This document shows, one piece after another, positions 1 through 36,081 of a stretch of 36,081 nucleotides of DNA. Below the pieces are notes generated by a model that saw only the letters and a program-made list of their open reading frames with translations, was not told the origin of the DNA and did no database searches. Source of the DNA: Verrucomicrobiia bacterium (GTDB lineage: Bacteria; Verrucomicrobiota; Verrucomicrobiia; Limisphaerales; UBA8199); NCBI GenBank assembly GCA_035946615.1, contig DASYZB010000134.1, positions 1 to 36,081 on the forward strand. Direction: 5' to 3'. The translations under genes were made by a program, and so were the position numbers. Numbering within the stretch: the first letter of the stretch is position 1; each line of letters begins with the position of its first letter.

Positions 1-12
1 GGATGATTGAGA

Positions 13-161
13 ATAGCCCAACGCTTCAGCGTTGGGGAGGCGTTTGAGGGCGTGAGTCCCGGAGGGACGGCTGAATGGAGAACGCAAGGGTACAAGTTGA
101 GCCGTCCCTCCGGGACTAAGGGTTGCAGGGTCCCATCCCCAACGCTGAAGCGTTGGGCTAT
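13..161. repeat. Nested inverted-repeat element
   Basis: Two perfect 26-base inverted arms (13-38 and 136-161) enclose a second perfect 18-base inverted pair (55-72 and 100-117). Each outer arm is itself a hairpin, with 9-base halves around a TC or GA centre. The inner arms carry the GTCCCGGAGGGAC-type palindrome, and part of that inner unit recurs at 171-182. The whole could fold into one long cruciform with side hairpins. No protein-coding signal is visible here. It resembles REP/MITE-like intergenic repeats, but the family is not identified. Confidence 0.8.
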
Positions 162-252
162 TGTCGGATGTCCCTCCGGGACAGCCAAGTCATCATTCTG
201 CGCTGTTGGCATATCTTTGCGGCGATTTGGTAATTGGGGAGAACTTACGTTA

Positions 253-1122
253 TTAAACCCGGAGTTTGGTCCGGGCGTAATGAAACAGGTATTGCTGCGC
301 ATAACCGGCATTGGGTCCAAAATGGCGGGCGGCAAACTGATGCAGCCGCTGGAGTTTGACACGGCGCCTGGGAAAGTAAAGCCGGTGCAGGGCTTTCGTG
401 ACCCATACATCGACAGGAAAGGCGGGTTGGAAGCCATAGGCGAACAACAAAACGCAATCGGCAATTTTACGTCCCACGCCAGGCAGTTCCATCAAAACGG
501 CGCGAGCGCTCTCGACCGGGAGTTGCGCCACGTTTGCCAAATCGCAATGGCCCTGAGCAATTTGGCGCGCAGTGGCAAGCAGGTAGGGCGCTCGGAAGCC
601 CATTTTGCAGGCGCGCAGTTCTTCCTCTCCAGCCTCCGCCAGCCGTGCAGGGGAGGGGAAGGCGTAAGCCGGGGCGTGCCCTGCAGGCGCGAGAATGGGC
701 TGGCCGAACCGCTCGCAGAGCAACGACACAATCTGGCGGATTTGGACAATTTGTTTCGTGGAAGACAGAATAAAAGAAGCAAGGGATTCCCAAGGGTCCT
801 GGCGCAACAAACGCAAACCACGACAAGCCGCCGCAGCCGCGCGCATCGGTTCATCTTCGGGAAAGCTCTGCAACACCGCCTGGATGTCCAGCTCGAGCTG
901 CAGATATTCAATGAGCCAATTCCAATCCGTTACCGGCTCGGCGATTTGCGCGCGGATTCCCATGGCGTTTGATTCCAGCCGGACCCAGTGGGAAGCGATT
1001 ACCCCCACCCAGCCACCCTCTTGAGGCCGCCATCGAAAGGCCTGGCCTGAGTCGAGCGTTGCGTCGAGATCGTAATCACTGACAGGAAATGTCTTACTGG
1101 GAGGACCGTGGGATGGACTCAT
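253..1122 (-). CDS. OGG1-type 8-oxoguanine DNA glycosylase/AP lyase
   Basis: Predicted base-excision repair enzyme that removes 8-oxoguanine and nicks the abasic site. The 289-residue product has the N-terminal OGG motif SGQAFRW (about 25-31) and a helix-hairpin-helix with the GPD-type catalytic loop: LPGVGRKIADC (213-223), with the Schiff-base lysine at K219, then PVDVW with the catalytic aspartate at D238. This matches the lysine/aspartate pair known for the OGG1 family, and the length is close to the eukaryote-like OGG1 core. The start at 1122 is chosen because all sequence upstream in this frame is translated repeat DNA; the first nine or so residues also come from the edge of that repeat. 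It is on the same strand as the PAP2/glycosyltransferase gene but separated from it by repeats, so probably not in its operon. Confidence 0.88.
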   Translation of the reverse strand: MSPSHGPPSKTFPVSDYDLDATLDSGQAFRWRPQEGGWVGVIASHWVRLESNAMGIRAQIAEPVTDWNWLIEYLQLELDIQAVLQSFPEDEPMRAAAAACRGLRLLRQDPWESLASFILSSTKQIVQIRQIVSLLCERFGQPILAPAGHAPAYAFPSPARLAEAGEEELRACKMGFRAPYLLATARQIAQGHCDLANVAQLPVESARAVLMELPGVGRKIADCVLLFAYGFQPAFPVDVWVTKALHRLYFPRRRVKLQRLHQFAARHFGPNAGYAQQYLFHYARTKLRV

Positions 1123-1300
1123 AAGAGGGACCCCTCTCTCCGGCCCTCTCCCCTTCTGAAGGGGAGAGGGAGAAGGCACTGCGCATAGAGGGGCACCTCT
1201 CTCCGGCCCTGTCCCTTGCCGCTGCGACGGCACGACAGCGCGGCGAGTCGGAAGGGGAGAGGGAGAAGCATCGATAAGATGTAGTTCATGTCAGGGACTC
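1112..1300. repeat. Dispersed palindromic repeat, two adjacent copies
   Basis: Two adjacent copies of a repeat fill the space between the glycosylase and the glycosyltransferase. The first (about 1112-1174) contains a long hairpin at 1144-1170, CCCTCTCCCCTT against AAGGGGAGAGGG. The second (about 1196-1300) repeats the CTCTCCGGCCCT and GGGGAGAGGGAGAAG parts with a diverged centre, and ends in a tail containing AAGATGT and TTCATGT. A third copy lies at about 3918-4010 with the same flanks. The first copy extends across the start codon of the glycosylase gene. Confidence 0.75.
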
Positions 1301-1317
1301 CTCGATAAACATCGAGG
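1300..1317 (-). terminator. Hairpin downstream of the PAP2-glycosyltransferase gene
   Basis: A perfect 7-base stem (CCTCGAT/ATCGAGG) with a 4-base loop lies about 20 bases after the stop codon at 1336. There is no T-run on the minus strand after it, so an intrinsic terminator is only a possibility. Confidence 0.3.
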
Positions 1318-1335
1318 GGTCCGGCAGCCGCAAAG

Positions 1336-3579
1336 TCATCGCAGCCCGCGACAGGCAAAGAGCTGTAGGGGGCGAAGGAGGAATTGCCCGTGATAAAGCA
1401 CATTAGAGATGCCGAGCGGCGTGACGGATTCAAATTCGGCCAGGAGCCTGGCCGGTGGCGGCCAGGGTTGGGGATTCTCCCGGTTCAATTCCCGCACGTA
1501 AATGGCATTTTGTCCTTTTCTTGCGTTGTAACCGGGCCAAAAGTAAAACTGGTTCTCAGGAGTTGCGCTGCTGCGGCAATAGACCAGGGGTTCCTCCTGA
1601 ACTTCCGCCTTGGCCTCCGGCAGGTAAAAGGAAATCTCACCCGTCATCCCATAATGGTCCGCCACGATGAAGACCGGCTTGCCTTCGGCGAGCAACTGTT
1701 CGCGGGCCTGGCCAACGACTCGGGCGGTGGTATTCCATTCACGCACCCGGTGCAACGGGTCGCGGTTCACGGGCAAATAGCGCCCGGTTAGCTTTTGCAA
1801 AAGGTCGGTTTGCGAGCCGAGGATGACCATGCTGAACCCAAGTCCCAGGCCGAGACCCAGGGCTCCTTTAAACAGTCGAGGGGTCAGCGCCGAGCCGCCC
1901 AGCCGCCAGCGCGTGTCCCAGTAGATGACCAGCAGGCAGAACCAAGGGACCACCGCAGGAGCGATCCAGTTGGGCAGGACACGTGAGAAAAATGAGAGCA
2001 GCAGGTAAGCAAAGAAAACCGGGGCACCCATGCTGAAGAAATAGAGCAGCCGGGCATCATGGCGGTTGCGCCGCCAGAAAACGATGGATGCCCAAACCAT
2101 CGCCACGAAGAATACCGGATTGAGCAAGGCGGCTTCACTGCCCAGGAAGTCGAACAGGAATCTTAAGGTCAACTCTCTGGGGTGCCCCACGCCCGCATCA
2201 TCGGCGACATGCGCGACGGTTATCCACCGGTGTTGGGCGTTCCAGATGAGCACCGGCAACGCGCAAACGAGATTCACAAGCAGCGCCACATACGGGCCGG
2301 GGCGGCGCAGATGTTTGCGCGCCGGCGGCCATAGCGCAAAAAAGAGGGCCCAGGAAGCAATCTGGAACAGCGCGGTATATTTGCTGAGGAATCCCAGGCC
2401 CATCCAGAGGCCGGCCCAAAACCAGTCGCGTGCAGCGCCTCTCTCCTGCACAGCCCGCCAACCAGCCAGCATGGCGGCTGTCCAGAACAGGACGGACAAC
2501 GGATCGATCGTCATCAACAGCGAGCCTGCCGCCAGCAGGGGTGTGGCACTCAGAATCAGGATTAGAAAGAATCCAGCGCGGGCATTGACGTGTCGGTTGA
2601 AAAAGCGGAGCAGCAACACACTGATTATCGCGGCAATAACCGGTGAGAAAAAGCGGACGCCGAAGGCGGTATCGCCGAACAAGCGGGTCCCAAGGAATTG
2701 AGTATAGGCTATCAACGGGGGTTTGCTGAAGTAGGAAAGCGCCAGATGCTTGGACCACAGCCATTGATAGGCTTCATCCTCGGCCAGTTGGATGGCGCCG
2801 CTTGCGATATAGGCCAGCCGTGCCAGTAACACCAGGGCGATAAACAGATAGCCCAGGCGGGTCCAATGGGCATCCAGGCTTACGTGCGGGGCCTTAAATC
2901 CGGCTGGAGCAATCCCGCGCACAGCAGGCCTTGGTGCGGGCATAAAATCCTCGGTCGCAAGCTCGCCCCCGCGGGGTGGCGCCAGGAGAGAAGGGACGCG
3001 CTCCCACCAGAGCGGAAACCATTTTTGACCAGCCCAAACCCACAGGCTGTCCAAGAGCCAGGCGGTTGCAGCGGCAGTGCCGGCGCCCAGCATTGCCCCA
3101 GCCAATACGTCGCTGGGGTAATGCACACCATTGTACACGCGCGAAAAGCCTACCAGAAAGGCCGCAGGCAACATGAACCAGAGGCTCCGGCGATAATAGA
3201 TCAGCCCCACCATGGTCGCGGCGAACCAATTGGTGGCGTGCGCCGAGGGCATGCTGCCGGACCCGCTTTTGCCTATCAGACAATGCACCCCCGTCAGAGC
3301 CAGAAAAGGCCGCTCACGTGCCACGGCGTGCTTGATCAGGTTGGAAATGGCGCCATCACCCAGGGCCAAAGCCAAAAGGCCCACCAACAGGCAAATGGTC
3401 CCACGCAAGCCCCCTTTCCAGACCAGTAAAATGGCAGCTATCACCAAACCGGCTCGAAACAGTGGAAAGGAGACGCTGTTGCCGGTGATGAAAGGCATAA
3501 CGATGTCAAACACGGAGTTGCCTAGCCCCTGATTGACAAAACGAAACAGACTCACGTCCACCGATTGCAGCCAATGCAT
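1336..3579 (-). CDS. PAP2 phosphatase fused to ArnT-like (GT39/GT83) glycosyltransferase
   Basis: A 747-residue polytopic membrane protein with two parts. Residues 1-180 are a type-2 phosphatidic acid phosphatase with all three family motifs: K83 to R90-P91, PSAH at 111-114, and SRVYNGVHYPSD at 146-157 with the catalytic H153. About residues 240-747 resemble lipid-phosphosugar-dependent glycosyltransferases of the ArnT/dolichyl-phosphate-mannose type, with the acidic EDE motif at 267-269 in the first extracytoplasmic loop and a SKPPLI segment after it. A plausible role is transfer of a sugar from a polyprenyl-phosphate donor to an envelope acceptor, with the phosphatase half recycling or trimming the lipid carrier. 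Substrates are not predictable. The ATG at 3577-3579 begins directly at the PAP2 N-terminus. Confidence 0.88.
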   Translation of the reverse strand: MHWLQSVDVSLFRFVNQGLGNSVFDIVMPFITGNSVSFPLFRAGLVIAAILLVWKGGLRGTICLLVGLLALALGDGAISNLIKHAVARERPFLALTGVHCLIGKSGSGSMPSAHATNWFAATMVGLIYYRRSLWFMLPAAFLVGFSRVYNGVHYPSDVLAGAMLGAGTAAATAWLLDSLWVWAGQKWFPLWWERVPSLLAPPRGGELATEDFMPAPRPAVRGIAPAGFKAPHVSLDAHWTRLGYLFIALVLLARLAYIASGAIQLAEDEAYQWLWSKHLALSYFSKPPLIAYTQFLGTRLFGDTAFGVRFFSPVIAAIISVLLLRFFNRHVNARAGFFLILILSATPLLAAGSLLMTIDPLSVLFWTAAMLAGWRAVQERGAARDWFWAGLWMGLGFLSKYTALFQIASWALFFALWPPARKHLRRPGPYVALLVNLVCALPVLIWNAQHRWITVAHVADDAGVGHPRELTLRFLFDFLGSEAALLNPVFFVAMVWASIVFWRRNRHDARLLYFFSMGAPVFFAYLLLSFFSRVLPNWIAPAVVPWFCLLVIYWDTRWRLGGSALTPRLFKGALGLGLGLGFSMVILGSQTDLLQKLTGRYLPVNRDPLHRVREWNTTARVVGQAREQLLAEGKPVFIVADHYGMTGEISFYLPEAKAEVQEEPLVYCRSSATPENQFYFWPGYNARKGQNAIYVRELNRENPQPWPPPARLLAEFESVTPLGISNVLYHGQFLLRPLQLFACRGLR

Positions 3580-4030
3580 CAGACCCTCAATCTAGTGGCG
3601 CGGCATGAACGAAGACAAATAGTTTTAGCGGCGGTGATGCGAATTCTGCGCATCCCCGGTTTGGCGCCTTGTCTTTTTCCTTGCGCTTGGGCGGGTTGTG
3701 AAATCTGCTTTGGCCATGCCAGCCACTCTTAGCCGTGACGATGCAGTTGAAATGGGGAGCGCACCCGCCACGGGCGCAACCGACGCCGCCCTCGGCGTCG
3801 GCCACAAGCGTACGGACGGCGCCACCTTTTGGTTTGCCCGGCCGCCATACTGTTCGGCCCCGCCCTTTCTGGTCTCAAAATTCGCGATTGAGGCCGGGGG
3901 CGGTCGGGTTTGGACTGGGGATGGACCACACAAGAGGGACCCCTCTCCCCTTCGGAAGGGGAGAGGGAGAAACATCGGCGGATTAAAGATGTGATTCATG
4001 TTATAGACTGCTGAATAGGCCGCGCTCATC
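3580..4030. other. Gene-free spacer containing a repeat
   Basis: About 450 bases between divergent genes. Open frames here (for example 3698-3994 plus) have no protein-like features and run through the palindromic repeat. The left part may contain promoters for both flanking genes, but no convincing -35/-10 pair was found. Confidence 0.6.
3918..4010. repeat. Dispersed palindromic repeat, third copy
   Basis: The copy contains a near-perfect 13-base-arm hairpin (3941-3953 against 3955-3967). It shares its flanks, GGGATGGAC upstream and GGAGAGGGAGAA...AAGATGT...TTCATGT downstream, with the copies at 1112-1300. It lies immediately upstream of the first permease gene, so it could affect its transcript leader. 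Confidence 0.75.
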
Positions 4031-5590
4031 ATGCAGCTAAGCCACTGTTTTCGCCGCAAATCCCTCGACAAACTCGTCGCCGAGACCGCCGAGCCGCAGC
4101 ACCAGCTCCGTCGAGCGCTTGGCCCGGTTCAACTCACTATGCTCGGTGTCGGGGCCATCGTTGGGGCTGGCATTTTTTCGACAATCGGCACCGCGGCAGC
4201 CGGAGGTGGTGAACACATTGGCGCGGGGCCGGCACTTGTTGTGTCCTTCATCATTGTTGCGGTGGCCTGTGGGTTCGCTGCGCTTTGCTATTCCGAGTTT
4301 GCGGCCATGGTTCCAGTCTCCGGGTCAGCCTACACTTACGCTTACGCCACGCTAGGAGAATTGGTTGCGTGGATGATCGGGTGGGACTTGATCCTTGAAT
4401 ATGCAATCAGCAACGCCGCCGTCGCCGTTTCGTGGTCAGCCTACTTTCAGACCTTTCTGGGGGCGTTTCATCTGCACGTGCCCGCTTGGTTGGGAACTGA
4501 TTTCCGGTCGGCCTTTCAGGCTGCCGCGCAAGTGGCCAGCGCCCAAGCCGCTCATCTGGATTTGGCTAAGCTCGATCCCGGGGTGCTCCACGACGCCGCG
4601 GCGCTGAAACTGGCCCCACGCATTTTTGGTTTGCCCCTGGTTTTCAACCTCCCGGCATTCGGCATCGTGGCTCTGGTGACCTGGATCGTCCTGATCGGCA
4701 TCCGCGAGACTGCGGGGTTCAACACCGGCCTTGTCGTCCTCAAGCTGGTCATTATCGGTTTTTTCCTGATCCTCGGCACGATGTACATCCGGCCTGAAAA
4801 CTGGACCCCATTCGCCCCGAACGGACTAAAGGGCATCTCCAGCGCCGCAGCTATCATCTTTTTCGCTTATATCGGTTTTGATGCCGTCTCGACTGCAGCG
4901 GAGGAGACGGGCAATCCCCAACGCGATATGCCCATCGGCATCCTTTCGAGCCTGGTCATTTGCACCATTCTGTACGTCGCGGTGGCCATCGTGCTGACGG
5001 GGATGTCCAAATGGAGCACGCTGGGTAATGCCGAACCCCTCGCGTACGCATTCTCGTCACTCGGCATGAATTGGACGGCCAGCCTCATCGCGCTCGGGGC
5101 TGTGGTTGCCACCACTTCTGCGCTTGTGCCTTACCAAGCCGGCCAACCGCGCATATTTTTCTCTATGGCACGTGATGGGCTGTTGCCGCCCTGGGCGGCC
5201 CGCGTGCATCCCCGCTTTCGCACGCCACATGTCACCACTCTCATCACGGGGATTGTCGTGGCCATCTGCTCGTCCATCGCGAATATTAACGAATTGGTTG
5301 AACTGACCAACATCGGCACTCTGTTCGCTTTCGCGCTGGTTGCCGCAGGGATCATCATACTGCGTTGGCGCGAACCGGGCCGCCGGCGTCCTTTTCGGAC
5401 GCCGCTGGTTCCCTGGGTGCCGCTGGGAGCCATCGCTTCTTGCGCCTATTTAATGGCCGAACTGCCCAAAATAACCTGGCTGCGCTTTTTCCTTTGGATG
5501 GCAGGGGGCCTGCTAATTTATTTCTTCTATGGCGCGCGCCGCAGCCGGATTGGAAATTTGGCGTCCCCAACGCTGCCCGGGAATCGATGA
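4031..5590 (+). CDS. APC-superfamily amino-acid permease, cationic amino acid transporter type
   Basis: A 519-residue inner-membrane transporter. After a short basic cytoplasmic N-terminus (RRKSLDKLV) comes the first helix with GVGAIVGAGIFSTIG, the unwound substrate-binding segment typical of APC permeases. YSEFAAMVPVSGSAYTYAY follows in the position of the conserved TM3 region, and about twelve to thirteen hydrophobic segments can be counted. The N-terminal pattern matches bacterial CAT/YfnA-like proteins, so uptake of cationic or neutral amino acids is likely; specificity is not readable. The start at 4031 is supported by conservation of the basic N-terminus. Its stop overlaps the next permease start by four bases (ATGA at 5587-5590), implying translational coupling. 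Confidence 0.88.
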   Translation: MQLSHCFRRKSLDKLVAETAEPQHQLRRALGPVQLTMLGVGAIVGAGIFSTIGTAAAGGGEHIGAGPALVVSFIIVAVACGFAALCYSEFAAMVPVSGSAYTYAYATLGELVAWMIGWDLILEYAISNAAVAVSWSAYFQTFLGAFHLHVPAWLGTDFRSAFQAAAQVASAQAAHLDLAKLDPGVLHDAAALKLAPRIFGLPLVFNLPAFGIVALVTWIVLIGIRETAGFNTGLVVLKLVIIGFFLILGTMYIRPENWTPFAPNGLKGISSAAAIIFFAYIGFDAVSTAAEETGNPQRDMPIGILSSLVICTILYVAVAIVLTGMSKWSTLGNAEPLAYAFSSLGMNWTASLIALGAVVATTSALVPYQAGQPRIFFSMARDGLLPPWAARVHPRFRTPHVTTLITGIVVAICSSIANINELVELTNIGTLFAFALVAAGIIILRWREPGRRRPFRTPLVPWVPLGAIASCAYLMAELPKITWLRFFLWMAGGLLIYFFYGARRSRIGNLASPTLPGNR

Positions 5591-7152
5591 GCTTGAAGAG
5601 CTTCAATCAAACCTCCTCGACCGAGACAGGCTTCATTCAGGGCCTGGGCCTGATGGATGCCACGATGCTCGTAGCGGGCTCGATGATCGGCTCGGGGGTG
5701 TTCATTGTCTCGGCTGATATTTCACGCGACTTGGGCGCCAGCGGCTGGCTCTTGCTGGCGTGGGTGGTTACCGGCGCGCTGACGATGAGCGCGGCGCTCA
5801 GTTATGGAGAGTTGGCGGCGATGATGCCCCGGGCCGGCGGCCAGTACATCTACTTGCGCGAGGCCTACAGCCCGCTTTGGGGGTTTCTTTACGGCTGGAC
5901 CCTGTTCCTAGTCATTCAGACCGGCACCATCGCTGCTGTGGCCGTCGCCTTCTCCCGGTTCCTGGGTGCGCTGGCGCCCGGAATTTCGCCCACCGCTTGG
6001 ATCATCCCACCCATCAACCTGTCCGCCAGCTATGCCCTTAGCCTATCGACTCAGCAGTTGGTTGCCGTTCTTATTATTATCGCCCTCACCGCCATCAATA
6101 TGCGCGGGCTCCGACTCGGAAAGATGATCCAGAATATCTTCACGTCGGCCAAGGCGCTCTCACTCGTCGCGCTGATACTGATTGGGTTCTTTATCGGGCG
6201 GAACTCAGAGGTCCTTAGTGCGAACTTCACGAACTGGTGGACGCCCCGCCCCGTTACGACTATCAAACCCGATTTAGCAGTGCTGCCCGCCATTTCGGCA
6301 GCCGGTGGCGCTTTCGGCTTGTTCGTTGCGTTCTGCGTGGCACAGGTGGGCTCGCTCTTTTCTTCCGATGCATGGAATAATGTGACCTTTACTGCGGGTG
6401 AAGTCAGAAACCCCAGGCGCAACCTGCCGCTGTCCCTTGCACTGGGCACCGGCATGGTGACGGCCCTGTATCTGCTGGCGAACCTGGCCTATCTCTTTGT
6501 GCTGCCTCTCGAAGCAATCCAGAGCGCCCCTGATGATCGGGTGGCCACCGCCGCCATGGCCACAGTCTTCCATGGGGCCGGGCCGGCGATGATGGCTGTC
6601 GCCATCATGATTTCGACCTTCGGCTGCAATAACGGGCTCATCCTCTCCGGCGCCCGTGTTTATTACGCCATGGCTCGGGACGGGCTTTTTTTCAAACAGA
6701 CGGGACGGCTCAATGCGCGCAGCGTGCCGGCCGCCGGCCTGGCCCTGCAATGCCTTTGGGCCTGTCTCTTGGCGCTGCCGCGCACCCGCCTTCGGGGTTT
6801 TGGCGGGGCCCTGCTGCTGGACACCGCAGGCCACCCTCAATACGGCAATCTGTATAGCGTGTTGCTTGATTATGTCATCTTTGCCGTCCTGATCTTTTAT
6901 GTGCTCACCATCGCCGGGCTGTTCGTGCTCCGTCGCAAACGGCCCGAAGCGGAGCGGCCCTATCGCGCCTTTGGGTATCCGATCATTCCGGGCCTGTACC
7001 TTGCGGCTGCCAGCGCCATTCTCGTGGTGCTGCTCTTTTACAAGACCGCCACATCCTTGCCTGGGTTGGCTATCGTCTTAATTGGAGTTCCCATTTATTT
7101 TCTGTGGCGACCGGCAAAGCCGGAGGAGCGAACTCCCGCGAGCCCCCATTAA
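5587..7152 (+). CDS. APC-superfamily amino-acid permease, LAT-like
   Basis: A 521-residue multi-pass transporter, second gene of a permease pair. Helix 1 holds AGSMIGSGVFIVSADI, the APC substrate-binding break, followed by YGELAAMMPRAGGQYIYLREAYSP, typical of L-type amino-acid transporters and exchangers. Near the C-terminus a loop-and-helix pattern (LRRKRPEAERPYRAFGYP) is also characteristic of the family. The open frame extends upstream to 5365, but the ATG at 5587 is chosen because upstream residues lie inside the previous gene and are not permease-like. It is more distantly related to its neighbour than a recent duplicate would be, so the two probably differ in substrate. The gene is convergent with the oxidoreductase at 7211. 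Confidence 0.88.
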   Translation: MSLKSFNQTSSTETGFIQGLGLMDATMLVAGSMIGSGVFIVSADISRDLGASGWLLLAWVVTGALTMSAALSYGELAAMMPRAGGQYIYLREAYSPLWGFLYGWTLFLVIQTGTIAAVAVAFSRFLGALAPGISPTAWIIPPINLSASYALSLSTQQLVAVLIIIALTAINMRGLRLGKMIQNIFTSAKALSLVALILIGFFIGRNSEVLSANFTNWWTPRPVTTIKPDLAVLPAISAAGGAFGLFVAFCVAQVGSLFSSDAWNNVTFTAGEVRNPRRNLPLSLALGTGMVTALYLLANLAYLFVLPLEAIQSAPDDRVATAAMATVFHGAGPAMMAVAIMISTFGCNNGLILSGARVYYAMARDGLFFKQTGRLNARSVPAAGLALQCLWACLLALPRTRLRGFGGALLLDTAGHPQYGNLYSVLLDYVIFAVLIFYVLTIAGLFVLRRKRPEAERPYRAFGYPIIPGLYLAAASAILVVLLFYKTATSLPGLAIVLIGVPIYFLWRPAKPEERTPASPH

Positions 7153-7210
7153 TCAGGGCCTGGTGGAACCCAGCCCTCCGAGGAATTCACGTGCCGGTCT
7201 TTTGGAGGGG

Positions 7211-8293
7211 TTATGATTTTCTCCACAAATCGAAGGGCTTAGCGGCCTGGGTCCGGAAAGGGAGCGCCACTTTGCGCCCCGTGCCGGCGGACTCATAGGC
7301 GGCGAAGAGTACTTCCATTACCGCGCGCGCATCGCCCCCGGTAACCAGCGGCGTCTTGTCATTCTTCACGCAATCGACGAAATGGGCCATCTCGTGCACA
7401 AAACCATAATTCCAGATTTCCTCGTAAATCGTGAACGACCAACCAACGGTCGAGCCGGCCTTTTCAACGGCGTAATCGTAGCCGGAGGCGCTGTAAGTTT
7501 CGATGGCGTTGCCGTGCAGCAAATCCGCATAGGCGACTCCTTTGGAGCCGTGGACCTCAGCGCGATCATCCATCCCGCCAAGCTTGGTCCAACTCTCTTC
7601 CGCCATCGCGGTGACGCCGTTGGCGAATTCCAGGATGAGAATGGCGTTATCATCTCCCTGGGTTTTTTGGTTGTGTACGTGTGTGCCCATTTGCGCATAA
7701 ACCGATTTTATCGGTGGCCGGCCCAGCATCCATCGGAAGAACTCGATGGCGTGGCAGCCCATGTCCATCGTCACACCGCCGCCGGCGCGGTTCACGTCCC
7801 AGAAATGTGGCGCATGCGGGCCATCATGCTTCTCGGATTGCTTGATGAGAACAGGCTGGCCCAGAGCGCCGCTGTCCAGCAGTTGTTTCATGCGAACGTA
7901 CTTGGGAGCGAAACACAGCTCCTCGGCGTACATGAATTTAACGCCGGCCTTGCGGCACGCCTCGAGCATGCGGTCGGCTTCAGCCAGATTCAGGCACATC
8001 GGTTTCTCCAGAATAATATGCTTGCCGGCTGCGGCAGCATCGGCCACGGCCTGACAATGAAGGTCGTTTGGAATGCCGATGACCACCAGGTCCAGTTCCT
8101 CCATTTCCAATAGCTTGCGATAATCAGTAAAAAAATGGGGAATACCCTGGCTCTTGGCGAAGGCCTGTGCTTTGGCGGCAGTGGGCGAAGCCACGGCCAT
8201 AATCTCCGCGTCAGGGCAGCGCTTGAGGGCCTCAGTGTGGATGGCTGCAACGAAGCCCGATCCCATTAAGCCGACTTTGACTTGATTATACAT
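7211..8293 (-). CDS. Gfo/Idh/MocA-family NAD(P)-dependent oxidoreductase
   Basis: A 360-residue cytoplasmic protein with an N-terminal Rossmann fold (VGLMGSGFVAAIHTEAL, 7-23) and the family signature EKP at 96-98, whose lysine is the usual catalytic residue. The C-terminal half shows the Gfo/Idh/MocA dimerisation/substrate domain, with GGGVTMDMGCHAIEFFRW in the conserved position where Asp and His contribute to catalysis. These enzymes oxidise or reduce sugars, inositols or amino sugars; the substrate is not determined. Its start overlaps the end of the NagB-like gene by 8 bases, which points to one operon and suggests amino-sugar metabolism as context. Confidence 0.88.
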   Translation of the reverse strand: MYNQVKVGLMGSGFVAAIHTEALKRCPDAEIMAVASPTAAKAQAFAKSQGIPHFFTDYRKLLEMEELDLVVIGIPNDLHCQAVADAAAAGKHIILEKPMCLNLAEADRMLEACRKAGVKFMYAEELCFAPKYVRMKQLLDSGALGQPVLIKQSEKHDGPHAPHFWDVNRAGGGVTMDMGCHAIEFFRWMLGRPPIKSVYAQMGTHVHNQKTQGDDNAILILEFANGVTAMAEESWTKLGGMDDRAEVHGSKGVAYADLLHGNAIETYSASGYDYAVEKAGSTVGWSFTIYEEIWNYGFVHEMAHFVDCVKNDKTPLVTGGDARAVMEVLFAAYESAGTGRKVALPFRTQAAKPFDLWRKS

Positions 8294-9083
8294 AGGATTC
8301 TTCAGTTCCCATCGCCTGCCGATCGCACAGGACCGTAGTATTTCCGCGCAGCCACAGAAAGGAAGCTGGAAACCTCGTGCTCACCCGCGGCCGCAGCAGG
8401 CGTTTCATAGCCTCGCGTTTCTTTGCTCCGCTGACCAGCAGCAGAATCCTTTGCGAGCGCAAAATGTCCCCCATCCCAATGGTGAGGCCATACCTTGGTT
8501 TCTGTTTGAGACCCTTGAGCATGGCGTGAGCCAGCGAACTTTTCGACAGTTTCGCCACATGCGCCTGCGGAACCAAATCAGCCGCCGGTTCGTTCATAGC
8601 CACATGCCCGTTGATTCCCAGGCCCAGAATGCAAATGTCAATCGGTCCGTGCGCGCCCAGCCAGCGCTGCATCCGCAGGCACTCCGCCTGGGGGTCAGAC
8701 GCGTCGGTTTTAAATACGGAATACCGCCCTGCATCGATGCCCAGCGGTTTCAGCAGTTTCTCCTTGAGGTCCGCTTCACAACTGGCGGCACAGCCGGCTG
8801 GGAGGCCGCCCCATTCGTCGATTTGGAGCACGCGCATCTGACGAAACAGCTCCGGGTGCCTCGTGCGCCGGGTCGCCAAGAGCTGATACGCGCCGGTGGG
8901 TGTGCCGCCAGCCGAAGCGCACAGCAACAGACTGGGCCGTTCCTTCAGGGCGCGGATGATGATCTGCGCCGCTCGGCGGCTCAGGGCGTCGAAGTCCTTT
9001 GCCACCGCGAACTCAAATCCGATGAACCGCGGCGGATCTCCCGACGAGGTGGACCGAATTTTTTCAGACTGGGGCGTCCCCAT
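8286..9083 (-). CDS. Glucosamine-6-phosphate deaminase (NagB)-like protein
   Basis: A 265-residue NagB/6-phosphogluconolactonase-superfamily protein. Visible motifs are the phosphate-binding loop SAGGTPTGAY (57-66), IDEWGGLP (88-95) with the DE pair, and GLGINGHVAMNEP (154-166) with catalytic H160. The residue two before that histidine is Asn158, where E. coli NagB has the proton-transfer Asp141; some NagB homologues have Asn here, so activity is not excluded. The expected reaction converts glucosamine-6-phosphate to fructose-6-phosphate and ammonia. The frame is open back to 9233, but residues before 9083 are very basic and look out-of-frame, so the ATG at 9083 is preferred. It is coupled to the downstream oxidoreductase by an 8-base overlap. 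Confidence 0.8.
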   Translation of the reverse strand: MGTPQSEKIRSTSSGDPPRFIGFEFAVAKDFDALSRRAAQIIIRALKERPSLLLCASAGGTPTGAYQLLATRRTRHPELFRQMRVLQIDEWGGLPAGCAASCEADLKEKLLKPLGIDAGRYSVFKTDASDPQAECLRMQRWLGAHGPIDICILGLGINGHVAMNEPAADLVPQAHVAKLSKSSLAHAMLKGLKQKPRYGLTIGMGDILRSQRILLLVSGAKKREAMKRLLRPRVSTRFPASFLWLRGNTTVLCDRQAMGTEESYV

Positions 9084-9233
9084 AAGCCGAGGGAGCGGAG
9101 AAAGGTCTCGTTCATATGCCAGCGTTCCCCGGGTGTGGCGGTTAGACTGCGGGCGCAGAGCAGCTTTTCGTGCTCGTCGAACCCTGGCACGTTTTTGAGT
9201 TTTCGAATGGATTTTGCGCCAGTCTTTTAGCAT
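8981..9233 (-). pseudogene. Small frameshifted gene upstream of nagB-like gene
   Basis: An ATG at 9233 is preceded by a good ribosome-binding site (AAGGA, about 7 bases away), but its frame quickly becomes implausibly basic. A different frame, open from just inside the gene to 8981, reads as natural protein: KNVPGFDEHEKLLC, then TPGERWHMNETFLRSLGLWGR. Removing one A from either A-run between 9192 and 9203 joins the two into a protein of about 84 residues starting MLKDWRKIHSK. It would overlap the NagB-like start by about 100 bases. The family is not known to me. The shift may be a sequencing error or real decay. Confidence 0.45.
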
Positions 9234-9440
9234 GTGCTTTTCCTTTCTTCTGTGGCTGGCTCATACCCTCGCTCTTCGTCCATCAGTGGCTTTCATTTCC
9301 GAAAAGGTTATGAGTACCTCAACTCAAATCTCAAGGGGTTTCGCCGGTTTCGCTTCTTTGGCGTTCTCAGCGTGACTGGCTCGGGGTTTGGCAAAAGCGC
9401 CAATGGACAGCATTGTGGGAATTGATTAGAGTTTAGTTGC

Positions 9441-9680
9441 ATGAAGGCGCGAATCAGGGAACTACTGCACGCCAGTCCGTTTCAGCCGTTTATCATGCGG
9501 ATGGCCGATGGGCGGGACTACCGAATTGATCACCCTGATTATGTGCTTGCGGCTGCCAGCGACGTTCCGCAAATCACTATCGAGGAGCCAGATGGAACTC
9601 AGCATTTTCTATCCTCTTTGCTGGTTACCAGTATTCAGCGGATCGCTCGAAACGGCACCCCAGCCGAGGGACGCGAGTAA
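9441..9680 (+). CDS. Small conserved hypothetical protein
   Basis: A 79-residue soluble protein starting at ATG 9441. It has an N-terminal amphipathic stretch (IRELLHASPFQPFIMRMADGR), a DYRIDHPDYV segment and a C-terminal LLVTSIQRI strand. This pattern, HxxPFxPFxxxxADGRxxxxxHPD, is one I recognise from numerous short hypothetical proteins in Verrucomicrobiota and Planctomycetota genomes; no function is known. It probably forms a small beta-rich domain. It stands alone between the minus-strand nagB-like region and the HAF-repeat gene. Confidence 0.7.
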   Translation: MKARIRELLHASPFQPFIMRMADGRDYRIDHPDYVLAAASDVPQITIEEPDGTQHFLSSLLVTSIQRIARNGTPAEGRE

Positions 9681-9800
9681 GACCGCTATCAGGTCGAAAA
9701 GGGTCTGGGAGGCATGAAGGGGGCCGGTGGCCCGCACATCGCTGCGCGCCAATTCTCAAATGCAATTTGCCAGGCGAATATCTTGTGTTTGAATAGCGAC

Positions 9801-11097
9801 ATGAGCAACCCGGGAAACCTTGCGCGCGCCGGCTCGGTTGTGGCACTGGGCGCGATGGCCTGCCTCGTGGGTGCGCGGGCGGCGACCCCCCTGTATTCAA
9901 TTTCCGATCTGGGCACCTTGGGCGGAGCCCAAAGCTCTGCTAACGCCATTAACAACCTGGGCCAGATCGTTGGACGCGCCGATCTCGCGAACAACAATGC
10001 GGTCCTGGCTCACGCTTTTGTTTACAGCAACGGTATCATGACGGACCTGAGCGTTCTCGGAACTTACAATACCGGGCAAGGAACGACCAGCAGCAGCGCG
10101 GCCTATGGCATCAACAACAAGGGTGAAATTGTGGGGCAGTCCTCAACCACCAACGGTGTGCTGCACGCTTTTCTGTTCAGCCAGGGGCAGATGAGCGACC
10201 TGGGAGTTCTGCCGGGCTCGCAACAGTCCAAGGCCCACGCCATCAACGATAGCAGCCAGGTGGTTGGCTGGACTCTTGGCCCTGGAACGCAGCGCGCATT
10301 TTTATATGAAAACGGGAGCCTGACCGATCTGGGCACACTGGGGGGGGACGGCCAGCTTCGCCTACGCCATCAACAATCTGGGTCAGGTCGCGGGCGACTC
10401 CTGGCTCAACAACAGCTCTTTGTCCGACACGGCATTTATTTACAGCAACGGCATGATGACTGCGCTCGGCGACCTCGGCAGTTATCCGGCTATCCAGGCG
10501 CTCGCCATTAACGACGCCGGCCAGGTCGTGGGCTATGCCGGGGCAGTCAGCACCGGTGGGCCGACGGTCACACGGGGCTTCCTCTACCGTGCCGGTTCGC
10601 TGACCGATCTGGGGGACTTCGGCGGCGCGCAGACCAATGTCGTGCCTGCGGCGATTAATACCTACGGCCAAATCGTAGGGACCGTGAGTGCCTATGAGAA
10701 ACCTGGGCGTGCCTTCACTTACGCGGGTGGCATGATCACCGATCTGAACAACCTCATTCCTGCCGCTTCGGGCTGGACCTTGCTCGACGCCAACGGCATC
10801 AACGACAACGGCCAAATCGTGGGCTCGGGACAGAACGCATCTTTTCAAACGCATGCCTACCTGCTCACACCGGGCATCTTCCCGCAAATCTCTCTTACCT
10901 CGTCCAACGCAGTCCAAATAGAGTTCACCGCACCGGCCAATGCCGGCGCGTATATCGAGTATAGTGACACCGTCTCGGGCGGCGCCTGGCAATTGCTGGC
11001 GGTCCTGGACCCCCTGTCCACCATCCACCAAGTCATCATTACCGACCCGCTTTCGCCAGGAACATCCATGCGTTTTTACAGGGTGAGGACAAGGTAG
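9801..11097 (+). pseudogene. Secreted HAF-repeat protein, frameshifted at a G8 run
   Basis: An extracellular repeat protein of about 430 residues in two frames. The first frame (9801-about 10340) starts with a Sec signal peptide whose probable cleavage follows ARA, then repeats of the HAF type: DLGTLGG, AINNLGQIVG, AFVYSNGIMTDL. The second frame (about 10348-11097) continues the same pattern (AINNLGQVAG, AFIYSNGMMTALGDLG) to a C-terminal beta-rich domain ending FYRVRTR. The break is at the eight G of 10340-10347: removing one G restores DLGTLGGTASFAYAINNLGQVAG and joins both halves. An ATG at 9714 would add 29 residues with no signal-peptide character, so 9801 is preferred. Function is unknown; such proteins are exported and probably surface-associated. 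Confidence 0.8.
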
Positions 11098-11170
11098 GTT
11101 CGGGCAATATCCAACGGCCCTGTCATTCACCCGTATTGCACCGCATGGTACATGGGCTATTTTGCACGCA

Positions 11171-13552
11171 ATGGAATCACAAAGCGACAGCACCGCTTTC
11201 GGGGCGCCTGGCATCGAACCGCGTTGGACCCGCAGCAATAAGGAAGGCATCGGCACCGCCTATCACACAAGCTGCCGGGTGTGGTTCACCCTGAGCCACG
11301 GCATCGTCAATGAAATCTATTATCCGAATGTCGATTGCCCCAATACCCGCGACCTCCAGTTCCTGATTACTGACGGGGAGACCTTTTGCCATGAGGAACG
11401 CCGCGATCTCGACCACCAAATCCAATACCCCGAGCAAAGCACACTCTATTACCTGATCACCAATTCCGAGCCGAACCACCGGTATCGATTGATTAAAGAA
11501 ATCCTCGCCGATCCCCATTCATCGGTGTTTCTCATGCGCACGCGGCTGGAAATTCTCGACGAGTCGTTACGAGGCAAGCTCAAGATATACGCGTTGCTGG
11601 CGCCGCACATGAAGGGGCTCGGCCAGCATAACTCCGCCTGGTGGTTCGATATCGATTGCCGCCCCGTCTTTCATGTGCAGCGTGAGGAATTGCACATGGT
11701 CTTTGGCGCCTTGCCCGACTTCACCCGCCGCTCCGTTGGTTATGTTGGTTCGAGCGACGGCTGGCAGGATTTGATGGATAATTTCAAAATGGATTGGACG
11801 TTTCAAAAGGCGGAGGATGGCAACATCGCGCTGACTGCCGAAATCGCCCTGTCGCATGACAACCAATTCGTCATCGGGGCCGCATTCGGACGCAGTTCCC
11901 AAAGCGCTTCCACCAAATTGCTCCAATCGTTGGCCATCCCTTTCGACCAGCACCGCGAACACTTTATCAAACAATGGCAACGCACCTCGGTCAATTCCCA
12001 TTCCGACCTGCGCGAACAGACCGGCGATGAGGGCCACCTCTTCCGCCTGAGCCGGCTCATCCTTCTGGCACATGAAGACAAAATTTTCCCAGGCGCCCTC
12101 GTGGCCTCGATGAGCATACCCTGGGGCGAGACCAAGAGCGATACGGACCTCGGTGGCTATCATCTGGTCTGGACACGTGATCTGGTTAAAAGCGCTACGG
12201 CGCTGCTGGCTGCGGGGCAGACCGCTACGCCGCTGCGCTCGCTCATCTGGCTGGCGGCCATCCAGGCGGCTGACGGGGCGGTGCCCCAGAATAGCTGGAT
12301 CGACGGGAAGGCCTATTGGCAAGGGAAACAACTCGACGAGGTGGCGGCCCCGATTCTTTTGGCCTGGCGGCTGCGCCAGGCCAACGCCCTCGGTTTGTTC
12401 GATCCATGGACCCTAGTTTTTCGCGCTGCCCGATACCTCATCCTCAAAGGCCCCGTCACCGGCCAGGAACGCTGGGAGGAGAACTCCGGCTATTCCCCGT
12501 CCACCCTGGCCTGGGTCATCGCCGCCCTGGTCTGCGCCTCCGAGTTTGCGCAGGAGCGCGCGGGAAAAGATGCGGCTGCGTTCATCCTTGATTACGCGGA
12601 CTGGCTCTCCGCACATCTGGAAGGATGGACAACCACCGATTGCGGCGAACTGCTTCCAGGCAAACCGAGACATTATATTCGAATCAATCCCGCTGACCCG
12701 GATCAACCTGACCAGGTCTCGGACCCGAATACAGCGCTCATACAAATTGCCAACGGCGGCGGTGTTCATCCCGCCCGCAACATTGTCAGCGCCGATTTCC
12801 TCGAGCTGGTGCGTTTGGGCATTCGTGCGCCGCTCGACCCGGTGGTGGTTGATTCGATTTCGGTCGCGGACCACGTGCTGAAGTGTGATTTGCCCCAGGG
12901 TCCCTGCTGGCGGCGCTACAATCACGATGGCTACGGCCAAAAAGACGACGGAAGCGCCTTTGATGGTATCGGCGTTGGGCGTTGTTGGCCCTTGCTCACT
13001 GGCGAGCGCGCCCATTACGAGTTGGCTGCCGGCCATGACCCGCTGGCCTTCATTCGTGCCATCGAGAATTTCGCAAATGACGGCGGCATGCTTCCGGAGC
13101 AGGTCTGGGATGCCGAAGATTTGCCCCAATGCAGCCTGCGGAGCGGTTGCCCGACCGGCGCGGCTATGCCTCTTTGCTGGGCCCACGGCGAGTACATTTC
13201 CTTGGTTCGCAGCCGCAAGGAGGGAGTGAGTTTCGACTGCATTTCGCCGGCGTGTGAACGTTATGCGCGGCGGCGCACGGCAAGCGCGATAGAAATGTGG
13301 ACTTTAGCGCACCGGCCGCCGCGCATTGCGGCTGGGAAACGACTGCGCATCATCACAGAGGCCCCCGTCACGGTCCACTGGAGCCTGGATGGATGGAAAA
13401 CCGTTCAGGACACCGAAGCGGCCGACAGCGGGCTGGATTGTTGGATTGCTGACCTGCCCGCCAACGAATTGGGGCCCGGAAGTCGGATCGTTTTTACATT
13501 GCGCTGGACCGATCGGTGGGAGGGCCGCGACTTCACGGTCGAGATTGGATAA
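11171..13552 (+). CDS. GH15 glucoamylase/glucodextranase-like glycoside hydrolase
   Basis: A 793-residue enzyme predicted to release glucose from the ends of alpha-glucans. The N-terminal ~270 residues resemble the beta-sandwich domain of bacterial glucodextranases (WTRSNKEGIGTAYHTSCRVW; GIVNEIYYPNVD). The (alpha/alpha)6 barrel follows, with WTRDLVKSATALLAAG, the general-acid region ERWEENSGYSPST (433-445, acid probably E436 or E437) and the general-base region PEQVWD with E643. A short C-terminal beta domain ends VEIG. No signal peptide is visible, so it is likely cytoplasmic and could act on glycogen or imported maltodextrins. The frame begins with TTG at 11162, but the ATG at 11171 is the simpler start. 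It stands alone. Confidence 0.9.
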   Translation: MESQSDSTAFGAPGIEPRWTRSNKEGIGTAYHTSCRVWFTLSHGIVNEIYYPNVDCPNTRDLQFLITDGETFCHEERRDLDHQIQYPEQSTLYYLITNSEPNHRYRLIKEILADPHSSVFLMRTRLEILDESLRGKLKIYALLAPHMKGLGQHNSAWWFDIDCRPVFHVQREELHMVFGALPDFTRRSVGYVGSSDGWQDLMDNFKMDWTFQKAEDGNIALTAEIALSHDNQFVIGAAFGRSSQSASTKLLQSLAIPFDQHREHFIKQWQRTSVNSHSDLREQTGDEGHLFRLSRLILLAHEDKIFPGALVASMSIPWGETKSDTDLGGYHLVWTRDLVKSATALLAAGQTATPLRSLIWLAAIQAADGAVPQNSWIDGKAYWQGKQLDEVAAPILLAWRLRQANALGLFDPWTLVFRAARYLILKGPVTGQERWEENSGYSPSTLAWVIAALVCASEFAQERAGKDAAAFILDYADWLSAHLEGWTTTDCGELLPGKPRHYIRINPADPDQPDQVSDPNTALIQIANGGGVHPARNIVSADFLELVRLGIRAPLDPVVVDSISVADHVLKCDLPQGPCWRRYNHDGYGQKDDGSAFDGIGVGRCWPLLTGERAHYELAAGHDPLAFIRAIENFANDGGMLPEQVWDAEDLPQCSLRSGCPTGAAMPLCWAHGEYISLVRSRKEGVSFDCISPACERYARRRTASAIEMWTLAHRPPRIAAGKRLRIITEAPVTVHWSLDGWKTVQDTEAADSGLDCWIADLPANELGPGSRIVFTLRWTDRWEGRDFTVEIG

Positions 13553-13646
13553 AGTCTGAGCGCATCTTGACACTACCACCATAATGGAAGGGTCGTAAGC
13601 GGTTCCTCATCCGAGGAAAGCAACCATTAACCGAACGAAAGGACAT

Positions 13647-13796
13647 GTGACCTCGGATAAAAAGCGGCCGCGCTCCCTGCGCGAGATTGAGATGGAAGTT
13701 TTAGAAGAAGGGCGCGAATGGACGCGCCGACGACTGGAGGGTGCTGATAAGCACCCGCTTATCCGAATTATTAACCAGACCGAAATCTTTCGTTGA
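13647..13796 (+). pseudogene. Short ORF, possible transposase N-terminal remnant
   Basis: A 49-codon frame begins at GTG with AAAGGA just upstream. It contains SLREIEMEVLEEGREWTRRRLE, which resembles the N-terminal helix of ISKra4-type transposases as I recall them, then loses similarity and stops. No catalytic part follows. It could equally be a real small protein of unknown function. The assignment is by memory of a pattern, so confidence is low. Confidence 0.35.
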
Positions 13797-13898
13797 CCCC
13801 TTGCGCAGCGCCCAAGGAAGGTCTAGTTATTTTGGCTGGCACCAATTTTTCTTCTGAGGGTGTGTTTTGGGCGGTCCGCGGCGTGGGTTGTCGAAAAT

Positions 13899-13907
13899 TG
13901 CTATAAT
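13899..13907 (+). promoter_or_regulatory. Extended -10 promoter candidate for the ACIII operon
   Basis: TGCTATAAT is an exact extended -10 element (TGnTATAAT) in an AT-rich patch about 120 bases before actA. No good -35 lies 17 bases upstream, which is acceptable for extended -10 promoters. A second candidate -35 (TTGACG, 13916-13921) has only a weak -10 (AACAAT, 13939-13944). Confidence 0.45.
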
Positions 13908-14029
13908 TAAAACAATTGACGTTTAGTACAAATGCACAAACAATTATTGGCTCTTTGACGATGTGAACCGATGAACCGCATCTTCCAGAACCTCGCCAGC
14001 GCGGCTTGGGGGCACTAAGGGACCGCGCG

Positions 14030-14683
14030 ATGTCAGCGATTTTCCCCAAATGGACCAATACTCTGCCGGTCAAAATGATAGCCGGCAACGTGTTGGCCGG
14101 CGGCTTGGTGGTGGCCGCGGCATGGTACTACCTGACGCCGAAATACGCGCGGGTGGGTTATCAGCCGATCCAGCCCGTAGCCTTTTCGCACGCAACCCAT
14201 GCCGGGCAGCTTGGCATCGATTGCCGCTACTGTCACAACGCGGTTGAGAAATCGTGGCTTTCAAATATCCCGGCCAGCTCGACCTGTATGAATTGCCACA
14301 ACCAGGTGCTCAAGGATGATCCACGCCTGGCCCTGGTGCGGGATAGCGCCGCAAGTGGCCGGCCCGTTCCGTGGATTCAAATCCATCGCGTGCCGGATTT
14401 TGTTTATTTCAACCACTCGGTTCACGTGGACCGCGGGATCAGTTGCGTTGAATGCCACGGCCCCATCAACAAGATGGATGAGGTCTATCAATACCAACCT
14501 TTGTCGATGACCTTTTGCCTCGATTGCCACCGGCATCCGGAGCTGAAGCTGCGGCCACTGGACAAGATAACGGATTTAAACTGGAAACCCGCATCGCCTG
14601 AAAAGCAGCGCGAGTTCGGGCAACGCGCGATGAAACAATGGCATGTCGAGTCGCTCCAAAACTGTTCCGCATGCCACCGATGA
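14030..14683 (+). CDS. actA: ACIII subunit ActA, pentahaem cytochrome c
   Basis: First gene of the alternative complex III operon, a quinol:electron-acceptor oxidoreductase that replaces cytochrome bc1. The 217-residue protein has one N-terminal membrane anchor (about 15-34) and a periplasmic domain with five CxxCH haem c motifs at 65-69, 86-90, 139-143, 163-167 and 212-216. Histidines such as those in FSHATHAG and FNHSVH are candidates for distal ligands. Five haems is the number established for ActA. The ATG at 14030 is preceded by AAGGGA eight bases away; a TTG at 14006 also lies in frame but has no such site. The stop overlaps actB by four bases (ATGA). ActA is expected to pass electrons from the ActB Fe-S chain towards ActE or other cytochromes. 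Confidence 0.93.
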   Translation: MSAIFPKWTNTLPVKMIAGNVLAGGLVVAAAWYYLTPKYARVGYQPIQPVAFSHATHAGQLGIDCRYCHNAVEKSWLSNIPASSTCMNCHNQVLKDDPRLALVRDSAASGRPVPWIQIHRVPDFVYFNHSVHVDRGISCVECHGPINKMDEVYQYQPLSMTFCLDCHRHPELKLRPLDKITDLNWKPASPEKQREFGQRAMKQWHVESLQNCSACHR

Positions 14684-17600
14684 AACAGACCCTTCCCAAT
14701 CAGCCTCAATCCCAAAGCCAACCCCCTGCTCAGCCAGAGGCGGGGGAGGCGTTGGGCGCACCCGCGCGGCAGTCCGGGCGGGTCTATTGGCGCAGCCTGG
14801 ATCAACTGGCCGGCGCGCCTGAGTTCAAGCAATGGGTCGAGCGCGAATTTCCGGCCGGGGCCAGCGAATTGGAGGACCCGGTCACCCGCCGGCATTTCAT
14901 GAAGATAATGGGCGCGTCGTTCGTGCTGGCCGGGGTGGGCCTGGGAACCAGCGGCTGCCGGCGTCCCGTCGAGAAGCTCGAGCCCTTCGGCAAAATGCCC
15001 GAGCATTATTATCATGGCGTGCCTGAGTATTACGCCACCGCCATGCCCTGTCGCGACAGCGCCATTCCGCTGGTGGTTAAATCCAACGATGGGCGCCCCA
15101 CCAAAATCGAGGGCAACAGCTTTCACCCAGACAGCAACGGCGGAACTGACCTCTACGCCCAGTCGGCGACGCTCACTCTTTATGACCCGGACCGCGCCGC
15201 GCGCTTCACCACCGAAGGCAAAAACGCGACAGTCGAAGGGGCAACCGATTTCCTGACTCAGCTTTCGCGAACGGCTCAAGGCAACGGTGGAGCCGGTTTG
15301 GCCTTCCTCCTGGAGCGCAGCAGCTCACCCTCCCGGCAGCGGCTTCAGAATCTGATTAGCCAAAAATGCCCACAGTCTCGTTGGTATGTTTATGAGCCGG
15401 TGGATTTGGATATTCATCGGCGGGCCGCAACGCAGGCCTTTGGGAAGGGTGTCCGCCCCTATTACCTCTTTGACAAGGCAGACGTCGTGGTCTCGCTCGA
15501 TTGCGATTTCATGGGGGCTGAGCCGAATGCCCACGTCAATATCCGGCGGTTTGCGCAACGGCGTCACATCGAGAAACCCGAGGACACTCTCAACCGGCTG
15601 TATGTGGTCGAGAGCCTCATGAGCATTACCGGCCTCAACGCCGATCATCGCCTGCGCCTGCCCAGCAGCGCGGTTCTGCAGATTGCCTTGGCTTTGGCCG
15701 CCCAGCTTTTGAATGGCGGCGGCAATACGGACGCCTTGCCGGCGGGAGTTGATCCTAAATGGGCATCCGAATGCGCCAAAGACCTCCAGGCTAATGCGGG
15801 ACACTCGCTGGTTGTGGCCGGCTATCGCCAGCCGCTCGAAGTGCACGTGTTAGCTTGGGCCATGAACGCGCACCTCGGGAACCTGGGTAAAACGGTCGTC
15901 TTCCACCAGGCGCCGGAAAGCAAAGAGGAAGGAATCGCTCAACTGGCCGAGGCCCTAAAAGCGGGGCAGGTCCAGACGCTTGTGATTCTTGGAGGCAACC
16001 CCGTCTATACCGCTCCAGCCGACCTGGATTGGGCCAACACACAGCGCAAAGCCAAAATGGTCGCCCGCCTGGGTTATTACGAAGACGAAACCTTTCCCCT
16101 TTGTGACTGGCATTTTCCTGCTGCACATTTCCTGGAATCATGGGGCGACGCCCACACCAGCGACGGCACCCTGGTTCCCATCCAGCCTTTGATCGCACCG
16201 TTGTTTGGAGGCATTACGGAATTGGAAGTGCTGGCCCGCATCGCCGGCGCCGATGTCACCGACCCCTATGGCGTCGTGCGGGAGACTTTCGCCGGGATGG
16301 TCCAGGATGCTGATAAGGAGGGGGCATGGCGCAAATTCCTGTTCGATGGGTTTTTGGCTGCTTCCTCGGCGAAACCTGTCGAAGTCGCAATGAACGGGGC
16401 GCCGCCTCTCCAGCAACCGGCTGGGGCAGGCCTGAGCCGCACTCCTGATAAGAACAATCTCGAAGTGGTTTTTCATCGCGATTACAGCGTCGATGACGGG
16501 CGGTACAACAACAACGGTTGGCTGCAGGAATTGCCCGATCCCATTACCAAAATCGTTTGGGACAATGCCGTTCTGATGAGCCGCAAGACGGCCCAGGAGC
16601 TTGGGATTAAGAACTCGGATGTCATCGAGATTACCCTGGCCGGGCGCAGCGTGCGCGGCCCGGTCTGGGTCCAGCCGGGGATGGCGGATTACTCGTTGGG
16701 CCTGGCCCTGGGCTACGGTAAGGAGAGGACTGGCCGTGTGGGGCAGGGAACCGGATTCAACGTCTATCCGTTGCGCACTGCGCAAGCGCAGAATGTCGCC
16801 CTCGGGGCCATGGTCCGCGCGGTGGACTTAACGTATCCCATCTCCTGCACCCAGCATCATTGGTCGCTCGAAGGCCGGCCCATCATTCGCGAAGCCAATC
16901 TCGAGGAGTACCGCCAACACCCGGACTTCGCCAAACGCATGGAGGTCGAGGAATCGCCCATCGTTGCCCCGCTGTATCCCAATCCATTCGATCAACTCAA
17001 GACGAAGGGACTGCACCAATGGGGCATGTCGGTTGATTTGAACAAGTGTGTTGGTTGTTCGGCCTGCATGGTGGCCTGCCAAAGCGAGAACAATGTGCCG
17101 ATCGTCGGCAAGAACCAGGTCAGCCGCGGGCGCGAGATGCACTGGCTGCGCATCGACCGCTATTACGCCGGCCATCCGCTCGCCCCACGCCATAGTCCTG
17201 AGGCGCACCGCGAGTTTTTCGATACATTCAAATGGGATAGCCAGCAACAGTTCGAGCCCTGGATAGACAACCCGCAGGTCGTCGTCCAACCCATGCTCTG
17301 CCAGCATTGTGAAGCCGCTCCGTGCGAGAATGTCTGCCCCGTCAATGCGACCTCCCATGACCAGGAAGGGCTCAATGTGATGACCTACAATCGCTGCGTT
17401 GGCACCCGTTATTGCTCCAACAACTGCCCCTACAAGGTACGCCGGTTCAACTTCTTCGATTACAACAAGCGCCCGATTGGCCAGCATTACCTTGGACCCT
17501 TTGGCCACCGCAAAGACGACGAGTGGGACCTTATCCGGATGCGAGAAAACCCCGATGTCACGGTGCGGATGCGCGGGGTGATGGAGAAATGCACCTTCTG

Positions 17601-17961
17601 CTTGCAGCGCATTCAGCAGGCTGAGATCGCCCAGAAAATAAAGGCTGGCGCCTCGGGCGATGTCATTGTGCCCACCGATTCGTTCACCACCGCCTGCGCT
17701 CAGGCCTGCCCTGCCGAGGCGATTGTTTTTGGCAATCTCAAGGACCCGAATAGCCGCGTCTCGAAGCTCAAGCAGCTTGATCGCGATTACACGGTGCTCC
17801 AGGTGCTGCTGACCAAGCCGCGCACAACGTACCTGGCCCGGGTGCGCAACCCAAATCCCAGGATGCCGGATTATCAACCCGCAGGCCCAATGACTCTCCA
17901 GGAATACGAGCAGAGGATGGGGAATCCATTCGAGGAGCCAACCACCAAGGAGACGCGCTAA
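14680..17961 (+). CDS. actB: ACIII subunit ActB, Tat-variant molybdopterin-oxidoreductase-like Fe-S protein
   Basis: Large periplasmic subunit of ACIII, 1093 residues. It carries a delayed twin-arginine motif (RRHFMK, 70-75) and a lipobox-like Gly-Cys at C93, as is typical of the 'TAT-variant' family. Residues from about 100 to 740 form the molybdopterin-oxidoreductase-like domain (ActB1), which in characterised complexes contains no molybdenum cofactor. Residues from about 780 form the ferredoxin-like ActB2 half, with cysteine sets at 790/793/796/800, 874/877, a group around [20 protein letters not shown], and the final ACAQACP. These match the three 4Fe-4S and one 3Fe-4S clusters known for ActB. 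The start at 14680 gives an ATGA overlap with actA; an ATG at 14671 is also possible. Confidence 0.93.
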
Positions 17962-19418
17962 TGGCTGGACCTGGCAAAGCAGAGCAGTTTACACATATCG
18001 CCTCGCTCGATGTGCCGCAGCCGCCGCTGGAGTTGCAGCGCCAACCTTACGTCGCCAATCTCCACGGCTTCGGCTGGATTTCCAACAGGGTCGCCTCCCT
18101 CATCGAGGACCGCCCGCCCTTTTGGTGGTGGGCGCTGTTTGCCCCGAGCGTTTTGGCTTTGGGCATGCTGATGTTTATGATCAGCTACCAGATTTCCACC
18201 GGTGTCGGAGTTTGGGGAAATAATCACCCGGTCATGTGGGCCTGGGACATCGTCAATTTCGTTTGGTGGATCGGCATCGGCCACGCCGGAACGCTTATCT
18301 CGGCGATTCTGTTCCTGCTGCGCCAGCGCTGGCGCACCGCAGTCAATCGCGCCGCCGAGGCAATGACAATCTTCGCGGTGATGTGCGCCGGCATCTATCC
18401 CGCGCTCCACGTCGGACGCGTCTGGTATGATTGGTGGCTGTTCCCCATCCCCAACTCCAACTCCATCTGGCCCCAGTTCCTTTCACCGCTCATGTGGGAT
18501 GTTTTTGCCGTCTCGACTTACTTTACGGTGTCGGTCCTGTTCTGGTATATGGGATTGATTCCGGATTTGGCGGTCATGCGTGACCGTGCCAAGACCCGGC
18601 TGCGCCAGTTTGGCTACGGCCTCTTCGCGCTGGGCTGGACCGGCTCGAACCGCCACTGGAGCAATTACGAAAAGGCCTATCTGATTCTGGCGGGCCTCTC
18701 GACGCCACTCGTCCTCTCGGTCCATTCAATCGTCTCGTTGGATTTCTCTGTCTCGCAATTACCCGGCTGGCACACGACCATCTTCCCCCCTTATTTCGTC
18801 GCGGGAGCGGTTTTTTCGGGCTTTGGCATGGTATTGATGCTGCTCATCCCGCTACGCTCCATGTTTAAGCTCCAGGACATCATTACGATGCGGCACATCG
18901 ATCTGATGTGTAAAGTGACTCTGGCGACCGGTTCGATGGTCGGTTATGCATACGCCATGGAGTTTTTCATCGCCTGGTATAGCGGTAATCCCAACGAACA
19001 GTTCCATTTCCTGAATCGCGCGCTCGGGCCGTTCCAATGGGCCTGGATTCCGATGATCTCCTGCAATGCCTTGATTCCGCAGTTGTTCTGGTTCAAACGC
19101 ATACGCCGGAACCTCGTCGTGGTCTTCATCATATCCATCCTCGTCAATGTCGGTATGTGGTTCGAGCGGTTTGTCATCATCGTCATCTCGTTGTACCGCG
19201 ATTTTCTGCCTTCAAACTGGTTCTACTACTATCCGACCTGGGTGGATGTGTGCACTTACATCGGCACGTTTGGTCTTTTCTTTACTTGTTTCCTGCTCTT
19301 TATCCGCTTTATCCCGATGATCGCCATTTCCGAGATCAAAGGCGTTACACCTCAATCCGACCCGCACCATCCGATGGGCGGGGCCAAAGTTCTGGAGCCT
19401 GTGACCGATGAAGTTTAA
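17961..19418 (+). CDS. actC: ACIII subunit ActC, NrfD/PsrC-like membrane quinol-binding subunit
   Basis: A 485-residue polytopic membrane protein, one of two NrfD-type subunits of ACIII, with about ten transmembrane helices. Conserved-looking polar residues in helices include His in [12 protein letters not shown] and Asp in [11 protein letters not shown], positioned as in NrfD-family quinol sites and proton paths. In studied ACIII, ActC sits beneath ActB and holds the quinol-oxidation site. The long N-terminal cytoplasmic segment (about 1-50) precedes the first helix. The ATG overlaps the actB TAA by one base (TAATG), and the stop overlaps actD in the same way, so translation of all three is likely coupled. 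Confidence 0.93.
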
Positions 19419-19981
19419 TGCTCACTAAAGAGTTGCTCATGGCAGAGACCGCAAATAAAGCCTATGGCATGGTAGCCGAGTTCACCACGGCTGCATCGGT
19501 GTTGCATGCCGCCGAAAAGGTCCGCGATGCCGGGTTCCGGCGTTGGGATGTCTTCACTCCATTCCCCGTTCATGGGATGGATAAGGCCATGGGCTTGAAG
19601 AACTCGAAAGTGGGCTGGTTCGCATTCCTGGGGGGCGTGACCGGCTACACCTGCGGGATGCTGATGATCTGGTTCATGAACGCCTTGGATTATCCTATCG
19701 TCATCGGCGGCAAACCCATGTTCAGCCCATTCTCCGCTTTCCCGCCTTCGTACGAATTGACAATCCTTTTTGGCGCATTTGGCTCGTTGTTCGGCATGTT
19801 GTTTCTTAATCGCTTGCCCCGGCTCTATCATCCATTGCTCAAGAACAAACGCTTCTCCCTGGTCACCCACGACAGGTTCTTCGTTGTTATCGAGTGCGCT
19901 GATCCCAAATTTGACGAGGACGAAACCCGCAAGCTGCTCGAGCGCCTGGGCAGCTGGCATATCGAGGTGGTGGAAGAATAA
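19418..19981 (+). CDS. actD: ACIII subunit ActD (DUF3341)
   Basis: A 187-residue DUF3341 protein with a soluble N-terminal domain (YGMVAEFTTAASVLHAAEKVRDAGF; WDVFTPFPVHGMDKAMG) followed by two transmembrane hairpin helices around residues 65-135 and a cytoplasmic tail ending in RLGSWHIEVVEE. ActD is a structural, cofactor-free subunit of ACIII. The first ATG at 19418 overlaps the actC stop by one base; a second ATG at 19439 would remove seven residues and fits the family N-terminus nearly as well. The stop overlaps actE by one base. Confidence 0.92.
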   Translation: MLTKELLMAETANKAYGMVAEFTTAASVLHAAEKVRDAGFRRWDVFTPFPVHGMDKAMGLKNSKVGWFAFLGGVTGYTCGMLMIWFMNALDYPIVIGGKPMFSPFSAFPPSYELTILFGAFGSLFGMLFLNRLPRLYHPLLKNKRFSLVTHDRFFVVIECADPKFDEDETRKLLERLGSWHIEVVEE

Positions 19982-20628
19982 TGCGCTATTACCTGGCCAT
20001 CATGGTCCTGTGCACCATCGCGGTGGTTGGCATCCTCGGCTTCCGCGGACAGCATTCCCGCAGGACGACCCTCTACATTTTCCCGGATATGGAGTGGCAG
20101 CTCAAACTGCGTCCTCAAACGCCAAACAGCTTCTTCCCAAACGGCCTGAGCTCGCAGCTTCCGGTGCCGGGCACCATCCCCCGTGGCGCTCCGATTCAAA
20201 CCGCTTCCGAGCCGGTCTATCCTTATCAGGATTCGCCGGTCAACACCGGGTTCATGCCCGGCACGACCAATTTTGTTGAAACCAATCCGCTCCGCATCAC
20301 CGCTCAATTGCTCCAGCGCGGCCAGCAACGCTTTACCATTAACTGTTCGCCTTGCCACGGGCAACTGGCCGACGGCAACGGCATTACCAAGAAAATCGGC
20401 GCGATGCTGGTGGTCGCCAATCTGCACGACAAACGGATTGTCGAGATGGCCGATGGCGAGCTGTTTTACGTCATTACTCATGGCCGCAATAACATGGGGG
20501 CTTATGGGCCCAACGTCACGGTCGAGGACCGTTGGGCGATCATCTCGTACCTCCGCGCTCTGCAACTCAGTCAGTTAGGGACGATTGACGATCTGCCCGA
20601 GCCTCTCCGGGCGGACCTAAAACGCTAA
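19981..20628 (+). CDS. actE: ACIII subunit ActE, monohaem cytochrome c
   Basis: A 215-residue membrane-anchored cytochrome c, with an N-terminal hydrophobic helix (about 3-21) without a lipobox cysteine and a periplasmic class I cytochrome domain. The single haem motif is CSPCH at 122-126, and M172 in NNMGAYG is the probable sixth ligand. The region 30-100, rich in Pro and including MEWQLKLRPQ, is the usual ActE linker that contacts ActA/ActB. In ACIII it accepts electrons from the ActA haems and delivers them to a cytochrome c or directly to an oxidase. The start at 19981 uses TAATG overlap with actD. Confidence 0.92.
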   Translation: MRYYLAIMVLCTIAVVGILGFRGQHSRRTTLYIFPDMEWQLKLRPQTPNSFFPNGLSSQLPVPGTIPRGAPIQTASEPVYPYQDSPVNTGFMPGTTNFVETNPLRITAQLLQRGQQRFTINCSPCHGQLADGNGITKKIGAMLVVANLHDKRIVEMADGELFYVITHGRNNMGAYGPNVTVEDRWAIISYLRALQLSQLGTIDDLPEPLRADLKR

Positions 20629-20630
20629 TC

Positions 20631-21935
20631 ATGAATCCTACACCCGCAAACCCAAACCAGGCCCTGGACCTCTCCCGGTGGCGCAATGTGCCGGCTATCC
20701 TGCTGGGTGTAGGCGCTATTCTGGGTGTTATCGGTTTGTTGGTTAACCGCGAAGAATTCGCCTTTTCCTGGCTGGTCGCTTTCATGTTTTTCCTGAGCCT
20801 CTGCCTGGGCGCCCTGTTCCTGGTGATGGCGCATCACCTCTTTGATGCCGGGTGGTCGGTGCCCATTCGACGCTTTTGTGAGCACATCGCCGCAATGATT
20901 TTCCCCTGGATGGCCATTCTTTTCATCCCGATCGCCATTTTTGCCAAGAGCTTCTATATGGCCGGTGTGAACCACGGCATTTATACCTGGTTGAGCATCA
21001 ATCCCCACACCGACCACTCCGTGGCGGCCAAACAACCCCTCTTCAGCGAACCGATGTTTTACGTGATGGCGGCGGCCTGTTTTGCCATCTGGTGGCTGTT
21101 CTCTCATCGGCTTCGCTACTGGTCTTTGCAACAGGATGAGACCGGCGCCGCCCTGCCGACCTACCGCATGAGGGCCTATTCCGGGGCGGGCATCATTCTC
21201 TTCGCGCTGACGCTGACGATTGCGGCTATCCTGTGGGTCAAATCGCTCCAGTACCAGTGGTTCTCGACGATGTATGGAATCTATTATTTCGCCGGTAGCG
21301 TTTGGCTGACGCTGGCCACCGCCTATGTCATTACTATGGTTCTTGACCGCCAGGGTGTGCTCAGCAACGTGCTCCACGAGCATCAATATTATTTCCTCGG
21401 TTCATTGCTGTTCGCCTTCACCGTGTTCTACGCCTATATCGCCTTTGGCCAGTACTTCATTATCTGGAACGGCAACATGCCCGAGGAAACCTTTTGGTAC
21501 GTGCTCCGCGAGAAAGGGACCTGGTGGTGGGTGAGCATGGTGATTATTTTCGGTCATTTCTTCATCCCGTTCCTGGCGCTGTTGCGCATCGATGTCAAAA
21601 ACATCTTCCCCTATATGGCGCCGCTGTGCGCCTGGACCTGGCTGATGCATTGGGTCGATTTGTCCTTCAATATCATGCCCGTGCCGCACCCGAATGGGTT
21701 TCCCTTTCAATGGCTCTGGCTGAGCTTCGGTTGTTGGGCCTTTATGGCCGGATTGCTCTCGATGATTTTCCTGCGGCAATTCGCCGCCCATCCGCCCTAT
21801 CCGCTCAAAGACCCGCGGTTGGTCGAAGCGATGGGCTTCTTCCATCCTGTGCCGACGCAGATTTCCGGCGGAGAGCTGGGTGAAACCGACGAGTTGCGCG
21901 ATGCTCCGCCCCAATTTCGAGGAGGTTTCGAATGA
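20631..21935 (+). CDS. actF: ACIII subunit ActF, second NrfD-like membrane subunit
   Basis: A 434-residue polytopic protein with about ten helices, the second NrfD-type subunit of ACIII. Typical features are the MAHHLFDAGWSVPIRR segment after helix 2, AFTVFYAYIAFGQYFIIWNGNMPEE in a mid helix and HWVDLSFNIMPV near the C-terminal helices, all recognisable in 'quinol:cytochrome c oxidoreductase' proteins. ActF has no cofactor and in known structures may offer a proton half-channel. It begins two bases after the actE stop, and its own stop overlaps the next gene by four bases (ATGA), which ties the downstream oxidase-like genes to the ACIII operon. Confidence 0.92.
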   Translation: MNPTPANPNQALDLSRWRNVPAILLGVGAILGVIGLLVNREEFAFSWLVAFMFFLSLCLGALFLVMAHHLFDAGWSVPIRRFCEHIAAMIFPWMAILFIPIAIFAKSFYMAGVNHGIYTWLSINPHTDHSVAAKQPLFSEPMFYVMAAACFAIWWLFSHRLRYWSLQQDETGAALPTYRMRAYSGAGIILFALTLTIAAILWVKSLQYQWFSTMYGIYYFAGSVWLTLATAYVITMVLDRQGVLSNVLHEHQYYFLGSLLFAFTVFYAYIAFGQYFIIWNGNMPEETFWYVLREKGTWWWVSMVIIFGHFFIPFLALLRIDVKNIFPYMAPLCAWTWLMHWVDLSFNIMPVPHPNGFPFQWLWLSFGCWAFMAGLLSMIFLRQFAAHPPYPLKDPRLVEAMGFFHPVPTQISGGELGETDELRDAPPQFRGGFE

Positions 21936-22309
21936 GTTCTCAACCGGCTCCCGACCATTCCGTGGCGGCTCTGATCATTGGCGTTATAGGCTCCTTCCTG
22001 GTTCTGGCCGGACTGGCCTGGGCGATTCATCATTATACTCAGCCACCGCCTTTAACTGAAAACCGCGCCGAGGTCCGCGCTCGGGCTTTGGCCGAGTTGC
22101 GCGCTGCCGAGGCGGACGCTCTCGAACACCCCGGCTGGATTGACCCAACCAAGGGTGTCGTCCGGCTGCCCATTGCTGTAGCGATGAAAATGGTCGAGCA
22201 GGAGTGGGGACAAAACCCCGCAGCCGCGCGGTCCAACCTGATTTCACGTGTCGAAAAGGCCACCGCACTTCCTCCCAAAGCCCCGGAAAAACCCAGCCCA
22301 TTCGAGTGA
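21932..22309 (+). CDS. Single-pass membrane protein of unknown function in ACIII operon
   Basis: A 125-residue protein with one N-terminal helix (about 10-32) and a soluble, charged, helical tail. The tail contains HPGWIDPTKGVVRLPIAVAMKMVEQE, a GWxDxxxGxxRxPIxxAM pattern that I associate with small proteins near respiratory oxidase genes in Acidobacteriota and Verrucomicrobiota, without a known function. It has no cysteine or haem motif. Being coupled to actF (ATGA) and seven bases before the CcoN-like gene, it could be an accessory or bridging subunit between ACIII and the oxidase-like part; this is inference. CcoQ/CcoH-type assembly subunits are alternatives but no direct similarity is seen. 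Confidence 0.8.
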   Translation: MSSQPAPDHSVAALIIGVIGSFLVLAGLAWAIHHYTQPPPLTENRAEVRARALAELRAAEADALEHPGWIDPTKGVVRLPIAVAMKMVEQEWGQNPAAARSNLISRVEKATALPPKAPEKPSPFE

Positions 22310-22316
22310 CCGGTTC

Positions 22317-23792
22317 ATGAGCGCTGCGCCTTCATCTCAGCCTGAACCGGCCAGCCCCAGCGCGCCGGTTCCGGCCCCTTTGCCAGACACTCTCGATGTC
22401 TCGGCCCGGGTGCCTTTGCTGGCCCTGTTCCTGAGCGCCGCCGGCTGGCTGCTCATCGGTTCCGTTTTTGCCCTGATTGCCTCGATCAAATTTCATGCGC
22501 CAGGTTTCCTGGCCGGTTCAGGGTGGCTGACTTACGGACGAATTTATCCCGTTTCAACGAACCTGTTTCTCTACGGGTTCTGTGTGCAGGCCGGGCTGGG
22601 AGTGGCTCTGTGGCTCTTGGGGCGTCTGGGCCAAACCACCCTGGCGCAGCTCTGGCTGGTAGGGGTGGGGGGCTTTTTGTGGAACCTGGGTGTTATCGCA
22701 GGCGTGTTGGGCGTGCTCGATCGCGCCAGCACCGGTTTCGAGCATCTCGAAATGCCCGGCTACGCGGCGATGATTATGTTTTTGGGCTATGTTCTGCTCG
22801 CCCTGTGCGGTGTGCTGACGTTTCATCAAAGAAAGCTCCGCGAGTTGTATGCCTCTCAATGGTTCCTCTTCACCGCCTTATTTTGGTTTCCGTGGATTTA
22901 TTCAACGGCCAACCTGTTGCTGGTGACCTTTCCGGTGCGGGGCGTGGTGCAATCGATCCTCGATTGGTGGTACTCGCAAAACTTGCAGGTCGTTTGGCTG
23001 GGCCTGGTCGGCCTGGCAATCGTCTTTTATTTTATCCCCAAACTTTCTGATCGCGAGCTGCACAGCCGCTACCTGGCGGTATTAGTCTTTTGGATGCTGG
23101 TTCTCCTCGGGCCTTGGGGTGGGATTCCCAATAGCGCCCCGGTCCCCGCCTGGTTGCCGGTCGCCAGCACCATCAGCGCCGTGCTCTTGGTGACAGCCCT
23201 CATCGCCGTGGCGCTTAATGTATATCGTACCATTGGCTGCGTCGCTTTGGCTGCCCCCGGCAATCCTTCCTTGAGCTTTACCCTCTTCGCTGTCGCCGCC
23301 TTTATTATCGCGGGCCTCATGCGAGCGTTTGGCGGTTTGTTAGACAGCACACAGGAATTGCAGTTCACCTGGTTTGCCACAGCGCGCTCCCAGCTCCATG
23401 CCTGTGGCTTTTTTGCCATGGCCGTTTTTGGCGCGGTTTACTGGATTCTACCGCGCATTATCGGGCTTGAATTTCCCTGGCCTAAACTGGTGCGGGCCCA
23501 TTTCTGGGTGGCTGCGGTCGGCATCACCCTTCTGGTGCTGCCCTTGGCCATCGGCGGCATTGTCCAGGCGCTTCAACTGCAAAAACCAAACATCCCATTT
23601 ACGACGATTGCCAATACGGGATTGACGTTTTTGCGGGTGAGCACCATAGGGGATTTGTTACTCCTTTGCGGCCACCTCATTTTTCTTGGCAATTTGATTT
23701 CGTTAGCATTGAAGTTTTACAGCGTTCCTGCCCGGGCGGCCTATATGGCTGCGACGGCGGACTTGTTCAAAACAGTGGAGGCGAAATCGTGA
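22317..23792 (+). CDS. CcoN-like haem-copper oxidase subunit I homologue lacking all cofactor ligands
   Basis: A 491-residue, roughly twelve-helix protein clearly related to cbb3 oxidase subunit I. Anchors are YGRIYPVSTNLF (73-84) against FGRLRPLHTNAVIF, DWWYSQN (216-222) against QWWYGHN, IFGAVYWILPR-type sequence at 371-380, and AHFWVAAVGITL (394-405) against AHFWLATIGTVL. The residues standing where the ligands should be are S80 (helix 2 haem b His), Q221 (CuB His), P271/N272 (CuB His-His pair), R357 (haem b3 His) and Q359 (second haem b His). The cross-linking Tyr position is Gly265. Only H361 lies nearby, two residues out of register. The fold looks intact but no oxygen-reducing centre can form. 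The start at 22317 is the first ATG after the preceding stop; the Pro-rich N-terminus is cytoplasmic. Confidence 0.88.
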   Translation: MSAAPSSQPEPASPSAPVPAPLPDTLDVSARVPLLALFLSAAGWLLIGSVFALIASIKFHAPGFLAGSGWLTYGRIYPVSTNLFLYGFCVQAGLGVALWLLGRLGQTTLAQLWLVGVGGFLWNLGVIAGVLGVLDRASTGFEHLEMPGYAAMIMFLGYVLLALCGVLTFHQRKLRELYASQWFLFTALFWFPWIYSTANLLLVTFPVRGVVQSILDWWYSQNLQVVWLGLVGLAIVFYFIPKLSDRELHSRYLAVLVFWMLVLLGPWGGIPNSAPVPAWLPVASTISAVLLVTALIAVALNVYRTIGCVALAAPGNPSLSFTLFAVAAFIIAGLMRAFGGLLDSTQELQFTWFATARSQLHACGFFAMAVFGAVYWILPRIIGLEFPWPKLVRAHFWVAAVGITLLVLPLAIGGIVQALQLQKPNIPFTTIANTGLTFLRVSTIGDLLLLCGHLIFLGNLISLALKFYSVPARAAYMAATADLFKTVEAKS

Positions 23793-24715
23793 ACTACGGC
23801 CCGCTGCTTTTTCTTGGCGCTTTTTTCGCCCTGGCTGCTTCCTGGTTTGGCTTTGTGCTGACGCCCCAGATTCAACTGGGCCAACTCCAGCAAACCAATA
23901 CCGTGCCGGCAGGCGTCATCTATCCCCTGGGGCGCCCCGGCTTTGCGCGCGAGGGCCTCGAGGTCTATCGCGCCAACGGCTGCGCCTATTGCCACAGCCA
24001 ACAGGTCGGCCAGACCGGCACCACCTGCAACGTGGTTCTGGATCAGCCCGGAACAAATCCCCCCGCTCTGATTGAGGCTATCCTTAAAGTCGTTCCGCTC
24101 GAGTCGCAGTCCAGGGCCCGCGAACTGCTCACCGGTTTGCCCAAACCGGTCCTCGAAGGCCTCGGCAAAGAAGCTGCCGATGCTGCCGCAAAAACCCTGA
24201 GCGTGGATGGCGCCAAGGCCTCGGTCTGGATCGTCCCGGCGGGACCGGACATCGCGCGCGGATGGGCCAAGCGCAGAACCGTTGCTGAGGATTTTCTTTT
24301 CGATAGCCCCGTAATGCTCGGGGCCAGACGAATCGGCCCGGACCTGGCAAACGTGGGCGTCCGGCTGCCCGATGCCCGGTGGCATCTGCGCCATCTCTAC
24401 GCCCCTCGCGCGGAGGTCAAAGGCTCGGTCATGCCGCCATACGGTTTTTTATTTGAAAGGCGGCGCATTGAGCGGGCCAGGTCGCCTGACGCGCTGGACT
24501 TGCCGCCGGTCGCGGCGCCTGAACCCGGCTACGAAATCGTGCCCACACGCGAGGCCCGCGCCTTGGCTGCCTACCTCGTGAGTTTGCAGGCCGACGCCCC
24601 GTTGTTTGTGGCGCCGCTTACTGTGCCAGCCCCGGTGACGCCCGAGGGCACCAATGCCGCTCCAGGTTCTGCTGCGGCGACCAATGCCCTCGCCACCAAC
24701 AGCCCTGCCCGATGA
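23789..24715 (+). CDS. CcoO-like membrane-anchored monohaem cytochrome c with insertion
   Basis: A 308-residue protein with one N-terminal helix (about 5-24), haem motif CAYCH at 65-69 followed by SQQ (CHSQ in CcoO), and a distal-methionine segment with M215 in SVMPPYGFLF, matching SNMPAYPWL of CcoO. The hallmark LGARRIGPDLANVG also matches the family. About 75 residues (roughly 78-152, including an Ala/Lys-rich helix-like stretch) are inserted between the haem motif and the CcoO core, and the C-terminus is Pro/Ala/Thr-rich. The GTG start at 23789 gives a four-base overlap with the CcoN-like stop (GTGA); no ATG fits. It retains everything needed to bind haem c, unlike its CcoN-like partner. 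Confidence 0.86.
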   Translation: MNYGPLLFLGAFFALAASWFGFVLTPQIQLGQLQQTNTVPAGVIYPLGRPGFAREGLEVYRANGCAYCHSQQVGQTGTTCNVVLDQPGTNPPALIEAILKVVPLESQSRARELLTGLPKPVLEGLGKEAADAAAKTLSVDGAKASVWIVPAGPDIARGWAKRRTVAEDFLFDSPVMLGARRIGPDLANVGVRLPDARWHLRHLYAPRAEVKGSVMPPYGFLFERRRIERARSPDALDLPPVAAPEPGYEIVPTREARALAAYLVSLQADAPLFVAPLTVPAPVTPEGTNAAPGSAAATNALATNSPAR

Positions 24716-25308
24716 CCGACGCTAACCCATCCATCCCGTTGAATCCAGTTTCGGCGGAACCCAAGGCAGCGCGCCGGTCGGTCCCGGTTTGGCTGCTCAT
24801 TCTGTTCTTTCTGCTGCTTTACTGGGCGATGGTTTATTTCGACCAGCGTAGCGGTTGGGGTGACCCGCACGTTTATATCCCGTACCATTCAGTGGACCAA
24901 CTGGTGCAATACCAGCCTCCGGCCCCGGGCGCCAATGTGCTCGGCAAGCAGTTCTTCGATAATGTCTGCGCCCTGTGCCATAACACCGACGGTACGGGAA
25001 AACCAGGGCAGGCGCCCCCCTTGGTTGGCTCGGAGTTTGCCCTGGGCACCCCCAATCGAATGGTGCGCATCCCGCTAGTCGGCTTGAGCGGCCCTGTGCA
25101 GGTCAAAGGCCAGCAATGGAACCTCTCCATGCCGGCCATGGGCGCTGCCATGACCGATGAACAACTGGCCGCCGTCCTGACCTACATCCGCCAAAGCTGG
25201 GGCAATAAGGCCTCTGAAATAACACCCGCCCAGGTCAAAGCCATCCGCGCCCAGCTCGGGAATCGCGCCCAACCCTTCTCAGCAGCCGAGTTGAATGCGA
25301 TTCAATAA
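24712..25308 (+). CDS. Membrane-anchored monohaem cytochrome c, CcoP-like position
   Basis: A 198-residue protein with a single N-terminal helix (about 24-42) and a class I cytochrome c domain. The haem motif is CALCH at 86-90, and a distal methionine is at M140 or M143 in NLSMPAMG. It stands where ccoP would be in a cbb3 operon, but has one haem instead of the usual two and one helix. Its start overlaps the CcoO-like stop by four bases (ATGA). It is the last gene of the run that begins at actA, and it may be the exit cytochrome passing electrons to an oxidase encoded elsewhere. Confidence 0.86.
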   Translation: MTDANPSIPLNPVSAEPKAARRSVPVWLLILFFLLLYWAMVYFDQRSGWGDPHVYIPYHSVDQLVQYQPPAPGANVLGKQFFDNVCALCHNTDGTGKPGQAPPLVGSEFALGTPNRMVRIPLVGLSGPVQVKGQQWNLSMPAMGAAMTDEQLAAVLTYIRQSWGNKASEITPAQVKAIRAQLGNRAQPFSAAELNAIQ

Positions 25309-25584
25309 GAAGTTTTTAAACAAAAGATAACGAAGGCAACGAAGGAGGGAACCGGGGCGAGATGCCGCTCACCCTGCCAAACCATGAGCCTGTTCATTCC
25401 GTTTGCTCCTAGCCGGAAACCTGCAGAAAGCAACAGGAGGAAAAGGAGAGAACAGAGATTTTTGAAGCAATGCTCTTTCAGGTTCCCAAGGCTGAACTGC
25501 ACGAGAGACTTTTAACCGTTCCTCCCCTGCTTGGCGAGCAGTCTGGGCTTGTTGCGCCTCCTGGAATGCGGTTCAATCGCCTCT
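25309..25584. other. Spacer between respiratory operon and pyrF
   Basis: About 275 bases, purine-rich in the middle (AACGAAGGCAACGAAGGAGGGAAC; AGGAGGAAAAGGAGAGAAC). No clear terminator hairpin with T-run and no convincing gene was found. Confidence 0.4.
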
Positions 25585-26304
25585 ATGCGCAATCCTATCC
25601 TGGTTGCCCTGGATGTGCCTACCCCGGAAGCCGCCCTCGACTTGGCGACGCAGCTCGCGCCGGTGGTCGGCGGGTTCAAGATCGGCAGCCAATTGTTCAC
25701 CACGGCCGGCCCGGATATTGTCCGCCAGCTTCGCGCCTTGGGCAGCGGCATCTTTCTGGATTTGAAATTCCACGATATCCCAAACACCGTCTCGAAGGCC
25801 GTGGCCGCAGCGACGCGGTTGGACGTGCAGATGCTGACCGTGCACGCCAGCGGCGGCTTCGAGATGATGCAGGCGGCGGAGGAATCCGCTCAGCGCGCGG
25901 CCTTGCTGTCCGGCCACAACGCGCCCCTGGTGTTGGGAGTCACAGTCCTGACCAGCATGGATGGCCAGGGGCTGGCTGAAATCGGCGGCGATAGCAATGT
26001 GGGCAAGCAGGTCGAGCGGCTGGCCAGGCTGGCTGTGCGGGCGGGCTTGCGCGGGCTGGTTTGCTCGCCCCTCGAGATTGTGGCCTTGCGCCAGATGTTG
26101 CCTGGTAACGTTCAGTTGGTGACCCCGGGCATCCGCGCCGGCAATGAGTCGGCCGATGACCAAAAGCGCACCCTCTCGCCTCAAGAAGCCCTGGCGGCCG
26201 GCGCTAACTGGCTGGTCATCGGACGCCCTATCTATGCTTCCCCCAACCCCGGCGCGGCGGTGGAGAGCATCCTCGAGTCGCTTCACGAGTCCCCAGTTGG
26301 CTAA
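25585..26304 (+). CDS. pyrF: Orotidine 5'-phosphate decarboxylase
   Basis: A 239-residue group 1 OMP decarboxylase that makes UMP in the last step of pyrimidine synthesis. It has VALDVP with D10, FKIG with K32 and the catalytic DLKFHDIPNTV with D59, K61 and D64 (the family DxKxxDI signature). Further downstream are TVHASGG and the phosphate-binding region VTPGIR...GANWLVIGRPI. The length is standard. The frame is open upstream to 25531, but the ATG at 25585 matches the usual N-terminus (RNPILVALD). The stop overlaps that of the convergent diguanylate cyclase gene (26301-26304). Confidence 0.95.
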   Translation: MRNPILVALDVPTPEAALDLATQLAPVVGGFKIGSQLFTTAGPDIVRQLRALGSGIFLDLKFHDIPNTVSKAVAAATRLDVQMLTVHASGGFEMMQAAEESAQRAALLSGHNAPLVLGVTVLTSMDGQGLAEIGGDSNVGKQVERLARLAVRAGLRGLVCSPLEIVALRQMLPGNVQLVTPGIRAGNESADDQKRTLSPQEALAAGANWLVIGRPIYASPNPGAAVESILESLHESPVG

Positions 26305-27206
26305 GCCGCCGCCTTTTCCATATCCGCAAAGGTAACCCGGTTCTTGCCTTCGCTCTTGCTTTGGAAAAGACAACGGTCCGCCTCCGCCAATAACTGGTGT
26401 TTGTCTTTGGCATCGCCGGGAAAACACGCCAGACCGAACGAAGCCGTCAGCCGGGCATGGACCTCTTCTTTCTGCAGGAAAGCGGTTGTGGTGATTGCCT
26501 TCTTCATTCGCGCGACTTTGAGCAGGGCCTCCTCCTTGCCTTGTCGCGGCAAAATCACGATGAATTCATCGCCTCCATAGCGGACCAGGCGGTCGTCCGC
26601 GTCTAATACGCGGGCAACGGTTTGGGCAACCTCTTTAAGGGCCTTGCTGCCCAGCAAATGGCCGTGGGTATCGACCACCCGCTTGAAGTTGTCCAGGTCG
26701 AAGAACACCAGGCAAACCTCCACCGGTTTGGCCGAAGGAGCTTCCAGCAGCCGATCCAGGTAACGGTGTAGGTAGCGCGTATTGTTGAAACCCGAGACGT
26801 CGTCAGTCACCGCCAGTTTCATCACTCGATCATGTTCCCGCTTCAGTTCCAGCGACCAATGCCGCATGCGCAGCAGGTTGGCCACACGGGCCAGAAGCTC
26901 CCGCTCGTTGAGTGGCCGGATCAGCAGGTCGTCCACAACGCGGCCCAGGTGGCGCGAGGGCATGCTGGAACGGCGGCGCACCGTGAGCAAAAGGAACGGC
27001 AGAAAGACAGGGGCCTCGGCGCTCCGGCGCGCCTTGACTTTGGAGCGCAACTCTTTGAGAGAGGGGCCGTCAATCACCACCAAATCGAACTCGCCGCGCA
27101 ACGGATGTTCCTGGTCCGGAAGCACTATCTGGTAAAAAAACGAAAGCCAGTCCTCGAGCCGGCGGCGGTCCCGTTTCCTTCGCAGTTGCAATAATACCCT
27201 CTCCAT
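26301..27206 (-). CDS. GGDEF-domain diguanylate cyclase with degenerate receiver-like N-terminus
   Basis: A 301-residue cytoplasmic protein that should make cyclic di-GMP. Residues 1-115 resemble a response-regulator receiver domain: FDLVVIDGP at 40-48 and VVDDLLIRPLNERELLARV at 90-108, where the usual Lys is Arg, so phosphorylation is doubtful. A coiled segment (116-130) leads to the GGDEF domain: metal-binding DLDNFK around 170, active-site GGDEF at 211-215. Where product-inhibition I-sites have RxxD, this protein has DADD, so classical feedback inhibition is probably missing. It is divergent from the secreted-protein gene at 27356 and convergent with pyrF. Confidence 0.9.
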   Translation of the reverse strand: MERVLLQLRRKRDRRRLEDWLSFFYQIVLPDQEHPLRGEFDLVVIDGPSLKELRSKVKARRSAEAPVFLPFLLLTVRRRSSMPSRHLGRVVDDLLIRPLNERELLARVANLLRMRHWSLELKREHDRVMKLAVTDDVSGFNNTRYLHRYLDRLLEAPSAKPVEVCLVFFDLDNFKRVVDTHGHLLGSKALKEVAQTVARVLDADDRLVRYGGDEFIVILPRQGKEEALLKVARMKKAITTTAFLQKEEVHARLTASFGLACFPGDAKDKHQLLAEADRCLFQSKSEGKNRVTFADMEKAAA

Positions 27207-27355
27207 TAAAACGAACCTCTACGAGCGTTCTGAGCAAATCTGCCACACATTGGCCAACTCAGAAACCGAAAAGAAACCGTATTTTGTATTGCGCCCCGCT
27301 TCGCATGGGAGCGCATGGGGGAGCATTTGGGTCCAGAGACCGTCTAATGACTTGT

Positions 27356-27829
27356 ATGAAAAAGCTGACTTCCTTGTTCATCGGAGCGGCGGCGGCGTTC
27401 GCCGCCTGCAGGGCGCTGGCCTTGAGCATAGAGCTGCCGGAGCCTTCGATTTATTGGCCCAAAGATTACGACACCAACAGGGCGGAGCAGGTGGTGTCGG
27501 TCCTGCGCTCCCCTCAATTCAAGTATTTGAACGGCCTCACCAGTTATTGGGAGCCAGAATTCTCGACTACGCTGGTCTATGCAGGAGACGCCAAGGCGTT
27601 GAGCGCGTTCATAGGGAAACTCAACCGGATCAAAGGCCTGACCGTGCAGCTCACTTTTTCAAAAGACCTTTCGCGCGAGACCGGCAGCGCGCTGCGAGCC
27701 GGCAGTTGGTGGGTGATTTACCGCCACACGGCGCCCAACACAATCGGCATCCGAGTCAACCTGGCGACGGACGCCTGGGGGGCGGATAAGCTTGAATTAA
27801 CGTTGCCCAAGTGCATTCAAAGCGAGTGA
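27356..27829 (+). CDS. Small secreted hypothetical protein
   Basis: A 157-residue protein with a Sec signal peptide (KKLTSLFIGAAAAFAACRALA, cleavage likely after ALA near residue 22). The mature part includes SPQFKYLNGLTSYWEPEF, a repeat-free alpha/beta pattern (ALSAFIGKLNRIKGLTVQLTFS), and ends in a strand-rich segment (ADKLELTLPKC). I do not recognise the family. An alternative ATG at 27347 would add three residues; neither start has a strong ribosome-binding site. The Cys in AACRA is not a convincing lipobox. It is probably periplasmic. Confidence 0.65.
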   Translation: MKKLTSLFIGAAAAFAACRALALSIELPEPSIYWPKDYDTNRAEQVVSVLRSPQFKYLNGLTSYWEPEFSTTLVYAGDAKALSAFIGKLNRIKGLTVQLTFSKDLSRETGSALRAGSWWVIYRHTAPNTIGIRVNLATDAWGADKLELTLPKCIQSE

Positions 27830-28063
27830 GCGGTGTGGCTTGTCTGAGCATACTATTTCAAATTCGCAGCAGTCCCTGAGTGGTTGTGCTGCAACCGGAG
27901 GCGATATTCAGTTTTGGAGTAATGGATTGAAGCCGGCCTGGCGGAAGTGGTGGCCGGTGGTGCCGCGAGGAAAAACCTATTCCAGCGGAATCTACAAAAT
28001 CACGGTGAAAAGTCTGTATCAGGCCGCGAGCACCAAGGCCCGAAGGAGGAATAGGGCCCCGTC
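27830..28063. other. Spacer between convergent genes
   Basis: About 235 bases after the secreted-protein gene and after the 3' end of the prepilin-fusion gene. The frames here are short and not protein-like. A patch at 27898-27935 (GGAGGCGATATTCAGTTTTG...) resembles repeat-derived intergenic sequence, but no second copy is in this window. Confidence 0.35.
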
Positions 28064-30439
28064 TCAATGCGGCGGGGGCATCGAGCCGCTGATGTGAGCG
28101 GAGGTGCGGTCGCGCATCCAAAGCCAGTCCTGGGTGTCTTGCGGATTTGCCGTTCCCGCGCGCACTTGCTTTGGGCTCGGGCTGAGCCAGCGATGCGATT
28201 CGGAGTGGCCATCGGCGAAGGCAAAACCGCAGCCGCCGCTGTGATAGGTGCCGGGCGCATCGATCCACATACTCTCTTCCATACCGAAGGCAAAGGCGGC
28301 GTCATTGAGGCCGCGGGCATCTTCATCGACCAACACCCACAACATCGCCGGGCCGGGGGCGGCGATGGCGGAGAATTTGCCATAGGTGCGCCAGGGTGTG
28401 TCCCGGCGATGGGTGCGCTGATCATTGAGCCAGGGGCCGTTGACCGGCAGGGTCGGGGCCCCGACATGCGGCGTCCAGGCGCCGGTGGAAGCGCCGGCAT
28501 CGAATCCCTGGCATATCGTTCCCACGGCCTGGCTCATGGAGAATGTGCGGGCGGCGCTTACGATGCGCCCCAGCAACGCGGGGTCCGAGCCTTGATAGTA
28601 GCCGGTGCGCCTGTCGCCTGGGCAATGAAAGACAGAGGTGTTGCCGTTCAAATAGGGCGCCAGCAGACTACGCTTTGGGTTTGACAACAGGTCCGGGTCG
28701 AATTGATCGCGTCCACCTTGCCCTGCCTGCCCGCCGCACCAATTATGACCGGTCACCGTATTGCCGTCGTCGGGATTGGGTGGAAACAGGTCCTTGTTAT
28801 CGCCGACATAGACGGTCATGGCGGTCATGAGTTGGCGGCCATTATTGAGGCAATAGACGCCCTGCGCCTTTTGTTTGCCGCGCGATAGGGCAGGAAATAA
28901 GAGCGCCGCGAGAATGGAAATAATGGCAATCACGACCAGCAATTCAATCAGGGTAAAGGCGGCTGAGCTGGCATGAGCGGGGCGAAGAACAGGTTGAGCG
29001 CCGTTGCGGCTGCGGCTCCAGGCGCGCACGATGGCTGCTGGTATGCCAATGGCCAGTCCCAGGAGCACGCTGAGGATGCCTCCAGCGATCATCAAGATGA
29101 GGCGAATGTTGCCGTTCAGGCCTTTGGAGGGCGGGACTGCCCTGGCCGCGATTTGCAAAGCGGCTGGGCCATCGCCGGACTGTTCGCAGGAGACCTGCGC
29201 AATCGTATTGGCAAGGTTAGCGGTGCCAACGCGGTCGGTGTCATAAACGCTGATGGTGATTTCAGAGGAGTTGGTGATAGCGCGCACCATCGTCAACCGT
29301 TTGAGGACATTCATCGCGTCAATGGCGGTGAGTCTGCGTCCGCCGGTGAATTTGCCGCCCCATTTGCGCGGCAGGTCCAGGTTGGTGACCACCAGGCCCG
29401 CCACCGCATCGGATTTGATCAGGGCCATTTGTTGTTCGAGCGAGCCGCTGGACTGGGCTTTGAGCCGCACGGTGCTCATGTACCATCCAGGGGCATTGAT
29501 CTGCGATACGAAGATGGCGCTGGCGACGAAACCCAGCAGGAATACAACCGCCGCGACGTAGCCGAAGGTTTTCCAGGGCGCCGAGTCGGTCCGCAGGTTG
29601 AGCATGATTCTATCGAAGGCGGGTGTCTCCGGCGCAGCGGGTCTCCTGGCGTAATATGGCGCGAGTGGTTTAGCGGGTTTCCTGAGCAGCAGCGCTAGAG
29701 CCACCGCGCCGGCCGGGGCCAGAACGAAACCGGACAAAACAAAAAGCAAGCGGGCATGCCCTGCCAGGGCATCGAGGCTGCGGTTTTGTGCTTCGACGTG
29801 GGTTTTGCAGGGGATTCCGTTGCGCGCCAGCAGGGCCAGGGTGTCATCGTCTGCCGGGGCATCAAAGCGCATGTGGTTGCGCCCGGGCAAGGTAATCCAG
29901 AGGGTTTTGACACCATTCTTGCGCTGGTACACCTCGAATTTTGCGCCTTTGCTTTCATTGATGATCCGTAGGACGGTGGTCGTTGGAATCTGTTGGACTC
30001 TCCAGGGAGTCTCCGCATAGAAGCCATAGGCACACAGACAAAAGATGATTGCCGGTACGACTGTGCCGGCGGCGACCCAGGCCACGAGGCGTTTCGGAGT
30101 CGCGTTTCGAGTGTCGGCTTCACGGAGCGGCAGATCGCGCCACCATTGCCAATGCCACCGCAACAGGGCAACGATAAGGACAAGGTAAGTCAAAACCATC
30201 CACAAACTGGCGGCCTGCCAAAAAGCCGGGTGGCGTTCGGGAGAAGGCCCTGCGACAATCAGGAGCCAGACCGGGAGAAGAACCCCCAAAAAACCAATGG
30301 CCAGCGCAGCCCAGAATTGAAGGAGATGGTGTGCCTGAGCATCAGACTGCCGGCCAGCCCGGCCCATAGCAACCCCCAGCCCTGCACCCAGGAGCGAGAG
30401 CAAACCCAAAGCCAGAAAGGCCACTGTAGCTTGTGTCAT
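28064..30439 (-). CDS. Fusion of polytopic Wzz-like membrane protein and prepilin-like H-X9-DG protein
   Basis: A 791-residue protein of unusual make-up. The first ~490 residues contain about six to seven hydrophobic segments, with a mid region (SGSLEQQMALIKSDAVAGLVV; ISVYDTDRVGTANLANTIA) like polysaccharide chain-length determinants (Wzz/GumC). Residue 495 begins a complete prepilin N-terminus, FTLIELLVVIAIISILAALLFPA, preceded by Ala. The remaining ~270 residues match the DUF1559-like 'H-X9-DG' processing-associated domain, ending H-SGGCGFAFA-DGHSESHRW. Stand-alone versions of each half are common in Verrucomicrobiota; this frame runs through both with no stop. The start at 30439 (MTQATVAF) is chosen over the upstream in-frame ATG at 30511, whose extra residues are basic and not membrane-like. 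Confidence 0.8.
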   Translation of the reverse strand: MTQATVAFLALGLLSLLGAGLGVAMGRAGRQSDAQAHHLLQFWAALAIGFLGVLLPVWLLIVAGPSPERHPAFWQAASLWMVLTYLVLIVALLRWHWQWWRDLPLREADTRNATPKRLVAWVAAGTVVPAIIFCLCAYGFYAETPWRVQQIPTTTVLRIINESKGAKFEVYQRKNGVKTLWITLPGRNHMRFDAPADDDTLALLARNGIPCKTHVEAQNRSLDALAGHARLLFVLSGFVLAPAGAVALALLLRKPAKPLAPYYARRPAAPETPAFDRIMLNLRTDSAPWKTFGYVAAVVFLLGFVASAIFVSQINAPGWYMSTVRLKAQSSGSLEQQMALIKSDAVAGLVVTNLDLPRKWGGKFTGGRRLTAIDAMNVLKRLTMVRAITNSSEITISVYDTDRVGTANLANTIAQVSCEQSGDGPAALQIAARAVPPSKGLNGNIRLILMIAGGILSVLLGLAIGIPAAIVRAWSRSRNGAQPVLRPAHASSAAFTLIELLVVIAIISILAALLFPALSRGKQKAQGVYCLNNGRQLMTAMTVYVGDNKDLFPPNPDDGNTVTGHNWCGGQAGQGGRDQFDPDLLSNPKRSLLAPYLNGNTSVFHCPGDRRTGYYQGSDPALLGRIVSAARTFSMSQAVGTICQGFDAGASTGAWTPHVGAPTLPVNGPWLNDQRTHRRDTPWRTYGKFSAIAAPGPAMLWVLVDEDARGLNDAAFAFGMEESMWIDAPGTYHSGGCGFAFADGHSESHRWLSPSPKQVRAGTANPQDTQDWLWMRDRTSAHISGSMPPPH

Positions 30440-30522
30440 AGACCCGGACCATTCTATCCAGACAGCTAACCGCCCTTGCAACCGGCCATTGTGTTTAGCA
30501 CGCTGGGGCAAAGAGTCAAGAG

Positions 30523-30560
30523 AATTATGAAGGCGAGAAATTATGAAATTATGAAGGCGA
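30523..30560. repeat. Short direct repeat
   Basis: AATTATGAAGGCGA occurs at 30523-30536 and 30547-30560, separated by 10 bases, in the spacer after the aldo/keto reductase gene. It is too short to assign a role. Confidence 0.5.
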
Positions 30561-30596
30561 TTGGTTTTGTTCTAATGCACCGATTTCTAGCCCTTT

Positions 30597-31787
30597 CTAT
30601 CCCAGCAACGCGCTGGCCTCGCGCATTAATCGGGCGATGGGGAGCCGCTGGGGGCACACCGCCTCGGCGGCGGTATAATCCACGTTGCCAGCCGGGCGCG
30701 CCAGGCCTGCAAAGGTTTCTTGCGCCAGGCCGGGGTCTCCATAAATCCGGTGGTACATCAAGCAACGTAGCGCGTCGCCAATCGGGGCGCGGCCAGCGGC
30801 CGGTTCACAGAGGTGTGTGCACCCGGCGCAGAACTGGGAATGAGTTTCCAAGGCGTAACGGTGTAACGCCGCGCGGTCGGCAGCCGTCAGTTTTGTTTTG
30901 TCATGAGCGGCGGCGACGTTGGATTCGAGGACAGTGACGCTGGACATCTGTGAGCAAATGGCGGCGATTTGGGAATTATCCCATACCGCTTTCAGCTTGG
31001 CTTGCTTATCGGTGAAGCCGCGTTTGATGAAATGTCCGCCCAATTTGAGGTCGGCAGCGGTCTCGGCGCGCAGGGGGCCGCCGCCCTGGGTTTTCATAGC
31101 GGTCAAGCCGATGCCCGCGTTGGCGCAGGCCTCGGTGGCGGCGCGCATGTTGTTGGTGCTCATCAGGCGGAAGTCGTACTTGAGCATGATGCCGTCAATC
31201 CAGCCGAGCTTGGCCGCAGCCTGCAAGCTGTTCTCCATGTTCCCGTGGGTGCTGAAGCCGAAGAAGCGGATTTTGTTCGAGGCCTTGGCTTTCTCGGCCC
31301 AGGCCTTTACGTCCGGGGTCAGGTCCTCGCCGCGCCCAATGCCGTGGAGGAAATAAAGGTCGATGTAATCCGTCTTCATGCGCCGCAGAGATTCCTCGAG
31401 CATCTCGCTCAGGCGCGCCGGGTCGTGAGTGCCGGCCTTGGAGACCAGAAAGATTCCTTTGCGCACCTCGGGGTGTTTCTCAAAATACATCCCGATGCCT
31501 TTCTCACTGTTGCCGTTGGTGTAACCGTTGGCGGTGTCCCAATAGGTGACGCCGAAGTCCAGCGCCCGTTGCAAGACGAGTTGGTTGGCCACGATGTCAA
31601 AGATGCCGCCCAGCGCGAGCATCGGGACCTTGACGCCCGTTTTACCGAAGGCTCGCGCGGGCAAGGTAGCAGGCGCGGGCTCTGCCGCCACTTGCGCCAG
31701 AACTTGGCCCGTGCTCAGCACGGACCCGACTCCGGCGGCGCTTGCGATTTTTATGAAGTCACGACGTGTTACGTTTTTGGTTTCCAT
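30597..31787 (-). CDS. Tat-exported aldo/keto reductase with C-terminal cysteine cluster
   Basis: A 396-residue protein with a twin-arginine signal (TRRDFIKIASAAG, 7-19; hydrophobic to about 32), so it is exported folded to the periplasm. The aldo/keto reductase barrel has the catalytic tetrad D84, Y89, K117 and H148, plus GFSTHG around 177-182. The C-terminal extension has C320, C323, C327 and C378 (CxxCxxxC...CP), resembling the Fe-S-binding tail of AKR proteins with a ferredoxin-like end. An NADPH-dependent reaction is unlikely in the periplasm, so electrons may come through the cysteine cluster; this is inference. It lies 21 bases after the NapH/G-like gene in the same direction. Confidence 0.87.
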   Translation of the reverse strand: METKNVTRRDFIKIASAAGVGSVLSTGQVLAQVAAEPAPATLPARAFGKTGVKVPMLALGGIFDIVANQLVLQRALDFGVTYWDTANGYTNGNSEKGIGMYFEKHPEVRKGIFLVSKAGTHDPARLSEMLEESLRRMKTDYIDLYFLHGIGRGEDLTPDVKAWAEKAKASNKIRFFGFSTHGNMENSLQAAAKLGWIDGIMLKYDFRLMSTNNMRAATEACANAGIGLTAMKTQGGGPLRAETAADLKLGGHFIKRGFTDKQAKLKAVWDNSQIAAICSQMSSVTVLESNVAAAHDKTKLTAADRAALHRYALETHSQFCAGCTHLCEPAAGRAPIGDALRCLMYHRIYGDPGLAQETFAGLARPAGNVDYTAAEAVCPQRLPIARLMREASALLG

Positions 31788-31808
31788 AATGTGTTCTTGT
31801 TTGAGTGT

Positions 31809-33539
31809 TCAGGCCCTCGCGGTGAGCGAGTGCCGCTGGTTTCTGGATTCATTCTCGGCCGTAACGCGGATGGCGCGCCAGCCGCTCACGGGACATTCGT
31901 GTTCGCAAATGCCGCACCCGATGCAGCGCTCCGGCTCAATGACCGGCTGTTGGAGCCGCACTTCGATTAGAATCGCGGCCCCGCTTTGCGGCGGGTCCGC
32001 CCAGGGAGCGGCCGGTGTCACGCTGAGCGAATTAGCGCAATTTTCTGCAATTAATTTGCGTTCACCAAGAGGCGCGCCGGCGAGGCGAACAAAATAATCG
32101 CCTGTGGCCAATTTACCGGTGTGCGAGAAGTCTTTCTCAAAGCTTAGGCTGGTGCGGGTAGCTGAACTGACCGCCAGGGCGCCGTCGCGGATTACACGAA
32201 ACTCTTCACGCAAATAAATCGCCTTGGGGCTGACGGGGCAGTTTTCCTGGCAGACAATGCAGGGCACATCCATGGCCCAGGGCAGGCAGCGGCCACGGTC
32301 CACAAAGGCGGTGCCGAGGCGCACCGGGCCGGTGGGGGCGAACGTTCCCCGCCCGAGTTTTTCGTCCAGGCTCAGAGGGCGGAGCGCGGAGGTGGGGCAG
32401 ACATTGCCGCACGCAATGCAGTTGAGCTGGCAACCGCTGGTCCCGGTCCGAAAATTCAGGCGGGGAGTCCATACGCCGGCAATGCCGACTTCGAGGAGCG
32501 CCGGTTGCAGGACATTCGTCGGGCAAATCCGGATGCATTGACCGCACTTGATGCAGCGCTGCAGAAACTCCTCTTCGACCAGCGCGCCTGGAGGGCGGAC
32601 GAGGCGCGGGTTCCAATTCTGGCCTAAGAATCCGCCCAGCCTGAGCGCGGGAGCGGCGGCCAGGCCAGAGATGGCCGACACCATAAACCCGCGCCGGGTC
32701 AGCGCTGGCAATTCCACCTCGCCGCCGGCGGAGCGGTTGGGTCCGTAATTCATTTGCGCCTGGCGGCAGGCGCGGAGGCAATTCATGCAGAGAAGGCATT
32801 CATTGAGACGGATTCTTTCAAACGGGTCACAGGCCCCTTCGCAATGAGTTTCGCACATCTCGCACTCGCTGCACCGGCTGTCGCGTTTGCCGATACGCCA
32901 CGGGGTCCAGCGCACCAACAGGCCAAACAGAGCGCCCAATGGGCAGAGAAAGCGGCAGTAGAATCGCGGGACCCAAAGGTTCAGCAGGACTGCAGCGAGG
33001 AAGGTGGCCGCAATCAACCAGGCGCCGTCGTAGGCTCGTGGCGAGGCGCCGGGGGCGCCAAAGAGCGCCAGCAGGAACAGGTTCACCGAACGGTGCATTA
33101 GAGGAATCGGGTCCAGCCAGCCGGTCAGCAGAATCCCGCATGTGGCCGCAAGCAGCACCACTACTAGAATGTAATACTTGAGCGCTTGCGCTGGCCGATA
33201 TTGGTTTAGGGCGACCCGCTCGGAATGCCGTTTGGCCCGGCGCCCGAGCCAGCCAACCGCCTGGTGCAGCGCGCCGAATGGGCAAACCCAGCCGCAAAAG
33301 AACCGGCCAAGAATAATTGTCAGACCCACCGTCACCAGCGCCCACATTAATCCGGCGTAGAGTTTGCGGGTTGTCAGCAATGTTCCCAGTGCCACCAGGG
33401 GGTCGAGTTGCAGCAGCCAGTTGATTGGCCAGCCGCTCAGTTGCCACCAACGCTCGCCTAAAGTTGTCACCACGCAAAACCAGAGGAACAACACCAAAAA
33501 GAACACCTGAACGATGCGGCGAGTTCTGATGATGTTCAT
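31809..33539 (-). CDS. NapH-NapG-like membrane 4Fe-4S ferredoxin fusion
   Basis: A 576-residue iron-sulfur protein in two halves. Residues 1-270 resemble NapH/CcoG/NosR C-terminal domains: four to five transmembrane helices, two CxxxCP motifs (FCGWVCPFG at 81-89, YCRFLCPLG at 194-202) and two ferredoxin-like cysteine groups at 223-237 and 248-258. Residues 281-296 ([16 protein letters not shown]) look like a Tat signal, now internal, and are followed by NapG-like ferredoxin repeats: [12 protein letters not shown] (329-340), [13 protein letters not shown] (370-382), CIVCQENCP (427-435) and [12 protein letters not shown] (539-550). It probably carries electrons from quinol to periplasmic partners. 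The ATG at 33539 is favoured; a GTG at 33602 would overlap the DUF362 gene by 23 bases. Confidence 0.87.
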
Positions 33540-33583
33540 AGCACTCGCACGTGAAGGGCTTCGCTCGACATTGACGCGTTCAT
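33536..33583 (-). CDS. Possible 15-codon coupling ORF
   Basis: ATG at 33583-33581 overlaps the DUF362 stop (ATGA). Fifteen codons later its TGA overlaps the start of the Fe-S gene (ATGA at 33539-33536). The peptide itself has no recognisable feature. It could carry ribosomes across the 40-base gap, but chance is quite possible. Confidence 0.25.
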
Positions 33584-34557
33584 TTCGCAAAAGTTGATTC
33601 ACCTACCCCGGGCCTGAGCGATTGGTAGTCCAGCGTCCCCAGCCCCGCGGCTGCTGCCTTCGTTAGAAACGGAAGGGTTGCGGGCGTTTTCCCCAGCAGC
33701 GTCGCGGCGGCGGCGTCGGCGGCTACCTGGTCGGTGCTGACGATCATTGTATTGGTTGCTTTGAGGTCTTCGAGCGAGCCGCCGGTCGGGCCGTTGGAAA
33801 TCATCGTGTTCGTGCCATCGAGGATGACGAGGGTTGGCCGGACCAGCATCGCGAGCTCGAAAATGATCGAGTGAATGTCCTGGTGAAAAATGTTGCGCCG
33901 GCCGCCGAGCAGGCCGTACCAGTTCTTCATTGCCAGGGAAGCACCGCTGCGATGATGGTCCTTGACCGGCGCCAGGCCGATTAGCCGTGTAGCTCCACGC
34001 AGCGGCTCGAACAAAAATGGCCAGTCCTTAATCAAGCGCCCGCCAGCCAGGGTGACCGATTTAAAGGAGGAAGGCCCAGGCAGGGCCAATTTGGCGCCGG
34101 CAGCTTGGGAGGCTTTGCCAATGCCGGTCAGCATAAAACAGCTTGCCGGATCGTTAATGGGATTATCGGTAACAACGACCGAGGCGGCGCCTGCGGAAAG
34201 ACACAACCGGGTGAGGGCTGCTACAAGATCGGGATGGCTCGTTGCGCAGAGTGAAGGCGGCGAGGCAAAGGCGGCATTCACTTTAAGCACCACGCGGTCG
34301 CCCGGTTTAATGAATTGCTCAATTCCACCCAGCGCCTTGAGGGCGTGTTCGAGGCTTTGCGCCCGGTCTGAGCCGGTCATCAGGCTCAGCTTTGGCCCGA
34401 CCTCAGGCACTGAAAAATCCGGCAGCGACACAGACCCGCCCGCCGGCTGGCCGGAGGGTCCGCGCGGGTCGCGCAAGGCGACGCCACCAGCCCCAACGGC
34501 GGCCAGGGCAAGGCCGGCTTTGGCTGCGCGCGCGACAAAATCACGACGGTCCATCAT
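33580..34557 (-). CDS. Tat-exported DUF362 protein
   Basis: A 325-residue DUF362 protein with an N-terminal twin-arginine signal ([14 protein letters not shown], then a hydrophobic Ala/Gly stretch to about residue 28). Domain features include [30 protein letters not shown], a [23 protein letters not shown] segment and a final [21 protein letters not shown]362 proteins are often encoded next to ferredoxins, but their reaction is unknown. It has no ferredoxin domain of its own, and the adjacent Fe-S fusion could supply it. Its start overlaps the stop of the upstream DUF6599-like gene by four bases (ATGA). Confidence 0.87.
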
Positions 34558-35576
34558 TGTGCCTTCGATGCCGACCGCAGTTTCTCTCGAAGTTGTATTG
34601 CCACCAATTCGGCGGGGCTGAGGGCAGTCGCCGCGTGAATGCCTCCAAGGAATCTGCCTTCGCTGAACACGAGTTCGGTCCCTCCCATAATCTCAATCCT
34701 CCGCTCCGAACGGTTGCTTGCCGCCAATTCTTTTCCGCCGTTCCCGAGCAGGAATGCGGCGTATGCGTCGCGCAAATGCTCGGCATCAGGGGCATTGGCG
34801 CAGGAGGCCAGGAACGCGGTCTGTTCAGTTCCGTCCGCGCGAAAGCGAGCTGTGAAGACATCTCGGAGACCCTCGAATCCAAACGCATCGGCGATTTGCA
34901 GCGTTTGGCTGGAAGCGACCAGGTCCTGGGTGGGGAAAAGGTCCAATTCTTCGATGCGCGTTCGGGTCGCTGGGTTGGACGCTACAAAGCGCGAAGCGGT
35001 CTCGGCCAGCGCTTTGAGCAGCGGCTCGTTGGGCGCCGAGGCGATGACCTCGACGTAATTGGTTCCGCAAACAAAGTAGAGCGCGTTTTGGGTGCGATAG
35101 GAGTACTCGGTGAGCTCGAGCGGCTTGCCTTCGGCGCGGCGCTGGAGCGAGAAAACCGAGAAAGCCGCAGGCAAATTGGTCATTTGATAGTCGAACCACT
35201 CGAACCATTGCTCCGGCGCCTGTTTCAATGCAAAGCGCGCGCAATGCAACTGGGAAAAGCCCGCCGCCAAGTACAGCTCGGCCTTGCCGTCAATCTTGTC
35301 ATAAAGGTTGTCGGAGTTAAAAGATTCGGGCTGCCCAAGGGCCTGCAGTTGGGGCGGAATGGCGTCGGGCGCTGGAGGCGGGCTTGCGCCCTGGAACTGG
35401 AGCCCGGCGTCGCGTGCGACCAACACCGCAGGATTGAAAGACATCTGCCGAAGCAACACGCCCGCGCCGATGATCGCCAGTATCCCGAGTATAATGAAAC
35501 TTGCGGCTTGCTCGGCCCGGCCACGCGAACGACCGGACGGCGGCGGAACGCCGTTGGCAGGGCCTTGCGCAGTCAT
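34554..35576 (-). CDS. Membrane-anchored DUF6599-like protein
   Basis: A 340-residue protein with one N-terminal helix (about 20-42, AASFIILGILAIIGAGVLL) and a large extracytoplasmic domain. Recognisable stretches are NLYDKIDGKAELYLAAGF, WFEWFDYQMTNLPAAFSVFSLQRR and an ALYFVCGTNYVEVIAS strand, a pattern I associate with DUF6599 proteins of Verrucomicrobiota and Acidobacteriota. No enzymatic motif or cysteine cluster is visible. The start at 35576 (MTAQGPANG) is preferred over an ATG at 35672 because the extra residues are low in hydrophobicity and out of character. It is the first gene of the four-gene redox operon running to 30597. Confidence 0.78.
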   Translation of the reverse strand: MTAQGPANGVPPPSGRSRGRAEQAASFIILGILAIIGAGVLLRQMSFNPAVLVARDAGLQFQGASPPPAPDAIPPQLQALGQPESFNSDNLYDKIDGKAELYLAAGFSQLHCARFALKQAPEQWFEWFDYQMTNLPAAFSVFSLQRRAEGKPLELTEYSYRTQNALYFVCGTNYVEVIASAPNEPLLKALAETASRFVASNPATRTRIEELDLFPTQDLVASSQTLQIADAFGFEGLRDVFTARFRADGTEQTAFLASCANAPDAEHLRDAYAAFLLGNGGKELAASNRSERRIEIMGGTELVFSEGRFLGGIHAATALSPAELVAIQLREKLRSASKAQ

Positions 35577-35649
35577 TCTGCAAGGCTGCCTGAGGCTCGC
35601 GGGAGCGGACTCACCTTGTTTTGCCAATTGCTTACCAAGAATTGCAGTG

Positions 35650-35940
35650 TTATGGCCTTGGGAAACTTTCAACGGGCCGACATATCAGACGCCGGGTTAG
35701 CCTTGGGTCGCCCGACTGCATGGGCCATGGGCTGTTCGTCGCCAAGCCAACCCCCACATTAAAAGCATAGAGCGTATTGTAAGGGTCGCCAAAGCCCACG
35801 TAAAGCAGGCCATTAGCCGTAAAACAAGGGGGAGTTGCAAAGACGTTCATGCCGTCTGCAAAATCCTCGCGCACCAGCTTCTTGAATTCCTTCCAATTGT
35901 TGGGCCTGCGCTTTGAGAAACGGCGTGGTGGTCTGAAAAT
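35650..35940 (-). pseudogene. C-terminal fragment of a PQQ-like beta-propeller protein
   Basis: On the minus strand the frame reads NVFATPPCFTANGLLYVGFGDPYNTLYAFNVG and then ATNSPWPMQSGDPRLTRR. The first part is one blade of a PQQ-type beta-propeller; the second matches the SPWPM(F/W)...HTGR tail seen after such propellers in Verrucomicrobiota. No upstream blades remain, because transposase sequence begins within about 20 bases at 35951. It is therefore a truncated remnant, probably cut by the insertion sequence. The exact right boundary is uncertain. Confidence 0.6.
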
Positions 35941-35950
35941 CCGTAACTGC

Positions 35951-36081
35951 TCAGGTCGATTTTGCGCCTTGAGGCAGGAAAGGGCGGCCATCAAGAGCGA
36001 GGCGGAGGTATTCGAGGACGGGCAGGCCGTGTTTGCGGAGAGTTGAGATGTAGCTGCGGATGCGGGCGTGGCGACGAGCGC
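35951..36081 (-). mobile_element. IS66-type transposase, C-terminal end (partial)
   Basis: Reading the minus strand from 36079, 42 codons give [20 protein letters not shown], then [11 protein letters not shown] and a TGA at 35953-35951. This matches the conserved C-terminal helix of IS66-family transposases (RSYxSTxRKxGLNVLxALxxAL...PFLP). The rest lies beyond the window edge. The insertion end should be just left of 35951; no clear terminal inverted repeat could be assigned from one end alone. Confidence 0.7.

Follow-up and report, generated by a model that had tools for sequence, protein, structure and literature searches.

A conserved four-gene operon with a Tat-exported DUF362 protein of LarA-like fold, a candidate carrier of the nickel-pincer nucleotide

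For LarA, a catalytic role has been described for His174, while Lys184 is the tether of the nickel-pincer nucleotide (NPN) (PMC11770544). LarA homologues with a single catalytic histidine exist as well (PMC12611868). NPN itself is a pyridinium, described as a hydride acceptor much like NAD (PMC11770544, PMC7583248). In about 15% of the genomes surveyed in PMC11796402, larB, larE and larC are present without larA, and the same source describes the NPN user of most cyanobacteria as yet to be identified and expects it to be unlike LarA in sequence as well as in fold.

The DUF362 family is treated as an outgroup of LarA within one Pfam clan (PMC11770544), and clan CL0471 is described as the “DUF362-like superfamily” with nested Fe-S regions (PMC7955657). 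Furthermore, DUF362 has been found appended to CBM9, often alongside Fe-S domains (PMC5742341). A link between DUF362 and NPN was not found in the literature, also when searched under PF04015, CL0471, Npun_F2552 and DUF2088; this is a weak negative, preprints being outside its scope. Three papers considered here as DUF362 papers (PMC12423673, PMC10892978, PMC6682159) were rejected, since they concern DUF3623 or DUF3626.

On the side of electron transfer, a close described protein is the polytopic fusion polyferredoxin PFD of the delta proteobacterium MLMS-1 (Q1NSB0; Tooke et al., 2017, PMC5449189). In its published description, it displays a NapH half with cytoplasmic Fe-S motifs, a twin arginine before the fifth segment and four periplasmic Fe-S motifs. 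The same source, in which a term search did not retrieve the term DUF362, describes its relatives of the NapH/NapG type as quinol dehydrogenases.

A conserved four-gene operon

The window, i.e., the whole stretch of DNA of 36,081 nucleotides that was analysed, contains a group of four genes, which had been proposed by a sequence-only reading. All four lie at the proposed place on the minus strand, with Pfam matches for DUF6599, DUF362 and an aldo/keto reductase (AKR), and the ATGA overlap claimed for the first two genes, DUF6599 and DUF362, is seen in the sequence. Gene 3 has two possible starts, a GTG at 33602 within gene 2 or an ATG at 33539, of which the ATG is likelier because the closest homologue matches from residue 20 only. 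The gap between genes 3 and 4 amounts to 21 bases. Three of the proteins had been regarded as exported or membrane-bound. Here, the count has to be raised, since the twin arginines of the DUF362 protein and the AKR, an internal twin arginine in gene 3 and the N-terminal helix of the DUF6599 protein make all four look exported or membrane-bound. Likewise, the Fe-S sites ascribed to two proteins are supported, these being a NapH/NapG-type membrane Fe-S protein and the Fe-S AKR. A known defence system is ruled out, as PADLOC gave no match at E ≤ 0.001.

All four families are present together in 38 of the 51 loci from named genomes that have enough flank, and such four-family loci are found in Desulfobacterota, Verrucomicrobiota, Planctomycetota and Sumerlaeota. 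Within these 51 long loci, DUF362 is accompanied by DUF6599 in 49 and by the polyferredoxin in 46 cases. Three loci (L165, L168, L172) contain the DUF6599-DUF362 pair without AKR and polyferredoxin, so this pair can act on something else. In the phylum of the window, 44 DUF6599 loci were found, 43 with DUF362, 36 with the AKR and 31 with the polyferredoxin, where some of the absences are contig ends and two of the 43 DUF362 matches reach only 28–37 bits. The four genes are thus grouped far more often than expected by chance. The sequence-only reading was to be abandoned if the families did not co-occur beyond this genome; they recur together in many genomes, and therefore it stands on this point and a grouping peculiar to this genome is ruled out. 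This firmly establishes a real four-gene module that is kept in distant bacteria. A fifth gene of the unit is ruled out, since at most 14 of the 80 loci share any further gene cluster (crude gene calling).

The first gene (positions 34554 to 35576, minus strand) encodes the DUF6599 protein (PF20244, 148.3 bits, cut-off 27) with an N-terminal membrane helix and a periplasmic two-domain part. Its AF2 model has a mean pLDDT of 91 and places the helix at residues 20–46. The best structural matches are TM1622 (Z 12.2) and the sensor domain of PknH (Z 10.8), both for the C-terminal half only, and the matches of the two halves (TM1622, PknH, TP0453) indicate no function. No literature on DUF6599 was found, and a PDB sequence search gave nothing useful for DUF6599 or DUF362.

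The polyferredoxin and the aldo/keto reductase

Gene 3 (31809 to 33602, minus strand) encodes a NapH-NapG fusion polyferredoxin, which scores below the cut-offs of both models (NapH 89.2 of 234 bits, NapG 77.7 of 269 bits). Its NapH half contains two CxxxCP and two more Fe-S motifs before an internal twin arginine, and the NapG half contains four Fe-S motifs after it. The motif cysteines are present in 88–90 of 90 aligned rows, all with a profile score over 600. The codons of the twin arginine R303-R304 lie at 32691 to 32696 on the minus strand, ahead of the fifth and last hydrophobic stretch (residues 308–326); R304 is found in 89 and R303 in 66 of the 90 rows. In its NapH half, its twin arginine before the fifth segment and its four subsequent Fe-S motifs, gene 3 resembles PFD as published, and by this arrangement the NapH motifs would be cytoplasmic and the four NapG motifs periplasmic. 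It is also similar to the NapGH quinol dehydrogenase of periplasmic nitrate reductase in subunit types and likely membrane role. In contrast to the latter, it does not reach the NapH and NapG cut-offs, and the four genes include no other Nap gene.

Gene 4 (30597 to 31787, minus strand) encodes a Tat-exported AKR with a twin arginine (PF00248, 85.1 bits, cut-off 24), a predicted [4Fe-4S] site and the residues D84/Y89/K117/H148, which we take to be the catalytic tetrad. D84, K117 and H148 are present in all 46 aligned sequences and Y89 in at least 90%; among 50 AKRs from loci of the phylum, outliers included, D84 is found in 47, Y89 in 49 and both K117 and H148 in 50. The motif CxxCxxxC...CP, which had been recognized from the sequence beforehand, comprises C320, C323, C327 and C378, and all four cysteines are kept in 46/46 sequences (in the same 50 AKRs, C320 in 50, C323 in 48 and C378 in 48). 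The family profile is devoid of the Lys and Arg of the C-terminal segment reading IPKAGRVEHLRENLKA in the AKR structure 6kik, which presumably function in NADP(H) binding; these two are not both kept in every compared AKR either.

With its barrel, its tetrad and its C-terminal cysteines, the protein resembles AKRs with a C-terminal two-cluster ferredoxin-like tail, which are presumably of the COG1453 type. In contrast to these, the AKR of the operon has a Tat signal and the cysteines of one cluster only, namely three of the first motif and the last CP. Two cysteine motifs are retained in the AKR of locus L049 and in the second AKR of L024. No literature on an AKR with both Fe-S and Tat was found.

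The DUF362 protein, LarA and the NPN synthesis genes

The second gene (33580 to 34557, minus strand) encodes a Tat-exported DUF362 protein (PF04015, 135.2 bits, cut-off 24) with a LarA-like fold, a candidate NPN carrier or enzyme. In an alignment of 38 sequences, its twin arginine is invariant (38/38), the mean column identity is 62% and 67 positions are invariant. Using its AF2 model (mean pLDDT 91), Foldseek yielded 15 matches at E ≤ 0.001, 14 of which are named lactate/malate racemase or LarA-like and one of which is an unnamed Thermotoga protein. A VIA comparison of the model with LarA gave Z 15.1–17.1 over 203–211 residues for the top 12 chains, while the next fold scored 5.6.

On the level of profiles, hhalign related DUF362 to LarA with a probability of 83 and an E-value of 8.5e-6, using a profile of 52 rows (45 used by the program) and no residue pairing supplied beforehand; a first comparison with narrow profiles had shown no relation (probability 1.8). 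This alignment places H201 on the counterpart of the catalytic His174 and K211 on that of the NPN tether Lys184. The codons H201 to H225 (33883 to 33957, minus strand) thereby encode H201-x9-K211-x13-H225 as counterpart of H174-x9-K184-x15-H200 of LarA. H201, K211 and N212 are present in 52/52 profile rows, and H-x9-KN is found in all 80 DUF362 proteins of the named loci as well as in 38/38 other DUF362 proteins. The pattern with the x13 spacing is kept in 38/38 rows of alignment A3. H225, invariant in 38 sequences, lies one column off the LarA nickel ligand His200, with a spacing of 13 versus 15; a spacing of exactly 15 occurs in 9 of the 38 other DUF362 proteins.

Other features of LarA are missing. 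In the hhalign profile alignment, Arg75, which binds phosphate in LarA, has no counterpart, its column being Ala98, and K92 might substitute for it; His108, the second catalytic histidine of LarA, has none either, as it falls on a gap beside N135/D136. The match stops at residue 270 of 433 of LarA (5huq) and at residue 292 of 325 of the model, and since the DUF362 protein ends soon afterwards, the C-terminal domain of LarA is missing. The Lar_N profile is not matched; at E ≤ 0.1, only PF04015 and a sub-threshold CHAT match were obtained. Therefore, the DUF362 protein is not LarA proper. It has in common with LarA/Lar_N (PF09861) the fold of about 230 residues, the counterparts of His174 and Lys184 and the association with LarB/LarC/LarE, in contrast to its export by Tat, its length, shorter by about 100 residues, and the location of its gene in an electron-transfer operon. 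On plasmids, only two weak DUF362 records were found.

The association with the NPN synthesis genes is one of co-occurrence plus physical linkage in places. Among 49 genomes of one genus, LarC is present in 24/24 genomes with DUF362 versus 7/25 without it (Fisher 5e-8), a value that may be inflated by possible shared ancestry, because genomes were counted irrespective of kinship; for good genomes only, the numbers are 16/16 versus 2/12. LarC was also detected in 40 of the 42 genomes in which the unit, or else its DUF6599 locus, is present (29/29 good genomes). A Lar_N hit is absent in 18 of these 42, and all 18 contain LarC. LarC is absent in two locus-bearing genomes, G034 (83% complete) and G608, where the absence is likely a gap since G608 has five Lar_N hits. 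In four genomes of the same genus without a Lar_N hit, larB-larC-larE are located near the operon, at distances of approximately 0.3, 0.35, 1.7 and 6.8 kb. A scan of seven genes from three of the four cassettes showed each to be an equivalog above cut-off. This linkage may represent a single event in one lineage. Against the association, LarC is widespread anyway (86/97 relatives), and in seven genomes of the genus it occurs with DUF362 and Lar_N hits both absent. Of the 14 control genomes, one (Bacteroides ihuae) contains DUF362 without LarC, and three contain LarC without DUF362 and Lar_N. The genome of the window itself has one Lar_N protein of 75 bits, which could be its NPN user.

Proposed function and its alternatives

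The LarA fold of the DUF362 protein, its His-x9-Lys pair and the association with NPN genes, none of which the sequence-only reading had recognized, suggest that the unit is centred on an exported protein carrying NPN. The operon is tentatively regarded, at close to but short of an even chance, as a periplasmic redox unit that is linked to quinone and built around a putative NPN protein exported by Tat. Here, LarB, LarC and LarE would synthesize NPN in the cytoplasm, K211 would tether it to the DUF362 protein, which likely binds it, and Tat would export the folded protein with NPN inside. To our knowledge, the periplasm offers no free NAD(P)H; the tethered NPN could serve hydride chemistry there, since it accepts a hydride like NAD. 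The Tat-exported AKR would bind a carbonyl or hydroxyl substrate, its single [4Fe-4S] cluster would relay single electrons and the NapH-NapG polyferredoxin would connect this cluster to the quinone pool, while the DUF6599 protein may be a membrane-anchored scaffold or sensor. The path and direction of the electrons are inferred, as is a putative substrate of the type of a 2-hydroxy acid, a sugar or an aldehyde.

Of the redox function proposed by the sequence-only reading, the co-conserved exported unit with a NapH/NapG-type Fe-S protein and an Fe-S AKR is retained, whereas the direction from quinol to a reductase and the AKR as end enzyme stay conjectural. In full, that view assumes a NapGH-type quinol dehydrogenase that supplies a terminal reductase, the exported AKR, with electrons, and DUF362 and DUF6599 would be accessory proteins without NPN. 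The resemblance of gene 3 to NapH and NapG, the kept tetrad and cluster of the AKR and the co-conservation of the four genes would fit. Nevertheless, it appears unlikely, as it explains neither why DUF362 has a LarA fold with the His-x9-Lys pair nor why LarC and larBCE track the operon in a genus where Lar_N is mostly absent.

The flow might also be reversed, so that the exported enzyme oxidizes a sugar, an alcohol or a 2-hydroxy acid and the polyferredoxin passes the electrons to quinone. AKR hydride chemistry is reversible in principle, and the window carries genes for an alternative complex III and an oxidase as possible takers of the quinol electrons. However, many of the named hosts belong to lineages that are presumably sulfate reducers. 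NPN hydride chemistry is in principle reversible too (hydride transfer is described in PMC11770544), but the NapH/NapG relatives are quinol dehydrogenases (PMC5449189), and altogether this reversal is considered rather improbable. Least of all is it to be expected that DUF362 and DUF6599 are maturation factors folding or loading the AKR or the polyferredoxin, with a LarA fold kept without NPN: the three loci with the pair alone and the missing counterparts of His108 and Arg75 would agree with this, but the enzyme-like invariance of DUF362 and its link to LarC argue against it.

If the preferred reading of an NPN-centred redox unit is extended to the family, DUF362 would be the missing NPN protein, sharing core fold and His-x9-Lys pair with LarA, lying outside the Lar_N model and being the NPN recipient in organisms with larBCE and without larA. 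The operon described here would then be an exported version connected to the quinone pool, and the first NPN system for periplasmic net redox chemistry instead of racemisation. Taken as a whole, this is a distinct possibility, although the balance leans somewhat against it. DUF362 is a concrete and testable candidate for the NPN user in genomes without LarA. If true, the role of NPN would extend beyond racemisation and beyond the cytoplasm, and a context would be provided for DUF362 and DUF6599, both large and uncharacterized families.

As a side observation, Synechococcus elongatus, one of the 14 control genomes, contains DUF362 and LarC and, at the thresholds applied, is free of Lar_N hits, which fits the pattern of DUF362 as NPN user without LarA.

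Conservation of the four-gene unit

Four genes follow each other on the minus strand between 35576 and 30597; in order, they encode DUF6599, Tat-DUF362, a membrane protein with Fe-S motifs and a Tat aldo/keto reductase (AKR). The sequence-only reading had described four consecutive genes on one strand with an ATGA overlap between the first two, and both features are borne out. For gene 3 the start codon is GTG 33602 or, likelier, ATG 33539, and 21 bases separate this gene from gene 4. It encodes a fusion polyferredoxin, in which an internal twin arginine connects a NapH half with two CxxxCP and two further Fe-S motifs to a NapG half with four Fe-S motifs. The motif cysteines are conserved in 88–90 of the 90 aligned rows with a profile score above 600. 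This is the dual Sec-Tat architecture described, together with a reporter test on one member, by Tooke et al. (2017; PMC5449189). The open frame that follows on this strand (28064–30511) lies outside the conserved unit as counted here. It is a long membrane-protein frame that continues into a pseudopilin N-terminal methylation motif and an H-X9-DG tail, and it looks like two genes within one open frame.

Of 320 genomes in the window's order, 37 have a match to the DUF6599 model PF20244, as have 8 of the 288 in a phylum sample, the window's genome included. Around 44 DUF6599 loci of the phylum, DUF362 is nearby in 43 (two at 28–37 bits only), an AKR in 36 and the polyferredoxin (Fer) in 31. Two gene orders prevail, DUF6599-DUF362-Fer-AKR as in the window and the AKR-first type AKR(-AKR)-DUF6599-DUF362-Fer. 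Scanning named genomes with the DUF362 alignment yielded at least 575 confirmed relatives, of which the best 80 were analysed; these derive mostly from Desulfobacterales and other deltaproteobacterial MAGs, but also from Verrucomicrobiota, Sumerlaeota and one planctomycete. Among these best 80 loci, DUF6599 is present in 74, the polyferredoxin in 64 and an AKR in 48. For the 51 with enough flank the numbers are 49, 46 and 38, respectively. The gene-neighbourhood survey proposed earlier thus finds all four families together well beyond the window's genome, in 38 of these 51 loci, and the four-gene unit is conserved. The 13 exceptions comprise eight loci without an AKR, three with DUF6599-DUF362 only and two with DUF362 only. 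In a midpoint-rooted DUF362 tree (100 trimmed rows, 35 open forks) the window groups with Verrucomicrobiota in a 10-row set (support 98/94), and most rows around it are deltaproteobacterial.

At four loci (L050, L054, L108 and L110) DUF6599 scores low (65–72 bits) and adjoins a DUF362 of 28–286 bits, with neither a polyferredoxin nor an AKR of the unit type nearby. At another locus (L034, 8338–18001) a gene 3 relative and DUF362, without AKR or DUF6599, adjoin a very large protein with CotH and lamin-tail domains. Proteins assigned to its loose cluster lie near gene 3 relatives in L033, L035, L036, L038 and L040.

The LarA fold of DUF362

The AF2 model of DUF362 (38 sequences) reached a mean pLDDT of 91. 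Here, 14 of the 15 Foldseek matches at E ≤ 0.001 are named lactate/malate racemase or LarA-like, the remaining one being unnamed, and VIA gave LarA a Z of 15.1–17.1 against 5.6 for the next fold. Lactate racemase LarA uses the nickel-pincer nucleotide (NPN), which is bound by K184, R75 and H200, while H108 and H174 are the catalytic bases (PMC11770544). A narrow-profile comparison of DUF362 with LarA gave no match. A broad profile of 52 rows (14 picked from the 38-row operon alignment, two further operon copies and 36 others) was aligned by hhalign with a probability of 83 and an E of 8.5e-6, pairing H201 with the His174 and K211 with the Lys184 position. H201, K211 and N212 occur in 52/52 rows; H-x9-KN is present in 80/80 DUF362s of named loci and 38/38 others versus 204 of 8000 shuffled sequences, and KxH-x9-KN in 41 of 43 from phylum loci, one of the two misses being cut short.

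The case for H225 as counterpart of His200 is weaker: it lies one column off with a spacing of 13 rather than LarA's 15, although exactly 15 does occur in nine of the 38 other DUF362s. The longer pattern including this third histidine is found in 37 of 40. The profile alignment revealed no counterpart of His108 and Arg75, which counts against NPN use by DUF362, and the C-terminal domain of LarA is absent. The clan link between DUF362 and LarA is already public (PMC11770544 and PMC7955657); in the literature searched, no published link of DUF362 to NPN was found. PMC11796402 (mBio 2024) poses the open question of NPN made without LarA, and the expression system used there could settle it.

Association with the genes of NPN synthesis

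Of 42 genomes examined (31 from the order's 37, four of seven others of the phylum and seven chromosomes from the named set), 40 have LarC, as do all 29 good ones. Lar_N, the LarA-family domain PF09861, is absent from 18 of the 42, all of which carry LarC, as do the remaining six of the 37. Since the LarC background is high (86/97 relatives), the telling test lies within one genus where LarC varies. Among its 49 genomes, LarC occurs in 24/24 with DUF362 versus 7/25 without (Fisher 5e-8), and in good genomes only in 16/16 versus 2/12. No DUF362 match was found in the 18 LarC-negative genomes, and Lar_N is absent from 33/33 tested in one set and 13 of the other 16. At least two operon lineages, and probably three, are represented among the carriers (G506; G509; the rest sampled), which lessens the problem of shared ancestry without removing it. 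The window's genome contains larB-larC, one Lar_N protein of 75 bits and two further DUF362 proteins.

Furthermore, larB-larC-larE lie convergent to the operon at a distance of ~0.3 kb in G542, ~0.35 kb in G530, ~1.7 kb in G538 and ~6.8 kb in G537, four genomes without a Lar_N match. The scanned genes of G542, G530 (LarE only) and G538 are equivalogs above cut-off (LarB 305–306 versus 175, LarC 206–209 versus 90, LarE 302–318 versus 150); LarC of G530 and G537 was called from PF01969. The linkage in L123 (Desulfobacterales) is weak, with larB ~4 kb away and several genes between. In 19 further genomes of the genus (14 carriers, five others) larC adjoins larB or larE, and the examined stretch contains no operon gene. 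Computationally, the operon is associated with NPN genes.

Exceptions exist. Of the 14 control genomes, one (Bacteroides ihuae) carries DUF362 but lacks LarC, and three (C. glutamicum, M. jannaschii and H. volcanii) show LarC without either DUF362 or Lar_N at the thresholds used. The unit occurs without LarC in two genomes, G034 and G608; the five Lar_N matches of G608 make a gap the likely cause of its missing LarC. In the genus, LarC occurs in seven genomes that have no match to DUF362 or Lar_N. DUF362 would therefore be no more than one NPN user among several, and some DUF362 proteins need not use NPN. In G512 (90% complete) and G519 (97%) of the same genus, larB-larC without Lar_N or DUF362 matches (loci L247 and L248) may reflect a further NPN user or remnant genes.

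The Tat AKR and a candidate mechanism

In 46/46 AKRs from the window and named loci, the RR and F, D84, K117, H148, C320, C323, C327, C378 and P379 are invariant and Y89 nearly so. Among 50 AKRs of phylum loci, outliers included, K117, H148 and C320 are found in 50, Y89 in 49, C323 and C378 in 48 and D84 in 47; the AKR-first type has its third cysteine one position closer. AKRs outside the unit (that of L049, the second of L024) retain two cysteine motifs, whereas the unit AKR keeps the first motif's three cysteines and the final CP. This set is what a single cluster in a two-cluster ferredoxin requires. Because the C-terminal Lys/Arg of the NADPH-type structure 6kik are lost, use of soluble NADPH appears doubtful, and in the periplasm it is unlikely. 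A second AKR with no visible signal-like N-terminus stands divergent beside larB in three larBCE cassettes (L107 253–1431, domain-scanned; L090 8983–9999; L246 13060–14625).

What the computation shows is a conserved unit with export and Fe-S motifs, the LarA fold, the His-x9-Lys pair and the association with NPN genes. Mechanistically, the likeliest reading is that NPN would be carried on K211 of DUF362 and exported by Tat, with the polyferredoxin as a bridge to quinone, the AKR as a substrate-binding partner and DUF6599 as an anchor. Such a model is attractive since a tethered pyridinium would allow hydride transfer chemistry in a place that lacks NAD(P)H.

The operon's own window harbors a quinol-oxidising chain (14006–25308), with alternative complex III genes for a multihaem cytochrome c, an Fe-S/molybdopterin-like protein, NrfD, ActD (228 bits) and a cytochrome c; genes for a COX1 oxidase, a FixO-like subunit and a further cytochrome c come next. 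At 4031–7152, two amino acid permease genes form a tandem pair with overlapping open frames.
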